Both the position numbers and the translations under genes were made by a program. A DNA stretch of 64,000 bases from Streptomyces sp. NBC_01750. Lineage in GTDB: Bacteria > Actinomycetota > Actinomycetes > Streptomycetales > Streptomycetaceae. The stretch lies in contig NZ_CP109137.1 in assembly GCF_035918095.1 (NCBI RefSeq), forward strand, positions 1,054,001 through 1,118,000. The letters run 5' to 3'. Shown here piece by piece: positions 1 to 64,000 of this stretch (position 1 is its first letter; each line of letters begins with the position of its first letter). A model generated the notes under the pieces. It saw only the letters and a list, made by a program, of their open reading frames with translations. It had not been told where the DNA came from and did no database searches.

Positions 1-1571
<1,571 letters not shown>

Positions 1572-1580
1572 TCACGGTGC

Positions 1581-2043
1581 TCAGGAACTGCGGGCGGTGG
1601 AACAGCCGGGGCACAGGCCCCAGCAGATGACTCCGGCCTCGTCGACCGAGAGCCGTGGTCGTCGGACGCGGTCGGGCAGGGGCCCCGCCGACCGCGCATC
1701 CGACATCGGCGACGACACCGTACGACCGGCACATGACGTGGTGGTGGTTGTCCCCGACGCGTCCCTCGAACCGGGCAGGGCTGCCGGCCGGTTCGAGGCG
1801 GGGAACGAGACCCGCCGCGGTGAGGGCGCGGAGGGCCTGACAGTTGACTTGAAGGGCGAGATGACCCAGACGATCGCTCGGGGCGATACGGCCCACGCGA
1901 TCGCACCGCCCGAAGTCGATCGCCTCGACGCCGAGGTGGTCACCGTCCCGGACGGTCTCGAGCAGCGTGAGGCGGGCGGCCGTCACCCGCAGGCCGACGC
2001 CGTGCGACCCCTCGGCGATGGTCCCGTCACGTCTCTGTCTCAT
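1581..2043 (-). pseudogene. furA: frameshifted furA-type repressor upstream of katG
   Basis: FurA is the redox-sensitive Fur-family repressor normally co-transcribed with actinobacterial katG. The reverse strand shows GLRVTAARLTLLETV, HLGVEAI, ALRALTAAGLV, GSPARFEGRVGDNHHH and RSYGVVADVGCAVG in one frame, then CPTASDDHG in a second frame and GVICWGLCPGCSTARSS in a third. Two single-base deletions, near 1678-1681 and near 1648, explain this: 463 nt plus 2 makes 155 codons, a normal FurA length. The DNA-binding half also carries about 10 extra residues after GVEAI. A Cys in the expected CRSCG motif is Tyr. The gene is therefore almost certainly non-functional, unless these are sequencing errors. 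katG would then depend on other control. Confidence 0.8.
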
Positions 2044-2203
2044 GCCGGATCTGGAGTCTTCCTGTCCATTGGCTATCACCGGAACCGATCCTATGATGGA
2101 TAGAATCCAAGTCAAGAAGCGCGCCAAACTCATATTCAATAGGAACCCGGACATCCACTGGTAATCTCCGGATATCCCACCGAACCCGAATAGGTGAACC
2201 GAA
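2044..2203. promoter_or_regulatory. divergent promoter region, furA-katG remnant / fur
   Basis: This stretch is visibly more AT-rich than its surroundings, with runs such as AAACTCATATTCAATAGG, as expected for divergent promoters and a Fur-type operator. AGGTGA at 2192-2197 is the ribosome site for the gene at 2204. I do not see a convincing canonical operator, so no site is assigned. Confidence 0.45.
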
Positions 2204-2614
2204 ATGAGTGACCTGCTGGAGCGACTGCGAGGGCGTGGCTGGCGGATGACCTCCCAGCGGCGTGTCGTTGCGGAGGTCCTCGACGGCGACCACGTGCACC
2301 TCACGGCCGACGAAGTGCACACCCGCGCGGCACAGCGGCTGCCTGAGATCTCCCGGGCGACCGTCTACAACACCCTGGGCGAGCTGGTCTCCCTCGGTGA
2401 GGTCATCGAGGTCTCCACCCACGGCCGCGCCAAGCGCTACGACCCCAACGCACACCATCCGCACCAGCACCTGGTGTGCTCCAACTGCGGCACCATCCGC
2501 GACGTCCACCCGACCGGCAATCCGCTGGCCGGCCTCCCGGCGGTGGAACGGTTCGGCTTTACGGTGTCCGAGGTCGAGGTCACCTACCGCGGGCTGTGCC
2601 CCGCCTGCGCCTGA
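2204..2614 (+). CDS. Fur/PerR-family repressor, CatR-like
   Basis: A 136-residue metal-dependent repressor of the Fur superfamily. The N-terminal winged helix includes MTSQRRVVAEVL and the recognition-helix region EISRATVYNTLGEL. The dimerisation half has the HHPHQHLVC metal-binding cluster and two CxxC pairs (CSNC and CPAC near the C-terminus) for structural zinc. All family residues are present, so it appears functional. It closely resembles Streptomyces CatR, the peroxide-sensing repressor of catalase genes, and is divergent from the furA-katG remnant, so it may control that promoter and its own. Start at 2204 is supported by AGGTGA upstream. The CatR assignment rests on remembered family sequence, so no symbol is given. 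Confidence 0.92.
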   Translation: MSDLLERLRGRGWRMTSQRRVVAEVLDGDHVHLTADEVHTRAAQRLPEISRATVYNTLGELVSLGEVIEVSTHGRAKRYDPNAHHPHQHLVCSNCGTIRDVHPTGNPLAGLPAVERFGFTVSEVEVTYRGLCPACA

Positions 2615-2644
2615 CGATCTCCGGTCGAGGCGTTATGCGCGATG

Positions 2645-5542
2645 TCAGTCCGCCGCCGGGCCGTCCGTCGTGTCCGTCGACGCCCGATGGGCGGGCCACG
2701 CGTTGAGGGCGCCTGCCAGCTGGGCGCGCGAACGGACGTCCAGTTTCTGGTAGATGCGGGTGAGCCGCGCCTCGACCGTCTTCACGCTGAGGTACAGCTT
2801 CGCCGCCGCCTCCTGGTTGCTGGCCCCCACGCCGACCAGCAGCGCGAGCCGCAGCTCCGCCTCCGTGAGCAGGGACACGGCGCCGCCGCGGGCCGGGTCG
2901 GGTTCGGTCGTACGGGACGGTGTCTCCGTCACCAGTGCCAGCCAGGGCGATGCCCCGGCCCTTTCGAAGACCGCGGCCGCTGCCTGCAGCGCGTTCTGCG
3001 CGGCCGACCGTCTTCGGCGGCGGCGTTCGACCCTGGCGAGCGCGATCAGCGCCCGCCCGCGTGCCAGCGGCAGTCCCGCCACCGCGAAGCGATCGGCGGT
3101 CTCGGTCAGCAGCCCCGCCGCCTCCTCGGGCTTTCCGGCCGCCGCCAGATACAGGGCGTACGCCCGGTCGCAGCCGAGCAGCACCGTTGCGCGGCCCAGG
3201 CGTTCGGCGACGGGTCGCACATCGGCAAGCAGGGCCGCGGCCTCCTCCGGAGCGTCGTTCGCGATCAGCGCCTCGGCCAGCTCCTCGTGCCAGCGAAGCA
3301 TGGAGGGGTCGACGGTCGACTGGGCGCGTTCACCGGACTGCACCCGGCGCAGGGTCTCCAGGGCGTTCGCCACATCCCCGGTCACGAGCTGGACCCGGCC
3401 GAGTGCGTACAGACTGCGGGAGAGGAAGACATGGTCGCCCTCCTCCTCGGATGCCTGAACACTGCGCCGGGCATAGCTCGCGGCGCGCGCGAAACTGCCG
3501 CCGGCGCTCTCCGCGAGAGCCAGCGTGTACCAGGCGGGCCCCGGCGAGAGACCTGCCTCCAGCGTCAGGGCGAGCGAGCGTCCGGCGTGCGCGAGCGACG
3601 CCGCGCACTGGCCCTGCCGGGCGTCGATCTCCGCGAGCGTATGGAACAGCTCGATGGCGTCCTCCACCGGGCCACGGCGCTCGACCAGCGGCAGCAGGGC
3701 GTTGAGCTGGTCGCGGGCGTCGGTGAGCCGGTCGTCGAACAGTGCATGACGGATCGTCAGGATCTGTGCGGCGTTACGGATGCCAAGCGGCCGCTCGACC
3801 ATCTCTAGGGCTCGTGCCTCGGTAAGGACACGCTCCGCGTCCGGCGAGCCGAGGACGCGGTCCATGCGCGCCTGGACGGTCAGCGCCGTGGCCGCCGTCC
3901 TGCGGTCGCCGACCGATCCGGCCAGCACGGCGGATTCGACGGCGGCGGCCCGGGAGCGTACGGGATCACCGTCGGCCAGTACGTGTTTCACCGCCAGCCG
4001 GAGCTGGACGGCCGCCCGCAGCGCCGTGTCGCCCTCGGAGTCCTCCATGGCGTGGACATAGATCTCGTCGAGGTCGGTCAGTCCCTGCCCGGCCGTGTCC
4101 AGCACGGCGAGCCGCGCGCGAACCCGGTCGGCGGGCGCGGCGTCGCGGGCGAGGAGATCGGTCGCGGCGCGCATCGCAAGGTCCGCGCGGGCCGCGCGGG
4201 CGGCTTCCTCGGCGGCGTCGACGAGCCGGGCGAGCCGTTGCGCGCTGTTCCTGCCGGGCGTGGACTCGGCGGCGAGCAGGGCGAGTTCGGCGGCCAGCGC
4301 GCTGTTCCCGCGGCGTCGCGCCGTGTCGGCCGCAGCCGCGACCTCCGCTGCCAGTTGCTCGTCGGGGATGTCCGTGGCCAGCGCCCGGTGCCGTACGGCC
4401 TCGACGGGGTCGTCCACGACCCGCGCGAGAGCCGCATGACCGTCGCTGCGCTCGGCCCACCCGGCGTCGTGCACCAGCGTGGAGGGCAGCAACCCGGCCG
4501 TGAAGGCGACCGTCCCGTCCTCCGTGAGCGAGATGAGATTCGCCCGCTCGGCGGCGGCGAGATCGGACTCGGCCATATTGCGGCCGGTGCGGCGGATCAG
4601 CGAAGCCGTCGGGCGCAGCGCAAGTGCGGCCAGCAGGAGCGTGTCACGCACGGCGGGGGAGGCAGCGCCGAGCAGTTGACGTGCGAGATCGCGTGCGCGC
4701 CCGGACAGGGACAGGGCCTCGGCGTGGTGCACCGGCGTCCTGGCGTCGGCGAGGGACCGGCCGACGGCGAGCGCGAGACGCGGATTGCCGCCGCTGGCCT
4801 TGTGGATACGGCCGGCCATCCGGGACGGCAGCCGGTGGTGGAAGAGCAGTTCGGCGATCTCGTCGGCGTGCAGCGGCGCCACGTTCAGGACGTCGGCCTC
4901 GGACGGCACCCACAGCGGCTCCGGGCATGCCGCGTCCTGCGGTGCCGTACGTGTGGTGGATGTGTCGGGTCCGTACGCCTCGGGGGTCTCGACGGCGACG
5001 ACGCGCAGCGCCGACGGAGCCAGATGCAGGGCGAACCGCATCAGGTCGGCGCTGTCGGCGTCGATGCGCTGGACGCCGTCGACGACGAGCAGGACGGGGC
5101 CGTGTGCGGCGAGCGTCCGCAGGATCTGGGCGAAGGCGAGCCGCAGGGCGATGGGGTCCCAGCCGTTGTCGGGCACGGGCGCCTCGCGGCACAGCATGGC
5201 GACAGCGGTCCGCTGCGGTCCGGGCAGTCCCCCGAGGATGTCGTACGGTGCGGGCCCGCCCTGGGGCCGGGCCCCGGGCCAGGAGGCGCACGACGAAATG
5301 GTCGCGACCAGGGCGGCGGCGGCCGCGCCGGGTATCTCCCGGTCGGCGGGCAATGTGGCGAGCCACAGTACGGTTTCGCCGCGGGACTCGGCGCGCGCGG
5401 CGACGGTCAGGGCGACCTCGGTCTTGCCGACCCCGGCCGGGCCCGTGAGCAGGGCACGCCCGCGGGCGTGCAGGACTCGTTCGAGCCGCGCGAGGAGCTC
5501 CCCCCGCCCGACCGGTGCAGGGCGGTGCGCCGCCGTTCTCAC
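2645..5542 (-). CDS. large ATP-binding LuxR-family (LAL-type) regulator
   Basis: A 965-residue transcriptional activator of the LAL type. Walker A GPAGVGKT is at residues 34-41 and a Walker B-like LLVVDG at about 151-156, giving an N-terminal STAND-type ATPase. A long Ala/Arg-rich helical middle, probably TPR-like, follows. The C-terminal LuxR helix-turn-helix (about residues 890-947) contains SNQEAAAKLYLSVKTVEARL. These proteins usually switch on ligand and ATP binding. It converges on the Fur gene with only 30 bp between stops and its start faces the end of the protease gene. Its target is unknown; control of the neighbouring secreted protease is only a guess. Confidence 0.9.
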   Translation of the reverse strand: MRTAAHRPAPVGRGELLARLERVLHARGRALLTGPAGVGKTEVALTVAARAESRGETVLWLATLPADREIPGAAAAALVATISSCASWPGARPQGGPAPYDILGGLPGPQRTAVAMLCREAPVPDNGWDPIALRLAFAQILRTLAAHGPVLLVVDGVQRIDADSADLMRFALHLAPSALRVVAVETPEAYGPDTSTTRTAPQDAACPEPLWVPSEADVLNVAPLHADEIAELLFHHRLPSRMAGRIHKASGGNPRLALAVGRSLADARTPVHHAEALSLSGRARDLARQLLGAASPAVRDTLLLAALALRPTASLIRRTGRNMAESDLAAAERANLISLTEDGTVAFTAGLLPSTLVHDAGWAERSDGHAALARVVDDPVEAVRHRALATDIPDEQLAAEVAAAADTARRRGNSALAAELALLAAESTPGRNSAQRLARLVDAAEEAARAARADLAMRAATDLLARDAAPADRVRARLAVLDTAGQGLTDLDEIYVHAMEDSEGDTALRAAVQLRLAVKHVLADGDPVRSRAAAVESAVLAGSVGDRRTAATALTVQARMDRVLGSPDAERVLTEARALEMVERPLGIRNAAQILTIRHALFDDRLTDARDQLNALLPLVERRGPVEDAIELFHTLAEIDARQGQCAASLAHAGRSLALTLEAGLSPGPAWYTLALAESAGGSFARAASYARRSVQASEEEGDHVFLSRSLYALGRVQLVTGDVANALETLRRVQSGERAQSTVDPSMLRWHEELAEALIANDAPEEAAALLADVRPVAERLGRATVLLGCDRAYALYLAAAGKPEEAAGLLTETADRFAVAGLPLARGRALIALARVERRRRRRSAAQNALQAAAAVFERAGASPWLALVTETPSRTTEPDPARGGAVSLLTEAELRLALLVGVGASNQEAAAKLYLSVKTVEARLTRIYQKLDVRSRAQLAGALNAWPAHRASTDTTDGPAAD

Positions 5543-5733
5543 GTACCCACCACCCCCCTGTGGCCTGCGCGGGACTCTGCCCGTGAGAGCAGAGCATACG
5601 AATCAGGCCACCGCAGTCCAGACCGCTTGTCCGGGATGCGGACGGGCGCGCACGGACAGGCGGCGGGGCGCGCTCACGGCGATATGCCGCGAACGCGCCC
5701 CTGACCAGCTGTGATGCACTTGTGTTGGGTGGT

Positions 5734-7563
5734 TCAGAAGGTGAGACTCCAGGCGTCGATGTAGCCGGTGTCACCCGATGCCACATCGCGGACCTGCAGC
5801 TTCCAGGTGCCGTTGGCCACCTCGCTGGACGCGTCGACCGTGTACGTCGCAAGGACGTTGTCGGCGCTGTCGGACGACGACGAGGCCTTCAGGTTGCGCA
5901 CCGTGCCGTCCGGCGCGATCAGATCGATGACCAGGTCGCCGCGCCAGGTGTGCTTGATGTCCACGTCGACCTTGAGGACGGCGGGGGCGTTGCCGGTGCG
6001 GCCGGTGACGGCGATCGACGAGCTGACGGTCGAGTTGTCCGCGATTGTCACATCCGTCGCGTTGCTGAACGTCGTACCGCCGGTGGTGCCGGTGACGGCG
6101 TTCACGGTCTTCGCCGCATCGGCGATACCGGTGCCGCAGCCGCCGGTGCAGGTGCCCGGCAGCGGCCTGGCGTTGCTCTTGATCGCGGCCTCGATCTCGG
6201 CCGGGGTCAGAGTGCTCTTGGCCGACTTGAGCAGCGCGGCGAGCCCGGCGATGTGCGGGGCGGCCATCGAAGTGCCCTGGTACGGCTTGTAGTTCTCCGT
6301 CGACTGGGTGGTGGCGCCGGAGTTCAGCGTGGAGAGGATGCCGTTCTCCGGGGTGGTGACGGTGCCGGGCGTGTCGGTGGCGCGGCGGGTCTCGCCGCCG
6401 GGCGCGGCGACGTCGACGATGCTGCCGTAGTTCGAGTAGAACGAGCGGTTGCCCTCGCGGCTGGTGGACGCCACGTTGATGATGTTGGCGCAGTTCGCGG
6501 GGGTGAAGCCTGAGGCGTTGGCGTTGCTGTTGCCCGCCGCGACGACCACCGTGGTACCGCGGGACACGGCGCCGTTGATGGCGTTCTGGTAGACGCTGGG
6601 GCAGGTGGCGCTGGCGCCGCCGAGGCTCATGTTGATGACCTTGGCCGGGTTCGGGTTCGCCGGGACGCCCGGGACGGTGCCGCCGGATGCCCAGGTGATC
6701 GCGTCGGCGATGTCCGCCGAGGAGCCGCCGCACTTGCCGAGCACGCGGACCGGCTGGATCTTCGCGCTGTACGCGATACCCGCAACGCCCTTGCTGTTGC
6801 CCGCCGTTGCCGCGATGGTGCCCGCGACGTGGGTGCCGTGCCAGGAGGAGTTGCCCGCCTTGGAACCGGTGCCGCACTCGCCGTCGGTGGCGTTCCAGTC
6901 GCCCTCGTCCTTGGCGTCGCTGTCGCGGCCGCTGCCGTCCCGGGCGTCCGCGGCGGTCGAGATGAAGTCGTAGCCCGAGATGACATTGGCGGCGAGGTCC
7001 GTGTGGGCGGCGTAGCCGGTGTCCACGACGGCGACGGTGACGCCGCTGCCGGTGGTCTTGTCCCAGGCGCCGGGCACGTTCATGCCGCCGGTGGCCTCGA
7101 ACAGGTCCCACTGCTTGGTGTACTCGGTGTCGTTCGGGGTGACCGCCATCGCGTAGGCGCGGATGTCCGGTTCCACGGACGCGACCGACGGGTCGGCGCG
7201 GAAGGCGTCCAGGACCTCGCCAAGGTCCTTCTTGGACGCCTTGCCACCGAGGTTGACCAGTGCGGCGCCGCCGGCGAGCCGGCGCTCGAACGACAGGCTC
7301 TCGCCGGTCTCGGCGGCCTTGGCCGTTGCGTCGGTCTTGGCCGCCGTGTTGGAAGTGGCCTCGGACGTCTTGGACTTGTAGGTGACGATGACCTTCTCGA
7401 CCGGTGCGGTCGGCAGTGAGGTCATCGACTGGGAAGCCGGAGCGGGCTTCGGCGAGGGCGGCGGCGGAGTGGCGGCGAGTGCCACGGAGTACGTGGCGGC
7501 GACGGCGGCGATCGTCGCGCTCGCGGCCACGACGGATATGAGTCTCCGTCTGGAACCGTTCAA
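5734..7563 (-). CDS. secreted S8 (subtilisin-like) protease with C-terminal P-domain
   Basis: A 609-residue extracellular serine protease. The signal peptide (NGSRRRLISVVAASATIAAV... ending near ALAA) is followed by an inhibitor-I9-like propeptide, then the catalytic triad Asp181 (VAVVDTG), His242 (SWHGTHVAG) and Ser432 (YQGTSMAAPHIAG), with oxyanion Asn344 (VAAGNS). The last ~115 residues form a proprotein-convertase P-domain, beginning near VTIADNSTVSSS, with typical IKHTWRGDLVIDLIAPDG. The start is the TTG at 7563: AAAGGGAA lies just upstream and the signal peptide begins there, whereas the longer reading frame adds an implausible Arg/Pro-rich leader. Transcribed alone, away from the VOC gene. 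Function is likely nutritional proteolysis; the substrate is unknown. Confidence 0.93.
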   Translation of the reverse strand: MNGSRRRLISVVAASATIAAVAATYSVALAATPPPPSPKPAPASQSMTSLPTAPVEKVIVTYKSKTSEATSNTAAKTDATAKAAETGESLSFERRLAGGAALVNLGGKASKKDLGEVLDAFRADPSVASVEPDIRAYAMAVTPNDTEYTKQWDLFEATGGMNVPGAWDKTTGSGVTVAVVDTGYAAHTDLAANVISGYDFISTAADARDGSGRDSDAKDEGDWNATDGECGTGSKAGNSSWHGTHVAGTIAATAGNSKGVAGIAYSAKIQPVRVLGKCGGSSADIADAITWASGGTVPGVPANPNPAKVINMSLGGASATCPSVYQNAINGAVSRGTTVVVAAGNSNANASGFTPANCANIINVASTSREGNRSFYSNYGSIVDVAAPGGETRRATDTPGTVTTPENGILSTLNSGATTQSTENYKPYQGTSMAAPHIAGLAALLKSAKSTLTPAEIEAAIKSNARPLPGTCTGGCGTGIADAAKTVNAVTGTTGGTTFSNATDVTIADNSTVSSSIAVTGRTGNAPAVLKVDVDIKHTWRGDLVIDLIAPDGTVRNLKASSSSDSADNVLATYTVDASSEVANGTWKLQVRDVASGDTGYIDAWSLTF

Positions 7564-7983
7564 GGTGTTCCCTTTCAACTGACGGTGCGGAGCGCGGACG
7601 GACGGCGCGGGAACCGCGGTTGGCTGTGGGGGTGCGATCCGCGGTCCCCCGGGCGGGTCGCCCTCGCGCCGCCGTCGGCGCGACGGCCCCTGGTCAAGGG
7701 CCGTCGCCGGCAGATCCCACGATTTACATGCACCTGACATTTAACAGTCAGAGGCTGGAATTCGCCGGTGCGGCAGACAGTAGGGAATGCGGAGATGAAC
7801 CCGATACGGGGAAAACCCTTGTCACCCCCGTGGGGGCTCCCCCAGCGGGGTCCGGGGTGCGGCGGGTGCACGGCGTGTCGCGTCGCACCCAACGGCGGAT
7901 GTCAGTGGGGGCTGGCACGCTGAAGGCGACCGACTGCAACCGTCATCCCCCAATCCCCGCGCGCGTGCGAGAGGAGAACCACG
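7564..7983. promoter_or_regulatory. divergent intergenic region, protease / VOC gene
   Basis: No coding pattern is convincing over 420 bp. It holds the promoters of both flanking genes. A purine-rich ribosome site (AGAGGAGAACC, about 7970-7980) precedes the VOC gene, and an AT-richer patch around 7725-7750 may mark the protease promoter. Confidence 0.4.
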
Positions 7984-8769
7984 ATGCTGACGACCACGTA
8001 CGTCCCGGGTGCGCCGAACTGGCTCGACCTGGGAAGCCCCGACGTAGAAGCCGCCGCCGCCTTCTACGGAGCCCTGTTCGGCTGGGAGCTCAGGACCATG
8101 GGACCGGAGGCCGGAGGGTACGGCTTCCTGCGGCTGAACGAGAGGACCGTCGCCGCGATCGGCCCGCTCACCGAGGAGGGCGCGGCCTCCGCCTGGACGC
8201 CGTATTTCCAGGCCGCCGACGCCGATGCCACGACCAGGGCCGTCGAGCAGGCCGGCGGCACCGTCCGCGTCCCGCCGATGGACGTCTTCACCGAAGGGCG
8301 GATGGCGGCGTACACCGACCCGACCGGTGCCCAATTCGCCGTCTGGCAGCCCGGCGACACGAAGGGCCTGGAAGCGGTCAACGATGTGAACACGCTGTCC
8401 TGGACGGAGCTGTACACCACGGACGCCGCCATTGCGAAGGACTTCTACCGCTCCGTGTTCTCGTGGGACTACAAGGACTTGCCAGTCGCCGGCACCACCT
8501 ACACCGTCGTCTCTCCCCCGGGCGGCGGCGAGAGCGCCACGCAAGGCGGCATCATGCAGCTCGCGAGGGAGAACCTGGAAGCGGGTTCCCGCTCGGAGTG
8601 GCATCCGTACTTCGAAGTGGCCGACGTCGATGCCACCTTCGCCGAGGCCACCCGACAGGGTGCCACCACGCTGATCCCGCCCATCGACGCGGAGGGCGTG
8701 GGCCGCTTGGCCATGTTCACCGACCCCTTCGGCGCTCCTTCGGCCATCATCCGCGGCGCTGCCCGCTGA
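7984..8769 (+). CDS. VOC-family protein with two glyoxalase-fold domains
   Basis: A 261-residue cytoplasmic protein built from two vicinal-oxygen-chelate domains. The first starts APNWLDLGSPDVEAAAAFYGALFGW and ends near ytDPTGAQFAVWQPG. The second starts near NTLSWTELYTTDAAIAKDFYRSVFSW and ends FTDPFGAPSAIIRG. This paired architecture is common in Streptomyces proteins annotated as hydroxylase or glyoxalase/bleomycin-resistance-like, but the metal ligands are not clearly conserved and the substrate cannot be read from sequence. Start at 7984 has an AGAGGAGAA ribosome site. It appears monocistronic. Confidence 0.88.
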   Translation: MLTTTYVPGAPNWLDLGSPDVEAAAAFYGALFGWELRTMGPEAGGYGFLRLNERTVAAIGPLTEEGAASAWTPYFQAADADATTRAVEQAGGTVRVPPMDVFTEGRMAAYTDPTGAQFAVWQPGDTKGLEAVNDVNTLSWTELYTTDAAIAKDFYRSVFSWDYKDLPVAGTTYTVVSPPGGGESATQGGIMQLARENLEAGSRSEWHPYFEVADVDATFAEATRQGATTLIPPIDAEGVGRLAMFTDPFGAPSAIIRGAAR

Positions 8770-8818
8770 GTCCGTGGCCCGGACGGTCGGACGGTCGGAC
8801 GAAGCCGACCTCGGCGCG

Positions 8819-8851
8819 CCGCGGCAGAGCCGACTTACCCGGCTGCCGCGG
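8819..8851. terminator. possible hairpin terminator after VOC gene
   Basis: An inverted repeat CCGCGGCAG-AG-CCG / CGGCTGCCGCGG with a two-base bulge and a 7-nt loop lies 50 bp past the VOC stop. There is no T-tract, as is usual in Streptomyces. Confidence 0.35.
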
Positions 8852-9151
8852 GCAGGACGGCCTTCCCGATGGCCGCGCCGGCTACTGATCCGGGATGAAC
8901 TCAGTGGAACGCCCCGGTTGCCCAGGTCTTTTGCATGATCGTTCGGCGGGCGGTGAACCGCCGGCGGCCCATGGACGTCTGACATGTCGAAGTTCGTTCT
9001 CGAGAAGGCGGACGGCATGCAGCAGGCATGGCCGAGTGTCATCGCCGTCCCACTGCCCAGCGTCGCCGGCCTTCTCTCGACACCGCAATGCGGCACAGAG
9101 CCGTGTGCAAGCACCATCGTCGATCAGCTCTATCGGAAGGACACGGAACGC

Positions 9152-9718
9152 ATGGCGACGTTCGATCCGATCACCCGTCGACTCCGGCAGCTCTTCGCGG
9201 TCCTGGACACCGACGAAGACGGCTTCGTCACGTGGGGCGACTACCAGCGGATCGTGGACAAGTACATGACCGGCTATGCGTTGGCGAAGAGCGACGCCAG
9301 GATCAAGTCATTGGAGAAGGCGTACTGGGCGCAGTGGCTGGGACTCCTGACGCAGGCGAACCCCGGGCAGGACCGCCTGTCCCAGGACGAGTTCGTCGCG
9401 GCGCAACGCGCTGCGGGGTACGACACCTATGCGTCCCACCTGCTGGAGGACATCGCCCAGGCCATCTTCAATGTTCTGGACATCGACCGCGACAAGCGAA
9501 TCAGCAGGGACGGGTTCGCCCGGTACCTGGCCTTCTACGAGATTTCCAGCGCTGACGCCGCGATCATCTTCCAGCGGCTGGACCTGGACGGCGACGCGTT
9601 CATCTCCCAGCGAGAGGTCGCCAGGTCACTCCGCGCATTCCACCTCTACAACGACGACCTCAACACGCCGGGTGGCATCTTCCTCGGCGTCACTGAGCGG
9701 AGTTCGGACGCCCCCTGA
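9152..9718 (+). CDS. EF-hand calcium-binding protein, calerythrin-like
   Basis: A 188-residue cytoplasmic calcium-binding protein with four EF-hand positions: loop 1 DTDEDGFVTWGD near residue 19, a degenerate second loop (NPGQDRLSQDEF), loop 3 DIDRDKRISRDG and loop 4 DLDGDAFISQRE. One weak and three good hands is the layout of calerythrin-type actinomycete proteins, which buffer or sense calcium. Start at 9152 is preferred: GGAAGG lies upstream and the family begins at MATFDPITRRL; the in-frame ATG at 8984 would add an unrelated 56-residue leader. It is closed by a strong hairpin at 9753. The physiological partner is unknown. Confidence 0.88.
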   Translation: MATFDPITRRLRQLFAVLDTDEDGFVTWGDYQRIVDKYMTGYALAKSDARIKSLEKAYWAQWLGLLTQANPGQDRLSQDEFVAAQRAAGYDTYASHLLEDIAQAIFNVLDIDRDKRISRDGFARYLAFYEISSADAAIIFQRLDLDGDAFISQREVARSLRAFHLYNDDLNTPGGIFLGVTERSSDAP

Positions 9719-9752
9719 CCGTGGGCCGGGCCTGGCCGCGCCGACAGGCCCC

Positions 9753-9783
9753 AAGCCGCAGGGCCGGGACGGCCCTGCGGCTT
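9753..9783. terminator. hairpin terminator after EF-hand gene
   Basis: Perfect 13-bp inverted repeat (AAGCCGCAGGGCC / GGCCCTGCGGCTT) around a 5-nt loop, 35 bp after the stop codon. Confidence 0.75.
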
Positions 9784-10365
9784 CAGACTGCGCGATAGCC
9801 GGGGCTCCGCGCGTCGGCGCGGTGACAAGGCGCTTCCTACAGCGCGGCCGAGTCGGCCGAACTGCCCGAAATGTGCTGAGCGCTGCCGTGCCGAGCGCCT
9901 CAGCATGCATACGGCGCCGGCTGCCGTAGCTCGCGGCGTTCCATGACGAGGCAGTCGTCCCTGTGGACATACCCGTGCGGTGGTGTGGCGGCACGCTGCA
10001 AACCACCGGCCTGCCGATGGGCGCCGCCGCCCGGTGAGCCGTCACCGTTCCGTAGACCCACTCACCCCGCAGGGACGAAGCGCCCATAGCGGCTGGAGTC
10101 GACACCTCGGACACCGAGGGTGAGTGGGCGACTATTTTCGGTCAAAGGTGCGATTCGTGACGCGATGTGCGAGATCGACCGAGACCTGCCGGGCGAGCGC
10201 TGCGCGGATCCTCTTGCCGGGAGGCCTCAACGCATGCCATTCATCCGGAAGTTGCCTCATTACGGCGGAAGATTTGCCGATCCGATGGAGATATCGCAGG
10301 AGAAACGACCGAAAGTGTTCTTTGTGTTTTGACTGTTGATCGACCTGGCGGTGAAGGTCTGGCTC
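9784..10365. other. intergenic region upstream of exporter/NRPS operon
   Basis: About 580 bp without a supportable gene. Base composition falls in the last 100 bp (for example GAAAGTGTTCTTTGTGTTTTGAC at about 10310-10333, given here only as an AT-rich patch), which is where an operon promoter would be expected. Short open frames near 10120-10335 lack family features or consistent codon bias. Confidence 0.45.
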
Positions 10366-11691
10366 ATGTCCCCCTCACCCCCTGTCGCATCCAGCGGTCT
10401 GCTGCGCATGCGCGACTTCCGTCTCCTGTTGGCCGGCGCCGCGGCCGGTCAAGTCGGCGCCCAGGTCACCCTGGTCGCTCTCCCGCTGGTGGCGGTACTC
10501 GTGCTGAAGGCACCCGCGTTTCAGGTGGGACTGCTCACGGCTGCCGAGACCGCCGCGTTCCTCCTGATAGGGCTGCCTGCGGGTGCCTGGGTCGACCGGA
10601 TGAGAAAGCTCCCGCTGATGATCCGGGCCGATGCGGTGCGCGCCCTGACCATGGCGAGTGTCCCGCTGGCCGCAGTCGCCGGCGTACTGACGATGGCGCA
10701 GCTGTACGTCGTCGCTCTGGTCACCGGAGCCGCAACCGTCTTCTTCGATGTGGCCCACCAGAGCTACCTGCCCGAACTGCTGCCCAAGGAGCGGCTGATG
10801 GCGGGCAACGGCGCATTGGAGACGGTCCGCTCATCGGCCCACATCGCCGGACCGGGGCTCGGTGGCGGACTCGTACAAGTCCTCGGGGCGCATCTGGCGA
10901 TCGTGGCCGACGCGATCGGCTACGCCGTGTCCGCGCTGTTCCTGCTGGCCATGAAGCGGCCGCCCGAGAGCCGGCCCGAGCCGGTTCCGGGCGCGTCCCT
11001 GCGCAAGGACATCGGGGAAGGCCTCCGATTCGTGCTCGGCCACCCCTTGCTACGGGTCATCGCCGCAACGACCGGCCTCGGCAACTTCTTCACCGCGATG
11101 CTGATGGCCACTCAGACCATCTTCCTGGTACGGGTGATCGGCCTGCAGCCGGTCGCCGTCGGTCTGATGCTCTCCGCGTCCGCCGTGGGCGGACTCGTCG
11201 GTGCACTGAGCGCCGGCACGCTCGCCGGCCGCCTCGGACAGGCCCGCATCATCTGGCTCTCCGCCCTGGCAACCGGGCCGTTCGCACTGTTGTGGCCGCT
11301 GTCCGGACGGGGAGCCACCGCCGCCCTGTTCGCCATCGGCTCCGGCGTGGTCTCCTTCGGCGCGGTGGTCTACAACGTCGCCCAGGTCAGCTTCCGTCAG
11401 ACGCTCTGCCCGCCCCGACTGCTCGGCCGGATGAACGCCACGCTGCGCTTCCTTGTGTGGGGCACCCTGCCGCTCGGCGCCGTCGTGGGCGGCGCCGTCG
11501 CGGGCGCCTTCGATCCGCGCGCCGCACTCTGGGTCTGCGCGACCGGCTTCCTCGTCGTACCGCTGCCGTTGCTGCTCTCCCCCCTGCGCCGCGTGCGCGA
11601 TCTGCCGGCCGCTCCGGACGACACACAAGACCCGGAAGATCCGGCCATGTGCGACTCCGGCGCCCGGCCCGAGTCCATCGCCCTCGGCTGA
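10366..11691 (+). CDS. MFS exporter, EntS-like, associated with NRPS operon
   Basis: A 441-residue major-facilitator protein with about 12 hydrophobic segments. It opens with RMRDFRLLLAGAAAGQVGAQVT and has the motif-A-like loop GAWVDRMRKLPLMI between helices 2 and 3. The closest family by look is the EntS/MFS_3 group, which exports siderophores and macrolide-like compounds. Position 130 bp upstream of the first NRPS gene on the same strand suggests export of the peptide product or self-resistance. Start at 10366 is chosen for the GGTGAAGG site about 10 nt upstream; an in-frame ATG at 10336 is possible. Confidence 0.87.
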   Translation: MSPSPPVASSGLLRMRDFRLLLAGAAAGQVGAQVTLVALPLVAVLVLKAPAFQVGLLTAAETAAFLLIGLPAGAWVDRMRKLPLMIRADAVRALTMASVPLAAVAGVLTMAQLYVVALVTGAATVFFDVAHQSYLPELLPKERLMAGNGALETVRSSAHIAGPGLGGGLVQVLGAHLAIVADAIGYAVSALFLLAMKRPPESRPEPVPGASLRKDIGEGLRFVLGHPLLRVIAATTGLGNFFTAMLMATQTIFLVRVIGLQPVAVGLMLSASAVGGLVGALSAGTLAGRLGQARIIWLSALATGPFALLWPLSGRGATAALFAIGSGVVSFGAVVYNVAQVSFRQTLCPPRLLGRMNATLRFLVWGTLPLGAVVGGAVAGAFDPRAALWVCATGFLVVPLPLLLSPLRRVRDLPAAPDDTQDPEDPAMCDSGARPESIALG

Positions 11692-11820
11692 CTCGAAGCC
11701 CCCCGTTCCAGCTCCGGCCTGCGTGCCGGTCCTTTATTGCTGCCGTCCCGACCGAGCGTCATGGCGCGGCGTCCGACGCGCGGCCATGGCAGACACGACA
11801 GAGAGGACAGAGAGGACAAC

Positions 11821-13155
11821 GTGCGCCTCAGCATCACGGGCCAGTACATGGCTCGCTACCAACGCATCGCCGCCGACAACAGGGAAATCGATCTGCTGCC
11901 CGTCACCGGAGCTCAGCGGCGTTTCGTCCTGGTGCGCTCCCTGGACCCCTCCGGACGGCCGGACATCGTCCCGATGTTCTTCGCCTTCCCCCGCGGCACC
12001 GTGGATCCGGTACGGCTGCGAGCTGCCGCGAACCAGCTGGCCGCCCGGCACCCGGTGCTGCGCGCCCACCCGGAGGTGCTCCGCGGCACCCCCGTGCTTC
12101 GCCTGGCGGAGCCGGACGTACCGGTGGAACGCGTCGTTCGCGCGCCAGGCGAGGACGCGGCCACCACCGTGCGCCGAGCCCTGAACGCCTGGACTGCGCA
12201 GGGCTCGCCGCTGCGGCTCTACCTGGCCGAGGACGGACCGGATGCCGAGGAAGAGGTGCTCGCCGTCGTCCTGGACCACACCGCCTGCGACGGCCAGTCG
12301 CTGGCACGCATCGTCGAGGAGCTGAGCAGCGCCTACCGCGACGGGGTCGGCCCCGGAGAACTCGCGCCCGCCGAAGCGGCCGCGGAACTGGCCGCCTACC
12401 GGGACGCGGTCCTGATGCAGCTCGACGCCGAGCAGCACGCGGGGTCGTCCGCCGCGCTGGAGTACTGGGGCGGGCGGCTGCGGGAGGTGCGCGAACGCGC
12501 TCCGCTCCCCGGGCCGCAGGCTCCCGCCCCCGGCACGCTGCCCACCGGCGCGGCCGAACTGCGGCTGCCCGCTCCGGCTTCCGGCGCACCGTTCCCCGCG
12601 CTGCTCGACGCCTGCCGGGCAGCGGCCCGCGTCCTGTACGGAGCCGGTCATGTGTCACCGATCGGGTACCCATGGGGCGGCCGCCCGGCCGCCGCTGCGC
12701 CGGTGGTTGGCTGCTTCCTCAACACCGTTGTTTTCCCGGCCGGGACCGATGACACCCCCGACGGCCCGAACGGCGGTGAGCCCTTCGGCGCGGAGGCGAC
12801 GGCCACCGACTGGTGGGCCGACCTCGACCGGGCGGACACCCCCTTCGACGAAGTCGTGCACGCCGCCCGGTCGGCCGGGTCCCTGTGGTCGGGCCGACTG
12901 GACGGCCTGCTGACCGTCGACGACGCCCGTCGCCGTCCACCGCTGAGCCTGGGCGGAGTGGCAGGCCGCGAGATCCACATCGACGGCCGGCCGGTGCGCG
13001 CCCCGTTCGCCGTGTCCGTCACCCACGGGCCCGAACTCCACATCCGCATGGTGTGGGATCGCCATGTGCTCGACGACCACACGGCCGAAGACGGGTTCGG
13101 CGCCTTCTGTGCGGCCCTGCCCGCCCCGGAGCGAGCCGACGTCACCGTCGGCTGA
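11821..13155 (+). CDS. stand-alone NRPS condensation-domain protein
   Basis: A 444-residue protein consisting of one condensation-superfamily domain. It has the N-terminal LPVTGAQRRFVLVRSL segment, the active-site region VVLDHTACDGQSLARIVEEL, the latch-like PIGYPWGGRP and VGCFLNTVVFP. The canonical HHxxxDG motif reads DHTACDG: the second His and the DG are kept but the first His is Asp. It may act as starter acyltransferase, condensation partner for the A-PCP proteins, or have a non-canonical role. The GTG at 11821 follows AGAGAGGAC and fits the domain start better than upstream in-frame codons. It precedes the C-A-PCP gene by 214 bp. Confidence 0.85.
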   Translation: MRLSITGQYMARYQRIAADNREIDLLPVTGAQRRFVLVRSLDPSGRPDIVPMFFAFPRGTVDPVRLRAAANQLAARHPVLRAHPEVLRGTPVLRLAEPDVPVERVVRAPGEDAATTVRRALNAWTAQGSPLRLYLAEDGPDAEEEVLAVVLDHTACDGQSLARIVEELSSAYRDGVGPGELAPAEAAAELAAYRDAVLMQLDAEQHAGSSAALEYWGGRLREVRERAPLPGPQAPAPGTLPTGAAELRLPAPASGAPFPALLDACRAAARVLYGAGHVSPIGYPWGGRPAAAAPVVGCFLNTVVFPAGTDDTPDGPNGGEPFGAEATATDWWADLDRADTPFDEVVHAARSAGSLWSGRLDGLLTVDDARRRPPLSLGGVAGREIHIDGRPVRAPFAVSVTHGPELHIRMVWDRHVLDDHTAEDGFGAFCAALPAPERADVTVG

Positions 13156-13369
13156 ACGCCGCGGTCGTACAGGGACACGGCACACCGCCGAGCGGCACAC
13201 GGCCGGCGCACCGCACACCCCTCGAGCCACCGAGCCACCCCGAAGCCACCGAGCACAGCACGGCAGGACCGCGCGATCCGCGGACCGGCCTGCGAACCCC
13301 GGGTGGGGAGCACAACCGTGCCCCGACCCGCATCCGAAGAACCCGACCCGACAACCTCAGGGATCGCCC

Positions 13370-16300
13370 ATGCTTCCCCTCTCCTCGTCGCAGGAGATCG
13401 TCTGGCTGCACGAACAAGTGCAGCCCGGCAGCCGCGCCTACAACTTCACCGCCTCACTCGACCTGTGGGGGACGCTGGACACCGAGGCCCTGCGCCGCGG
13501 ACTCGCCGCCGCCCTCGACCGTCACCCCGGACTCCGCCTGGAACTCGTGGCCGTCCCCGGCGCGATGCCCGCCCAGCGGGCCGCCGACGCCTGTACGCCC
13601 CGCCTGCGCAGCGTGGATCTGACCGGGGAGGCCGACCCGGAGGCCGCGTTCGCCGAGCTGCTGCGCACCGAGGCCGAGACCCCTCTCGACACCTATGAGG
13701 CGCCGCTGCTGCGCTGGACCCTGGCGCGGCTCGCCGACGACCAGCACCGGCTCATCCACGTCGAGCACCACCTGATCCACGACGGGCACTCCTTCGCGAT
13801 CCTGCTGGGCGATGTCTTCACCGCCTACCGCGCCCATGTCCTCGGTGAGCCGGTCGCTCTGCCTCCCGCGACCTCGTACACGGACCATGTGCGTGCCCAG
13901 GCCGATGCCCGGGCCGACGACGCAGGAACCATCGAGCGACAGGCGAGCCTTGAGTACTGGGCCGACGAACTGCGGGGCGCCTCCCACGACATGCCGTTGC
14001 CCGGCCTGACCCGGCCCGGCGCCCGGCGCAGGCACCACGGCGGACAGCTGCGGCAATCGATCGGCGCGGATCTGACACAGCGGCTGCGCGCCCACACCCG
14101 CGAGCGCGGTCTGACCCCGTTCTCCACGCTGCTCGGGCTTTTCGCGGAACTCCTGCGCCGGCACAGCGGCCGCTCCCAGATGGTCGTCGGCACCGCCGTC
14201 GGCAACCGCCCTCGGGGATTCGAGGACGCCGTGGGCATGTTCGTCAACACGATCCCACTACGGCTTCGCCTGGACCCGAAAGCCCCGGCCGAGGACACCA
14301 TGGACGAGGTGACCGACACCCTCATCCGCGCTCTGCCGCATCAGGAAGTGCCGGTCCAGGAGTTGACCCGCGCACTGGCCCTGCACACCTCCGGCGCGGA
14401 CAACCCGCTGTTCAGCGTCATGTTCAGCGCGCACGACGCGGCACTGCCCGAGATCGAGGTGCCAGGCCTGGACATCACCCTGTTCGAAGGGTTCAACACC
14501 GGCACCACCCGATTCGACCTCGATGTCGTCCTGCTGCCCGACGACCGGCGTGGAGTGGGCCCCCGGCACGGGGCGCCCGGTATGACGCTGGTCTGGGACT
14601 ACGACGCCGACCTCTTCGGCGACGAAGTAGCGAAGCTGCTCGCCGAACGCTTCCTGGATCTGCTGCGCGCCTACCTGGACGCTCCCGCCACCGTGCTCGC
14701 CGACCTCGCCCTTCCGGCGACGGCCGACGATCCAGCACTGCACGCAGTCGCGCAGGGCCGGGACGCGCTCGACCCGGCCGCCGCCCACGACACCTCGCTG
14801 CCCGCGCTGCTGATCGGGGCCCGCCGGCTCACCTACGGCGACCTCGACGAGCAGGTCACCGCCCTCGCACAGCGGATGCGGGACGCCGGTGTGACGGCCG
14901 GTCAGCCGGTCGCCGCCGTACTGCCGCGCGGCGCCGACTCGGTGGTGACGCTGCTGGCCTGTCTACGGACCGGAGCCGTGTACTGCCCGCTCTCACCGTC
15001 CGACCCGGTCGCCCGTCTGGAACTGCTGCTCGAGCGGCTCGGCCCGGCGCTCGTGCTCACCTCCGCCGCCGCGGGGGCGAAGCTGCCCGCACACCTTCCG
15101 ACAGCGCGGATCGATGCCGCCTCTTTCCCCGCCGCGCGACCGGCCCCTGTGGTGGCCGGTGCGGCGTACATCATCCACACCTCGGGTTCGACCGGCATAC
15201 CCAAGCCGGTCGCGGTGGGCCGGGCGGCCCTGGAGAACCATCTGACCGGTGCGGCCGACCGGTTCGGCCTGGCCGCCGGTGACCGGGTGCTGCTGTTCGC
15301 CCAGCCCTCGTTCGACGTGGCGCTGGAAGAGGTCCTGCCCTCCCTGTATGCCGGTGCCTGCCTCGTCGTACCGGAGCGGGAAGTGCCCACCGGAGCAGAA
15401 CTCGCCGAGCTGCTGGCCGCCGCCCGGGTCACCGTCGCCAACCTCCCGACCAGCTACTTCCTCGCCACCCGCGAGGAGTTGCGGCCGGTGCTGCGCGAGC
15501 GCCGCTGGGCGCCGAGGCTGCTGGTACTCGGCGGCGAGCGCATCCCGGCGGATGCGATGCGCGGGTTCTTCGCCGACACCGACGCCGCCGTGTTCAACGT
15601 CTACGGAGTGACCGAAGCGGCGATCAGCTCGACCGTGTACGAGATCACCCGCGAGAACCTCGTGGACGGTGCGGAAATCCCCCTGGGCACCGAACTGCCC
15701 GGCGAGCGGATCCACGTCCTGGACGCGGCGCTGCGTCCACTGCCGGCCGGTGCGGTCGGTGAACTGGCCATCTCCGGCGCCGGTCTGGCCGAGGGGTACG
15801 TCGGCAACCCGGAGGCCACCGCGGCACGATTCGTACGGATCGAAGCACTGAACGGCGAGCGGGTCTACCTCACCGGCGACCTCGGCTACCGGGATCGCGA
15901 CGGGCTGCTGCACTTCCTGGGGCGCCGCGACAACCAGATCAAACTGCGGGGCTACCGCATCGAACTGGAGGAGGTGGAGGCCGCCGCATCGGCCGTGCTC
16001 GGCGGACGTTCCTGCGCCGTCGTACTGGACCGGGAAGCGGCCGGCGGACCGCGCCTGGTCGGCTTCCTGGAGAACTCCGACGAACAGCGGCCGTGGGACG
16101 AACAGGCGATGCACATCGAACTGAGCCGCCGTCTGCCGGGTGCCCTCGTACCCGGCCGATGGGCGCGGCTGGATGCCATGCCGACCCTGGCCGGCGGCAA
16201 GCCGAACCGAGTGGCGCTGGCCCGTCTGGCCGCTCAACTCGAGCCCACCGCACCGGCCGAGGAGAACGCCACGACCGAAACCGATCCCGCGGCATTCGCC

Positions 16301-16570
16301 GATCCGTCTCTGGCGCTGCTCGCCGAAGGCTGGCGCGAGGTGCTGGGTCACAGTCGGTTCACCGCCGCCTCCCACTTCTTCCGGACCGGCGGGCACTCGC
16401 TGCTCGCCGCGCAACTGGCGGCCTGGCTGGAACCCCGTATCGGCACACGGCCGCCGCTGCGGCTGCTCTTCCAGAACCCGGTCCTGTCCGACCAGGCGCG
16501 CGCCCTTGGCGCGCTCGACACGCCGACCGTTGCTGCCCACACCGCTACGACCACGCCGACGGAGTCGTGA
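13370..16570 (+). CDS. NRPS module C-A-PCP
   Basis: A 1066-residue non-ribosomal peptide synthetase. C domain: residues ~1-440 with intact HHLIHDG at 133-139. A domain: ~480-970 with core motifs IIHTSGSTGIPKP (A3), NVYGVTEAAI (A5), YLTGDLGYRDRDG (A7), LGRRDNQIKLRGYRIE (A8) and GGKPNR with the A10 Lys. PCP: FFRTGGHSLLAA supplies the phosphopantetheine Ser, ending near 1055. The ten-residue pocket read by eye is D-V-E-N-V-G-V-I-S-K, similar in pattern to the hydroxyornithine code D-M-E-N-L-G-L-I-N-K; ornithine-type specificity is therefore a guess. Start at 13370 follows TCAGGGAT and the domain begins at once. The stop overlaps the next ATG (ATGA). Confidence 0.94.
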   Translation: MLPLSSSQEIVWLHEQVQPGSRAYNFTASLDLWGTLDTEALRRGLAAALDRHPGLRLELVAVPGAMPAQRAADACTPRLRSVDLTGEADPEAAFAELLRTEAETPLDTYEAPLLRWTLARLADDQHRLIHVEHHLIHDGHSFAILLGDVFTAYRAHVLGEPVALPPATSYTDHVRAQADARADDAGTIERQASLEYWADELRGASHDMPLPGLTRPGARRRHHGGQLRQSIGADLTQRLRAHTRERGLTPFSTLLGLFAELLRRHSGRSQMVVGTAVGNRPRGFEDAVGMFVNTIPLRLRLDPKAPAEDTMDEVTDTLIRALPHQEVPVQELTRALALHTSGADNPLFSVMFSAHDAALPEIEVPGLDITLFEGFNTGTTRFDLDVVLLPDDRRGVGPRHGAPGMTLVWDYDADLFGDEVAKLLAERFLDLLRAYLDAPATVLADLALPATADDPALHAVAQGRDALDPAAAHDTSLPALLIGARRLTYGDLDEQVTALAQRMRDAGVTAGQPVAAVLPRGADSVVTLLACLRTGAVYCPLSPSDPVARLELLLERLGPALVLTSAAAGAKLPAHLPTARIDAASFPAARPAPVVAGAAYIIHTSGSTGIPKPVAVGRAALENHLTGAADRFGLAAGDRVLLFAQPSFDVALEEVLPSLYAGACLVVPEREVPTGAELAELLAAARVTVANLPTSYFLATREELRPVLRERRWAPRLLVLGGERIPADAMRGFFADTDAAVFNVYGVTEAAISSTVYEITRENLVDGAEIPLGTELPGERIHVLDAALRPLPAGAVGELAISGAGLAEGYVGNPEATAARFVRIEALNGERVYLTGDLGYRDRDGLLHFLGRRDNQIKLRGYRIELEEVEAAASAVLGGRSCAVVLDREAAGGPRLVGFLENSDEQRPWDEQAMHIELSRRLPGALVPGRWARLDAMPTLAGGKPNRVALARLAAQLEPTAPAEENATTETDPAAFADPSLALLAEGWREVLGHSRFTAASHFFRTGGHSLLAAQLAAWLEPRIGTRPPLRLLFQNPVLSDQARALGALDTPTVAAHTATTTPTES

Positions 16571-18654
16571 TGACCGAGATGCTGAATGACATGCCGACGG
16601 GGGCCGCGCCGATGACTGGGCGGTCTGCCGAGCCGATGACCGCGCCGATGACCGGGCGGTCTGCCGAGCCGATGACCGCGCCGATGACCGGGCGGTCTGC
16701 CGAGCCGATGACCGAGCCGATGACCGGGCGGTCTGCCGAGCCGATGACCGAGCAGACCTCCGCGCTGATGAACGGCCGTCAGGGCGCCCTGCCGAGCGTC
16801 GTACACGGCACGCCCCTTCCCGAAGCCACCGCCGCCGGAGTGCTCTCCCGCTTCGAGGAATGGGTACGCCGCGGCCCCGAGGCCCCCGCCGTGGTCGACG
16901 GGACCCGTACCTGGAGCTACCGGCAGCTGGACGAGGCGGCCGACGACGTCCTTCGCGCCCTGAGCGACCGGGTCCGCCCCGGCGACCTGGTCGGCGTCTG
17001 CCTGGACCGCTCGGCAGCGCTGGTCGTGACCGCGATCGCCCTCGCCCGGATCGGCGCGGTCTATCTCCCGCTGGGCCCCCGGCCCGGTGAGCGCCGCATC
17101 GACGCGGTCACCGAGGACGTCGCCGTGGTCTGTCTGATCGGCGACCCCACCGTGCTGCCCGCCCGCCATCAGGCCGCCGAGCAGATCGCGCTGCCGCTAC
17201 CGGGAGAGGGGACGAACGCCGCTCCGAAGGCCGTCGCGGCCTTCGCCTCTCCCGCAGCGAGCGCGCGCCCGGCTCCGCACGAAGCCTTCTACGCCGTGCT
17301 GACCTCCGGCTCCACCGGGCGGCCGAAGGCCGTCGCCGTCGCGGAACCCGCTCTGTCCACACTGCTGGACTGGTACCGCAACGAGACCGGCCTGGCGCCC
17401 GGCGACCGGCAGTCCCTGCTGATCGGTGTCGCGTTCGACCCGCATGTGATGGAACTGTGGGCCGGTCTGACGTCCGGCGCGGCCCTGGTTCCCGCACCGG
17501 ACGCTGTTCGCTGGGACCCGGCCGAACTCACCGCGTGGTGGCGCGACGCCGCCGTGACGGTGTGCGTCGTGGCCACTCCGATGGCCGAACCGGTGCTGGA
17601 CCGGCCCTGGCCCCATGACCTGGAGCTGCGTCACCTTGTTGTCGGCGGCGACCGGATGCGCCGACGCCCCGGTGCGGATGTGACCGCCACGGTGCACAAC
17701 GCGTACGGGCCGGCCGAGGCCGCCGTCGTCACCACCACCCACGCCATGCGCGCCACGGACCACGACGCGTGCGACGACACCGCGCCGTCGATCGGAACTC
17801 CGATCCCGGGCGCCACGGTCGTCGTCACCGCGGCGGACGGCCGTGTCGTCGCCCGCGGTGAGGCCGGTGAACTGTGCATCGGCGGCACGTGCCTGGCGCT
17901 CGGCTATCTCGACCCGGAGCTGACGGCACACCGGTTCACCGTCCCGCCCCCGGGAATCGACGCGGGGCGGACGGACCGTGTGTACCGGACCGGGGACCGG
18001 GTGCGGATGCTGGACGACGGCAGGCTGGAGTTCCTCGGCCGTCTCGACGATCAGGTGAAGATCAGCGGAGTACGGATCGAACCGGCCGAGGTGGAGGCCG
18101 CGCTCGAGCAGAACCCTTCGGTGCGCAGCGCGGTTGTCACCGCGCCCCGTTCCGCCGACGGCAGCGCCCGCCTGGTGGCGTACGTCCTGGCATCCGACGA
18201 AACGAGTTCTGACGCGCTGCTGTCCGCGGTACGGGCCTGGCTGCCCGAGCAGGCCGTGCCCTCGGCCGTGCGGATCCTGGACGCCTTCCCACTCGACGCC
18301 AACGGCAAGGTCGACCGTGCCCAACTGCTGAAGCAGGCCGCGGCCCCCGCACAGCCGATCGCCCGCGACAGCGCCACTGCCGACAACGGCGATGCGCACG
18401 ACAGCGCGACGGAGAGCGAGCGACTTGTCCTGCGGGTCGTGCGCGATCTGCTGGACAGCCCCGGTACCGAACTGGGCGACAACTTCACCGAGGCCGGCGG
18501 AACCTCGCTCGTCGCCTCGCGCCTGCTGACCGTGATCGAGCAGGAGACCGGAGTGCGTCTGCGCGCACCGGAGTTGCTCCGTCAGCCCGACCTTCGGGCA
18601 GTCGCGGCCGTACTCGACAAGCGCCGCGCCGCCGTCGGACCGGGGGTGGCCTGA
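16570..18654 (+). CDS. NRPS module A-PCP with repetitive N-terminal linker
   Basis: A 694-residue A-PCP protein lacking a condensation domain. The first ~75 residues are a repeat-built linker (four 12-residue PMTGRSAEPMT[A/E] units). The A domain follows, with VLTSGSTGRPKA (A3), NAYGPAEAAV (A5), YRTGDRVRM (A7), LGRLDDQVKISGVRIE (A8) and LDANGKVDR (A10 Lys present). The PCP motif FTEAGGTSLVAS has the attachment Ser in an unusual GGTS context. The pocket read by eye is D-P-M-V-V-G-A-V-V-K, which I cannot assign; Pro236 is unusual. It is translationally coupled to the upstream module (ATGA overlap). The condensation partner must come from another protein of the operon. Confidence 0.92.
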   Translation: MTEMLNDMPTGAAPMTGRSAEPMTAPMTGRSAEPMTAPMTGRSAEPMTEPMTGRSAEPMTEQTSALMNGRQGALPSVVHGTPLPEATAAGVLSRFEEWVRRGPEAPAVVDGTRTWSYRQLDEAADDVLRALSDRVRPGDLVGVCLDRSAALVVTAIALARIGAVYLPLGPRPGERRIDAVTEDVAVVCLIGDPTVLPARHQAAEQIALPLPGEGTNAAPKAVAAFASPAASARPAPHEAFYAVLTSGSTGRPKAVAVAEPALSTLLDWYRNETGLAPGDRQSLLIGVAFDPHVMELWAGLTSGAALVPAPDAVRWDPAELTAWWRDAAVTVCVVATPMAEPVLDRPWPHDLELRHLVVGGDRMRRRPGADVTATVHNAYGPAEAAVVTTTHAMRATDHDACDDTAPSIGTPIPGATVVVTAADGRVVARGEAGELCIGGTCLALGYLDPELTAHRFTVPPPGIDAGRTDRVYRTGDRVRMLDDGRLEFLGRLDDQVKISGVRIEPAEVEAALEQNPSVRSAVVTAPRSADGSARLVAYVLASDETSSDALLSAVRAWLPEQAVPSAVRILDAFPLDANGKVDRAQLLKQAAAPAQPIARDSATADNGDAHDSATESERLVLRVVRDLLDSPGTELGDNFTEAGGTSLVASRLLTVIEQETGVRLRAPELLRQPDLRAVAAVLDKRRAAVGPGVA
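16609..16752 (+). repeat. four tandem 36-bp repeats coding an NRPS linker
   Basis: Units 16609-16644, 16645-16680, 16681-16716 and 16717-16752 are near identical (differences only at one C/T and the last Ala/Glu codon). Each encodes PMTGRSAEPMT plus A or E. The repeat keeps frame and sits at the extreme N-terminus of the A-PCP protein. Confidence 0.95.
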
Positions 18655-18703
18655 GATGGCAACCGTCATGGCGAACACCACCGACCACAGGAAGGAAAGC
18701 CCA

Positions 18704-20515
18704 GTGCCGGCTGACCGCACACCGTCCGTGTACGCCGCCGGCCTGCCCGCCCTGGTGGCGCGGCACGCCGAGCAGACCCCGCAGGCCCTGGCCGTGATGG
18801 ACGGCGACACCACGCTGACGTACGAGCAGCTGGTCGCCTCCGCCCGCGCTCTGGCCGCACACCTGCACGACCATGGCGTCCGCCCCGGCGACCGGGTGGC
18901 ACTGCTGATGCCGCGTTCGGCCCGCACCGTCGTCGCACAGCTCGCGCTGTGGTGGGCGGGCGCGGCGTGCGTGCCGCTCGACCCGGCGCACCCGGGTCCG
19001 CGTACCGAAGCGATGCTCGCCAACGCCGGGGCGACACTGACCGTCGGCGACAGCAAGCTGCTCGAATCCGCGGCCGTCACAGGCGCCACCCTGGCCCTGC
19101 ACGACGAGCCACTGCTGACCGGCGCCGAGCTGCCCGCGGCCCGGCCCGGCCCCGACGCGACGGCGCTCGTCCTGTTCACCTCGGGGTCCACCGGCCGCCC
19201 CAAGGGCGTGACGGTGGCCCACGGCGGCATCGCCCGGCTGGTCACCGCTCCGCAGTACGCCACCGTCACCGCCCGCGACCGGGTGCTGTTCCACTCGCCG
19301 ACCACCTTCGACGCCTCGACCTTCGAGGTGTGGTCGGCCCTCGCCAACGGAGCCGCCGTGGTGGTGTGCACCGCCGAGCGGCCCTCCTTCGAGGATCTGG
19401 CCCGACAGGTGGAGCGGCACGGCGTGACCGTGGCGTTCTTCACCACGGCGCTGTTCCACCAACTGGCTGCCCGCCGCTCCCGGGTGTTCTCGGTGCTCCG
19501 CACAGTGGTGGTGGGAGGCGAGGCGATGGCCGCCCAGCATGCCCGGGCGGTACTGCGCGCGTTCCCCTGGCTCGAGTTGGTCAATGGATACGGGCCGACG
19601 GAGACGACGACGTTCGCCACGGCCCACCGGGTCACCGATGCGGACTGCGACGGCCCGGTGCCGATCGGCCGCCCGATCGCCGGTGCCGTCACACACGTCC
19701 TGGACGGCGCCGGGCAGCCCGTCGCGCCTGGCGAACACGGTGAACTGTGGATCGGCGGCAGCCGTCTGGCAGGCGGATACGCGGGACGGCCGGAGCTGAC
19801 CGCCGAACGCTTCGTGGACCATGCGTCGCTGGGCCGGCTGTACCGCTCCGGCGACCTGGTCTCGGTACGCCCGGACGGAGTTCTGGACTTTCACGGCCGC
19901 GTCGACGACCAGGTCAAGGTCCGTGGATTCCGCATCGAGCCGGGCGAGGTCGAGCACATACTGCGCGAGCAGGCGGAGGTGGACGACGCCGCCGTGACCG
20001 TGCGCCGGCCCGCAGCGGACGACGCCCGCCTGGCCGCCTTCGTGGTGGCCGCACCCGGCCCTATACCCCGTGCCGAGACGCTGAGAGCGCGGCTCGCCGA
20101 ACAGCTGCCCGCCCATCTGGTCCCCGACGAGCTGACCCTCGTCGAGCGGCTGCCCCTGACGGTCTCCGGCAAGGTGGACCGGCGCGCGCTCACCGCTTTT
20201 CACGGCACCGCCACCGCCGAAGAGGCCACCCAGGCGCTGACCCCGCTCCAGCAGGCCGTCGCCGAGGTGTGGAGCCGCAGCCTGGGCAGCGAGGTGAACC
20301 GGCCGGACGCCGACTTCCTCGCCTACGGCGGCCATTCCTTGCTCGCCCTGGTCGTCACGGACGACCTGCGCGAGGAGCTCGGAGTGGAGCTGTCCCTGCC
20401 CGACTTCTTCGCCGCCCCAACGGTGGCAGGACAGGCCGAGCTCGTCGAGCGCGCCCTGCTGGCCAACCACGACGATCTCCACCTCGACGCGCCGGAGGAC
20501 ACAGATGCCCACTGA
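18704..20515 (+). CDS. NRPS module A-PCP, Val/Ile-like pocket
   Basis: An A-PCP protein of ~603 residues from the GTG at 18704, which has GGAAGGA seven nt upstream; an in-frame ATG at 18656, just after the previous stop, would add 16 residues and cannot be excluded. A-domain motifs: LVLFTSGSTGRPKGVTVAHGG (A3, here split: LFTSGSTGRPKG), NGYGPTETTTFA (A5), LYRSGDLVSVRPDG (A7), GRVDDQVKVRGFRIE (A8), VSGKVDRRAL (A10). PCP: LAYGGHSLLAL. The pocket read by eye is D-A-F-F-V-G-G-T-F-K, lying between published valine (DAFWIGGTFK) and isoleucine (DAFFYGITFK) codes, so a branched aliphatic residue is predicted. No condensation domain. Its stop overlaps the next gene by 11 bp. Confidence 0.93.
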   Translation: MPADRTPSVYAAGLPALVARHAEQTPQALAVMDGDTTLTYEQLVASARALAAHLHDHGVRPGDRVALLMPRSARTVVAQLALWWAGAACVPLDPAHPGPRTEAMLANAGATLTVGDSKLLESAAVTGATLALHDEPLLTGAELPAARPGPDATALVLFTSGSTGRPKGVTVAHGGIARLVTAPQYATVTARDRVLFHSPTTFDASTFEVWSALANGAAVVVCTAERPSFEDLARQVERHGVTVAFFTTALFHQLAARRSRVFSVLRTVVVGGEAMAAQHARAVLRAFPWLELVNGYGPTETTTFATAHRVTDADCDGPVPIGRPIAGAVTHVLDGAGQPVAPGEHGELWIGGSRLAGGYAGRPELTAERFVDHASLGRLYRSGDLVSVRPDGVLDFHGRVDDQVKVRGFRIEPGEVEHILREQAEVDDAAVTVRRPAADDARLAAFVVAAPGPIPRAETLRARLAEQLPAHLVPDELTLVERLPLTVSGKVDRRALTAFHGTATAEEATQALTPLQQAVAEVWSRSLGSEVNRPDADFLAYGGHSLLALVVTDDLREELGVELSLPDFFAAPTVAGQAELVERALLANHDDLHLDAPEDTDAH

Positions 20516-23378
20516 CAGCACCCCCAGCTCCGCCGCGCTGCAGGAGGAACTGCTGCGCAGGGCCCGGGCCCGCGCCGGCACCCGCCCGGCCGCCCCGGTC
20601 CCCACAGCCGTCCACGACCAGGGGCCCGCCCCGCTCTCCCACGCCCAGCGGCGGATGTGGCTGATGGACCACCTCGGCCAGGGAGGCTCCCTCTACAGCG
20701 TGCCCTTCGCCACCCGGCTGCACGGGCCGCTCGACGTGGACGCCCTCACCGTCGCACTCACCACGCTCGTACGACGCCACGCCATCCTGCGTACCCGTTA
20801 CGGCCGGAGCGGCGACGAGCCGTACCAGGAGACGCTCCCCGCGCCCGACACGATCGCCGTGCCGGTGGTGGAGGCCGACGGCGACGGTCTGCAGACACTC
20901 GCCGCGGAGGCACGCCGTCCGTTCGACCTGGCTGCGGGTCCCCTGCCGCGCGCCCTGGTGCTGCGGCACGGCCCCCGAGACCACACCGTGCTGCTGACCT
21001 TCCACCACATCACCATCGACGGCGGGTCGCTGGAGACCGTCGCCGACGAACTGACGCAGCTGTACGCAGCGGCCGTGGACGGACGCCCTCACGAACGGCC
21101 GGAGCCGCCGCAGTACACGGACTACGCGCGCCGCGAGCACGCGGCGGCCGGCCGCCTCGATGAAGGACTGGCTCACTGGACGCGCCGGCTCGCCGGAGCC
21201 GTACCACTGCGGCTGCCCCGGCCCGCGCGCCCTTCCGCCGACCTGGGCACGCGTCCGGCGGTCGCCCGCACCACGAAGCTGGACGCCTCGGTGCTGTCTG
21301 CACTGCGCGAGCTGGGCAGGCAGCACCGGGCCACCCTCTTCACGGTTTCCCTCGCCGCCGCCTTCGCCGCGTTGCAGCGCTTCACCGGCGAGGACGACCT
21401 GGTCATCGGCTGCGCCGCCACCCACCGCGAGGGGGCGGCCATGCGCGGTCTCGTCGGACTGTGCGTCAATACCCTTCCGGTACGTGTGGACCTGTCCGGC
21501 GACCCGGAGTTCGGGATCCTCGTGGACCGGGTGCGGGACGCGCTACTGGAGGCCCAGGAGCACCGGGACGCTCCCTTCGACCTGATCCTGGAGCGACTCG
21601 GCGCCGCCGCGCGGGATGCCGACGGCACGCCGCTGGTCCGGGTCACCGCGGACGTCCTGCGGGCGCCCACGGCGCTCCCGCTGCCCGGCACGGTCGCCGA
21701 GCCCGTCGAAGTCGGCCTCGGCGAAGCCAAATTCGACCTGTCGTTCGGCCTCATGGACACCGACGAGCCCGCCTGCCTGGTCCAGTACGGGCCGGCAGCC
21801 CTCGCGACGGAAGCGGGAGACCAGCTGGCAGATGCCTTCGCCGACCTGCTGGCCGCGGTCGCCGTCGACCCGGAACTGACACTGTCACGGCTGCCCGGCC
21901 GGCGGCCATGGGCGGTCCAGGCCGACGAACACTGTCATCCGGCCGAGACCGGGCTGCGGATGCATCCGCAGGTGAGCGATGCGGCAGTGCCGCAGCCGGC
22001 GACCGGACCGCTGATCGCCTATGCCGTCCTGCGGGAGACCGGGGGCCCCTCACCCGCCGAGTTGCGGAACCACCTCCGGTCCGCCCTCGCCCCGGCATTC
22101 GTCCCGGCCGCGGTGACACTGCTGGACGCGATGCCGCGGAACGCCGACGGCTCACTGGACGCCGGCCGGCTGCCCGGCGCGGCACCGGCCTCCGCCCTGC
22201 ACGGGGACCGTGCGCACGCGGTGACGGCGGCGTTCACCGCTTTGCTGGGCAAAACCCCCGCACCGGACGACGACTTCTTCGTCCTCGGTGGCCACTCCCT
22301 GGTCGCCGTGCAGCTCGCCGAGCGCTTGCGCACAGGGCTCAAGCTGCCGCTGACCGGTCTCGATGTGATGCAGCACCGGACACCGCGCGCACTCGCCGCG
22401 CTGCTCGACGCGCGTGAGACGGAACGGGCGGCCGCGGCTGCCTCGACGGCCCCGCCGGCGTCACGTACCCGGCGGGCAGGCGAGGGCACCGTGCTGGTGA
22501 CCGGCGGCACGGGCGGCGTCGGAGCGTTCATCCTGCGCGAACTCGCCGCCCAGGGGAGGCCGGTGCTCGCGCTGGCCCGCCCCGAGTCGGCACACCTGGT
22601 GGCCGGGGACGGTGTGGACGTCGTCGAGGGTGATCTGACCGACCTGGACGGCCTGCGCGCCGCCGTGGAGAGTGCGGACGCGGTGATTCACGCAGCCTGC
22701 ACCTTCACCCGTCCCGAGGTGGACGTGGCGGCGATGGAAGCGATGGTCGGCGCCTGGCACAGCGGCCCGTTCGTCTTTGTCAGCAGCGTGGACGCCTACG
22801 GACGCCCCACGGAGCAGTCGGTGGCCGAGGAGTCGGCTTCCCGACAGCCGTTGAGCGCGTACGGACAGGCGAAGCTCGACTGCGAACACATGCTGATGCG
22901 GGCGGCCGGCACCGGCGGCAGGGGCGGGGCCAGCGCCGTACGCTCGCCCCTCGTGTGGGGTCCGCACGACCGGCTGCGCGACCAGTTGCGCTGGGGCGCG
23001 ACCGGGATGCTCTACCAGGCTGCCCTCGCCGGAGAGCCGATCACCCTCCCACGGCCCGGCACAGCCGGGCGCGACTGGTACGGCGCCCCGTGGGTCCACG
23101 CGGCTGCCCTGGCCCGCGCCGTGACCGCCTGCCTGGACACGGCCGTCCACGGCGTGGCCAACGCCCTGAGCGGTCACGTCGCGTGGCAGGACCTCGCCGC
23201 CGAGCTGCGCAAGCTCCTCGGCAGCGACAGTGAGATCCAGCTCGTCGAGCGGGCGCATCCGGACCTCGACCACCCCTGGCACTACCACGCGGACCGGCTG
23301 GCCACCGCGCTGCGCGAACAGCCCGGGGAGGACTGGCACTCCGTGCTAGCTGCGATGGTCGACCCCTCCCGGGCCTGA
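20505..23378 (+). CDS. terminal NRPS protein: C-(vestigial A)-PCP-reductase
   Basis: A 957-residue termination module. C domain ~40-460 with HHITIDG at 167-173. Residues ~479-560 look like only the C-terminal sub-domain of an adenylation domain (VSDAAV, LIAYAV, PAELRNHLRSALAP, FVPAAVTLLDAMPRNADG), with the A10 Lys replaced by Ser550; the large catalytic part (A1-A7) is absent. PCP ~565-635 with VLGGHSLVAV (Ser598). A Rossmann reductase, ~661-950, has VLVTGGTGGVGAFILREL and the SDR pair Tyr786/Lys790 (AYGQAK). No thioesterase. The chain is therefore probably released reductively as an aldehyde or alcohol, with the last PCP loaded in trans or serving only as acceptor. ATG at 20505 follows GGAGGAC. 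Confidence 0.92.
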   Translation: MPTDSTPSSAALQEELLRRARARAGTRPAAPVPTAVHDQGPAPLSHAQRRMWLMDHLGQGGSLYSVPFATRLHGPLDVDALTVALTTLVRRHAILRTRYGRSGDEPYQETLPAPDTIAVPVVEADGDGLQTLAAEARRPFDLAAGPLPRALVLRHGPRDHTVLLTFHHITIDGGSLETVADELTQLYAAAVDGRPHERPEPPQYTDYARREHAAAGRLDEGLAHWTRRLAGAVPLRLPRPARPSADLGTRPAVARTTKLDASVLSALRELGRQHRATLFTVSLAAAFAALQRFTGEDDLVIGCAATHREGAAMRGLVGLCVNTLPVRVDLSGDPEFGILVDRVRDALLEAQEHRDAPFDLILERLGAAARDADGTPLVRVTADVLRAPTALPLPGTVAEPVEVGLGEAKFDLSFGLMDTDEPACLVQYGPAALATEAGDQLADAFADLLAAVAVDPELTLSRLPGRRPWAVQADEHCHPAETGLRMHPQVSDAAVPQPATGPLIAYAVLRETGGPSPAELRNHLRSALAPAFVPAAVTLLDAMPRNADGSLDAGRLPGAAPASALHGDRAHAVTAAFTALLGKTPAPDDDFFVLGGHSLVAVQLAERLRTGLKLPLTGLDVMQHRTPRALAALLDARETERAAAAASTAPPASRTRRAGEGTVLVTGGTGGVGAFILRELAAQGRPVLALARPESAHLVAGDGVDVVEGDLTDLDGLRAAVESADAVIHAACTFTRPEVDVAAMEAMVGAWHSGPFVFVSSVDAYGRPTEQSVAEESASRQPLSAYGQAKLDCEHMLMRAAGTGGRGGASAVRSPLVWGPHDRLRDQLRWGATGMLYQAALAGEPITLPRPGTAGRDWYGAPWVHAAALARAVTACLDTAVHGVANALSGHVAWQDLAAELRKLLGSDSEIQLVERAHPDLDHPWHYHADRLATALREQPGEDWHSVLAAMVDPSRA

Positions 23379-23398
23379 GCGCCCAGGACAGCGGGCCA

Positions 23399-23436
23399 CG
23401 CGATCAGCCCTCGGCACGGGCCGAGGGCTGATCGCG
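23399..23436. terminator. strong hairpin terminator closing the NRPS operon
   Basis: Perfect 17-bp inverted repeat (CGCGATCAGCCCTCGGC and its complement) with a 4-nt loop, starting 21 bp after the NRPS stop and lying between two converging genes, so it may serve both directions. Confidence 0.88.
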
Positions 23437-23540
23437 TCCGCGCCACGCGCACACGGCACGGACCACCGGCAGGGCACATCGTCGCCAGTGGGCCTCATCA
23501 AGGCGGGTAGGGCGGCACTGAGCCGGCCCGACTCTCTGTC

Positions 23541-23576
23541 GGCACCGGCACCGGCACCGGCACCGGCAGCGGCACC
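23541..23576. repeat. GGCACC hexamer microsatellite
   Basis: Six consecutive hexamers (GGCACC four times, then GGCAGC, then GGCACC) in the non-coding space between the NRPS terminator and the glpK stop. A candidate for length variation; no function is evident. Confidence 0.8.
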
Positions 23577-23654
23577 AGCAGCGCTCCGCGCGAGCCGTCG
23601 GAGAGGGGTCGCTGCCCGACTGAGCCCCGGTCACAATGCGTAATGGTCTGCGCA

Positions 23655-25169
23655 TCAAGGACGGTCCGACGGTTGGATCCACCCCAGCGATCGCTCGACG
23701 GCCCGCTGCCAGTTCTCGTATTCCGATTCGCGCCGCGCGGAGTCCATGTCGGGCAGCCATTGGCCCGCCCGGTGCCAGTTGCGGCGCAGGACTTCCAGGT
23801 CCGACCAGTAGCCGACGGCCAGCCCGGCGGCGTAGGCGGCGCCCAGCGAGACGGTCTCGGCGACCATCGGGCGCACCACGGGCACATCGAGGACGTCGGC
23901 CAGGATCTGCATGAGCAGGTTGTCGGATGTCATGCCGCCGTCGACCTTGAGCTCATTCAGAGTCAGCGAGGAGTCGGCGTTCATGGCGTCGACGACCTCA
24001 CGCGTCTGCCAGCCGGTGGCTTCCAGCACGGCTCGGGCCAGGTGCCCCTTGGTGATGTACGAGGTGAGGCCGACGATGACACCGCGTGCGTCGCTGCGCC
24101 AGTGGGGTGCGAAGAGACCGGAGAACGCCGGGACGATGTAGCAGCCGCCGTTGTCCTCGACGGTGCGCGCGAGGGTCTCGATCTCCGGCGCGCTGCTGAT
24201 CAGTCCCAGACGGTCACGGAACCACTGGACCAGCGAGCCTGTGACGGCGATCGGGCCTTCCAGCGCGTAGACCGGGGGCTGATCGGCGATCTTGTAGGCA
24301 ACGGTGGTGAGGAGCCCGTTCCGGGACCGTACGACGTTGGTACCCGTGTTGAGCAACAGGAAGCTGCCGGTCCCGTAGGTGCACTTCGCCTCGCCCGGGG
24401 AGAAGCAGGTCTGCCCGAAGAGTGCGGCCTGCTGATCGCCGAGCGCGGCCGTGATGGGGATGCCCGGGAGGATCGAGCGGTCCTCCCCATAGCTTTCCGC
24501 CGAGGACCGGATCTCGGGCAACATGGCGCGGGGGACCCCGAAGAACGCCAGCAGTTCCTCGTCCCAGGTGAGCGTGCGCATGTTCATGAGCATCGTGCGA
24601 CTGGCGTTGGTGGCGTCGGTGATGTGCTGACCGCCGGCCGTGCCGCCGGTGAGGTTCCAGATCAGCCAGCTCTCCATCGTGCCGAACAGCACCTCGCCGT
24701 CCTGGGCTCGCTGTTCCAGCCCCGCGACGTGGTCGAACAGCCAGCGGATCCGTGGCGCGGAAAAATAGGTCGAGGGGGGCAGGCAGCAGCGTTCCAGGAA
24801 GAAGTCGTCGCCGGGGTGGTTTCTCAGGCCCTCGACGAGCCGAGCGGTGCGGGTGTCCTGCCAGACGATCGCTCTCCCCAGTGGAGTGCCTGTCCGCCGG
24901 TCCCAGAGCACCGTCGTCTCGCGCTGGTTCGCGATGCCCAGAGCGGAGACCTCGCCGACGGCGGCGCCGACGGCGGACAGTGCCTCGGGCACGACGCGCC
25001 GCAGATTGCGCCAGATCTCGAGGGCGTCGTGCTCGACCCAGCCTGGCCTCGGGAAATACTGCTCGTGCTCGCGCTGGGCCACCGACATCAACCGCCCACG
25101 ATGGTCGAACAGGATGCAACGGGTGGAGGTGGTGCCCTGGTCAATGGACATCACATACCGTTCAACCAT
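23655..25169 (-). CDS. glpK: glycerol kinase
   Basis: A 504-residue FGGY-family kinase that phosphorylates glycerol to glycerol-3-phosphate with ATP. It begins [21 protein letters not shown] and has [42 protein letters not shown] and [15 protein letters not shown], all GlpK signatures. Length is normal. Start at 25169 matches family N-termini; a GGAAGG site lies about 12 nt upstream. It follows the GylR-like regulator by 43 bp on the same strand. The glpF and glpD genes that usually accompany it are not present here. Confidence 0.95.
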
Positions 25170-25212
25170 GATCCGGACCGCCTTCCGATGCGTCGAGGAT
25201 GCGGTGGTGGAG

Positions 25213-25980
25213 CTACCAGCGGGCCGCCCCCAGGTCTCTGGAGATCGCCCGTGCGGCCTCACGGAGCAGGGTGATCAGGGCCGGCTGAGGCTCGCCCTTG
25301 GCATCACAGATCCGCTCGACCGGGCCGGACACGCCGATGGCGCCCACCACGAGGCCTCCGTGCCCCCGGATGGGGGCGGCGACGCCGGCCTCACCCATGC
25401 TCATCTCCTGAACCTCGGCGGCCCATCCGTTCTCCCGGATGTCCTCGAGTGCTCGGGTGAGCTCTTCCGGGACGACCAGGGTGTGCCGGGTGTACGCCTC
25501 CAGCCCGGCACCGAGCGCCACCTCCACGGTCGCGGTGCCGAAGGCCAGCAGGACCTTGCCGATCGAGGAGGCGTGCAACGGCAACAGCGAGCCCACGTCC
25601 AGGGTCTGGAGCGTGTCGTCCGGCCGGAAGACGTGGTGGACGATGAGCACCTTGCCCTCAAGGGGGGTGCCCAGGCGGACCGCCTCCCCGCTGCGGGCGG
25701 CCAGTGCGTCCGCCCAGTTGATGGAGCGCGACCGCAGCTCGTTGACGTCGAGGTAACTGGTGCCGAGGTGGAGCAGCGCCGCCCCGAGCTGGTACTTTCC
25801 CGTCGCCGCGTCCTGCTCCACGAAATCCACGTGCTGCAAGGTGCGCAGAATGCCGTGGGCGGTGCCCTTCGCCAGCCCGAGCGACGCGGCCACCTCGCCC
25901 AGTCCGAGCCGACGAGGACCGCCGGCGAGCAGACGCAGTATTGCCGCCGCCCGTTCGATGGACTGGACTGGACCGGCCAT
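25213..25980 (-). CDS. gylR: IclR-family regulator, GylR-like
   Basis: A 255-residue repressor. The N-terminal winged HTH ([31 protein letters not shown]) and the C-terminal IclR ligand domain ([45 protein letters not shown]) are complete. The sequence closely resembles Streptomyces GylR, the glycerol-operon repressor relieved by glycerol or glycerol-3-phosphate, and the gene lies immediately upstream of glpK, so control of that kinase is the obvious role. The 5' region (25981-26154) is AT-richer and is shared with the divergent HATPase gene. Confidence 0.9.
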
Positions 25981-26154
25981 AAAACGATTCTAGGCCCGCC
26001 TTTACCGGTCTACAGCGCACATGATGAGGGGATTTTTCCGGATCCGGGTACTCCGTTCGGTAATGCCGACCGCCGTCCATTGACCGGCCTCGAATCGCTC
26101 CCTAGCGTGCGTTGATGTCGGCGTCCCGTCGGCAGCGCTCGCCGAGGAGGGCAC

Positions 26155-26571
26155 ATGGCGGCTCAGCTCAGCACAGTGGCCCGCAAGGCAGTCGATCATG
26201 TCTGTCCTGTGCCGCATACCCCGGGGGCCGTCTCGGTCGTACGCGGACGTATCCGCGCGGTGCTCGTGGAGTGGGGCCTTTCCCCGGACGTCACCATGGA
26301 TGCGCTCCTGGTGGTCTCGGAGCTGCTGACCAATGCGCTCGTCCACGCCCTGCCACCGGCGACGCTGCGGTTGTCGTGGGTCCGCGCCGAGGAAGGCAGA
26401 GCCCTCCGCATCGAAGTCACCGACGCGGGACGCGCGCTCCCGGCAAGCCAGTCGGCCGCCCCGGACGAGCACGGCCGGGGAATCGCCATAGTGGCGGCCC
26501 TGTCGGCCCGCTATGGCATACGCGTTCACACCGGCGGGATCACCCGCTGGGCGGATCTCCTCGCAGTGTAG
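26155..26571 (+). CDS. small HATPase-domain protein (anti-sigma-factor-like)
   Basis: A 138-residue GHKL ATP-binding protein. The N-box region VVSELLTNALVHA and the G1/G2 regions EVTDAGRALP and DEHGRGIAIVAALSARYG are present; there is no histidine-phosphorylation domain. Streptomyces has dozens of such RsbW/SpoIIAB-like kinases that bind sigma factors or anti-anti-sigma factors. No partner is encoded next to it, so its target is unknown. Start at 26155 follows GAGGAGGGC. Confidence 0.85.
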   Translation: MAAQLSTVARKAVDHVCPVPHTPGAVSVVRGRIRAVLVEWGLSPDVTMDALLVVSELLTNALVHALPPATLRLSWVRAEEGRALRIEVTDAGRALPASQSAAPDEHGRGIAIVAALSARYGIRVHTGGITRWADLLAV

Positions 26572-26672
26572 GAAGTTGGCCCGGACAGGGCACGGAGCAG
26601 CTCAGTCAAACGCTCCGCGCCCCGCTCCACAGCAGCCGGGGGCCCCTCAGCCCCGCGGCGAACCCGGGCCCC

Positions 26673-27542
26673 TCAGCCCCGGTCGTAGGTATGGAACCCC
26701 CGGCCCGACTTGCGGCCGAGCAGCCCCGCCTCGACCATCCGCTGGAGCAGCGGTGGCGGGGCGTAGAGGGGTTCCTTGAACTCGTCGTACAGCGACTCCG
26801 CGATGGCCGCGACAGTGTCCAGGCCGATCAGGTCCGCCAGTTTGAGCGGCCCCATCGGATGGGCGCATCCCAGCTCCATCCCGGCGTCCACGTCGGCGGC
26901 GGTGGCGAAGCCGGACTCGGCCATCCGGACCGCAGCGAGGAGGTACGGGATGAGCAGGGCGTTGACGACGAAGCCGGCCCGGTCCTGGGAGCGGACCACC
27001 GTCTTGCCCAGGGTGCCGGTCGCGAACTCCTCGACTGCCGTCACCGCCTCGGGCGCGGTGTGCAGAGATGCCACGACCTCCACCAGCGGCAGGACGGGTA
27101 CCGGGTTGAAGAAGTGCAGTCCCAGGACGCGGTCGGCGCGGTGCGTGGCCATGCCCAGGCGCATGACCGGGATGGAAGAGGTGTTGGTGGCCAGAATCGC
27201 CTCCGGATCCTCGACGATCTTGTCGAGGGCGGCGAAGACCTCGGTCTTCGCATCGGCGTTCTCGACCACGGCTTCGACGACGAGCTGCCGGTCGGCCAGG
27301 TCGTCGAGGCTGCCGCTGAACACGAGGCGGGCCAGAGCGTCTTCGGCGGAGACACGGTCCAGCTTGCCGCGCTGGACGGCACGTTCGAGGGACATTGCCA
27401 CACGCTCCCGGGCCTCGCGGGCCGCTGTGGCATCTGCCTCGCAGACCACCGTGTCGAGCCCGGCGCGGGCGCAGACCTCGGCGATCCCGGCCCCCATCTG
27501 GCCGCCGCCGACCACGCCGACCCTTGTCAGGGATCCGTTCAT
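26673..27542 (-). CDS. 3-hydroxybutyryl-CoA dehydrogenase family protein
   Basis: A 289-residue NAD(P)-dependent 3-hydroxyacyl-CoA dehydrogenase. It has the Rossmann VGVVGGGQMGAGIAEVCARAG at the N-terminus, ILATNTSSIPV, the HFFNPVPVLPLVEV active-site motif with catalytic His, and a C-terminal domain with FVVNALLIPYL and GLLGRKSGRGF. It would oxidise L-3-hydroxybutyryl-CoA. The start at 27542 overlaps the end of the malate synthase remnant (ATGA), so it once was, and may still be, co-transcribed with the glyoxylate genes. The gene is intact, but its upstream promoter may have been removed by the deletion inside malate synthase. Confidence 0.93.
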   Translation of the reverse strand: MNGSLTRVGVVGGGQMGAGIAEVCARAGLDTVVCEADATAAREARERVAMSLERAVQRGKLDRVSAEDALARLVFSGSLDDLADRQLVVEAVVENADAKTEVFAALDKIVEDPEAILATNTSSIPVMRLGMATHRADRVLGLHFFNPVPVLPLVEVVASLHTAPEAVTAVEEFATGTLGKTVVRSQDRAGFVVNALLIPYLLAAVRMAESGFATAADVDAGMELGCAHPMGPLKLADLIGLDTVAAIAESLYDEFKEPLYAPPPLLQRMVEAGLLGRKSGRGFHTYDRG

Positions 27543-28567
27543 GACTGCACTTCCGATCGTCGGACGAGGTGCCTGGCGTATGCGTCGGCGGTGAAGAATG
27601 CCGGCAAGTCCCGGGCCAGGGCGGTGCGTTCGAAGATGGCGCGGACTTCGTCCGCGCGGGCCCACGGGTACTCCGCCCCGAGGGCGGCGATCTCGTCCTC
27701 CAGCAGCTCCACCACGGTGTCGCGCTCGACGAGGCCGTGACGTATCCACTGCCAGATCTGGCAGCGGGCGATCTCCGCGGTGGCGGCGTCCTCCATCAGC
27801 CCGTACAGGGCGACGGCTCCGCTGCCGCGCAGCCAGGCGTCGAAATAGCGGATGGCGACGGCGATGTTGGCACGGACTCCCTCGGGGGTGGGCGGGCCGG
27901 CGGTGCGGCGGACGGCGACGAGGTCCGCAGCGGTGACGTGAACGTCGTCGCGGGTGCGCTCGATCTGGTGGGGCCGGTCACCCAGCACGCTGTCGAAGAC
28001 ATCACGGCAGACGGGGACGAGTCCGGGGTGGGCGACCCAGGAGCCGTCGAAGCCGTCCTCGGCCTCGCGTTCCTTGTCGAGCCGGACCTTGGCGAGGGCC
28101 GCCTCGTTGGCTTGTGCGTCGCGGCTGGGGACGTGGGCGGGCATGCCGCCGATGGCGTGGGCGCCGCGCTTGTGGCAGGTGCGTACGAGGAGTTCGGTGT
28201 AGGCGCGCATGAAGGGGGCGGTCATGGTGACCTTCGCCCGGTCCGGGAGGACGAAGTCCGGGCGGTGGCCGAGGTTCTTGATCAGGCTGAACAGGTAGTC
28301 CCAGCGCCCCGCGTTGAGCCCGGCGCTGTGTTCGCGAAGCTCGTGGAGGATCTCTTCCATCTCGAACGCGGCGGTGATCGTCCCGATGAGGACGGTGGCG
28401 CGGACGGTGCCGCGGGGGATGCCGACCAGGTCCTGCGCGAGGACGAAGACATCGTTCCACAGGCGGGCTTCGTAGTGGTTCTCCAGCTTGGGCAGGTAGA
28501 AGTACGGGCCGTGGCCGGCGTCGATCTGCCGCTGCGCGCAGTGGAAGAAGTACAGACTCCCGGCCCC
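27539..28567 (-). pseudogene. aceB: malate synthase A, 5'-truncated
   Basis: Malate synthase condenses glyoxylate with acetyl-CoA. About 343 C-terminal residues of the usual ~540 remain: SLYFFHCAQRQIDAGHGPYF, YLPKLENHYEARLWNDVFV, ITAAFEMEEILHELREHSAG, LNAGRWDYLFS, FDGSWVAHPGL. Homology stops abruptly at 28561-28567, where an in-frame TGA precedes it and the sequence turns into the antisense of a RamB-like regulator. No start codon or ribosome site fits. The missing ~195 residues include N-terminal catalytic elements, so the product should be inactive. The neighbour order (ramB, aceA, aceB, 3-hydroxyacyl-CoA dehydrogenase) known from Streptomyces suggests aceA lay in the lost segment. Confidence 0.85.
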
Positions 28568-29844
28568 TCACCGTGCCGGTTCTGCTGAGGCTGACCGAGG
28601 CGTTCGGTGTCGACCCGGGGTTCTTCTCGGAACGTGACACCAGCAGACTCGTGGCCGACCTCCGAGAAGTGCTCGCGAACGAGGTGACCACTGCCCGGGT
28701 GTCGCCGTCCGATCTCGCCGAACTGGCATCCCGTATGCCGGCCGTGGCCTCGGTCCTCCTCGATCTCGGCCGGCGCAGCCACGCCCTGGCCGAGCGGCTG
28801 GCCGAAGCGGCCGACGGTCGCGGCAATGAGGACCCGGCCCTGCCGCGCTCCCCGCACGAGGAGATCCGCGAGTTCTTCTACCGGCGGCAGAACTACCTCC
28901 ATGACACCGATCTCGCCGCCGAGGAACTGGCCCGTGGTGTCGGCGTCCGCCCCGGTGAGGTGGTGCAGGCGCTCTCCGCGCGGCTCGTCGAGCGGCACGG
29001 AGTGCGTTTGGCCACGGATTCCGACCGGCTGCATCATTTCGACCCCGCCGCCCGGGTACTGCATCTGTCCAACCGACTGCGCCCCGGCCAGCAGGCGTTC
29101 CGCATGGCCACCCAGCTCGCCCTGCTCGAGTTCGGCGACGAGCTGTCCGCGCTCGCGTCGGAGGACTACGAGGAAGTCTCCGCCACCTGGTCACTCGCCC
29201 GGATCGGCATCGCCAACTACTTCGCCGCCGCGCTGATCCTCCCGTACAGCGCATTCCACACCGCCGCCGAGGAGGTCCGCTACGACATCGAACGGCTCAC
29301 CGACCGCTTCGGCCTCGGCTACGAGACCGTCTGCCATCGCCTCAGCACCCTCCAGCGGCCACGCCTGCGCGGCGTGCCGTTCTCCTTCGTACGAGTCGAC
29401 CGCGCCGGCAACATGTCCAAGCGCCAGTCCGCCACCGGCTTCCACTTCTCCCGCGCCGGCGGCACCTGCCCCCTGTGGAACGTGTACGAGGCATTCGCCG
29501 CGCCGGGGCGCATTCATGTGCAGATCGCCTCGATGCCCGACGGACAGCGCTACCTATGGACCGCCCGTGCCCTCACCCGCCACCGCGGCGGCTGGGGCGA
29601 GCCCGGCAAGACATTCGCCATCGGCCTCGGCTGCGAGGTCCGCCACGCCTCCCGGCTCGTCTACTCCGACGGACTCGACCTCGACAACACCGCCGCAGCC
29701 ACTCCCATCGGCATGGGCTGCCGGATCTGCGAACGCCTCGACTGCCCGCAACGCGCCGTGCCGCCGCTTGGCCGACCGCTCACCATCGACGAGAACAGCA
29801 GCACCTTCGTGCCCTATCCGGTCGCAGACGGGCCGGACCGATAA
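28561..29844 (+). pseudogene. RamB-like short-chain fatty-acyl regulator, lacks its HTH
   Basis: RamB-type regulators (XRE HTH plus a large C-terminal domain) control aceA/aceB in actinobacteria. Here ~427 residues remain, starting RPLTVPVLLRLTEAFGVDPG, which in intact relatives follows a ~45-residue XRE helix-turn-helix. The rest is continuous: EEIREFFYRRQNYLHD, SATWSLARIGIANYFAAALI, FSRAGGTCPLWNVYEAFA, and the Cys-containing MGCRICERLDCPQRAV. The DNA-binding domain, start codon and promoter are missing; a GTG at 28573 could initiate a short form, but it could not bind DNA in the normal way. The left boundary coincides exactly with the end of the truncated malate synthase. Confidence 0.83.
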
Positions 29845-30109
29845 GTCCGGTGGTCCGCCCGGTCATTCCCCGGAAGCACGCAGTCGCCGGGCCCCCCGTT
29901 CCCTCAACCGGAACGGACTGGTCAACTGCCCCTGTACACAGGCTAGTTGGAATCGGGCGGAGCTTCCGGCGCCTACGCCGGAACCGGGGGTCGTCGCTCG
30001 GCTTGCGCCTCCCCCATCCGAGCGGGGTACCGAACCCGTCCGGCATGGCACCAGGGCCCGCGGCGCCACGCGGCGGATGCTGATGACTCCAACCCTGCAG
30101 GAGAGGCCC

Positions 30110-30751
30110 GTGAACGACCCCAGCCCTCGAGGAACCCGAAGGTCGGCATCCATCGGAGAAGGCGATGGCGCTGCCGGTCAGGCCGGGGTCATCGGCATGG
30201 GACTCGCCGCTGTGCTGACGATCGCATTCGCGCAGGGCTCCTGGCAGTGGTTCGCCACATTCATCGGGATGACCCTTCTTGCTGTGATCTTCGCCTTCCA
30301 CCGACGGCCGGCATGGACGCTCGACATCCGATCCGCATACATGCGCGGTCTGGTCGCGTATTCGCTGATCGTCGGCCTGTGCGTAGCGATCGCGCTGGCC
30401 CCCATGCTGCAGCGCTGGGCCTGGCTGTTTCCGATGTCGGGCACTCGTAGCGAGTGCGATGAGATGGGCAGGTACGAGGCCATCCGGTCGAGGGCAGCGA
30501 TGGCGAACGTGACCGGTCGCGACGGCGCTGTCATCGCGCACGCACAGGAGTCCCAGAGCCGTAAGGCCGTTGCCGACTGCCTGGCAGCCACGACGACCCT
30601 GTGGCTGCCCGTGTACGGAATTGGGGCAGCCGTGCTGGTAGGTGCGGGCGTGTGGTCCCGCGACCGGGCTCGGGCGAGGAAGGGGCCCGAGCCGAACTCC
30701 TGCTCGCCGGGGCCGGTAAACGCGGGAACGCGACAGGACTGCACGAAGTAG
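30110..30751 (+). CDS. membrane protein of unknown function
   Basis: A 213-residue protein from the GTG at 30110, which follows GCAGGAGAGG. After a polar, Gly/Ser-rich N-terminus come hydrophobic stretches near residues 30-65 (VIGMGLAAVLTIAFAQ, FIGMTLLAVIFAF), 80-100 (YSLIVGLCVAIALAP) and ~170-190 (LPVYGIGAAVLVGAGVW), suggesting four membrane segments with an extracytoplasmic loop holding SGTRSECDEMGRYE. The tail is basic. I do not recognise a family. No operon partner: upstream is the regulator remnant and downstream a convergent gene. Confidence 0.65.
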   Translation: MNDPSPRGTRRSASIGEGDGAAGQAGVIGMGLAAVLTIAFAQGSWQWFATFIGMTLLAVIFAFHRRPAWTLDIRSAYMRGLVAYSLIVGLCVAIALAPMLQRWAWLFPMSGTRSECDEMGRYEAIRSRAAMANVTGRDGAVIAHAQESQSRKAVADCLAATTTLWLPVYGIGAAVLVGAGVWSRDRARARKGPEPNSCSPGPVNAGTRQDCTK

Positions 30752-30771
30752 CTGCCGGGACCCCTTCTCCT

Positions 30772-30816
30772 ACCGCCACGTCTTCTCTCACCGCCACGTC
30801 TTCTCTCACCGCCACC
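30772..30816. repeat. short 18-bp tandem repeat between convergent genes
   Basis: ACCGCCACGTCTTCTCTC occurs twice back to back (30772-30789, 30790-30807), followed by a partial third copy. Confidence 0.7.
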
Positions 30817-30841
30817 TCGGCCATGAGGCGGTGCGCGCGAC

Positions 30842-31474
30842 TTAGAGAATCCCTCGCTCGCTGGCGCGGGCCAGCGCCTCAACGCGGTTGCGAGCGCCCA
30901 GCTTCTCCAGCGTCCGCTGGAGGTAGGTCTTGACCGTGTTCCTCGTCAGCCCCAGAACGCCTGCGATCTCCGGGTTCGTCTCGCCCATCGCCACCCTGCG
31001 CAGGATCTCGTACTCGCGGCGGGTCAGCCCGCTCTCTTTGAGCCTCCTGGCCAGCAGCACATTGAGGAGATGGTCCGGGCTGGTTCGAACCACTCGTTCC
31101 CCGGCGTTGACCCGGCGGACGATGTCCACCAGATCCGATCGCTCGGCGTCCTTGACGACCACGGCGTGCGCTCCGGCGCCGAGCGCCTCCTCCAGAGCCG
31201 CGTGCTCCGGGTAAGCCGTGAAGATCACCACCTTGACACCGGGGACATGGGTCCGCAGCGCCCGGATGACCTCGGGGGCGAGCATGTCGGGCAGGCGCAG
31301 ATCGAGCAGCACGACATCCGGCTTCAGGCGTTCCGCCTCAACGACCGCTTCCCTGCCGGAGCTCGCGTATCCCGCCACGGTGATCCAGGAGGCGTTGCCC
31401 AGCGCCAGCGCGACGCCGTCGCGGACAATGGGGTGATCATCCACCACAAGCACATGTACGGTCGTTTCGTTCAC
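30842..31474 (-). CDS. NarL/LuxR-family response regulator
   Basis: A 210-residue response regulator. Receiver domain: VDDHPIVRDGVALAL with the acidic pair and phospho-acceptor Asp58 (DVVLLDLRLPDM), Thr in VVIFTAYPEH and Lys in AVVVKDAERSD. C-terminal LuxR HTH: LTRREYEILRRVAMGETNPE, RNTVKTYLQRTLEKLGARNR. Start is taken at the GTG 31474, whose GTGA overlaps the kinase stop; an ATG four codons upstream is possible. It is the partner of the adjacent kinase, and being divergent from the acyl-CoA ligase/symporter operon it may control that operon. Confidence 0.92.
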   Translation of the reverse strand: MNETTVHVLVVDDHPIVRDGVALALGNASWITVAGYASSGREAVVEAERLKPDVVLLDLRLPDMLAPEVIRALRTHVPGVKVVIFTAYPEHAALEEALGAGAHAVVVKDAERSDLVDIVRRVNAGERVVRTSPDHLLNVLLARRLKESGLTRREYEILRRVAMGETNPEIAGVLGLTRNTVKTYLQRTLEKLGARNRVEALARASERGIL

Positions 31475-32616
31475 GCCGGCACCCATGCCTGGACGGTGAC
31501 GCCGCCGTCCTCGTTGCGGAAGACGTGGACCTTGCCGCCCACCCGTTCCAGGCGCTCGGACATGGCGGACAGGCCGAGGCCGTGGGAGTGCCTGCCCTTC
31601 GGCGGCAGGCCGACTCCGTCATCCGCGATGGTCACGCAGACTCCCCCGGACAGGGTGAAGACGCTGACCACCACGGAACGGGCCCGCGCATGCTTCTCGA
31701 CATTCAGCAGCGCCTCCCGTATCGCGTTGGTCAGTGCCTTGACCGGGGCCGGCCCAAGAACCGGCACCTCGGTGACGATGATGAGGCGGGCGATGACCCC
31801 GGTGCGCTCCTGGAAAGCCCGGCAGTCGCCGCGCAGCGCGACTCCCAGGGCGACCTGCTCCGGCGGCGCGTTCAGCGCATAGAGGGATACGCGCAGCGCG
31901 GCGGCGGCCTGAACGGCCTGCTCCTCCAGGTCACTGAGCCGTGCCTGCACGCTGTGCTCGGCCGACAGCTCGTCGGCCAGGGTGCGGATACCCGCCCCCA
32001 GGGAGAACAGCATGGCCCCCATGGTGTCGTGGAGTTCCAGCGCGAGCCGACGTCGTTCCTCGTGTACGGCGACCTCTGCCGCATGGCGGGCCCGCTCCGC
32101 GACGACGGCGGCGGCCGCGGCCTGGCTCGCCGCCTGCTCCAGGGCCTGGGTCGTCCGGTCGCTGAACGGGGCGGTCTCCCGGTTGGAGCCGTAGAGGACA
32201 CCGAACAGCCGGCCTTCGTGCATCACGGGCACAGCGATCATCGCGCCCAGGCCCTCCGTCTCGGCCTGGGCCTTGAAGTGATGGGTGATGGCGTCGGAGC
32301 TGCGGTAGTCACTGACCCACAGGGGGCGGCGCCGGAGCATGACCTGCCCGCCGAGACCGCATCCGGAGGGTACGACCAAACCGTTCACGGCGGGGGTCCG
32401 TGTGTTCACCGTGTGTCCGAGCACGATCCGGTCCTCGCCGTCCGGTTCGCCCACCCAGGCAACATCGACCCCGCTGAGCTCGGGCACATCGTCCACGACC
32501 CGGTGCATGGCGATGGACTGGTCGAGCAGGCCGAGCATCTGGCTGTATCCCTCGGTGAGCTCGAACAGAGCGCTCGGCAAGGGCCGCTCCCGCCCCTTGC
32601 CTGCCTCGTCTGTCAT
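31471..32616 (-). CDS. GAF-domain sensor histidine kinase (HisKA_3 type)
   Basis: A 381-residue cytoplasmic sensor kinase. A GAF domain spans about residues 30-175 (GCGLGGQVMLRRRPLWVSDY, AMIAVPVMHEGRLFGVLYG). A HisKA_3 dimerisation helix has phospho-acceptor His196 (LALELHDTMGAMLFSLGAG). The C-terminal HATPase has the N-box IREALLNVEKHARA and G-boxes IADDGVGLPP and GLGLSAMSERLERVGG. The absence of membrane helices points to an internal signal. This GAF-kinase type is common beside branched-chain/short-chain acid uptake loci in Streptomyces. Start at 32616 follows GAGGCGAC. Confidence 0.91.
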   Translation of the reverse strand: MTDEAGKGRERPLPSALFELTEGYSQMLGLLDQSIAMHRVVDDVPELSGVDVAWVGEPDGEDRIVLGHTVNTRTPAVNGLVVPSGCGLGGQVMLRRRPLWVSDYRSSDAITHHFKAQAETEGLGAMIAVPVMHEGRLFGVLYGSNRETAPFSDRTTQALEQAASQAAAAAVVAERARHAAEVAVHEERRRLALELHDTMGAMLFSLGAGIRTLADELSAEHSVQARLSDLEEQAVQAAAALRVSLYALNAPPEQVALGVALRGDCRAFQERTGVIARLIIVTEVPVLGPAPVKALTNAIREALLNVEKHARARSVVVSVFTLSGGVCVTIADDGVGLPPKGRHSHGLGLSAMSERLERVGGKVHVFRNEDGGVTVQAWVPA

Positions 32617-32818
32617 GGTAAGTCGCCTCACGCCCTGCGGGACCGTGTCCAACGCGCTCGTGCTCCGCTGCACACATGGTGAACTGTGCCGGCCGATGAG
32701 TCCATCTCCGAATGGAGACCTCTGAAGTCACACCTCCCCCTGGAGCTACCCGCCCTCCCCGGCGAAACCCAAGCTCTCGCCCATCGCCACCGCAGGCGAT
32801 GGAAGCGACGGAGGGTCG

Positions 32819-32908
32819 ATGCTCCAGGTACGCAATCTCAAAGTGCGCTACGGCGGGGCCGTCCTCGCCCCCCTGCGACCCGTCACGGGGAACCGAGGCC
32901 GGGGATGA
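32819..32908 (+). pseudogene. scrap of ABC-transporter ATPase gene (LivF-type N-terminus)
   Basis: A 29-codon frame beginning MLQVRNLKVRYGGAVLA with GGAGGG just upstream. These 17 residues match the very start of branched-chain amino-acid ABC ATPases (LivF/LivG type). The Walker A and everything after are missing; the frame continues 12 unrelated codons and ends TGA overlapping the ATG of the acyl-CoA ligase (ATGA). This looks like a deletion that fused a transporter-gene start to the region just before the ligase. It might still serve as a translation leader. Confidence 0.6.
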
Positions 32909-34566
32909 CCACGGAAATGTCCCGCCGTCCCGCCCTCCCCAGCACCATGCAGGACGTGCCGCTGCTCGTCCGCAGGCTGCTGGAGAACGGCATGAACCTG
33001 CACGGCCGCAGTGAAGTGACCACGGCCACCGCCAACAACGGCACCAGGACCGCCACCTACGCCCAGGTCGGCCGCAACGCCGCCAGGCTGGCCCACGCGC
33101 TGGCCGGCCTCGGCGTACAGCCGGGCGACCGGGTGGCCACGTTCATGTGGAACAACCAGGAGCACCTGGAGGCATACCTCGCCGTACCCGCCATGGGCGC
33201 TGTGATCCACCCCCTGAACATCCGCCTTTTCCCGGAACAGCTCACCTACATCGCCAACCACGCCGAGGACACGGTGGTCATCGTCGATGACTCCCTCCTG
33301 CCGGTCTTCGCCGAACTGCTGCCCGACATGCGCACCGTGCGGCATGTCGTCATCAACGGCGAGGCCAAGTCGTCGGTCCTGCCCGACGGTCCGGCTGCCG
33401 TGCACGACTACGGCCGACTGCTGGAGAAGCGGTCCGAGACGTACGACTGGCCGGACCTGGACGAGAACCAGGCGGCAGGCATGTGCTACACGTCCGGCAC
33501 CACGGGTAATCCCAAGGGCGTGGTGTACAGCCACCGTTCGCTGTACCTCCACTCGCTGGGCATCAGCCTGCCGGACCTCATGGGCATCTCCTCCCGCGAC
33601 CGCCTGCTCGCCATCGTCCCGCAGTTCCACGCCCAGGCCTGGGGCCTGCCGTACGCGGCTTTCCTGACCGGCGCCTCGCTCGCCATGCCGGACAGATTCC
33701 TGGCCCCCGCGCCCCTCGCGGAGTTCATCGCCGCCTCCCGCCCCAACAAGGGAGCGGGTGTGCCCACGGTGTGGCAGGGCCTGGCCAACCATGTCGCCCA
33801 ACACCCGGAGGCCGACATCTCCTCCCTCCAGGAGGCCGTCGTGGGCGGCTCCTCCTGCCCGCCGTCCCTGATGCGAACCTACGAGGACGAGCTCGGCATC
33901 CAGCTGCTGCACGCCTGGGGCATGACCGAGGTGTCGCCACTGGGCGCCCTGGCCCGCATACCCGAAGGCGCGGAGGGCGAGGACGCCTGGCGCTACCGGC
34001 TCACCCAGGGCCGCTTCCCGGCGCCGGTGGAGGCCCGGCTCATCGGCCACGACGGGACGGTCCTGCCCTGCGACGGCCGCAGCGTCGGCGAGCTGGAAGT
34101 GCGCGGCCCGTGGATCACCGGCTCGTACTACCTCGACGACGACCCGGAGAAGTTCCACGACGGCTGGCTGCGCACCGGTGATGTGGGCACGATCGCCGCC
34201 GACGGCTTCCTCACACTCACCGACCGTGTCAAGGACGTGATCAAGTCCGGTGGGGAGTGGATCTCGTCCGTCGAACTGGAGAACCACCTCATGGCGCACC
34301 CGGGCGTGGCCGAGGCGTGCGTCGTCTCCGTCCCGGACGACAAGTGGGGTGAGCGCCCCCTGGCCGCGGTGGTACTCCGGCCCGGCAGCACGGCCACCTA
34401 TGGGGAGTTGCGGGGCTTCCTCGCCGGAAAGGTCGCCGCATGGCAGCTCCCGGAGCGCTGGACGCTGGTCGAGGAGGTGCCCAAGACATCTGTCGGCAAG
34501 TTCGACAAGAAGACGGTGCGCAAGCAGTACGCGGACGGGGAGCTGGAGGTGGACGTCATCACATAG
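32905..34566 (+). CDS. long/medium-chain acyl-CoA ligase (AMP-binding)
   Basis: A 553-residue ANL-superfamily enzyme that activates a carboxylic acid with ATP and CoA. Motifs: MCYTSGTTGNPKGVVYSHRS (P-loop), LHAWGMTEVSPLG, LRTGDVGTIAADGFL, DRVKDVIKSGGEWISS and the C-terminal catalytic Lys in KTSVGKFDKK. The HAQAWGLPYAAFLTGA segment is typical of fatty-acyl-CoA ligases. It heads an operon with a small protein, DUF485 and an SSS symporter, suggesting uptake plus activation of a monocarboxylic acid. ATG at 32905 fits the family N-terminus. Confidence 0.9.
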   Translation: MTTEMSRRPALPSTMQDVPLLVRRLLENGMNLHGRSEVTTATANNGTRTATYAQVGRNAARLAHALAGLGVQPGDRVATFMWNNQEHLEAYLAVPAMGAVIHPLNIRLFPEQLTYIANHAEDTVVIVDDSLLPVFAELLPDMRTVRHVVINGEAKSSVLPDGPAAVHDYGRLLEKRSETYDWPDLDENQAAGMCYTSGTTGNPKGVVYSHRSLYLHSLGISLPDLMGISSRDRLLAIVPQFHAQAWGLPYAAFLTGASLAMPDRFLAPAPLAEFIAASRPNKGAGVPTVWQGLANHVAQHPEADISSLQEAVVGGSSCPPSLMRTYEDELGIQLLHAWGMTEVSPLGALARIPEGAEGEDAWRYRLTQGRFPAPVEARLIGHDGTVLPCDGRSVGELEVRGPWITGSYYLDDDPEKFHDGWLRTGDVGTIAADGFLTLTDRVKDVIKSGGEWISSVELENHLMAHPGVAEACVVSVPDDKWGERPLAAVVLRPGSTATYGELRGFLAGKVAAWQLPERWTLVEEVPKTSVGKFDKKTVRKQYADGELEVDVIT

Positions 34567-34620
34567 CCCCTTCTCCCCCAGTCACGGACCATCCGTCCCC
34601 TGACCGATCCAGGACACGCA

Positions 34621-34959
34621 ATGAGCCGCATTCCCCTGCATCCCGAACAGGATCCGTATCCGGTGCCGGCCCTGTATCTCAGCCGACTCGACCATGAGTC
34701 CTTGTACTCCAACACCGAACTGCGCCAGGCCATCGCCGAGACCGTCCCGGAACTGGACGAGCCGGGCGTGCTCGGTCGCCGGTACGCCGAAGCCCTGCGC
34801 CGGGCGGCAGCAGGAGGCGGCGGCATGAGCGAGGCGCGTCGGAGGTGGGCCCTTCTCATGGCGGAAGACCTGGCCCGCGACCGGACCGGCGTGGCGCACC
34901 GGGCCACGGGCCGGCCCGCCGCCGACCGCCGCGCCACGTCGCCGGGAGGGGCGTCGTGA
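34621..34959 (+). CDS. small hypothetical protein in acyl-CoA ligase/symporter operon
   Basis: A 112-residue soluble protein, RIPLHPEQDPYPVPALYLSRL at the N-terminus and an Arg/Ala-rich C-terminal half. I do not recognise a family. Its coding reality is supported by strong codon bias, position 54 bp after the ligase, and an exact GTGA overlap with the next gene. It may be a small partner of the symporter system, but nothing in the sequence states so. Confidence 0.6.
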   Translation: MSRIPLHPEQDPYPVPALYLSRLDHESLYSNTELRQAIAETVPELDEPGVLGRRYAEALRRAAAGGGGMSEARRRWALLMAEDLARDRTGVAHRATGRPAADRRATSPGGAS

Positions 34960-35366
34960 TCCCCTCGTTCCCACCGCCGCCGCCGTGGGAACCGGGTGCG
35001 CCCCACGAGCCGGATCCGCTCTGGGAAGCGGGCCCGCCGCGGAAACCGGTGATGTCCGTCTTCGAGCAGCTCCAGACCGACCAGGGCCTGCAGCGACTGC
35101 GGGCGGCACGCCGGCGCCCGGTCTTCGCCGTCGCGGGGGCTGTCGTCGCGCTGTACGTGCTCAACGCGCTGCTGGCCGGCGAGGCGCGGGGCTTCATGGC
35201 CGTGCAGGTAGCCGGACCGCTGAACACCGGTCTCATCCTCAGCCTGATCCAGTGCGTCACCACCGTCCTGGCCGTCTGGTGGTACACGCGTCACGCCAGG
35301 ACCTTCCTCGACCCTGACGGCAGGCGTCTGAGGGCCCGCTTCGAGAAGAGAGACAACGCGCGGTGA
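34956..35366 (+). CDS. DUF485 membrane protein, symporter partner
   Basis: A 136-residue protein with a Pro-rich N-terminus (SFPPPPPWEPGAPHEPDP), a conserved helix (VFEQLQTDQGLQRLRAARRR) and two membrane segments around FAVAGAVVALYVLNALLAG and LNTGLILSLIQCVTTVLAVW. This is the DUF485 (YjcH) family, nearly always encoded directly before acetate/monocarboxylate SSS symporters, as here (GTGA overlaps on both sides). It is probably an accessory subunit of the transporter. Confidence 0.87.
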   Translation: MIPSFPPPPPWEPGAPHEPDPLWEAGPPRKPVMSVFEQLQTDQGLQRLRAARRRPVFAVAGAVVALYVLNALLAGEARGFMAVQVAGPLNTGLILSLIQCVTTVLAVWWYTRHARTFLDPDGRRLRARFEKRDNAR

Positions 35367-37021
35367 CCACAGCTCTGCCACTCGCCGCCTCGGACGCGTT
35401 CCCCGTGTTCGTCGTCTTCGCCGTCTTCGTCGCCAGCACGCTGTTGCTGGCCATCTGGGTCACGACGGACCGGGTCACGCCGGGCGACTTCTACATCAGC
35501 GACGGCCGACTGACCCCGGCTCGGAACGGCATCGCCCTGTTCGGTGACTACATGTCGGCCGCGACCCTGCTCGGCTCCCCGGGCGTGATCGCGCTGACGG
35601 GGTACGACGGCATCCCCTACCTGCTGGGACCGATCGTCGCCTGGGTCGTGATGCTCCTGCTGGTCGCCGAGCCGTATCACAGCACTGGGCGGTTCACCAT
35701 CGGCGACAGCCTCGCACGGCGCCTGCGCCCGCGGCCCGTTCACCGGGCCGCGGGGGTCGCCACGCTCGTCATCTGCCTGGTGTACCTCGTCGCTCAGCTG
35801 GTCGGCGCCGGGGCATTGGCCGCGCCCATCCTGGGCCTGGAGGGACAGGGCGCGCGACAGGTGATGGTCGCCTCGCTCGGAATGCTGATGATCATCTACG
35901 TGGTGATCGGCGGGATGCGGGCGGCCACCGTGATCCAGTTGGTGAAGGCCGTCATCCTGCTGGGCGGGGGCACCATTCTGGCTCTCCTGGTCATGTCGAA
36001 ATTCAGCTGGAATCCCGCGGGTCTGCTGAACCGGGCGGCGGGCAGCAGCGGCCTGGGGGATGCCTTCCTCCAGCCCGGTGTGCGCTACGGCGACGACAGG
36101 GTCAGCAAACTCGACTCGCTGAGCCTGCAGTTGGCGGTTCTGCTGGGAGCAGCTGGACTGCCGCATCTCCTCATGCGGCTCGGCGCCGTGCCCACCGCGC
36201 GCGCGGCCCGCGGATCGGTCCAGTGGGCGACCTACCTGACGCTCGCGTTCTGTCTCCTGGCCGGGGTGATGGGATTCGGTGCCGTGGCGCTGCTGGGCAG
36301 GGGCACCATCACGGCAGACAGCGCCTCGGGCAATTCGGCCACTCTGCTGCTGGCCGAGTTCCTGGGGGGCGCGTTCCTCGTCACACTCGTCTCCTGTGTC
36401 GCTTTCACCACGGTCCTGGCCGTGGTCGCCGGGCTTGTCCTGGCTGCCTCAACCGCGCTGGCACACGACCTCTACCAAGTCGGGTTCAGGAATGGCGAGG
36501 CGTCGGAGAAGAGTGAACTCCTGGTCGCCAAGGGCTCGGTGCTGCTCATCGGACTCGTCGGGACAGTGCTGTCCATGTACGCCCAGGGCCTGAACATCTC
36601 GTTCATGGTGGGTCTCGCCTTCGCCGTCGCGGGGTCCGCGATCCTGCCCGCGCTCCTCTACAGCATGTACTGGAAGGGCTTCACGACGAGAGGAGCGCTC
36701 TGGAGCATCTACGGGGGGCTCGTCGCGTCGGTGGGGCTGGTGCTGCTTTCCCCCGCCGTGTCGGGAGGTCCGACCGCGCTGTTGCCGGAGGCGGACTTCG
36801 CGTTCTTCCCCCTCAGCAATCCCGCAGTGGTCTCGATCCCTCTCGGCTTCCTGCTCGGCTCGCTGGGGTCGCTCCTCGACCCGAGGGAGGTGGACGGGGC
36901 GGAGTTCACCGAGGCCGAGGTCCGCATCCTCGCGGGAGCCGGCGCCGTCCCGGAATACGAGCCGGCTGCCGGAGCGCCGCCCGACCGGCCGGATGCGGCA
37001 CCCCGATGGGGCTCCCGCTGA
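35363..37021 (+). CDS. solute:sodium symporter family monocarboxylate/acetate transporter
   Basis: A 552-residue SSS-family permease with about 13 hydrophobic helices. Early helices carry LLAIWVTTDRVTPGDFYISDG, GIALFGDYMSAATLLGSPG and LLGPIVAWVVMLLLVAEP; the HLLMRLGAVPTARAARGSVQ loop and core AGLVLAASTALAHDLYQ are typical of ActP/MctC carriers. It probably imports acetate, propionate or pyruvate with sodium or protons. Coupled by GTGA overlap to the DUF485 gene and in operon with the acyl-CoA ligase. The substrate is inferred from family and context. Confidence 0.91.
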   Translation: MTTALPLAASDAFPVFVVFAVFVASTLLLAIWVTTDRVTPGDFYISDGRLTPARNGIALFGDYMSAATLLGSPGVIALTGYDGIPYLLGPIVAWVVMLLLVAEPYHSTGRFTIGDSLARRLRPRPVHRAAGVATLVICLVYLVAQLVGAGALAAPILGLEGQGARQVMVASLGMLMIIYVVIGGMRAATVIQLVKAVILLGGGTILALLVMSKFSWNPAGLLNRAAGSSGLGDAFLQPGVRYGDDRVSKLDSLSLQLAVLLGAAGLPHLLMRLGAVPTARAARGSVQWATYLTLAFCLLAGVMGFGAVALLGRGTITADSASGNSATLLLAEFLGGAFLVTLVSCVAFTTVLAVVAGLVLAASTALAHDLYQVGFRNGEASEKSELLVAKGSVLLIGLVGTVLSMYAQGLNISFMVGLAFAVAGSAILPALLYSMYWKGFTTRGALWSIYGGLVASVGLVLLSPAVSGGPTALLPEADFAFFPLSNPAVVSIPLGFLLGSLGSLLDPREVDGAEFTEAEVRILAGAGAVPEYEPAAGAPPDRPDAAPRWGSR

Positions 37022-37156
37022 GAGGCGCCTGAGCCCAGAACTCCCGCACGGACGCCGGGTCTGCGTTCCGGCGACGAGGCGGTTGCGCGCAGTCCGGCAG
37101 CGGTGCGCAAGACGCCGGGAGGGGGCGCTCTCCATTGGTCGGCGGCGGCGGTACAT

Positions 37157-37185
37157 GGGGTGCCCGGGCGTGTCCCGGGCACCCC
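37157..37185. terminator. hairpin terminator after symporter operon
   Basis: Perfect 12-bp inverted repeat (GGGGTGCCCGGG / CCCGGGCACCCC) with a 5-nt loop, 136 bp after the symporter stop. Confidence 0.75.
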
Positions 37186-37582
37186 CGTCATCGTCACCGC
37201 CCGTCCTCTCCACCGGCGCCCGTCCTCTCCTGCCGGCCGCGTTGTGCCGGTCATGAGCCGACCGTCCGGCTCAAGTACCGCATGGCTCGGCGAGGGGGCT
37301 TTTCAAGCTTCGTCCCGTCGCTTCCTCGTCGGTTGTATGGACAGCATCACCTCTGAATGGAACGCTCACTACAGAGCAACGCAGTTGGCACCGAAAGAGC
37401 GAGTCCGTTCCCGGCCGGACGGCGTCGACAGGCACGCCGGCCCGACACGAGCGGACTGGTGGTCGCGTTCGTCCGCCCTTCCCTCTCGCCGACTCACCGC
37501 AGGTCCACGCGGCGTCGGCAGCCGGACGTCCACCGCTCTGCCTTCCTTCGCAGAAGCGGACGGAACCCAACAGAGGAGACCG
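37186..37582. promoter_or_regulatory. intergenic region upstream of carboxylesterase
   Basis: About 400 bp with no supportable gene; it must hold the esterase promoter. The only clear element is the ribosome site CAGAGGAGACC (about 37570-37580). Confidence 0.4.
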
Positions 37583-39235
37583 ATGAGATTCCGCAGCGTA
37601 CGACGTCCCGTTACCCGAGCCGTGACCGCCGTCGCGACGACCGTCGCCGCACTGCTGCTGTCGGTCGGCGCGCCTCCGGCAGCCTCCTCCGACTCCGGCC
37701 ACGACCCGCTGGTCGTACGTACCGCGCATGGCATGGTCCGAGGCGCTGTCCGGCCCGAAGGCAGCCGCGTCTTCCAGGGCATTCCCTTCGCCGCCTCCCC
37801 CACGGGGGACTTACGCTGGCGCTCGCCCCGGCCCCCCGAGCCATGGTCCGGCGTGCGGGACGCCACCGAACCGGCCAGTCCCTGCCCCCAGTTGCCGCTG
37901 ACACTGCTCCCTGACGGGGGGCCGGTCCTTCCGGGTGACTCCAACCGCACCGGCAGTACGTCGGAGGACTGCCTGTACCTGAATGTATGGACCCCACCCC
38001 GTACCGGCGGCAGGACACTGCCGGTGCTGGTGTGGCTGCACGGCGGCGGCAACTCCTACGGCGCCGGGAGCGACTACAACGGAGCGGCGCTTGCCGCGCG
38101 GGGTCTGGTCGTCGTAACCGTCAACTACCGTCTCGGAGCTCTGGGTTTCCTCGCACACCCCGCCCTGTCGGCCGAGAGCACCCACCAAGCCTCCGGAGAC
38201 TACGGGCTGATGGACCAGCAGGCCGCGCTGCGCTGGGTACAGCGCAACATCGGTGCGTTCGGCGGTGACCGGACCAGGGTCACGCTCGGCGGCCAGTCCG
38301 CCGGGTCCCTGGACACCTGCCTCCACATCGCCTCGCCGACCGCGCGGGGTCTGTTCCACCAGGCCGTCCAGCAGAGCGGCAACTGCGCTTCCGCCGACGC
38401 TCTCAACCCGCTCCCCCTGGCCGCCGCCGAGAGGAGGGGACAGAGCTTCGCGGCGTCGGTCGGCTGCACCGACCCGTCCCGCGTACCGGCGTGTCTGCGC
38501 GCCGTACCGACCGGGGCGCTCATCCGCGGCGCCCCGGGGGCGACTTCCCTGTGGACGCCGAACACCGGACCGTCCATCCTTCCGATCCCGCCGCACAGGG
38601 CGTGGGCCGAAGACCGGGTGAACGCGGTCCCGACGCTGAACGGCAGCACCCATGACGAGTACCGGTACTTCACGGCGCTCAACGTGGACCTGCTCGGCGG
38701 CGGGCCACTCACGCCCCAGACCTATGCCGCCTTGATCAGGCTGCAGCAACCGGACCGGGCCGCCGCCGTTCTCGACACGTATCCGGCGTCCGCCTACCCC
38801 TCCCCGAACCTGGCCTATTCCGCCGTCGGCACCGACCAGCGGTTCGCCTGCCCGGCGCGTGCCGACGGCCGCCTGTACAGCGGCCGGGTCCCCGTCTACG
38901 CCTATGAGTTCAACGATCCCCAGGCCCCACCGTTCATCCCGGCCCCGCACAGCCCGCAAGGCGCCTTCCACGCGTCGGAACTGGCCTATCTGTTCCCGAT
39001 GGACGCCCTGCCACTCACCACTGCGGCACAGCGGCGGCTGTCCGTCACGATGACCGGATACTGGGCCCGCTTCGTCGCCACCGGCAACCCCAACGGGCCC
39101 GGCGCCCCCATTTGGCCGCGATACGCCGCCGACCGTGACCGCATCCAGGTTCTGGCTCCGGACCGCACCGCTCCCACCACTGGTTTCGCGGCCGACCACC
39201 ACTGCGCGTTCTGGCAGCCGGACGCCACCTCCTGA
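37583..39235 (+). CDS. secreted type-B carboxylesterase
   Basis: A 550-residue alpha/beta-hydrolase of the carboxylesterase type-B family. A signal peptide (RFRSVRRPVTRAVTAVATTV... cleavage near SVGAPPAASS) precedes the domain. Motifs: FQGIPFAASPTGDLRWRSP, SEDCLYLNVWTP, VLVWLHGGGNSYGAGS (oxyanion hole), VTLGGQSAGSLDTC with nucleophile Ser, and a catalytic His likely in PQGAFHASELAYLFP. Start at 37583 follows GAGGAGACC and opens on the signal peptide. Transcribed alone; the facing TetR gene converges on it. Substrate: short-chain esters, by family. Confidence 0.92.
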   Translation: MRFRSVRRPVTRAVTAVATTVAALLLSVGAPPAASSDSGHDPLVVRTAHGMVRGAVRPEGSRVFQGIPFAASPTGDLRWRSPRPPEPWSGVRDATEPASPCPQLPLTLLPDGGPVLPGDSNRTGSTSEDCLYLNVWTPPRTGGRTLPVLVWLHGGGNSYGAGSDYNGAALAARGLVVVTVNYRLGALGFLAHPALSAESTHQASGDYGLMDQQAALRWVQRNIGAFGGDRTRVTLGGQSAGSLDTCLHIASPTARGLFHQAVQQSGNCASADALNPLPLAAAERRGQSFAASVGCTDPSRVPACLRAVPTGALIRGAPGATSLWTPNTGPSILPIPPHRAWAEDRVNAVPTLNGSTHDEYRYFTALNVDLLGGGPLTPQTYAALIRLQQPDRAAAVLDTYPASAYPSPNLAYSAVGTDQRFACPARADGRLYSGRVPVYAYEFNDPQAPPFIPAPHSPQGAFHASELAYLFPMDALPLTTAAQRRLSVTMTGYWARFVATGNPNGPGAPIWPRYAADRDRIQVLAPDRTAPTTGFAADHHCAFWQPDATS

Positions 39236-39421
39236 CGGTGCCCACGCTGTGCGCGGCAGGTCCGCCTCCGTCGCACGGGGTGGGACCTCTTGGGCGGCCT
39301 CCGCCCTGTACCGCGGGGAGCCGCCCCGGGTCCTGCAGGATCCTCGCCCCCTCCTCGGCAGACCGTGCTTCCGGGCCACCGCCGTGAGCTGTCCCGGCCT
39401 ACCCCACCGACAACCAGCAGT

Positions 39422-40069
39422 TCACGACACGTCCGTGACGCGTGTCGCCGAGGGAGCCCTCGTCACAAGAACGCCGTGGTGGGAGGCCAGGGCCATCAAC
39501 GCGATGCGCAGCGGCCCGATCTCGAGGGAAGTGGCCGGTTCGAACCAACGGGCCACCGCGGTTCCGCTCGCCGTTCTGAGCGTGAAGCGGGCGAGTTCGT
39601 CCGACACCTCGGGGCGACGGCTCAGGTCGAAGACGACGCTCAGGGAATCCTGGGCCCACGCCAACAACGTGTCGCGGTAGTGGCGCAGTTCGGCCAGGGC
39701 CGCCGTACTGGCGTCCTGCCGCAACATGCCCACCGCGAGCAGCAGCTTCAGGCTGTGCGGGTGGCGTTGGAAGCTGTCCCTGACGGATCCGAGGAAGGCG
39801 TCCAGCCGCTGCGCAACGTCCGCGCCGGGTACGTCGACCGGAGGAAGGGCCTCCAGCAAGGAGACTCTTGCGCGTTGGAGAACCGCGACGTAGATGCCGT
39901 CCTTGCTGCCGAAGTGCCAGTAAATGGAACTGGCGGGGAGTCCGCATTCGGCGGAGATCATCGATATGGACGTGGCGGCGTAACCGTGCTGGGACATCAG
40001 CTCAGTTGCCGTGCCGAGAATCGCGTCGTGGGACCGCATGCCGCGATCCCGAGCCGATGCCTCCGTCAT
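39422..40069 (-). CDS. TetR-family transcriptional regulator
   Basis: A 215-residue repressor. The N-terminal HTH reads SHDAILGTATELMSQHGYAA, TSISMISAECGLPASSIYWHFGSKDGIYVAVL, a textbook TetR domain. The C-terminal ligand domain is not assignable to a subfamily. It converges on the esterase and is divergent from the two-component operon at 40287; either could be a target. Start at 40069 fits a short polar leader. Confidence 0.9.
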   Translation of the reverse strand: MTEASARDRGMRSHDAILGTATELMSQHGYAATSISMISAECGLPASSIYWHFGSKDGIYVAVLQRARVSLLEALPPVDVPGADVAQRLDAFLGSVRDSFQRHPHSLKLLLAVGMLRQDASTAALAELRHYRDTLLAWAQDSLSVVFDLSRRPEVSDELARFTLRTASGTAVARWFEPATSLEIGPLRIALMALASHHGVLVTRAPSATRVTDVS

Positions 40070-40191
40070 GCGCCGACTCTAGATCAGCCGCGGAACTGAA
40101 GAGAGTGTCCGGGGCGGTCGGTCCGACGGAGCGCACAACCGCCCGGGATGTGCGCTCCTCGCTCGGACCGCACGCCCGGCCTCGCGGCCGC

Positions 40192-40233
40192 CATTGTTCG
40201 GGGAATGTACGGGCGGCGGCGCGCCCGCCGGGA
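40192..40233. repeat. left arm of long inverted repeat, candidate operator
   Basis: Twenty-six bases at 40192-40217 are exactly complementary to 42377-42402; the match continues for another 16 positions with 3 mismatches. The core CATT-N8-AATG is itself partly palindromic. It sits ~70-95 bp upstream of the response-regulator gene. Confidence 0.85.
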
Positions 40234-40286
40234 GGGCGGCTTGATGTGGTTAGCATCGATGGGGTAGCCGCACGTGAGAGGCAGTG

Positions 40287-40970
40287 ATGACGGAGTCCAG
40301 AGGCCTCGTGCTGATCGTCGAGGACGAGCGCCACATCGCCGATGTGCAAAGGCTCTACTTGGCGCGCGAGGGCTTCGGTGTCCACGTCGAGACCGACGGG
40401 ATTGCCGGGCTCGCGGCCGCGAGACGGATGCACCCGGTGGCGATCGTGCTGGACATCGGTCTGCCGGGCCTGGATGGCATCGCCTTCTGCCGTGCCCTGC
40501 GTGACGTCGGCGACTGGACGCCGGTGCTGCTGGTCACCGCGCGCGGTGAGGAGGCCGACCGGATCCTCGGGCTCGAGTTGGGCGCGGACGACTACCTGAC
40601 CAAGCCGTTCTCGCCGCGCGAGCTGGTCGCCCGGGTCAAGACCGTGCTGCGCCGGGCGGCCGGGCCGCCGGGGCGGACCGAGAGCGTCGGCCGGCTCAGC
40701 GTGGACCCGATCAGCCGCACCGTGCGCTGCGACGGCGAGCCGGTCGAGCTCACCGCCACCGAGTTCAACCTGCTCGCGTACCTGCTCCAGCACGTGGGCC
40801 AGGTCTTCACCCGTGAGCAGCTGCTCGCGCGGGTCTGGGGGTACCCGGGCTACCGCGACACCCGGATGGTCGACGTCTTCGTCTCACAACTGCGCGCCAA
40901 GCTCGGCGAGGCGAGCCCGATCCGTACGGTCCGCGGCGTCGGCTACAGCGCGACGGCCTCCAGCAGGTGA
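40287..40970 (+). CDS. OmpR-family response regulator
   Basis: A 227-residue regulator with receiver domain (IVEDERHIADV, phospho-acceptor Asp56 in VAIVLDIGLPG, Lys in YLTKPFSPRELVARV) and C-terminal winged helix (VELTATEFNLLAYLLQHVGQ, RMVDVFVSQLRAKLG, IRTVRGVGYSA). It forms an operon with the kinase (GTGA overlap). ATG 40287 is preferred over the adjacent GTG at 40284, with GAGAGGC upstream. Likely targets: its own operon and the MMPL operon, both preceded by the same inverted-repeat element. Confidence 0.93.
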   Translation: MTESRGLVLIVEDERHIADVQRLYLAREGFGVHVETDGIAGLAAARRMHPVAIVLDIGLPGLDGIAFCRALRDVGDWTPVLLVTARGEEADRILGLELGADDYLTKPFSPRELVARVKTVLRRAAGPPGRTESVGRLSVDPISRTVRCDGEPVELTATEFNLLAYLLQHVGQVFTREQLLARVWGYPGYRDTRMVDVFVSQLRAKLGEASPIRTVRGVGYSATASSR

Positions 40971-42343
40971 ACCGCCCCCGCTCCCGTCGTGGCTCGCTCG
41001 CACGCAACATCGTGGTGCTGACCACCGTGGTGGCAGCGCTCGCAGCGGCGCTGACCGGACTGATCGCCTGGCAGACCGCCGAGCACGGCGCGGAGCGGCG
41101 CGAGCGCGACCAACTGACGCGCCAGGCAACGGTGCTGAGCCGTCTGCCCGCCTTGTCCGAAGCCCTTTTTACCGGCGCCCAGGTACTGGCCGGGCCGAAC
41201 AGCGTGCAGCTGGCCGTCATCGCCCCGGACGGAACGGTGAGCGGAACCGCCACCCCAGCCGTCGACATGGCGTCGAAATCGGACCTGCTGGCGGGAGAGC
41301 CGGTCTCCGCCAACAGCGTCCTGGGCGGCCAGGACGTGCTGCTGGTGGGGCAGCCGGGCGTGCGCGGCGGCGCGATCGTGCTGACCGAGCCGTACACGGT
41401 CGTCACCCAGAACACGAACCAGATCCGCCGCAACGTGATTGCGCCGCTGATCGTCGGAATGCTCGGCGCGGCACTGGCCGGAGCGCTCCTGGCCCGCCGC
41501 ATCGCCCGCCCGCTCGCGACGGCCGCGCAGATCGCGCACCGGCTCGCCGACGGCGAACGCGGCGTACCGGCCCCGGTCGACGGCCCACGGGAGACCGCGG
41601 ACATCGGGCGCGCCCTCAACGTCCTGGACGAAGCGCTGGCGCACAGCGAGAACCGGCAGCGGGAGTTCCTGCTCTCCGTCTCCCACGACTTGCGCACCCC
41701 GCTGACCGCACTGCAGGGATACGCCGAGGCACTTGCCGACGGCCTGGTCGAGCCGGACCAACTGCCCGAGGTCGGCGGCATCCTGGCCGACGAGACCCGC
41801 CGCCTGGACCGCTTCCTGGGGGACCTGCTGGACCTGGCCCGGCTGGAGGCGGACGACCTCCGCCTCGACACGGCCCCGACCGACATCTCCGCACTCGTCG
41901 CCGAGGCCGCTGCCTTCTGGGCCGGACCCTGCGCACGCCACGACGTCGACCTGCGGCTCGAGCAGTCCGGGCATCCCGTCGTCGACACGGACGCCTTCCG
42001 GGTTCGCCAGCTGATCGACGGCCTGGTGCAGAATGCCCTACGGGTCACGCCCGAGGGCGCACCCCTGGTCCTCGCCGTCCGCGCAGCTGCGGGCGGCGCT
42101 GCCGAACTGCAGGTCCGCGACGGTGGACCTGGCCTGAGCGACGACGACGTCCGCATTGCCTTCGACAGCGGCGCCCTCCACGAGCGCTACCGGGGCACCC
42201 GCCCGGTCGGCAGCGGCCTGGGCCTGGCCATCGCCCACCGCCTGACCGGCCGCCTCGGTGGCGTCATCGGTGTCGAAGGGCGCGGCCCGGAAGGCGGCGC
42301 CTGCTTCACCGTCACCCTCCCGCCGTCACCCGACGGCCCTTGA
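40967..42343 (+). CDS. membrane sensor histidine kinase
   Basis: A 458-residue kinase. Membrane segments at ~15-35 and ~157-177 flank an extracytoplasmic sensor of ~120 residues. A HAMP linker (LARRIARPLATAAQIAHRLA) follows, then HisKA with His240 (LLSVSHDLRTPLTALQGYAE), and HATPase_c with the N-box LIDGLVQNALRVT, RDGGPGLSDDD and PVGSGLGLAIAHRLTG. Partner of the preceding response regulator; its stop lies just before the second inverted-repeat arm and the MMPL operon. The signal is probably envelope-related, by context only. Confidence 0.93.
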   Translation: MNRPRSRRGSLARNIVVLTTVVAALAAALTGLIAWQTAEHGAERRERDQLTRQATVLSRLPALSEALFTGAQVLAGPNSVQLAVIAPDGTVSGTATPAVDMASKSDLLAGEPVSANSVLGGQDVLLVGQPGVRGGAIVLTEPYTVVTQNTNQIRRNVIAPLIVGMLGAALAGALLARRIARPLATAAQIAHRLADGERGVPAPVDGPRETADIGRALNVLDEALAHSENRQREFLLSVSHDLRTPLTALQGYAEALADGLVEPDQLPEVGGILADETRRLDRFLGDLLDLARLEADDLRLDTAPTDISALVAEAAAFWAGPCARHDVDLRLEQSGHPVVDTDAFRVRQLIDGLVQNALRVTPEGAPLVLAVRAAAGGAAELQVRDGGPGLSDDDVRIAFDSGALHERYRGTRPVGSGLGLAIAHRLTGRLGGVIGVEGRGPEGGACFTVTLPPSPDGP

Positions 42344-42360
42344 GGACTCGCGAGCCCTCG

Positions 42361-42402
42361 TCCCCGCCGGCGCGCAGCCGCCCGTACATTCCCCGAACAA
42401 TG
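42361..42402. repeat. right arm of long inverted repeat, candidate operator of MMPL operon
   Basis: Reverse complement of the element at 40192-40233 (26 perfect bases at 42377-42402). It ends 42 bp before the MMPL start, a normal place for an activator or repressor site. Confidence 0.85.
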
Positions 42403-42444
42403 CGCCAAAGGCCCCCTTACACGCGCCGCGCACAGTGAGGCCCC

Positions 42445-44706
42445 ATGAAAACTGAATCGACCGAGGGGCCTGGACTGCTCCACCGGAGCGGGCGCTGGTG
42501 TGCCCGGCACGCCTGGCGGGTTGTCGCCCTGTGGGTGCTGCTCCTTGTCGGCCTCGGGCTGGCCAACCACAAGTGGGGCGGCACCTTCGCGGACAGCTTC
42601 TCCCTGCCCGGCACCAGTGCGCAGACCGGTGCCAACCTGCTCAAGGCCCACACCAGCACTTCCGGGGGCACATCCGCCCCGATCGTGATCAAGTCCGACC
42701 AGGGTTCGGTCCCCAGTCACCGGGCCGCGATCGACGCGGCCGTCAATAATCTGGATCAGCTGCCGAACGTCCTCTCAGTGGCCGACCCGCTCACCACGCC
42801 TGGGGCGGTCTCCGCGAACGGCGACATCGCCCAGATGACCGTCCGCTTCAGCAGCAACCCGGCGAGTTTCGACCGCTCCTATCTCGCCCAGGTCGACACC
42901 GCCGTCGAGCCACTGCGCACCGACCACGTCACCGTCGAATACGGGGACCCGCTCGGGCAGCTGGCCGCGCCCAAATCGGCCGACCGCGCCTCGGAGGCCA
43001 TCGGTCTGGCTGTCGCCGTGCTCGTGCTGCTGATCGGCTTCGGAAGCGTCGCCGCCACCGGACTGCCGCTGCTGACGGCCGTGCTCGGCCTGGCCGTCGG
43101 CCTGGGCGGCCTCGGCCTGCTCGCCTCACACTTCAGCTTCGCGCAGGCGTCCCCGACCCTGGCCGCGATGATGGGCCTCGGCGTCGGCATCGACTACGCG
43201 CTCTTCCTCGCCACCCGCTACCGCGCCCTGCTGCACTCCGGGATGGAACCCGCTGAGGCGGTCGGGCGCACCGTTGCCACCAGCGGCCGTGCCGTGCTGG
43301 TCGCCGCCGCCACGGTCGCCATGGCGCTGGGCGGGCTCTATGTCTCCGGCATGAGCTTCATCGGCACCCTCGGCGTCGCGGCCGGGCTCAGCGTCGTCGT
43401 GGCCGCAGCAGCGTCCGTGACACTGACCCCCGCACTGCTGGGTCTGCTCGGCCGCCGCATCGACCGCCTTCACGTGCGCTCGCCGGTCGCCGAACCCACC
43501 GGCGAGTCGGACGTGTGGCACCGCTGGGCCGTCAAGGTCAGCCTGCGCCCCTGGCTCTTCCTGGTCAGCGGCCTGCTCCTGCTCGGCACACTCTCCATTC
43601 CGGTCGCGTCCATGCAGCTCGGCCACGTCGACGCCGGAGCACAGTCCACGGGCCGGACCGACCGCCGTGCCTTCGACCGGATCACCGAGGGATTCGGCCC
43701 CGGTGCCAACGGCCCCCTCACCGTCGTCACCCACCTCGACAGCCGCCAGGTCGCCAGCCTGTCCGAGCGCGAGGGCCTAGCCACCTCGCTCCAGCACACG
43801 CTGGCCGCCGTGCTCGGCGTCGCCTCCGTGACACCCCCGGTCCCCAGCCCCGACCACGACCTGCTCATCACCACCGTCACCCCCACCACCGGCCCGCAGG
43901 ACCAGGCCACCACCGACCTGATCCACACATTGCAGAACGACACGGTGCCGCAAGCGCTGTCCGGCACCGGTGCCACCGGCTACGTCACCGGTACCACCAC
44001 CGCCACCCAGACCTTCACCGATACCCTCGTCGCCAAACTGCCCCTGATCATCGGTGTGGTCGTCGTCGCCGCGTTCCTGCTGCTGCTCACCGTCTTCCGC
44101 AGCCTGCTGATCGCGCTCAAGGCCGCCGTGCTCAACCTGTTCTCCATCGCCGCCTCCTACGGCGTGGTCGTCGCGGTCTTCCAGTGGGGCTGGGGCGGCG
44201 CGCTGTTCGGCGTCACCGAGAAGGTTCCCGTCGAGTCCTACGTGCCGATGATGATGTTCGCCATCGTCTTCGGGCTCTCCATGGACTACGAGGTCTTCCT
44301 GCTCTCCCGGATCCGCGAGACCTGGCTGCACCGAAAGGACAACCACCTGGCCGTCGCCACCGGCCTCGCCGCCACGGCCCGCGTCATCACCTGCGCAGCA
44401 CTGATCATGACCAGCGTCTTCCTGGCGTTCCTGCTCTCCACGAACGTCGCCGTCAAGATGCTCGCCCTCGGCCTCGGCGTCAGCGTCATCATCGACGCCA
44501 CCGTGGTCCGCCTGATCCTGGTACCCGCGTCCATGTACCTCTTCGGGCGCGCCAACTGGTGGCTACCCGGCTGGCTGGACCGGCTGCTTCCGCATCTCGA
44601 CCCGGAGGGACCCGCCGTCGCGCCCACCTCCCTGCCCGCAACCGCCCCCACGCCCACCTCCCTGCCCGCACCCGCCCCTGCGCCCGCCCGAGGAGACCAG
44701 CGATGA
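42445..44706 (+). CDS. MMPL-family RND transporter
   Basis: A 753-residue membrane transporter of the MMPL (mycobacterial membrane protein large) family. After a short N-terminus comes a first helix (AWRVVALWVLLLVGLGLA), a large periplasmic-type loop, and a bundle with AVLVLLIGFGSVAATGLPLL, TLAAMMGLGVGIDYALFLATRYR. A second, similar half has VPMMMFAIVFGLSMDYEVFLLSRIRE, the characteristic internal duplication. The GIDYALF and SMDYEVF motifs are proton-relay positions. The C-terminus is an Ala/Pro/Thr-rich tail with TSLPA repeats. It probably exports lipids or hydrophobic metabolites. Overlaps the DUF2993 gene by ATGA. Confidence 0.93.
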   Translation: MKTESTEGPGLLHRSGRWCARHAWRVVALWVLLLVGLGLANHKWGGTFADSFSLPGTSAQTGANLLKAHTSTSGGTSAPIVIKSDQGSVPSHRAAIDAAVNNLDQLPNVLSVADPLTTPGAVSANGDIAQMTVRFSSNPASFDRSYLAQVDTAVEPLRTDHVTVEYGDPLGQLAAPKSADRASEAIGLAVAVLVLLIGFGSVAATGLPLLTAVLGLAVGLGGLGLLASHFSFAQASPTLAAMMGLGVGIDYALFLATRYRALLHSGMEPAEAVGRTVATSGRAVLVAAATVAMALGGLYVSGMSFIGTLGVAAGLSVVVAAAASVTLTPALLGLLGRRIDRLHVRSPVAEPTGESDVWHRWAVKVSLRPWLFLVSGLLLLGTLSIPVASMQLGHVDAGAQSTGRTDRRAFDRITEGFGPGANGPLTVVTHLDSRQVASLSEREGLATSLQHTLAAVLGVASVTPPVPSPDHDLLITTVTPTTGPQDQATTDLIHTLQNDTVPQALSGTGATGYVTGTTTATQTFTDTLVAKLPLIIGVVVVAAFLLLLTVFRSLLIALKAAVLNLFSIAASYGVVVAVFQWGWGGALFGVTEKVPVESYVPMMMFAIVFGLSMDYEVFLLSRIRETWLHRKDNHLAVATGLAATARVITCAALIMTSVFLAFLLSTNVAVKMLALGLGVSVIIDATVVRLILVPASMYLFGRANWWLPGWLDRLLPHLDPEGPAVAPTSLPATAPTPTSLPAPAPAPARGDQR

Positions 44707-45422
44707 AGCACCGACTGATGAAGACGCGGGCAGCCATGCGCCGCCACCTCGTCCTCACCGTCGCGACCGCCGTGGTCCTGGTAGCCGCCGTCGCCACGGG
44801 CGTGGCCGAGTTCACGGCCCGCAACATGATCCAGAACCGCATCGCCGAAGCAGCCCCCTCCCTCGGCGACAACGTGGCGGTCAGCGTGGCCGGCGACTGG
44901 GTCCTGTGGGACCTGGCACACAAGAACATCCCCAGACTCGACATCAGCAGCGACGACGCCCACCTCGGACCCCTCTCCCAGGTCTCCGTCCACGCACGGC
45001 TCGACGACGTCCGCCTCGGCGGCACGGCCACCGTCGGCAGCACCCACGCCCAGGTGACCGCCCGGACGCAGTCCCTCGCCGCCGCGATCCAGACCGTCGC
45101 CCCGTCCATGCCTGTCGCCTCGGTCACCACCGACCCGGCGAGGGGAACCGTCCTCGCCGCCGTCGGCCCGGCCGGCGCCGGACAGCTGACGCTGCGTCCC
45201 GTACTCAAGGACGGGAAGGTGACCCTCGCCGTCGACGGGCTCACCGTGTTCGGCCGCTCAATCCCCACCAGCCGGCTCGGGATGGGCAACGGCGGCCCTG
45301 GATCTGCGCCGGGCGCGCAGAAGGACTACCCGCTCGGACTCAAAGCCACGTCCGTGCACGTCCGGCCGGACGGCCTGCACATCGCCCTGACGGGCGGCCC
45401 CAGCACCCTGGCCGGCGCCTGA
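44703..45422 (+). CDS. DUF2993 (LmeA-like) lipid-binding envelope protein
   Basis: A 239-residue exported or membrane-anchored protein. An N-terminal hydrophobic helix (HLVLTVATAVVLVAAVATGVA) precedes a DUF2993 domain (ARNMIQNRIAEAAPSLGDN, VSVAGDWVLWDLAHKNIPRL, DVRLGGTATVG, LKATSVHVRPDGLHIALTG). The family includes LmeA, a phospholipid-binding protein of the mycobacterial envelope. Translational coupling to the MMPL transporter suggests joint work in lipid handling at the membrane. Immediately followed by the IS graveyard. Confidence 0.85.
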   Translation: MKHRLMKTRAAMRRHLVLTVATAVVLVAAVATGVAEFTARNMIQNRIAEAAPSLGDNVAVSVAGDWVLWDLAHKNIPRLDISSDDAHLGPLSQVSVHARLDDVRLGGTATVGSTHAQVTARTQSLAAAIQTVAPSMPVASVTTDPARGTVLAAVGPAGAGQLTLRPVLKDGKVTLAVDGLTVFGRSIPTSRLGMGNGGPGSAPGAQKDYPLGLKATSVHVRPDGLHIALTGGPSTLAGA

Positions 45423-45449
45423 CGACCGGATACGCCACACACATCAGCG

Positions 45450-46466
45450 GGGCTTGCAGCGGTACAGCATGCTGGCCGGATGTGGCTCGAAACGTGGGTG
45501 CAGGTTTCCAGGCGCTCGGCGAAGTCGGCGTAGGCAGCGTCGCAGACCGGTGTCGCGAGCGGCGCGGATACGGTTCTCGGCGTGGGCGCGTTGGCGGTGC
45601 CGCAGCTCCAGAGCCGCGATCGGGGTGTTCTTGGTGTTGGTGGCGAAGCAGGTGATCCGCATGCCGTCGGCGTCGGTGAGCGCAACTGGGCGCCGGGGTG
45701 TGGCCGTTCCTTGCGGACGATCAGCCGCATTCCCGTCGGCCAGTCTTTGAGGACGTCGCCGTCGAGCTCGGCCACCCAGGCACCGTCGCGGACCTCGCTG
45801 TCGGGTTCCATGGCCGGCGTCCAGGCCGAATCATCGTGCGCAGGCGGGTCGGATCGTCCCCGGCAAGCCCGGCGACCCCGGCACCGTCACGGACCTATCC
45901 GTCCGGCTCGACAGCCGGCGTCCAGCCCAAAGCCGGCACCTCAGCACGCCTGGGTGAATCGCGTCGGTAAGGATCATCCCCACCGAATACGACAGGCACC
46001 GGCCACGCGCGGCGAGCCGGCCGAGGTACCCGTGGGTGCCGCCGCCGGAGTCAGTGCCGACCAGGGTGCGGCGCCCGCGCCGGTACTTCCTCAGCAGCTG
46101 GGCCAGGGTCAGGCGGGCGATGTCGATGTGGTCGGCGGCAGTGTTGCTACCCACGTTCCCCGGCCGCAGCAGACCCGCCGCGGGCTGCTCCCGGGATCCC
46201 TCGCGGCCGTGGTCGACGAACGCGAACCTCGGGTGATGTCCGACCATCTTCCTCCAGGTCGCGGCGGCGTCCTCCTTCTCGGAGTGCGCCACGACCAGCA
46301 CCCCGTCGATATCCACAATCACCTCGCGGCCCGCGTTCGGGGCCGCCTCGCCGACCAACCGCCGTGCGCGCTCGCGGACTTCAGCCCGTGCCCGGCGGAC
46401 AGCCGCAGGCGCACGAGGACCGGCTGCGGCCAGCACACCGATCAGGCGCGAGACCCGGACACCCAC
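45450..46466 (-). mobile_element. decayed IS1380-family transposase
   Basis: Reverse-strand fragments in several frames match an IS1380-type DDE transposase: REVIVDIDGVLVVAHSEKED, NTAADHIDIARLTLAQLL, RTLVGTDSGGGTHGYL, RGRCLSYSVGMILTDAIH, then in another frame VRDGAWVAELDGDVLKDWP and ITCFATNTKNTPIAALELRH, RAHAENRIRAARDTGLR. The N-terminal ~110 residues and the C-terminus are gone, frames shift at least twice, and a segment near 45884-45932 partly duplicates 45779-45828. No terminal inverted repeats are visible. Inactive remnant. Confidence 0.8.
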
Positions 46467-46536
46467 ACTCGCGAAAGCGCGAGGCTAGAAGCCAGGTATG
46501 ACGGCGTCGAAGCGGCTTCCTCAATCTGGCTCTGTG

Positions 46537-47000
46537 TCAGTCGACCCGGGCTGCAGCCTTCTCGGTGCCGTAGAAAGCTGCCTGCATGAGGCCTTCCATG
46601 TCGGGGCAGAGCTTCTCGCGGCTCAAGGGCTCCTGGGGACCCACGTGGGCGGCTTCGGCCAGGATGATCGAGGTGCCGTCCGGGACGGCGAATCCGGCCT
46701 GTTTCGCAATCCAGGCAGGGCTCTTGCCCACGGCTGCGGGGGTGACCTTTGGCTCCCGCCCGGAGGGAGGGGCGGGGAACAGGTACTGCTCCAGCAGCCC
46801 CTTCTCGTCAGCCGTCGCGAGGTAGGCGTGCTGGTCGCCGAAGAGTGACAGCACGTGGTCCTAGACGTCGGAGTCCAGGATGACGGCCTGTTCCGAGGCG
46901 CAGATCATGCCGTTGTCGAAGGACTTCGACAGCACCAGGTCATTGACCGCGCGTCGCAGGTCGGCACTGTGGTGTACGTAGGCCGGGACGTTGCCGGCGC
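46537..47000 (-). pseudogene. AdhE-type aldehyde dehydrogenase fragment with nonsense codon
   Basis: The reverse strand reads GAGNVPAYVHHSADLRRAVN, DLVLSKSFDNGMICASEQAV, ILDSDV, then a TAG, then DHVLSLFGDQHAYLATADEK, AVGKSPAWIAKQAGFAVPDG and AHVGPQEPLSREKLCP. This is the internal part of the acetaldehyde-CoA dehydrogenase domain of AdhE, including the catalytic Cys (MICASEQ). The TAG at 46861-46863 stands where relatives have Tyr, so TAC to TAG is the likely change. Both ends are lost: the 5' side abuts an IS110 remnant and the 3' side runs into unrelated codons. AdhE-like genes belong to the Streptomyces hypoxia island, consistent with the neighbourhood. Confidence 0.78.
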
Positions 47001-47040
47001 CCAGCGTTGATCGTGCCCTGGATGAGGGCGGGGATCACGC

Positions 47041-47235
47041 GCGATGTTCCTGTCCGCGTTCGCCGCCCTGCACGATCCCGCTTCCCGGACCTACTACGAC
47101 AAGTGCCGATCCCGCGGAAAGACCCACACCCAAGCCCTTCTCCGCCTGGCCCGCCACCGCATCAGCGTGCTGTTCGCGATACTCCGCGACGGCACCTTCT
47201 ACGAACCCCGCGTCCCCCACGCGATGGCTGCATGA
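47041..47235 (+). mobile_element. IS110-family transposase C-terminal remnant
   Basis: About 60 codons, FLSAFAALHDPASRTYYDKC, RSRGKTHTQALLRLARHRIS, VLFAILRDGTFYEPR, match the C-terminal Transposase_20 region of IS110/IS116/IS902 elements, including the conserved YYDKCRSRGK stretch. The catalytic DEDD half is absent. Confidence 0.8.
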
Positions 47236-47262
47236 ACCAGCCCACAGGCAGTTCGACTCACA

Positions 47263-47679
47263 TCAGCATCTTGTGTCGTCTGCCCACACCGAAATCTCCA
47301 CGGCCCCCCTGCGGACAGCTGCTTCCGGGTCCCGGGCAAGCTGCCCGCAGACCGTTGCGACGTCCGGCAAACCGTCCGTTCTCACCAGCGCGTCATGCAC
47401 CCCGGTCTGGATCCAGTCGGCCTGGTGATCGTCAGCCTCGGCAACCGCGACAGCGATGAGCCTTACGGCGGCCACCGTCCCCACCCGGGCCAGCGCCTCT
47501 GCCGTCTGCCGGGTCACCGCCGTGTCCTCGACGTACAGCAACAGCCCCACCAACGCTCCCGCAGCCTCAGGAACCTCAGCGAAGGAAGCAAGGTCATGCC
47601 CGGCACGAACACGTTGCGACCACGAAGGAGACGAGGCCCCAGCCAAGGCCGCCTCCAACCCACTCATCATCTCCGACAC
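47263..47679 (-). CDS. small HEAT-repeat protein
   Basis: A 138-residue soluble alpha-helical protein: MMSGLEAALAGASSPSWSQR, VRAGHDLASFAEVPEAAGAL, TAVTRQTAEALARVGTVAAV, ARDPEAAVRRGAVEISVW. Paired helices with the spacing of HEAT/PBS-lyase repeats suggest a protein-interaction scaffold. Such small HEAT proteins are scattered in Streptomyces, without known function. The frame is intact, unlike its neighbours. Confidence 0.72.
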   Translation of the reverse strand: MSEMMSGLEAALAGASSPSWSQRVRAGHDLASFAEVPEAAGALVGLLLYVEDTAVTRQTAEALARVGTVAAVRLIAVAVAEADDHQADWIQTGVHDALVRTDGLPDVATVCGQLARDPEAAVRRGAVEISVWADDTRC

Positions 47680-48478
47680 GACCAGACAGTCTCATGCCCC
47701 ACGTCGAAGTTCGACCCTGGACCGAAGCTGCCCACCCGCTTGACCAAGGACATAGAGGCACCCCCCGCTCCTTGCCGGCCACCTCCTCGCGCCGCACCTT
47801 CAGGTGCCCCTCAATCCCGACGGCTTCACCCTGGCCGCCTAATGCCCCACGCTCCCACCCCCGACGGGGACTCCGCTTCTGACCTGCACACACGCCAAGT
47901 GCTTCTCACAAGCTGCGATCCGGGGTAGGACTTCTTGGCACTTTGGTACAGCCCCGATCGCGCAGGTCACTGCGGGCTAGTGGTCGCGCACCAGCGGCGG
48001 GCGACGGCAGGCGCCATGCGCTTGCCACGCAAGGTGTCGAGGCCGCGCTGCCGAGTAGAGCTCCAACCGCGCATCCACTCCTGCATCTTTCAGGCCCTCT
48101 CAAGAAGCATGGACGTGAGCCGGGAAATCGCCGAGGCCATTACGCTGTCGCCCGCATGGTCCGTTCCTGGGACCTGCAGACTTCCGCGGCGGCAATGCGA
48201 GGACGACCAGTCGGGCGACGTACCTGCCCAAACATGTGTGCGTGGGGCCGGAGAACCGCGTCCACTGACGGTGGAAATGCAAGCTCTCCACCACTCTGCA
48301 GATCAAAGTCTCCGTCGACAGCCCGCAGCACAGCCGAACGCCTCAACGCTGGAACGGGAACCGTCGATTCCTACAGCCAACGGCGACTCCATCTCCCACC
48401 GCCCTTCGGCCTACTCCTGATCGTACTCAGGCCGTGACACCACGAGGGGCGTTCCGACCCGCAAGATGAGGAGTTCTG
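47680..48478. other. non-coding/decayed stretch between HEAT gene and hydrogenase protease
   Basis: Nearly 800 bp with weak codon bias in all frames and no recognisable family. It is probably gene debris continuing the graveyard to its left. A possible AGGGGCGTTCCGACCC palindrome at 48445-48460 is too weak and too close to the next start to call. Confidence 0.45.
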
Positions 48479-48979
48479 ATGCAGTCCGAGACGCGTACCG
48501 TGGTTGTCGGCGTCGGCAATGACTTCCGGCGCGACGACGGGATCGGTTGGGCGGTGGTGGAGACGCTGCGTAGCCGCGCCTCGGTCGAGCCCCTCGCCTC
48601 CGGGACGGAGCTGCGCATCTGCGGCGGGGATCCCGTCCGGCTCATCGAGTGGTGGGAGAACGCGGATCTCGCCGTGGTGATCGATGCGGCACGCGTCCAG
48701 CCCGGCCATCCGGGCCGTGTGCACCGAATGGAGCTGGGCTCCCGGCAACCGGCCCGGTCCGCGACCGCGAGCTCACACGGATTCGGCCTCGGCGAAGCAT
48801 GGGGCCTCGCCCAGGTGCTCGGGCGGCTGCCGCATCGGCTTGTGATCTACGCCGTCGAGGTTGCCGATGCTTCCGTGGGCAGGGGCCTCTCCCCCATGGT
48901 TGCGGCGGCGGTCGAATCCGTCGCCGACAGCGTTATCTCCGAGATCGTGCGCCACCGGGAAGGTCCGGTGCCCGACTGA
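48479..48979 (+). CDS. [NiFe] hydrogenase maturation protease (HycI/HyaD family)
   Basis: A 166-residue endopeptidase that trims the C-terminus of the hydrogenase large subunit after nickel insertion. The family signature GNDFRRDDGIGWAVVE near the N-terminus supplies the nickel-binding Asp; a second conserved acidic region is DLAVVIDAARVQPGHPG, and SSHGFGLGEAWGLAQVLG carries the conserved His. Length is normal. The presumed substrate is the large subunit encoded at 60361-61752, which ends in DPCxxCxxH plus a 17-residue tail. Start at 48479 follows GATGAGGAG. Confidence 0.88.
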   Translation: MQSETRTVVVGVGNDFRRDDGIGWAVVETLRSRASVEPLASGTELRICGGDPVRLIEWWENADLAVVIDAARVQPGHPGRVHRMELGSRQPARSATASSHGFGLGEAWGLAQVLGRLPHRLVIYAVEVADASVGRGLSPMVAAAVESVADSVISEIVRHREGPVPD

Positions 48980-49128
48980 GCTGATGTGCGGCGTGCAGAG
49001 CATCGGCTCGGCAGTCGGAAGAGGGGGCCGGGCCGCCGTCCGGCTCAGCTCCGTTGTCCCGAGCAGCCCTGTGGTCGACGTGCCTGCGCGCAGACGCTGG
49101 GGGAGTCACCGAAGGTGAGAGGTCTGCC

Positions 49129-49788
49129 ATGACCGAGACAATGAAGGCGCCTCAGCAGGCAAGTCGCCCCATCACCCAGCACGAGGAGCACGCACTCCTC
49201 ACGGATGGCACAACTGTGCGCATCCGCCCGGTCCTGCCCAGTGATCACGAGCGGGTGTTGGCTCTGTACGAGGTGATGTCCCCGGAGAACCTGCGGCTGC
49301 GGTTCTTTACCACGAACCGGCGCTTGGCAGAGCGCTCAGCAGACCGGCTGTGTGCCTCGGCCATTCCGGGCCGCCGAGCGTTGCTCGCCGAGTCGGACGA
49401 GGCGCTCGTCGACCTCGCCGAGTACGAGCGGTTCGACTACGATCGCGACGAGGTCTGGGCCTCCCTGGCTCCCGATGAGGCCAGGTGTATTGCCGGGCTT
49501 CTGCTGTTCCAGGCCGAGGCCGTGGAACCTCGGCCGCCCAACCCTGCGGGACACGCCGAAGGCGGTTCCGATATCCGGCGACTCCTACCAAATATCACTG
49601 CGAGGACATGTACTGACTGTCGATCAGCCCCTTGCGGAAGGTGGCCCACGATACGGCTCCCACGCCAGTGGAACTTCTCAGCCAACACGGGGCCAGGGTT
49701 CCAGCACGGCGCCCTGAAGCCTCAGGCGTCGGTGCCCTCGCCGGACAAGGGGCACAGTGACCACCGGGCCGGCGAACCGTACGAGTAG
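49129..49788 (+). pseudogene. truncated GNAT-domain protein (protein acetyltransferase-like)
   Basis: The first ~105 residues (TQHEEHALLTDGTTVRIRPV, HERVLALYEVMSPENLRLRF, IPGRRALLAESDEALVDLAE) match the N-terminal half of GNAT domains found in large bifunctional acetyltransferase/acyl-CoA-synthetase proteins of dormancy regulons. After LAEYERF the GNAT core that binds acetyl-CoA (RGxGxG/A) is absent and the frame continues into unrelated, proline-rich sequence to 49788. The start at 49129 follows GGTGAGAGG. Most likely a deletion remnant; a short novel protein cannot be excluded. Confidence 0.62.
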
Positions 49789-49891
49789 TGAGGCGACACC
49801 AACACCGGGACGCTGCCTACCCGCGGCCCGAAACAGCGCGACCTGATGATCCCGCTTCACGGCTGGTCCCGCGGGGCCGACGGCGTCCTTC

Positions 49892-49907
49892 AGGGACCTT
49901 CGGGCCT
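49892..49907. promoter_or_regulatory. Dos-box-like palindrome upstream of hsp20
   Basis: AGGGACCTTCGGGCCT, 88 bp before the start codon of the Hsp20 gene; it fits the pattern GGGNC-N4-GGNCC shared by several promoters in this island. Confidence 0.5.
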
Positions 49908-49995
49908 CGTTTCGGCCTGGTTGGCCCACTGTGCCGAGGCGCGTGGCGCAGTTGACTGGACGTGTCGCAACCAGAGGAACCGAGGAGGCCCGATC

Positions 49996-50418
49996 ATGGC
50001 TGTACTCGCACGCAAGCAGAAGTTCCCCTTCCCCGACCTGCCGGATTGGTTCGAGGCCTTTCCGAGCCGGTTCACCATGCCTGCGATGGCCGACCTGTAT
50101 CCCATGAGGCTCGAGGAGTACACCGAGAACGACCGGTACATCGTCCGGGCGGAGCTCCCGGGCATCGAGGTCAAGGAGCTGGACGTCACCGTGGAGGACG
50201 GCGTCCTCACCATCAAGGCAGAGCGCACCGAGCGCGATGTGGACAAGAACCGCAGCGAGATTCGTTACGGGTCCCTCGCGCGCAGTATGACCCTGCCCAA
50301 GAGTGCCGACGAGGACGACGTCCGCGCCGAGTACGTCGACGGCATGCTCACGATCAGCGTGGGCCTCGGCCAGGAGAAGTCGGAGACGAAGCACATCGAG
50401 GTCAGGCATCCCGCGTGA
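49996..50418 (+). CDS. Hsp20 / alpha-crystallin small heat-shock protein
   Basis: A 140-residue holdase chaperone. The alpha-crystallin domain runs from about EEYTENDRYIVRAELPGIEV through ELDVTVEDGVLTIKAERTER, RYGSLARSMTLPKSADED and EYVDGMLTISVGL, with a short IEV tail motif (HIEVRHP). It is the counterpart of the mycobacterial Acr/HspX class in a dormancy island. Start at 49996 follows GAGGAGG. Transcribed alone, with a Dos-box-like palindrome ~90 bp upstream. Confidence 0.95.
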   Translation: MAVLARKQKFPFPDLPDWFEAFPSRFTMPAMADLYPMRLEEYTENDRYIVRAELPGIEVKELDVTVEDGVLTIKAERTERDVDKNRSEIRYGSLARSMTLPKSADEDDVRAEYVDGMLTISVGLGQEKSETKHIEVRHPA

Positions 50419-50619
50419 CGGGCCTCGGCGGGCTGCCCGTAGGAAACGGCCACGCCTGCCCGGGCCCCTCAAGTCGAGCCGGCCCGGACAGGCCTCTCTC
50501 ATGAGCCCGGTCCGCGTCACCCGAGCTCAGCCTCACCGCTCGCGGGTTCCGAGGCGACGTGAACGAAACGACAGGGGGGTCCGTCCCCCCAGGGACGTCA
50601 GGAAAGGAGTGGCGAGGCG

Positions 50620-51023
50620 ATGAGGCATCGCAGTGTTGCTGACCTGATGACGCCCAAGGCCGTCGGGGTTCAGCGGGGCACCGCGTTCAAGGAGATGGCG
50701 CGGCTCCTCGACGAGTACGGCATCACCGCCGTGCCGGTCGTGGACGAAACGAGCGGCGAAACGAGCGGCCCGTCGGTGTGGTGTCGGAAGCGGACCTGCT
50801 GCACAGGCTGAGGTCCTGGAGCGGCGCGAGTACCGCCGAGGGGTTGATGACCAGCCCGCCCGTGGTGGCGCTGCCCGGAAGGCCGCGCGGTGTCCTCACG
50901 GCGGACGGGCGGGCGGCGGGGGTCTCGCCCACCCACTCGCCCATCGCCACACGACGAGTCTGGCCCTGCCGCTCACGCGGCAGGGCCAGAACCCAAGATC
51001 TTCAAGAGCCTTCTAGGAAGTGA
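50620..51023 (+). pseudogene. CBS-domain protein remnant, frameshifted and shortened
   Basis: The frame opens RHRSVADLMTPKAVGVQRGT, AFKEMARLLDEYGITAVPVV, the start of a CBS domain, then runs into a 12-bp direct duplication (GAAACGAGCGGC twice at about 50746-50769). After it the CBS homology continues in another frame (GVVSEADLLHRLRS, AEGLMTSPPVVALPG) and stops shortly into the second CBS motif. The C-terminal half and any BON domain are gone. Such CBS proteins bind adenine nucleotides and recur several times in this island; this one should be dead. Ribosome site AAAGGAG precedes the ATG. Confidence 0.8.
50960..50989. terminator. hairpin terminator after CBS remnant
   Basis: Perfect 13-bp inverted repeat (CTGGCCCTGCCGC / GCGGCAGGGCCAG) with a 4-nt loop. 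Confidence 0.75.
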
Positions 51024-51229
51024 CCGGCGCGGCCCCACGTGTGTCAATCACGAGGGCACTTCGCCACAGCCGGACTGGTAAACCCGGCACTGCTGCGTTG
51101 GCCCCGCAGGGGCCAAATCCGCGCCTCACTATTTCTGACCACCAGCCAGCTCTGCGACCCCGCCCCCGCCGTGCACCCTTCGTAGCGGCCGTACACCCTT
51201 CGTAGCGAGGACGGCCTGGTGGTACCACG

Positions 51230-51865
51230 TCACCTTCCTCGGCGCCCGGACCAGTAGGGCTCAACCGTCCCCCATTCCGTATCCCATGCCTCCAGGGTCC
51301 GTCGCTCGAGGCGGCGTCCCCGAAGGCCGAGCACGCCTAGGGAAACGGCAGAGAGCCCGACGAACGCAGACAGGCCCGCAACCGCCGACGCCGCGGCCAC
51401 GTCGACGATTCCGCGTGGTTTCGGCGCGAGCTGACCGTCCCGGGTCACCCAGATCTGCTCCACACTGCCGGACTCGGTACCGGCGGGGACCTCGAGGGCA
51501 CCCCGGTGAACGGTTCCTTGGAAGCGCCACGTCGCCTGGGCCAAGGCCTCACGCACGACACCCGATCGCGTGTCGCCGGCCCCTGCTTCCGCCTTCGTGA
51601 CGGTGATCGCCCTGACCTGCTGGCGCTGCTGCGCCTCGAGGAGGGCGCGGTGTTGCTCGCTGTTCCAGGTCATCCAGGCAGCTGCCACCGCCAGGGACAG
51701 CGCCACCACCACGGAGAGGGCGAATTCCACCACCAGACGGCTGCGGGCTCGGTCGACGGGGCGGCTCAGCGCGCGCGCTTCCCGTCCGGCTGCGCGGAGC
51801 AGGTGGCGCCAGAGAGTGTCCCGTGCGGCTCCAGGCGGCCGCGGTCCGGAAAGTTCCTGCGACAT
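51230..51865 (-). CDS. Rv1733c-like transmembrane protein
   Basis: A 211-residue protein with two membrane helices: ~50-75 (LVVEFALSVVVALSLAVAAA) and ~165-190 (AAASAVAGLSAFVGLSAVSL), bracketing an extracytoplasmic domain containing ATWRFQGTVHRGALEVPAGT and SVEQIWVTRDGQLAPKP. The layout and motifs match the Rv1733c family, whose founder is a DosR-regulated latency antigen of M. tuberculosis; function is unknown. Start at 51865 follows GGGAGG. A Dos-box-like palindrome lies about 120 bp upstream. Confidence 0.82.
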   Translation of the reverse strand: MSQELSGPRPPGAARDTLWRHLLRAAGREARALSRPVDRARSRLVVEFALSVVVALSLAVAAAWMTWNSEQHRALLEAQQRQQVRAITVTKAEAGAGDTRSGVVREALAQATWRFQGTVHRGALEVPAGTESGSVEQIWVTRDGQLAPKPRGIVDVAAASAVAGLSAFVGLSAVSLGVLGLRGRRLERRTLEAWDTEWGTVEPYWSGRRGR

Positions 51866-51983
51866 GACGGGCCTCCCTGCATCGACCGCGGCACGGGCGG
51901 TGTCCACCGCGTCCCGGCTTCGGCGTCGTCTCCACGCTCGGTGATGTGGAGCCTCCCGTCATGAGTCATCAGTCCCTGTCATC

Positions 51984-51997
51984 AGGCCGACCGGCCC
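51984..51997. promoter_or_regulatory. Dos-box-like palindrome upstream of Rv1733c-like gene
   Basis: AGGCCGACCGGCCC (reading GGGCCGGTCGGCCT on the gene's strand), about 120 bp before its start. Confidence 0.45.
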
Positions 51998-52121
51998 AAC
52001 GAGGCTGCCCCCTTCGGGCGCGGCACCGCATCACCCGGAGGCATCCGGTGCCGCCGTCGCCTCAGCTGCCTTGAAATGACACAGCGTCCCATCGACCGAG
52101 TGCACAGTGCACCTCCGGCAC

Positions 52122-52988
52122 TCATACCGCCGTGAGGTGATCAACCACCTCGGTCACGTCGGCCAGTCCCCCAATCCGGGTGAGGAGCCGCTGTGCGTCG
52201 CCACGGGCCATCTGTCCGCGCACATCGACAGCCCCGTTACGAACGGTGACCGTCACCGTCTCCTGGGCGGAGGGGAAATCCTTGGCGAGAATCTTGGACT
52301 CGATCTCCTCCTGGATCCCGGCGTCGTCCCTAACCAGGGCGCTCAGCAGGACGTTCCTTCTCACGACACCGACCAGGTGCCCTTCCTTGTCTGACACGGG
52401 CAGTCTCTTGAGGCGCGAGAGTGAGGCGAGCCATGCCGCCTCGGCGACGGTCGCTTCGGGGTGCACCGTGATCGCCGGCGCGGTCATGAGGTCCTCCGCG
52501 GTCTGGGCGCGTGCGCTGTCGTGCAGCCGCCGACGCACAAGGGCGCCACGCGCACCGGGCTCGTGGCCCGATGCCTCGACGGCGGCCTTCGCCAGCAAGT
52601 CGGATTCCGACACCACGCCCTTCACCCGACCGTCGGTGGCGGTCACGGGCAACGATCCGACGCCTGCGTCGGTCAGAGCCCGGGCAATCGCCAGCAAGGA
52701 TGCATCGCCGCGCACCGATGCAGCCGAGACGTCCATGACGTCGCGGACCAGCAGCGGAATGGCCTCCGTGTCGGACGCGGGTGGAACCTGCTGCGCTCCC
52801 GTCCTGTGAGGAGGGAGCGGTGACCGAGCCACCGGATGGCGAGCCGCGGCCTGCCGGGCGAACGCCGTCGCCACTGCGCCGAGATGCCGAAGCAGCGTGT
52901 GCTGCTCTCGGGGTTCGTCGGCGCGGCTCCCCTCGCCCACGACGCGGCGGGCGTCGGCGCCGGACACAGGGCCTTCGCGCTCGTTCAT
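52122..52988 (-). CDS. CBS-CBS-BON domain protein
   Basis: A 288-residue cytoplasmic protein. After a ~75-residue polar leader, two CBS motifs (LLVRDVMDVSAASVRGDASL through GVVSESDLLAKAAVEA, and AEDLMTAPAITVHPEATVAE through GVVRRNVLLSALVRDD) form a Bateman module for adenine-nucleotide sensing. A C-terminal BON domain follows (VTVTVRNGAVDVRGQMARGD ... GLADVTEVVDHL). Start at 52988 follows GAGGAGGC. It is the only full-length CBS protein in the island; at least three other copies here are broken. A Dos-box-like palindrome lies ~65 bp upstream. Confidence 0.92.
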   Translation of the reverse strand: MNEREGPVSGADARRVVGEGSRADEPREQHTLLRHLGAVATAFARQAAARHPVARSPLPPHRTGAQQVPPASDTEAIPLLVRDVMDVSAASVRGDASLLAIARALTDAGVGSLPVTATDGRVKGVVSESDLLAKAAVEASGHEPGARGALVRRRLHDSARAQTAEDLMTAPAITVHPEATVAEAAWLASLSRLKRLPVSDKEGHLVGVVRRNVLLSALVRDDAGIQEEIESKILAKDFPSAQETVTVTVRNGAVDVRGQMARGDAQRLLTRIGGLADVTEVVDHLTAV

Positions 52989-53050
52989 GGCTGCCTCCTC
53001 GCTCGGAGGGACTCTTCGAACAATCCTTCTCGATCGGGGGCTGTGCCCCA

Positions 53051-53066
53051 AGGTCCGATCGGCCCT
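53051..53066. promoter_or_regulatory. Dos-box-like palindrome upstream of CBS-BON gene
   Basis: AGGTCCGATCGGCCCT, or AGGGCCGATCGGACCT on the gene strand: near-perfect 16-bp palindrome, ~63 bp before the start. Confidence 0.55.
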
Positions 53067-53268
53067 CTCTGAGCGGCGGACGGTCCCCGTCGGACGCTCG
53101 GCTCGGGCGCCCGAAGACCGTCGCCGCCGTGCAGGCTCCGCCGCCTCCGCACCTGCGCCGAGGCTGACGACGACGTCCTTCGTCGCCCGGGAGCGAGACC
53201 CGCGCCGAGCGCGCCCGCACCGGCATCGGAGGGCCTGGTTTCCCGTTCTGGACCGAACGTCCCCTTGC

Positions 53269-53285
53269 AGGGACGTATGGCCCCT
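53269..53285. promoter_or_regulatory. Dos-box-like palindrome upstream of ppdK remnant
   Basis: AGGGACGTATGGCCCCT, about 104 bp before the remnant's ATG. Confidence 0.5.
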
Positions 53286-53388
53286 CTCCCCCAGCACCCG
53301 TACCGGATCAGCGTGGAGCTACACGGGCAGCGGCCCGCCCCGTGGGGGAAACGATGATGACCGATGACCGCAGGGACAGGCGGGACAG

Positions 53389-53640
53389 ATGAGCACGTAC
53401 GTGTATGACTTCGCTGAGGGCGGCCGGGGACATCGCCGATCTCCTCGGGAACAAGAGCGCGAACCTCGCGGAGATGGTTGGCATGGGTCTGCCAGTCCCT
53501 CCCGGGTTTATACGATCACCACGGAAGCGTGTCGGATGTTCCTGGCCACCGGTGATCCTCCCGTCGAACTGAGGCACCAGATCCGTGACCACCCCGCAAC
53601 CCTCGCGGGCGCGGCCGGAAAGCCTCCGCACGCCGCCGCC
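53389..53640 (+). pseudogene. ppdK: pyruvate phosphate dikinase N-terminal remnant
   Basis: PPDK interconverts pyruvate and phosphoenolpyruvate and is part of the Streptomyces hypoxia island. Here the frame opens STYVYDFAEGG, then the homology moves to another frame (DIADLLGNKSANLAEMVGMG, LPVPPGF) and back to the first (TITTEACRMFLATGDPPVEL, RHQIRDH), i.e. one insertion near 53425 and one deletion near 53510. Homology fades by about 53600, so some 80 of ~880 residues remain. Non-functional. Confidence 0.8.
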
Positions 53641-53975
53641 TCGGGCGCGGAATGCGGAGAATGCTCCCGACGACGCCTTCGCTCTGTGTGGCGATCGACG
53701 GACGGATCGACGTAGACACCAAGGCTCTCGCCCCGGAGCAGGGGTCAGACCACGCAACTCCTCGCTGGTGCGCCTCCTCGCGCCATGCCGAGGAAAGCAG
53801 CGCGCCAACGGGACCCGAGGCAGCTAAAAAGGAGGCAACGAGGGCAAGAGTTGTCAAGGCCGCACACGCCGGACAAGCACAGTCACCGGGTGCAGCCGGG
53901 CCCGGCAACGCGTTCGCGCGCGACGAGGGGCACGGGCAGGCTGGAAGTGCTGCTCCGCACCCAACGGGAGGGGCT
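53641..53975. other. spacer between ppdK remnant and SpoIIE phosphatase
   Basis: About 330 bp open in the phosphatase frame but with no domain similarity (Arg/Ala/Gly-rich). Probably non-coding debris plus promoter; GGGAGGGG at its end serves the GTG start at 53976. Confidence 0.45.
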
Positions 53976-56381
53976 GTGAGCAGCAACGAGAAGGGCCACC
54001 TGCGGACAGGGAGGCCGGATCGTGCGGCGGAGGTGATCGGGCCCATGGTGCAGCGGAAACCCTTGTTGATCGTGGACGCGGACGGTTTGGTGTCGGAGTG
54101 GAGCAAGGACGCCGAACGCCTTCTGGGGCACAGCGCTGCCGACGCGGTGGGGCGGCCTGCCACGATCTTGGTCGAAGAACCGGCTCACGCCGACGAGTCC
54201 GTGAGGTCCGCGCGGAGGAGCGGTCGGGTGTCCGGCTGGGCGGAAGGCCTGGACCTGCGCGTGGACCCCGTTCTGCGCGCGGACGGATCGGTGGCCTGGG
54301 GCATCTGGGCAGCCCGTCGGCGCGGAACAGAAGCTGACGAGATGGGCACGGCGCTCCTGGACGCTCTGTTCACCCAGTCACCGGTCGGTCTTGTCGTCGT
54401 TGACGCGGATCTACGCATCCTGCGCGTCAACACCGCCTCCGAAGGCATGCGCGGCGCTCCGGTCGAGCAGTTGCTCGGCCGGCCGGTGACCGAGGCCTTC
54501 GACATGGCTGACCCCGACGGAGTGAAGGCGATGGTCCGCGCAGTGCTCGAAAACGGTGTGCCGATCCTCGACCGGCTCGTACACGGCCGCCCGCCGGCTG
54601 TTTCCGGCCCCGAGCACATCTACTCGGTCTCCGTCTTCCGCCTGCAGGACGCCACCAGTCGTGTGCTGGGGGCCGCGGCCTCCCTGGTGGATGTCACCGA
54701 ACGTGAGCGAGGGCGGGCACGCGCAGCTGTGCGCAACGCCGCGCGCCAGGGGATCGGCGGCTCACTGGACGTGATCACGACCTGCCGTGAACTCGTGGAC
54801 GTGGCGGTACCCGGCTTTGCGGACACCGCGGTGGTGGATGTCCTGGACACCGTGGTGCGCGGGGAGGAACCGCCACTGGGGCCGCTCTTCGGCAATGAAC
54901 CAATGCGGCGCACCGCCTTCAAGACCGGAACCGGACAGCCACAGGCATACCCGGTGGGAGGCACCAGCAGGTTCCCCTTCCCGACCCCGTACACGCAGAG
55001 CCTGGGCGACCTCGAACCTCGCCTTCTGAGCGTGGACGAGACCACCCCGTGGCTGGCCGCCGACCCGGAACGCGCGCAAGTGATGCGCATCGGCGGGGTC
55101 CACTGCATGATCGTGGCTCCGCTGGTCCTGCGCGGCGCCGTGCTGGGAATGACCTGCTTCTACCGCTCGGCCCGGCCCGAGCCCTTCACCCCCGACGACC
55201 TGATTCTGGCCCTCGAACTTGCAGCACGCACCGCCGTGTGCCTGGACAACGCCCGTCGGTACACGCGCGAACACACGATCGCCCTCACCCTGCAGCGGCA
55301 TCTCCTGCCCCAGGGCCCGAGTTTCCAGACGGCTGCCGAGGTCGCTCATTGCCACCTGCCCGCCGAGGCGGGGGGTGGCTGGTTCGATGCCATTCCGCTC
55401 TCCAGCGCCCGGATCGGCCTCGTGGTTGGCGACGTGGCCGGGCATGGCATCCACACCGCCACCACCATGGGCCAGCTGCGTACCGCCATCAACGCGCTGG
55501 CCGCACTGGACCTGTACCCGGACGACCTGCTCGCCCGCCTCAACGACACCGTGATCCGCCTGGCGCGGGAACGGTCGGCCCTGCCGCCCGCGGACCCGCT
55601 GCGCGACGAACCCGTGAGGGCCACCTGTGTGTACGCGGTCTACGACCCCTTCACCGGTGACTGCGCCATCGCCCGCGCCGGATACCCGGCCCCCGTGCTT
55701 GCTCACCCGGACGGCACCACAGAGATCCCCGACGTCCCCGCCGGCCCTTCCCTGGGCGACGAGGAGGCACCCTTCGCCGCCGCGCAGTTCCGGCTCCTCC
55801 CGGGCAGCATCCTCGCGCTGTACACCGACGGATTCCTCGCGGCTTCCCGTGCCGCCACAGAAACAGCCCTGGAGCGCCTTCGCCATGCGCTGTCCCGTCA
55901 TGACCGCCGGCTGAACGACCTGCGCGACGACGCCGTCTACGCCCTCCAGCCCGCCCCGCCCATGGGCGACGACGCCATCCTGCTCCTGGCCCGCACCCGG
56001 ATTCTCAGCGGGGACCAAGTCGCCACCTGGACCATTCCTCCTCACCCGGAGGCCGTCGCTGCGGCCCGCGCCCATGCGGTGCGGCAACTCGCCGACTGGA
56101 AGTTGATCGGGGATTCCCTCCCCACCGAGATCATCGTCAGTGAACTGGTCACCAACGCCATCCGCCACGGCGCACCACCCGTGCAGCTACGTCTCATCAA
56201 GGACCGAACCCTCACCTGCGAGGTCTCGGACACAAGCCCCGCCGCCCCCCACCTCCGTCATGCCCGCACTGTCGACGAAGGGGGCCGTGGCCTCTTCATC
56301 GTTGCCCAACTCGCCCAGCACTGGGGTACGCGGTACACCGAGCACGGCAAGACCATCTGGACCGAGCAAACTCTCTCTTGA
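53976..56381 (+). CDS. PAS/GAF SpoIIE-family phosphatase with HATPase domain
   Basis: An 801-residue signalling protein. Domains in order: PAS 1 (~20-115, LLIVDADGLVSEWSKDAERL), PAS 2 (~125-245, DALFTQSPVGLVVVDADLRI), GAF (~260-420), SpoIIE PP2C phosphatase (~435-670, with AGGGWFDAIPLSSARIGLVV, GDVAGHGIHTATTMGQLRTA and LLARLNDTVIRL) and a C-terminal HATPase (~685-800, ELVTNAIRHGAPPVQLRL, DEGGRGLFIVAQLAQHWG). Such fusions dephosphorylate anti-anti-sigma factors and may bind sigma partners, here probably under redox or hypoxia control by context. The GTG start at 53976 follows GGGAGGGG; the frame stays open 324 bp upstream without homology. Confidence 0.9.
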   Translation: MSSNEKGHLRTGRPDRAAEVIGPMVQRKPLLIVDADGLVSEWSKDAERLLGHSAADAVGRPATILVEEPAHADESVRSARRSGRVSGWAEGLDLRVDPVLRADGSVAWGIWAARRRGTEADEMGTALLDALFTQSPVGLVVVDADLRILRVNTASEGMRGAPVEQLLGRPVTEAFDMADPDGVKAMVRAVLENGVPILDRLVHGRPPAVSGPEHIYSVSVFRLQDATSRVLGAAASLVDVTERERGRARAAVRNAARQGIGGSLDVITTCRELVDVAVPGFADTAVVDVLDTVVRGEEPPLGPLFGNEPMRRTAFKTGTGQPQAYPVGGTSRFPFPTPYTQSLGDLEPRLLSVDETTPWLAADPERAQVMRIGGVHCMIVAPLVLRGAVLGMTCFYRSARPEPFTPDDLILALELAARTAVCLDNARRYTREHTIALTLQRHLLPQGPSFQTAAEVAHCHLPAEAGGGWFDAIPLSSARIGLVVGDVAGHGIHTATTMGQLRTAINALAALDLYPDDLLARLNDTVIRLARERSALPPADPLRDEPVRATCVYAVYDPFTGDCAIARAGYPAPVLAHPDGTTEIPDVPAGPSLGDEEAPFAAAQFRLLPGSILALYTDGFLAASRAATETALERLRHALSRHDRRLNDLRDDAVYALQPAPPMGDDAILLLARTRILSGDQVATWTIPPHPEAVAAARAHAVRQLADWKLIGDSLPTEIIVSELVTNAIRHGAPPVQLRLIKDRTLTCEVSDTSPAAPHLRHARTVDEGGRGLFIVAQLAQHWGTRYTEHGKTIWTEQTLS

Positions 56382-56499
56382 CGCCAGGCCCGTCGACAGG
56401 TGAGGCAGAAAGCCAGCGAGGGCTGTCTGGCCGCCGTGCCGACGCACTCCTTGTCCGCCTGGCCCCTCAATGGCCGTGCCCACGACGACGTCTCCCGTG

Positions 56500-56868
56500 T
56501 CATCGCGCCGCTGTGAGGGTGCCATCGCGGACGGTGCCGCCGAGGGTGACGACTCCGTCAGTGACATCGACGAGGATGCCTGTCGGGAGACCGTGAACAG
56601 GCGGTCGACCCACTTCTCGCCGGACCTCGGCGGCAAGGTCGTCGTCGGGACGGAGAAAGACCTTGAGGAGGTCGGCGCGGCTGAGGATGCCCTGGAGGAT
56701 CCCGTCGGCGTCGACCACGGCCGCCGTTTGATCCGCTGACGGACCATGGTCCCGGGCGGCCTGCGGCAAGGTGGCATTTGCGTGAATGGTGATCGCGGGA
56801 GTGGTCATGAGGTCCCTGGCGAGCACCGCGCCGGCTTTGGCTGTGTCGTCCAGGTTCTGCAGCTGCAC
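56500..56868 (-). pseudogene. CBS-BON protein remnant with compensating frameshifts
   Basis: The reverse strand carries the second CBS motif and BON domain: AGAVLARDLMTTPAITIHAN, ATLPQAAR, then MVRQRIKRRP in another frame, back to VVDADGILQGILSRADLLKV, FLRPDDDLAAEVRRE, then VDRLFTVSRQ in another frame and back to GILVDVTDGVVTLGGTVRDG. At least two pairs of compensating indels are needed to rebuild the protein, the first CBS motif is missing and the BON end is cut. Pseudogene. Confidence 0.75.
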
Positions 56869-56928
56869 GATGAGGCCGGGCTCAGTGTCGTGCTCTACGG
56901 CTCACACACATACGAGCTGCGGCGGCCC

Positions 56929-56945
56929 GGACCCCCGACGGTCCC
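56929..56945. promoter_or_regulatory. palindrome upstream of hydrogenase operon
   Basis: GGACC-N7-GGTCC, 167 bp before the first hydrogenase gene; related to, but wider spaced than, the Dos-box-like sites. Confidence 0.35.
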
Positions 56946-57111
56946 CTGAGCAGGTGCCCGACAAGACACGCCGGGGCGGCCACCGAACGTCAAAGCCAGA
57001 CATCTGACACTCTGTCCCTGGCCGCCGCGGAGGCCGTCGCCTGCCGCGACACGGGAAGTCCCAGCGGCTGTCTATGCCTCCCGTCCGGACAGCCAAGATC
57101 AAGGACCGAGG

Positions 57112-58302
57112 ATGACGGACTCCCGAGATGACGGAGCGTGTACCGACACGCAGACCGAGTCGGTGACCCTCGACCGTGAGGGCCTTGACGCGTTGGTGGG
57201 CGTCCTGAAGCGGCACGGCCGCACGGTGGTCGGTCCCACGGTGCGGGACGGCGCGATCGTGCTGGCCGAGTTGGACTCCGCGGACGAGTTGCCCGACGGC
57301 TGGGGTGTCGAGCTGGAGGCGGGGCAATACCGGATCCGGCGACGGGACGACGCCGCCGTGTTCGCGCACAGTGCGGGGCCGCAGTCGTGGAAGTCGTTCC
57401 TGCATCCGGAACGGGTGCGGCAGTGGACCGCGGACCGCACCCCCGGCGGCGACCTGTCGGTGCGCGAGGACGCGCCTCGGAGCGTCTCGTACGCGTTCCT
57501 CGGAGTGAGGCCGTGCGATCTGCGGGCTATTCGGATCCTGGACCGGGTGATGACCGGCGGCCGGTACCGGGACCCCGCCTACCGGTCCCGACGCACGGGG
57601 GCCTTCCTGATCGCCGTTGAGTGCACGGAGCCCGGAGCGACCTGCTTCTGCGTCTCGATGGGCGCAGGTCCGGCCGTGGATGCCGGGTACGACCTCGCGC
57701 TCACCGAGGTGCTGGACGCCGAGGGCCACCGCTTCCTGTGCAGGAGCGGCAGCGAGGAGGGCGCCGCCGTGCTGGCGGAACTCCCGCACCGGAGCGCGGA
57801 CGACGCCACGCGCACCGCCGCTGCCGGGGCCGTGCGCCAGGCCGCCGAGCGCATGGGCCGGTCCATGCCGCCGGTCGACCTGCGCACCCTGATGCGTGAC
57901 AACCTGGAGGCCGAGCGCTGGGACGACGTCACCTCTCGCTGTCTGAGCTGCGGCAACTGCACCATGGTCTGCCCGACGTGCTTCTGCACGACCACCGAGG
58001 ACATCACCGATCTGACCGGCGACCACGCCGAACGCTGGCGCCGCTGGGATTCCTGCTACGACCTGGACTTCTCAGCGCTGCACACCGGTCCGGTCCGTGC
58101 CACGCCACGCAGCCGGTACCGCCAGTGGCTCACCCACAAGCTGGGCACGTGGCACGACCAGTTCGACAGCTCCGGATGCGTCGGCTGCGGGCGCTGCATC
58201 GTCTGGTGCCCCACCGGCATCGACCTCACAGTGGAGGCGCACGCCCTGCACGACGAGGCCACGAGGACAAAGGGGCCCGGTGACGTTCCCGGCCAGTGCT
58301 GA
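57112..58302 (+). CDS. [NiFe] hydrogenase beta subunit (4Fe-4S, HydB-like)
   Basis: A 396-residue iron-sulfur electron-transfer subunit of a cytoplasmic, group 3b-like (sulfhydrogenase-type) hydrogenase. Two 4Fe-4S motifs lie in the C-terminal half: CLSCGNCTMVCPTC (~residues 281-294) and CVGCGRCIVWCP (~359-370). Upstream are conserved VSYAFLGVRPCDLRAIRILD and GATCFCVSMG. It would carry electrons between the Ni-Fe site and the flavin subunit. First gene of a five-gene, tightly overlapping operon; its end overlaps the next gene by 23 bp. Start at 57112 follows ACCGAGG. Confidence 0.9.
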   Translation: MTDSRDDGACTDTQTESVTLDREGLDALVGVLKRHGRTVVGPTVRDGAIVLAELDSADELPDGWGVELEAGQYRIRRRDDAAVFAHSAGPQSWKSFLHPERVRQWTADRTPGGDLSVREDAPRSVSYAFLGVRPCDLRAIRILDRVMTGGRYRDPAYRSRRTGAFLIAVECTEPGATCFCVSMGAGPAVDAGYDLALTEVLDAEGHRFLCRSGSEEGAAVLAELPHRSADDATRTAAAGAVRQAAERMGRSMPPVDLRTLMRDNLEAERWDDVTSRCLSCGNCTMVCPTCFCTTTEDITDLTGDHAERWRRWDSCYDLDFSALHTGPVRATPRSRYRQWLTHKLGTWHDQFDSSGCVGCGRCIVWCPTGIDLTVEAHALHDEATRTKGPGDVPGQC

Positions 58303-58756
58303 GCCTGGGGCGGGCGTGCTCAGTTCACTCTCCGCGGAGCACCATGGGCAGTTGATGGCGCTCGCGCACCAAGTCAGCCTTCCGGTGTCCACCCGGCTCT
58401 TCGAAGAGGGCGAGCGTGCCGACCGTTTCTGGGTCATCCGCTCGGGCATGGTCGCCCTCGACGTCCAGGTCCCCGGCCGCGGTCGTGCCGTCGTGGAGAC
58501 GCTCGGCGCGGGTCATCTCCTCGGCTGGTCGTGGCTTTGCCCCCCGCGCCAGTATCATCTCGGGGCGGAGGCCAGGAGTGCCATCACCGCCTGGGAGTTC
58601 GATGCCTCTGCGGTCCGCGACCAGTGCGCTGCGCATCCGGCGTTCGGTCTGGCGCTGGTGACCCTGGTCGCCGAGACCATCGGAGACCGACTGCGCGCGA
58701 CACGCACCCGGCTGCTCGACCTGTACGGGCCGCAGGGAGGCGGTCCGCCCGCATGA
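58280..58756 (+). CDS. cyclic-nucleotide-binding-domain protein embedded in hydrogenase operon
   Basis: A 158-residue single cNMP-binding fold (HQVSLPVSTRLFEEGERADR, FWVIRSGMVALDVQVPGRGR, AVVETLGAGHLLGWSWLCPP) with no Crp-type HTH, so it should act by protein contact rather than DNA binding. The gene starts inside the end of the beta-subunit gene (GTG at 58280) and overlaps the gamma gene by ATGA, so it is obligately co-expressed. It may sense a nucleotide and tune the hydrogenase, which is inference. The ligand-pocket Arg is not obvious. Confidence 0.85.
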   Translation: MTFPASAEPGAGVLSSLSAEHHGQLMALAHQVSLPVSTRLFEEGERADRFWVIRSGMVALDVQVPGRGRAVVETLGAGHLLGWSWLCPPRQYHLGAEARSAITAWEFDASAVRDQCAAHPAFGLALVTLVAETIGDRLRATRTRLLDLYGPQGGGPPA

Positions 58757-59556
58757 CCATGGTCCCCCTTGCCTATCGCCTAGTGGATCGCCGACGTGAG
58801 ACGGCCGACACGGTCACGGTCGACCTGGAGCCGACCGGGGAGGCCCTGCACACATTCGCGCCGGGTCAGTTCGCCATGGTGTACGCCTTCGGCGTCGGCG
58901 AGATCCCCGTCTCGGTCTCCCGCATGACCGGAGAACGGCTCACACACACGATCCGGGCGGTAGGTGCGGTGTCCCGGGCACTGTGCGATCTTCCGACGGG
59001 CGCGTCGGTCGGTGTACGCGGCCCGTTCGGCACCGGCTGGAACGCACAAGCGGCGCGCGGCCACGATCTGCTCGTCCTCGGTGGGGGGATCGGCCTTGCC
59101 CCCCTTCGCCCGCTGATCCATGCCGTCCTGTCCGAGCCGCACGCATACGGGCACGTGAACGTCCTCGCCGGTGCACGGACTCCGGACGATCTGCTGTACC
59201 AGGACGAGTTCCCCGACTGGAGACACCCCTTCTGCGGCGTCACGGTCGACCGACCTACCGGCGACTGGACCGCACGGGTCGGAGTCGTCACCTCTCTGAT
59301 CGACGAAGCCCACTTCTCGCCGAGGCACACCACCGCATTCGTCTGCGGTCCCGAGGTCATGATCCGCGCAACCGCCCGGGCACTGGTCCACCGCGGCGTA
59401 CGAGCCGACCGCATCCGGGTCTCCCTGGAACGCAACATGCGCTGCGCGACTGGCCACTGCGGGCACTGCCAGCTCGGACCGCTGCTGCTCTGCCGTGATG
59501 GTCCCGTCGTCACCCACGACGTGGCCGAACCCCTCCTCGCCGTAAGGGAGCTGTGA
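58753..59556 (+). CDS. [NiFe] hydrogenase gamma subunit (FAD/NAD(P)-binding)
   Basis: A 267-residue flavoprotein of the ferredoxin-NADP reductase fold. FAD part: [28 protein letters not shown](P) part: [41 protein letters not shown]-terminal Cys cluster ([19 protein letters not shown]) binds a 2Fe-2S centre. It exchanges hydride with NAD(P)H and passes electrons to the beta and delta subunits. ATG overlaps the preceding stop; one base separates it from the small-subunit gene. Confidence 0.92.
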
Positions 59557-59557
59557 C

Positions 59558-60364
59558 ATGAGTGGTCCTGTGCAGCCCCCGAATTCCGGCCGCCGCCCCC
59601 GAGTCGGCGTGTTCAAGTTCGCCTCGTGCGACGGCTGTCAGCTCACCCTCCTCGACTGCGAGGACGATCTGCTGGCCATCGCCGAAGAGATTGAAGTCGC
59701 CCACTTCCTCGAGGCATCCAGTGATGTCGGGTGCGGGCCGTACGACCTCTCACTCGTCGAGGGTTCGGTCACCACCGCCGAGGACGCGGAAAGAATCAGG
59801 CGCATCCGCGCCGAGTCCCGCCGTCTGGTCACCATCGGTGCCTGCGCCACGGCTGGAGGCGTTCAAGCTCTGCGCAACTACGCTGACGTCACCGATTACC
59901 TGCAGACGGTCTACGCTCGCCCCGATTACATCGCGACCCTCGCCACCTCGACCCCGATCTCCGCCCACGTGCCCGTCGACTTCGAGCTGCGCGGCTGTCC
60001 CATCGACCGCTCCCAGCTCCTGGAGGTCATCACCGCCTTCCTCGCCGGACGCAAGCCCGGCGTCCCGAACCACAGCGTCTGTTTCTCCTGCAAGCGTCGC
60101 GGTACCGTCTGCGTCACCGTCGCGCACGGCACGCCCTGCCTGGGGCCCGTAACGCACGCTGGCTGCGGAGCCATCTGCCCGGCCTACGGACGCGGTTGCT
60201 ACGGCTGCTTCGGACCGTCCGGGACCACCAATCTGCCCGCCCTCGTTCCGCTGATGCGCCGCGACGGGATGAGCGACGAGGATGTCCGGAGGTTCCTGCA
60301 CACCTTCAACGTCACCGCCTTCGCTGCTGTGGAAGAAGCCCTGGAGGAGGAAGACCTGCCGTGA
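59558..60364 (+). CDS. [NiFe] hydrogenase small (delta) subunit
   Basis: A 268-residue small subunit. The proximal 4Fe-4S motif begins [16 protein letters not shown], continues with [34 protein letters not shown] and the C-terminal Cys set ([38 protein letters not shown]). The last resembles the extra clusters of group 3 enzymes. It relays electrons from the Ni-Fe site. Stop overlaps the large-subunit GTG. Confidence 0.94.
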
Positions 60365-61752
60365 CCGAGTCCGCCGCCGTATCGCGCGTTCTGCGCATCC
60401 CGGCACTCACCCGCGTCGAGGGTGAGGCCGCGCTGCATCTGGTGATCAAGGGCCACACCGTCATCAGGGCCCAGCTGAAAATCTATGAACCCCCGCGGTT
60501 CTTCGAAGCCTTCCTCCGCGGCCGCGCTCACACCGAACCTCCCGACATCACCTCGCGCATCTGCGGTATCTGCCCGGTCGCCTACCAGCTGAGTGCCTGC
60601 CGGGCCGTCGAGGACGCATGCGGAGCAGTCGTCGACGGGCAACTCTCCGCTCTGCGCCGCCTGCTGTACTGCGGCGAGTGGATCGAGAGCCAGACCCTGC
60701 ACATTCATTTGCTGCACGCCCCGGACTTCCTCGGCTACGACGACGTGTTCCGCATGTCCCGTGCGCACGTCACTCACGTGCAACGCGGGCTGCGGCTGAA
60801 GCAGGCGGGCAACGCCGTGATCGAACTGCTCGGCGGACGCGCGATCCACCCCGTCAACGTCCGCCTCGGCGGATTCCATCGCACTCCCGCGCGCTCCGAA
60901 CTCCGGCCCCTGGCAGAGCGCCTGCGCATCGCTCTGGAGGACGCCTGGGACACCGTGCGCTGGGTCTCCGGCTTCGACTTCCCCGACGGCGAGTGCGACG
61001 TCGACCTGTTCGCTCTCGCCGAGCCCGACACGTATGCCATCGAGTCCGGCGTGCCCACCGTGTTCCCGGCCGGCGGGACACGGACGCTGCACAGCTTTCC
61101 CGTCCACGTATTCCCGGACCACGTCGCCGAGGAGCAGGTCCCGCACTCCACCGCCCTCCACTCCAGGCTGGACGGCCGTCGGCACCTCACCGGCTCCCTC
61201 GCCCGGTTCGCCATCAGCGGCCACCTGCTCTCCCCATTGGCCCTCCAAGCTGCACGGGAGGCCGGACTGGGCGATCCTCCGCTGCTCCCCCGCGCAGGCG
61301 CCGCCCTGGACAGGGGCTCCACGAACCCGTACCGAAGCATCCTCGTCCGGGCCGTCGAGGTTCTGTACGCGGTCGAGGAGGCCCTCCGGATCATCGACGC
61401 GTACGAGCCTCCGCCACGACCACATGTGGACGTGCCTCCCCGGGCTGCGGTCGGGCACGGTGCCACCGAGGCTCCGCGCGGACTGCTCTACCACCGCTAC
61501 GCGCTCGACAGCGAGGGCCGCATCACCGAAGCCTGCCTGGTCCCGCCGACCGCACAGAACCAGGGCGCGATCGAGGAGGACCTGCGCCATGCCGTTCAGG
61601 CAGAACTGGCGCGCGGAGTGGTGGACGAGTCCGAGCTCGCCCGGCTGTGCGAACGGGTCATCCGGAACCACGACCCGTGCATCTCCTGCTCGGCCCATTT
61701 CCTCGACCTGGACATCGAACGGCATGGCTCGCAGGCCAAGGCCGCAGACTGA
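60361..61752 (+). CDS. [NiFe] hydrogenase large (alpha) subunit
   Basis: A 463-residue catalytic subunit. Nickel ligands: L1 motif RICGICPV (Cys68, Cys71) and L2 motif DPCISCSAH (~438-446), with a 17-residue tail afterwards that the maturation protease should remove. Length and motif style place it in group 3 (bidirectional, cytoplasmic) hydrogenases, 3b-like by subunit composition. It would oxidise hydrogen to reduce NAD(P)+, or the reverse, perhaps during hypoxia or dormancy. GTG at 60361 overlaps the small-subunit stop. The hypABCDEF maturation genes are not in the window. Confidence 0.95.
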
Positions 61753-61851
61753 GGCGTCGCTCGCCGTGCCACGCCGGCCGAACCCGAACCCGAACCCGAA
61801 GCCCTCGCCCACGCCGACCGCCGCGGTCTGCGACGCGGCGCCGCGGAGGCC

Positions 61852-62037
61852 GTGAGCCTGCTACTCGACAGCGGGGTCCCCGTCCGCACGCCGGGCGGCG
61901 TTCCTCACCTCCTGCTCGATGTCCTCGCGGGACATCACCACGTCTCTCTGCGCTGCGTACTGCGCGACTGCGACGTGGAAGGCGTCGTCAACCGCGCGCC
62001 ACACCTGACGCTGAGCCTCGAAACTCCTCGCCTTTGA
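61852..62037 (+). CDS. small hypothetical ORF after hydrogenase large subunit
   Basis: A 61-codon frame from a GTG (SLLLDSGVPVRTPGGVPHLL, LDVLAGHHHVSLRCVLRDCD, VEGVVNRAPHLTL). It is in the same frame as the hydrogenase alpha stop and open back to it, with Glu-Pro repeats and an amphipathic helix in between, so it may be a worn-down separate gene. I do not recognise a family; there is no clear ribosome site. Confidence 0.3.
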   Translation: MSLLLDSGVPVRTPGGVPHLLLDVLAGHHHVSLRCVLRDCDVEGVVNRAPHLTLSLETPRL

Positions 62038-62264
62038 GCCCCGCCAGCTTCGCGCGCGCGACTTCAGCAGAGCGTTCCAGCCTGATCAATTCATAGGGAA
62101 TTCCTGCCACGAACCGGGATCTAGGTGTTGGCGGCAGTTCACAGCCTGCATCCAATCGAAGCATGTGGGTGAGACTCGCCCCCGACGCCCACCGCCGATG
62201 GCCGCCCAGCACGATCGTGTTGCCTCACAGTGCGCCGGTGCACGTCACGTTGCCCCGCGCGTAC

Positions 62265-62281
62265 AGGGGCCTCTCGTCCCT
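62265..62281. promoter_or_regulatory. Dos-box-like palindrome upstream of CBS remnant
   Basis: AGGGGCCTCTCGTCCCT, 106 bp before the remnant's ATG. Confidence 0.5.
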
Positions 62282-62386
62282 GCGTGACGCCCCCATCAGG
62301 ACCTTGCCCGGCGCGATTCCCTGTTCGAGGTTGAATGCATCTGCACGGTCCGCCGCAGGCAGGGCCGTCCCAGGCCAGAAGGAGCC

Positions 62387-62455
62387 GTGATGAGGCACAG
62401 CAAGATCGGCAACCTCATGGTGCAGGATGTGGTCTCGGTGACGGCAGAGACGCGC
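62387..62455 (+). pseudogene. CBS-domain gene, N-terminal scrap
   Basis: About 20 codons, RHSKIGNLMVQDVVSVTAET, match the start of the island's CBS proteins and have AGGAGCC upstream; homology then breaks off into a nitroreductase remnant. Promoter and palindrome upstream are retained. Confidence 0.68.
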
Positions 62456-62469
62456 CCGACAGGGGCTCG

Positions 62470-63230
62470 TAGCAGCTGTACGGCGATCCGTCCCGCACCA
62501 TGCCGAAGGCCGAGCCGACGCACCGTGCGCGGCACCTCGGCTGGGGTGCGGCGGTGTTCAACCTGCGGGTGTCGGCCGCTCACGCGGGCTGGGAACCGGT
62601 CACCACGCTGTTCCCGGATCCGGGCGATCCATGGCTGCTCGCCGAGGTCGGCCTTGCCGAGCCCGCCGGCCCGGACAATGATCTCGAGGTCCTCCACCCC
62701 GCGCTCCGCTGCCGGCACACCAGCAGGCATCCCTATCACGGGCGAGGAGATCCCTGCGGACATCCTGGACGGGCTTCACGGCGCCGCTCTGCTCGAAGGC
62801 GCGCGTCTGCTTGTTCCCGATGCATGGCATGTGCAGGCGGTGCTGGATCTGGTTCACGACGCCGAATACCGCGAGGCCCTGGACCCCGAGGTGCGGGAGG
62901 AGATCGCCCGTTGGACGTGGGCCGACACCGGGGAGGATGCTTCGCGGCGCGAGGGGATCCCCGACGCCGCCTTCGGCCCCCGACAGCGCAACTCCACTTC
63001 TCCGGTTCGGGACTTCGCGGGACACAGGGCCGTTCCCGGCCGCGGCTCGGGCCATGTTCGAGCAGCACCCTCATCTCGCTCTCCTGGGCACGTCGAACGA
63101 CCGGCCTGCGGACTGGTTGTGAGCGGGCCAGGCGATGCAGCGGATCCTGCTCAAGGCCAGCTTGGACGGTCTGGTCACCTCGCTCACGAGCCAGGCCATG
63201 AAGTGGCCCGAGTTGCGGTGGGCCGTGCCC
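62470..63230 (+). pseudogene. Acg-type nitroreductase remnant (frameshifts and a nonsense codon)
   Basis: Acg (Rv2032) family FMN-binding proteins are DosR-regulon members. Homology runs through three frames: QLYGDPSRTMPKAEPTHRAR and LGWGAAVFNLRVSAAHAGWE; then GLHGAALLEGARLLVPDAWH, VQAVLDLVHDAEYREALDPE, EGIPDAAFGPRQRNS; then FEQHPHLALLGTSNDRPADW. There a TGA at 63120-63122 replaces an expected Arg codon, and the frame resumes AGQAMQRILLKASLDGLVTS. The N-terminal ~100 residues and the end after ELRWAV are missing. Dead gene. Confidence 0.8.
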
Positions 63231-63424
63231 TGCTCGATCAAGTTCTTCTCGTGCGTCGCACCGAGGTTGTGGCCTTCCCGGTGCAGAGACGGCACGACGT
63301 GCACCAGCAACAGCGGGAGGCCACGTCGGTGAGCCTCGTCGGCTCCGCACGCCAGCACCGGCTTCCCAGAACTCCGAGGATCGACGCCGACCACGACAGG
63401 AGGACGCACTCCGGGATCCGTCAT
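63230..63424 (-). pseudogene. universal stress protein, N-terminal remnant
   Basis: Reverse strand from 63424: TDPGVRPPVVVGVDPRSSGK, PVLACGADEAHRRGLPLLLV, HVVPSLHRE, the first beta-alpha unit of a UspA-fold protein. Homology then stops where the antisense nitroreductase remnant begins. The ATP-binding Gly-rich loop is absent. USP genes are typical of this island. A Dos-box-like site lies ~75 bp upstream. Confidence 0.75.
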
Positions 63425-63498
63425 GTCTCCTCCCACGGCCACAGGCATGCGGCCGTCGTCCGTTCTGCCACGGTAGGCACGCTCACGCCGCTCGAAGC

Positions 63499-63514
63499 AG
63501 GGCCCATCGGTCCC
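63499..63514. promoter_or_regulatory. Dos-box-like palindrome upstream of USP remnant
   Basis: AGGGCCCATCGGTCCC, arms GGGNC / GGTCCC, ~75 bp upstream of the remnant's start on the other strand. Confidence 0.5.
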
Positions 63515-63814
63515 GCCGTGGGGAAAACCGGCCTTCGTCGCCGGACCGAACCGCGCAACGCGTCGGGGATCACTTCACCGCGATGAATTGCGGCGCCCCT
63601 GAAGCGTCATCGAGTCGGTTTGGGGCGCCGATGTGTCGGCCGAGCCGGACCGGCCGACAGTGTGAAGGCGGAAAGGGCCCACCCGCTTCTCGCGGATCCT
63701 GTGCGCGGTGCACGGCTGCCGGCCGCTTCTCCGCGCCCTCTTCGGGCCCTTTCCGTCAATTCCATGCAACCACTCCGGGGCGTGTGCGCCACCAGGGCCC
63801 AACAGTCCAATCCC

Positions 63815-63830
63815 GGTCCCGGTCGGCCCT
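63815..63830. promoter_or_regulatory. Dos-box-like palindrome upstream of terminal CBS gene
   Basis: GGTCCCGGTCGGCCCT, ~99 bp before the TTG start of the last gene. Confidence 0.5.
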
Positions 63831-63928
63831 ACCTGCCGCGCCCTGGCGCGCGGAGGCTCAGGACACGGACAGCTGATGTCCGTACCTGCGATGACCGTGT
63901 CGATGCGTGCAAGGGGCGGTGATGTCCG

Positions 63929-64000
63929 TTGAACGTCTCCGATCTGATGAGCTCACCTCCCGTCGGCGTCACTCCGGGCACCAGCCTGCGGGAGGCCGCT
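63929..64000 (+). CDS. CBS-domain protein, 5' end only (runs off window)
   Basis: A TTG-initiated frame, NVSDLMSSPPVGVTPGTSLR followed by EAA, is the start of a CBS domain like those elsewhere in the island. An in-frame TGA three codons upstream leaves TTG 63929 as the only sensible start, with AAGGGG 12 nt before it. Whether the rest is intact cannot be seen. Confidence 0.75.
   Translation, partial: MNVSDLMSSPPVGVTPGTSLREAA

Follow-up and report, generated by a model that had tools for sequence, protein, structure and literature searches.

A 16-bp palindrome recurs in the last 14.2 kb (49.8–64 kb) of the window, the whole 64-kb stretch of DNA analysed here. It matches the published OsdR consensus AGGGCCGATCGGCCCT and stands upstream of genes, bearing out the proposal of the first-pass annotation that the palindrome is related to the OsdR site. 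We consider these sites very probably to be operators of OsdR, a Streptomyces regulator of the DevR/DosR type related to the one that governs dormancy in tuberculosis, partly arranged as paired boxes, in a satellite of a stress regulon that would be regulated in trans.

Clustering of OsdR-type boxes in the island

The first-pass annotation had listed seven palindromes, all of which are found in the sequence at most 1 bp from where it had placed them. We scored them with a matrix derived solely from the 25 distinct S. coelicolor OsdR sites printed in Table 1 of PMC5069765; those sites are predicted, and several were verified by gel shift in the same paper. Among all positions of the 64-kb window, the seven rank 1, 2, 4, 5, 7, 9 and 17. 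Six score at least 11, while the one at 62266 is weak. Two further sites reach this threshold but were absent from the list, at 53249 and 55567. The latter is probably not a promoter operator, and because it is intragenic, single high-scoring sites may be due to chance.

Measured from the box centre, the likely start codon is 96 bp away for hsp20, 70 bp for CBS-BON, 112 and 132 bp for the ppdK remnant, 113 bp for the CBS/nitroreductase remnant, 82 bp for the USP remnant and 99 bp for the CBS gene at 63922. For the Rv1733c-family gene, the distance is 125 bp to Met15 and about 83 bp to a GTG. Distances across the island genes thus span 70–132 bp, and the boxes precede intact as well as dead genes, as originally described.

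At a threshold of at least 11, the island contains eight sites, or seven if 55567 is excluded, compared with 0.5 expected from the background density. Nine such sites occur in 240 kb of chromosomal background (12 evenly spaced 20-kb stretches) and one in the remaining 49.8 kb of the window. The Poisson p for the island count is about 1e-7, an optimistic value because the interval limits came from the originally listed sites themselves. None of 300 column-permuted palindromic matrices attained eight island sites at this threshold (mean 0.66). With the threshold at 9 or above the island has ten sites (p 0.007), and at 15 or above one (p 0.07). The two sites of at least 11 in the stretch continuing past the window (L005:1-14000) are not a significant excess (p 0.13).

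Could the boxes be chance GC-rich palindromes in a genome of 70% GC? The loose pattern GGGNCNNNCGGNCC, simplified from the one first described, occurs genome-wide 364 times forward and 376 times reverse, compared with 445 and 444 for the reversed control, and GGGCCGNNCGGCCC occurs 29 times, compared with 37 for its control; neither is enriched. The case for the boxes therefore depends on clustering and on scoring with the matrix over all 16 bp. Given that none of the 300 permuted matrices equals the island count at 11 or above, that site density is at the null level both in the remainder of the window and in the 12 background stretches, and that pair spacing is fixed, we regard chance as extremely improbable. 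The observation of a recurrent palindrome is confirmed.

The exact mycobacterial Dos core, GGGAC-N4-GTCCC, was also searched for; it is absent from the window and occurs 19 times in the genome, the same number as its reversed control. The window sites show the streptomycete form of the box, in which the half-site is mostly GGGCC, rather than the mycobacterial form, in which the half-site for DevR/DosR is GGGAC.

Table 1. Boxes and genes of the island, with positions counted from the first letter of the window
Feature	Position	Strand	Remarks
HycI-type hydrogenase maturation protease	48479..48979	+	PF01750; best upstream score 6.1, no good box
GNAT/acyl-CoA ligase remnant	49129..49788	+	no Pfam match; no box
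OsdR-type box AGGGACCTTCGGGCCT	49892..49907	.	upstream of hsp20; score 13.2
hsp20	49996..50418	+	PF00011
CBS gene fragment	50575..50876	+	weak box (7.0) at 50573
Rv1733c-family protein	51230..51865	-	NF050032, 92.3 bits (cut-off 80)
OsdR-type box CAGGCCGACCGGCCCA	51983..51998	.	upstream of Rv1733c-family gene; score 11.0
CBS-BON type protein	52122..52988	-	two CBS stretches (PF00571); BON without Pfam call
OsdR-type box AGGTCCGATCGGCCCT	53051..53066	.	upstream of CBS-BON; score 18.5, rank 1, best in window
OsdR-type box TGGACCGAACGTCCCC	53249..53264	.	second box of tandem pair; score 11.4; 20 bp from 53269 box
OsdR-type box AGGGACGTATGGCCCC	53269..53284	.	upstream of ppdK remnant; score 14.25, rank 2
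ppdK remnant, N-terminal fragment	53389..53509	+	53429-53509 matches residues 14-40 of main-island ppdK, 74%
PAS-GAF-SpoIIE phosphatase with HATPase	53652..56381	+	no upstream box
High-scoring site	55567..55582	.	within SpoIIE-type ORF; score 13.7, rank 3; upstream of no gene start
CBS-BON remnant (second)	56500..56868	-	no box
NAD(P)-linked NiFe hydrogenase operon (beta, cNMP-binding, gamma, delta, alpha)	57112..61752	+	no box
Weak OsdR-type box	62266..62281	.	upstream of CBS/nitroreductase remnant; score 9.2, rank 17
CBS start-like fragment (by eye) and nitroreductase remnant, several frames	62387..63227	+	
Universal stress protein (USP) remnant	63071..63424	-	PF00582, 21.8 bits, below cut-off 24
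OsdR-type box	63499..63514	.	upstream of USP remnant; score 13.1
OsdR-type box	63815..63830	.	upstream of CBS gene running past window end; score 11.4

Pairing and conservation of the boxes

Boxes are often paired at a spacing of 19–22 bp, an observation that is new here. A partner scoring at least 5 is found at this distance for five of the ten island sites, making four pairs, for 23 of 46 sites in other islands and for 59 of 217 in relatives; any other 4-bp spacing bin holds at most 0, 2 and 9 partners, respectively. Some partners are weak, such as those at 63520 (6.7) and 63794 (6.9), each 21 bp from its neighbour at 63499 or 63815. The words 'tandem', 'spacing', 'paralog' and 'hydrogen' are absent from the main text of PMC5069765. 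We suggest that a phosphorylated OsdR dimer would bind the palindrome some 70–130 bp upstream of the start codon and activate the gene, presumably on a low-oxygen or nitric-oxide signal. A second dimer could bind cooperatively at the usually weaker box, about two helical turns away; such a partner accompanies roughly one in two of the stronger sites in this genome and one in four in relatives. Cooperative binding to adjacent high- and low-affinity sites is described for DevR/DosR in PMC3029386.

Conservation was analysed in 54 streptomycete hydrogenase-neighbourhood loci, after 7 of 61 were removed as near-identical; the Amycolatopsis locus L094 lay outside the set of 61. Within 250 bp upstream, a box of at least 11 was found for 12 of 12 GNAT, 7 of 8 Hsp20, 38 of 66 USP and 4 of 9 OsdR hits. 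Among the controls, each of three internal hydrogenase genes gave 0 of 54, and background windows gave 9 of 768. At the same threshold, boxes precede 1 of 11 ppdK and 0 of 10 nitroreductase hits; for CBS-BON the count is 5 of 72 with the L005 query and 2 of 2 with the window query. Further counts are 1/11 for glycoside-phosphorylase-like genes, 0/1 for Rv1733c and 0/1 for CBS_L005a. In 9 of 10 distinct relatives, the GGGAC core of the hsp20 box at 49892 is present at the corresponding position of the alignment. For the CBS-BON box at 53051, three relatives have a start in reach: L195 has an aligned box (11.1), and the other two have none (3.0 and 5.7).

These data bear on whether the boxes are relics of an island formerly controlled by OsdR, with drifting operators and little regulation left. 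Many of the adjoining genes are dead, and box scores tend to fall below main-island values (median 13.2 versus 15.1, p = 0.09), just one being 15 or more. HycI and the hydrogenase operon also lack the good box that is present in many relatives. On the other hand, the strongest box in the window precedes an intact CBS gene, the core of the hsp20 box is kept across relatives, and the pair spacing is retained at half of the island sites. We therefore consider the relic explanation unlikely.

Candidate regulators in trans and the extent of the regulon

The regulator had been predicted to lie outside the window. Indeed, the same chromosome encodes four DevR-type OsdR paralogues, at 2.007, 4.773, 4.795 and 8.011 Mb, distributed over three islands that do not include the one in the window. 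The paralogues are 72–83% identical and all share an EKTVKN segment in the DNA-binding domain. The best PDB match of OsdR is DevR (3c3w, E 5e-77), followed by VraR (4e-40). A DevS/OsdK-type GAF-GAF-HisKA_3 kinase is also found in the genome. The main OsdR island contains 27 sites of at least 11 in 83 kb, 14 of them at least 15, and its osdR is preceded by a box scoring 20.7. A strong box lies at most about 160 bp upstream of two of the four osdR copies; the remaining two are inside box clusters and have none in the 1.6 kb before their start. One or more of these paralogues would control the window island in trans.

Sites of NarL-family regulators can resemble one another, raising the question whether a NarL/LuxR-type regulator other than OsdR binds the palindromes. 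The genome has 54 GerE-domain matches. Two of these are in the window, outside the island (near 2714 and 30872), the second adjoining a HisKA_3 kinase, but neither protein belongs to the set of OsdR-like matches with E <= 1e-55. As the matrix derives from OsdR sites, several of them gel-shift verified (PMC5069765), and as the osdR copies are themselves associated with boxes, we judge a different regulator improbable.

The island as a whole had been interpreted as one regulon, which would place a box before each transcription unit. Between -300 and +30 bp of the start, no score exceeds 5 for any hydrogenase-operon gene, and the same holds for the SpoIIE-type gene and for the GNAT and second CBS-BON remnants; HycI reaches just 6.1. 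With the hydrogenase operon, its HycI protease and the SpoIIE-type gene all lacking a good box, a single regulon is unsupported. The interpretation was right in kind but too broad, and is thus partly supported. The island is better described as a putative small satellite of the OsdR stress regulon, in which hsp20, the Rv1733c-family gene and CBS genes would still be wired in, and in which ppdK, a USP and other members are dead with their putative operators retained. Segment 49174-49506 of the GNAT remnant aligns to residues 10-122 of the 910-aa main-island copy, and 62464-63227 corresponds, in three pieces, to residues 223-476 of the 513-aa main-island nitroreductase. The two islands have lost different genes, which is new here. 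No tRNA marks the island in the window, and no Rfam element matches at the gathering threshold in 44-64 kb.

The hydrogenase operon and related regulons

The hydrogenase operon has no internal stops in its frames. We looked for a box upstream of it and found none, in contrast to 24 of 53 streptomycete homologues. Boxed hydrogenase operons in streptomycetes are new and would parallel Hyh of M. smegmatis, which belongs to the dos regulon according to PMC8125079 and PMC2799521. We also scanned hyhB in the best 80 of at least 582 confirmed stretches, leaving out three loci with no hyhB match and two at contig ends and keeping 41 and 34. The observed hyhB count at a score of at least 11 was 18, and 200 column-permuted matrices gave a mean of 1.2 and a maximum of 19. 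The matrices attaining the observed count are probably near-copies of the real one; because some do reach it, the mean and the internal genes (0/54) are the fairer controls. Among mycobacterial and other actinobacterial homologues, 3 of 34 have a box by the Streptomyces matrix: either the matrix fails to transfer or the boxes are absent.

A broader model, to which we give an even chance, is a multi-copy OsdR network with four paralogues, a fixed 19–22 bp two-box operator and a fourth island devoid of a regulator, in which Hyh is a widespread target and the window copy has escaped. Independently of that model, the island offers a case of putative operators outliving their genes and of two related islands losing different genes.

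The OsdR regulon of S. coelicolor (SCO0167-0181, SCO0198-0219; PMC5069765) has the same 16-bp consensus, a similar box-to-start distance and a box before osdR itself, and shares the USP, ppdK and nitroreductase families with this genome. What sets the present genome apart is that the window genes make up a satellite island lacking any regulator gene, that the OsdR paralogues number four and are spread over three further islands, and that hydrogenase genes are present. For the S. coelicolor regulon, our analysis suggests an operator grammar and a new target, both testable: boxes in pairs separated by about two helical turns, and the NAD(P)-linked hydrogenase operon. The DevR/DosR regulon of M. 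tuberculosis and M. smegmatis likewise has a homologous regulator, a related palindrome, an Rv1733c-family gene and USP genes. If the parallel with Hyh is correct, control of hydrogen metabolism by a Dos-type switch would be common to mycobacteria and streptomycetes.

Boxes of the satellite island and the genes behind them

The window lies at bases 1,054,001-1,118,000 of contig C1 in the 8.98-Mb genome. A first-pass annotation read seven recurrent 16-bp palindromes in its last part, a satellite island at 49.8-64 kb, as signs of a single DevR/OsdR regulon. To avoid circularity, the only input for our symmetric weight matrix was the set of 25 distinct sites that Table 1 of PMC5069765 gives for S. 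coelicolor; these are predictions, several of them gel-shift verified in that paper. The matrix consensus, AGGGCCGATCGGCCCT, is identical to the published one (PMC5069765). Each of the seven palindromes was recovered within 1 bp, with window-wide ranks 1, 2, 4, 5, 7, 9 and 17. The island contains eight sites scoring ≥11 (5.6 per 10 kb; seven without the intragenic site at 55567) and five scoring ≥13. For these thresholds, 12 stretches elsewhere on the chromosome, 240 kb in all, hold nine and two sites (0.38 and 0.08 per 10 kb), and the part of the window before the island (49.8 kb) holds one and zero. Column-permuted palindromic matrices gave a mean of 0.66 island sites ≥11, and none of 300 reached eight; the permutation p is 0.007 at ≥9 and 0.07 at ≥15 (one site). 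A Poisson p of 1e-7 is optimistic, because the sites first reported themselves set the interval bounds. The 14-kb continuation past the window end (L005) has two sites ≥11, which taken alone is not significant (p 0.13), and simple patterns of the box are not enriched genome-wide. A predicted set of OsdR-type operators in the island is well supported by sequence.

Genes behind the boxes were named by Pfam, by NCBIfam NF050032 for the Rv1733c family, and by comparison with the main OsdR island for the ppdK, GNAT and nitroreductase remnants. The ORF at 62387 has no match in Pfam, and its CBS-like start was assigned by eye. The 55567 site scores 13.7, lies within a SpoIIE-type ORF and is probably no operator. 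As originally described, sites precede intact genes (hsp20, CBS-BON) and dead ones (ppdK, nitroreductase and USP remnants) alike. At 50921-51017, a number of Streptomyces genomes share about 96 bp with a strong hairpin at 89-94% identity; this segment, covered by no tRNA and no Rfam family, may be a conserved terminator or the end of a mobile element.

Boxes, box pairs and hydrogenase remnants (window positions unless another stretch is named)
Feature	Location	Box centre to start (bp)	Remark
Box before hsp20	49892	96	
Box before Rv1733c-family gene	51983	125	gene name by NCBIfam NF050032
Box before CBS-BON	53051	70	
Boxes before ppdK remnant	53269 and 53249	112 and 132	
Site before CBS/nitroreductase remnant	62266	113	weak (9.2)
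Box before USP remnant	63499	82	
Box before CBS gene at 63922	63815	99	
Box pairs in window	53249/53269; 63499/63520; 63794/63815		
Box pair just past window	L005:4330/4351		
Short remnants of hydrogenase alpha subunit and HypD	G000:C1 2005557-2005643 and 2006474-2006590 (L029)		main OsdR island of this genome

Reciprocal decay and candidate regulators

The main island (1.925-2.008 Mb) has 27 sites ≥11 within 83 kb, 14 of them ≥15. It keeps ppdK, GNAT/CoA ligase and a 513-aa nitroreductase, whereas the window holds ppdK, GNAT and nitroreductase as fragments only. The hydrogenase is kept in the window; in the main island its alpha subunit is reduced to a 29-aa match (69% identity, E 1.6e-6) and HypD to a fragment (39 of 351 positions). 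HycI occurs in both, and at 8.28 Mb, close to another likely hydrogenase, the chromosome encodes a full-length HypD. Window and main-island matches (two best per place, E ≤ 1e-6) are 34-85% identical. The satellite island is wired in part only, and partly dead.

The regulator had been placed outside the window, and indeed neither the window nor its continuation contains an OsdR-like match at E ≤ 1e-55; elsewhere there are four candidates. The window encodes two GerE proteins, both of them beyond the island limits. At 30872-32673, a GerE-domain protein adjoins a HisKA_3 kinase; at E ≤ 1e-55 this ordinary NarL-type pair does not belong to the OsdR type. For the main-island OsdR, the top solved relative is DevR (3c3w, E 5e-77), followed by VraR (4e-40), and a box scoring 20.7 lies about 83 bp upstream of osdR. 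This island also encodes a GAF-GAF-HisKA_3 kinase; the top NCBIfam models listed for regulator and kinase are MadR and MadS, with scores far under the cut-offs. Three further OsdR paralogues (82, 78 and 76% identity; 4.773, 4.795 and 8.011 Mb) sit with USP genes and OsdK-like kinases in two extra box clusters (G000:C1 4.766-4.799 and 8.008-8.014 Mb; L188-L191). Two boxes lie within about 160 bp upstream of the 4.773-Mb copy. The closest start-side box is 1.7-2.0 kb from the 4.795- and 8.011-Mb copies, and the kinase adjoining the latter is preceded, at about 300 bp, by a box pair. All four paralogues share EKTVKN in the DNA-binding domain. Beside the 4.773-Mb copy, the kinase match covers a C-terminal part only; near the main island, a second OsdK-like kinase (L025:16493-18236) has its GAF and kinase parts in two different frames.

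The hydrogenase operon and conservation of boxes in relatives

The window hydrogenase operon (beta, cNMP-binding, gamma, delta, alpha) has no internal stops. For alpha, beta and delta, the closest NCBIfam models describe NAD(P)-linked sulfhydrogenase subunits, and a sulfite reductase subunit ranks first for gamma; because all these matches are below the cut-offs, we only infer, from subunit make-up and order, that the enzyme belongs to group 3b. Homologues at E ≤ 1e-20 occur in 37 of the 199 Streptomyces genomes examined, this one counted, and the nearest named relatives of the enzyme come from Streptomyces. No box precedes the window operon (intergenic best 1.4), so a single regulon for the whole island is not supported.

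From at least 582 loci, we took the best 80 named ones, and 75 of these allowed scoring of the region upstream of hyhB. A box ≥11 is present there in 18 of the 41 loci that come from Streptomyces, Kitasatospora, one Amycolatopsis and one record labelled just "actinobacterium"; the other actinobacteria have it in 3 of 34. Permutations in the 41-locus group averaged 1.2, with at least one of 200 reaching 19. In 11 of 20 relatives hyhB has a site ≥13, and for nine of these the distance to the projected start is 50-57 bp. Lacking a box, the window operon is therefore an exception to the streptomycete trend, and seven of its eight nearest relatives (L062-L065, L084-L087) likewise have none.

The small cNMP-binding protein (58295-58756) lies between the beta and gamma genes in all 20 relatives as well, and its paralogues adjoin CBS-BON genes. 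Four of the 20 hydrogenase neighbourhoods (L062, L064, L066, L081) have no box ≥12 across 20 kb. Two of their genomes (G058, G088) have distant OsdR matches only (62 and 54%); since the other two (G148, G106) have matches at 75-77%, OsdR presence does not explain the box-less neighbourhoods.

Eleven relative sequences, chosen by similarity to this same stretch, have the hsp20 start in reach, ten of them distinct (L198 is the L063 locus). A GGGAC core aligns with the window hsp20 box in nine of the ten (GTGAC in L200), with variable spacer and right half. Eight have a site ≥11 in the region reaching from 170 bp before the start to 30 bp past it, and in several of these the top-scoring site is not the aligned one. 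The CBS-BON box was found in one of three relatives. We also surveyed 54 loci, all hydrogenase neighbourhoods, for boxes ≥11 in an interval beginning 250 bp before each projected start and ending 60 bp after it. Boxes precede GNAT (12/12), Hsp20 (7/8), USP (38/66), HyhB (24/53), HycI (20/47) and OsdR (4/9) genes, against a background of 9 in 768 windows of the own genome and 0/54 each for the internal controls HyhG, HyhS and HyhL. CBS-BON gave 2/2 with the window query; the 5/72 with the L005 query counts against conservation, as do ppdK (1/11), nitroreductase (0/10), OsdK (0/10) and cNMP (4/54).

Spacing of paired boxes and comparison with mycobacterial systems

Many boxes have a second one nearby. 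Sites ≥11 have a partner scoring ≥5 at 19-22 bp in 5 of 10 cases within the island, where one of the four pairs was counted from both sides. The fractions are 23 of 46 for the three other islands and 59 of 217 for the 54 streptomycete loci left after de-duplication. In any of the remaining seven 4-bp bins of offsets from 15 to 46 bp, the island has no partner, the other islands no more than two and the relatives no more than nine. The words 'tandem' and 'spacing' do not occur in the main text of PMC5069765.

This double-box spacing is one of two parts worth testing; the second is the link of streptomycete hydrogenases to OsdR boxes, for which we found no literature among the titles listed. Of the papers searched, a single one combines Streptomyces, OsdR and hydrogenase, and it uses the word hydrogenase one time with a different meaning. 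In M. smegmatis, the dos regulon includes the hydrogenase Hyh (PMC8125079), and msmeg_3931-3927 is up at low oxygen (PMC2799521). DevR of M. tuberculosis binds cooperatively at an adjacent low-affinity site (PMC3029386). By analogy, the streptomycete box pairs may correspond to such adjacent sites and would then be bound cooperatively.
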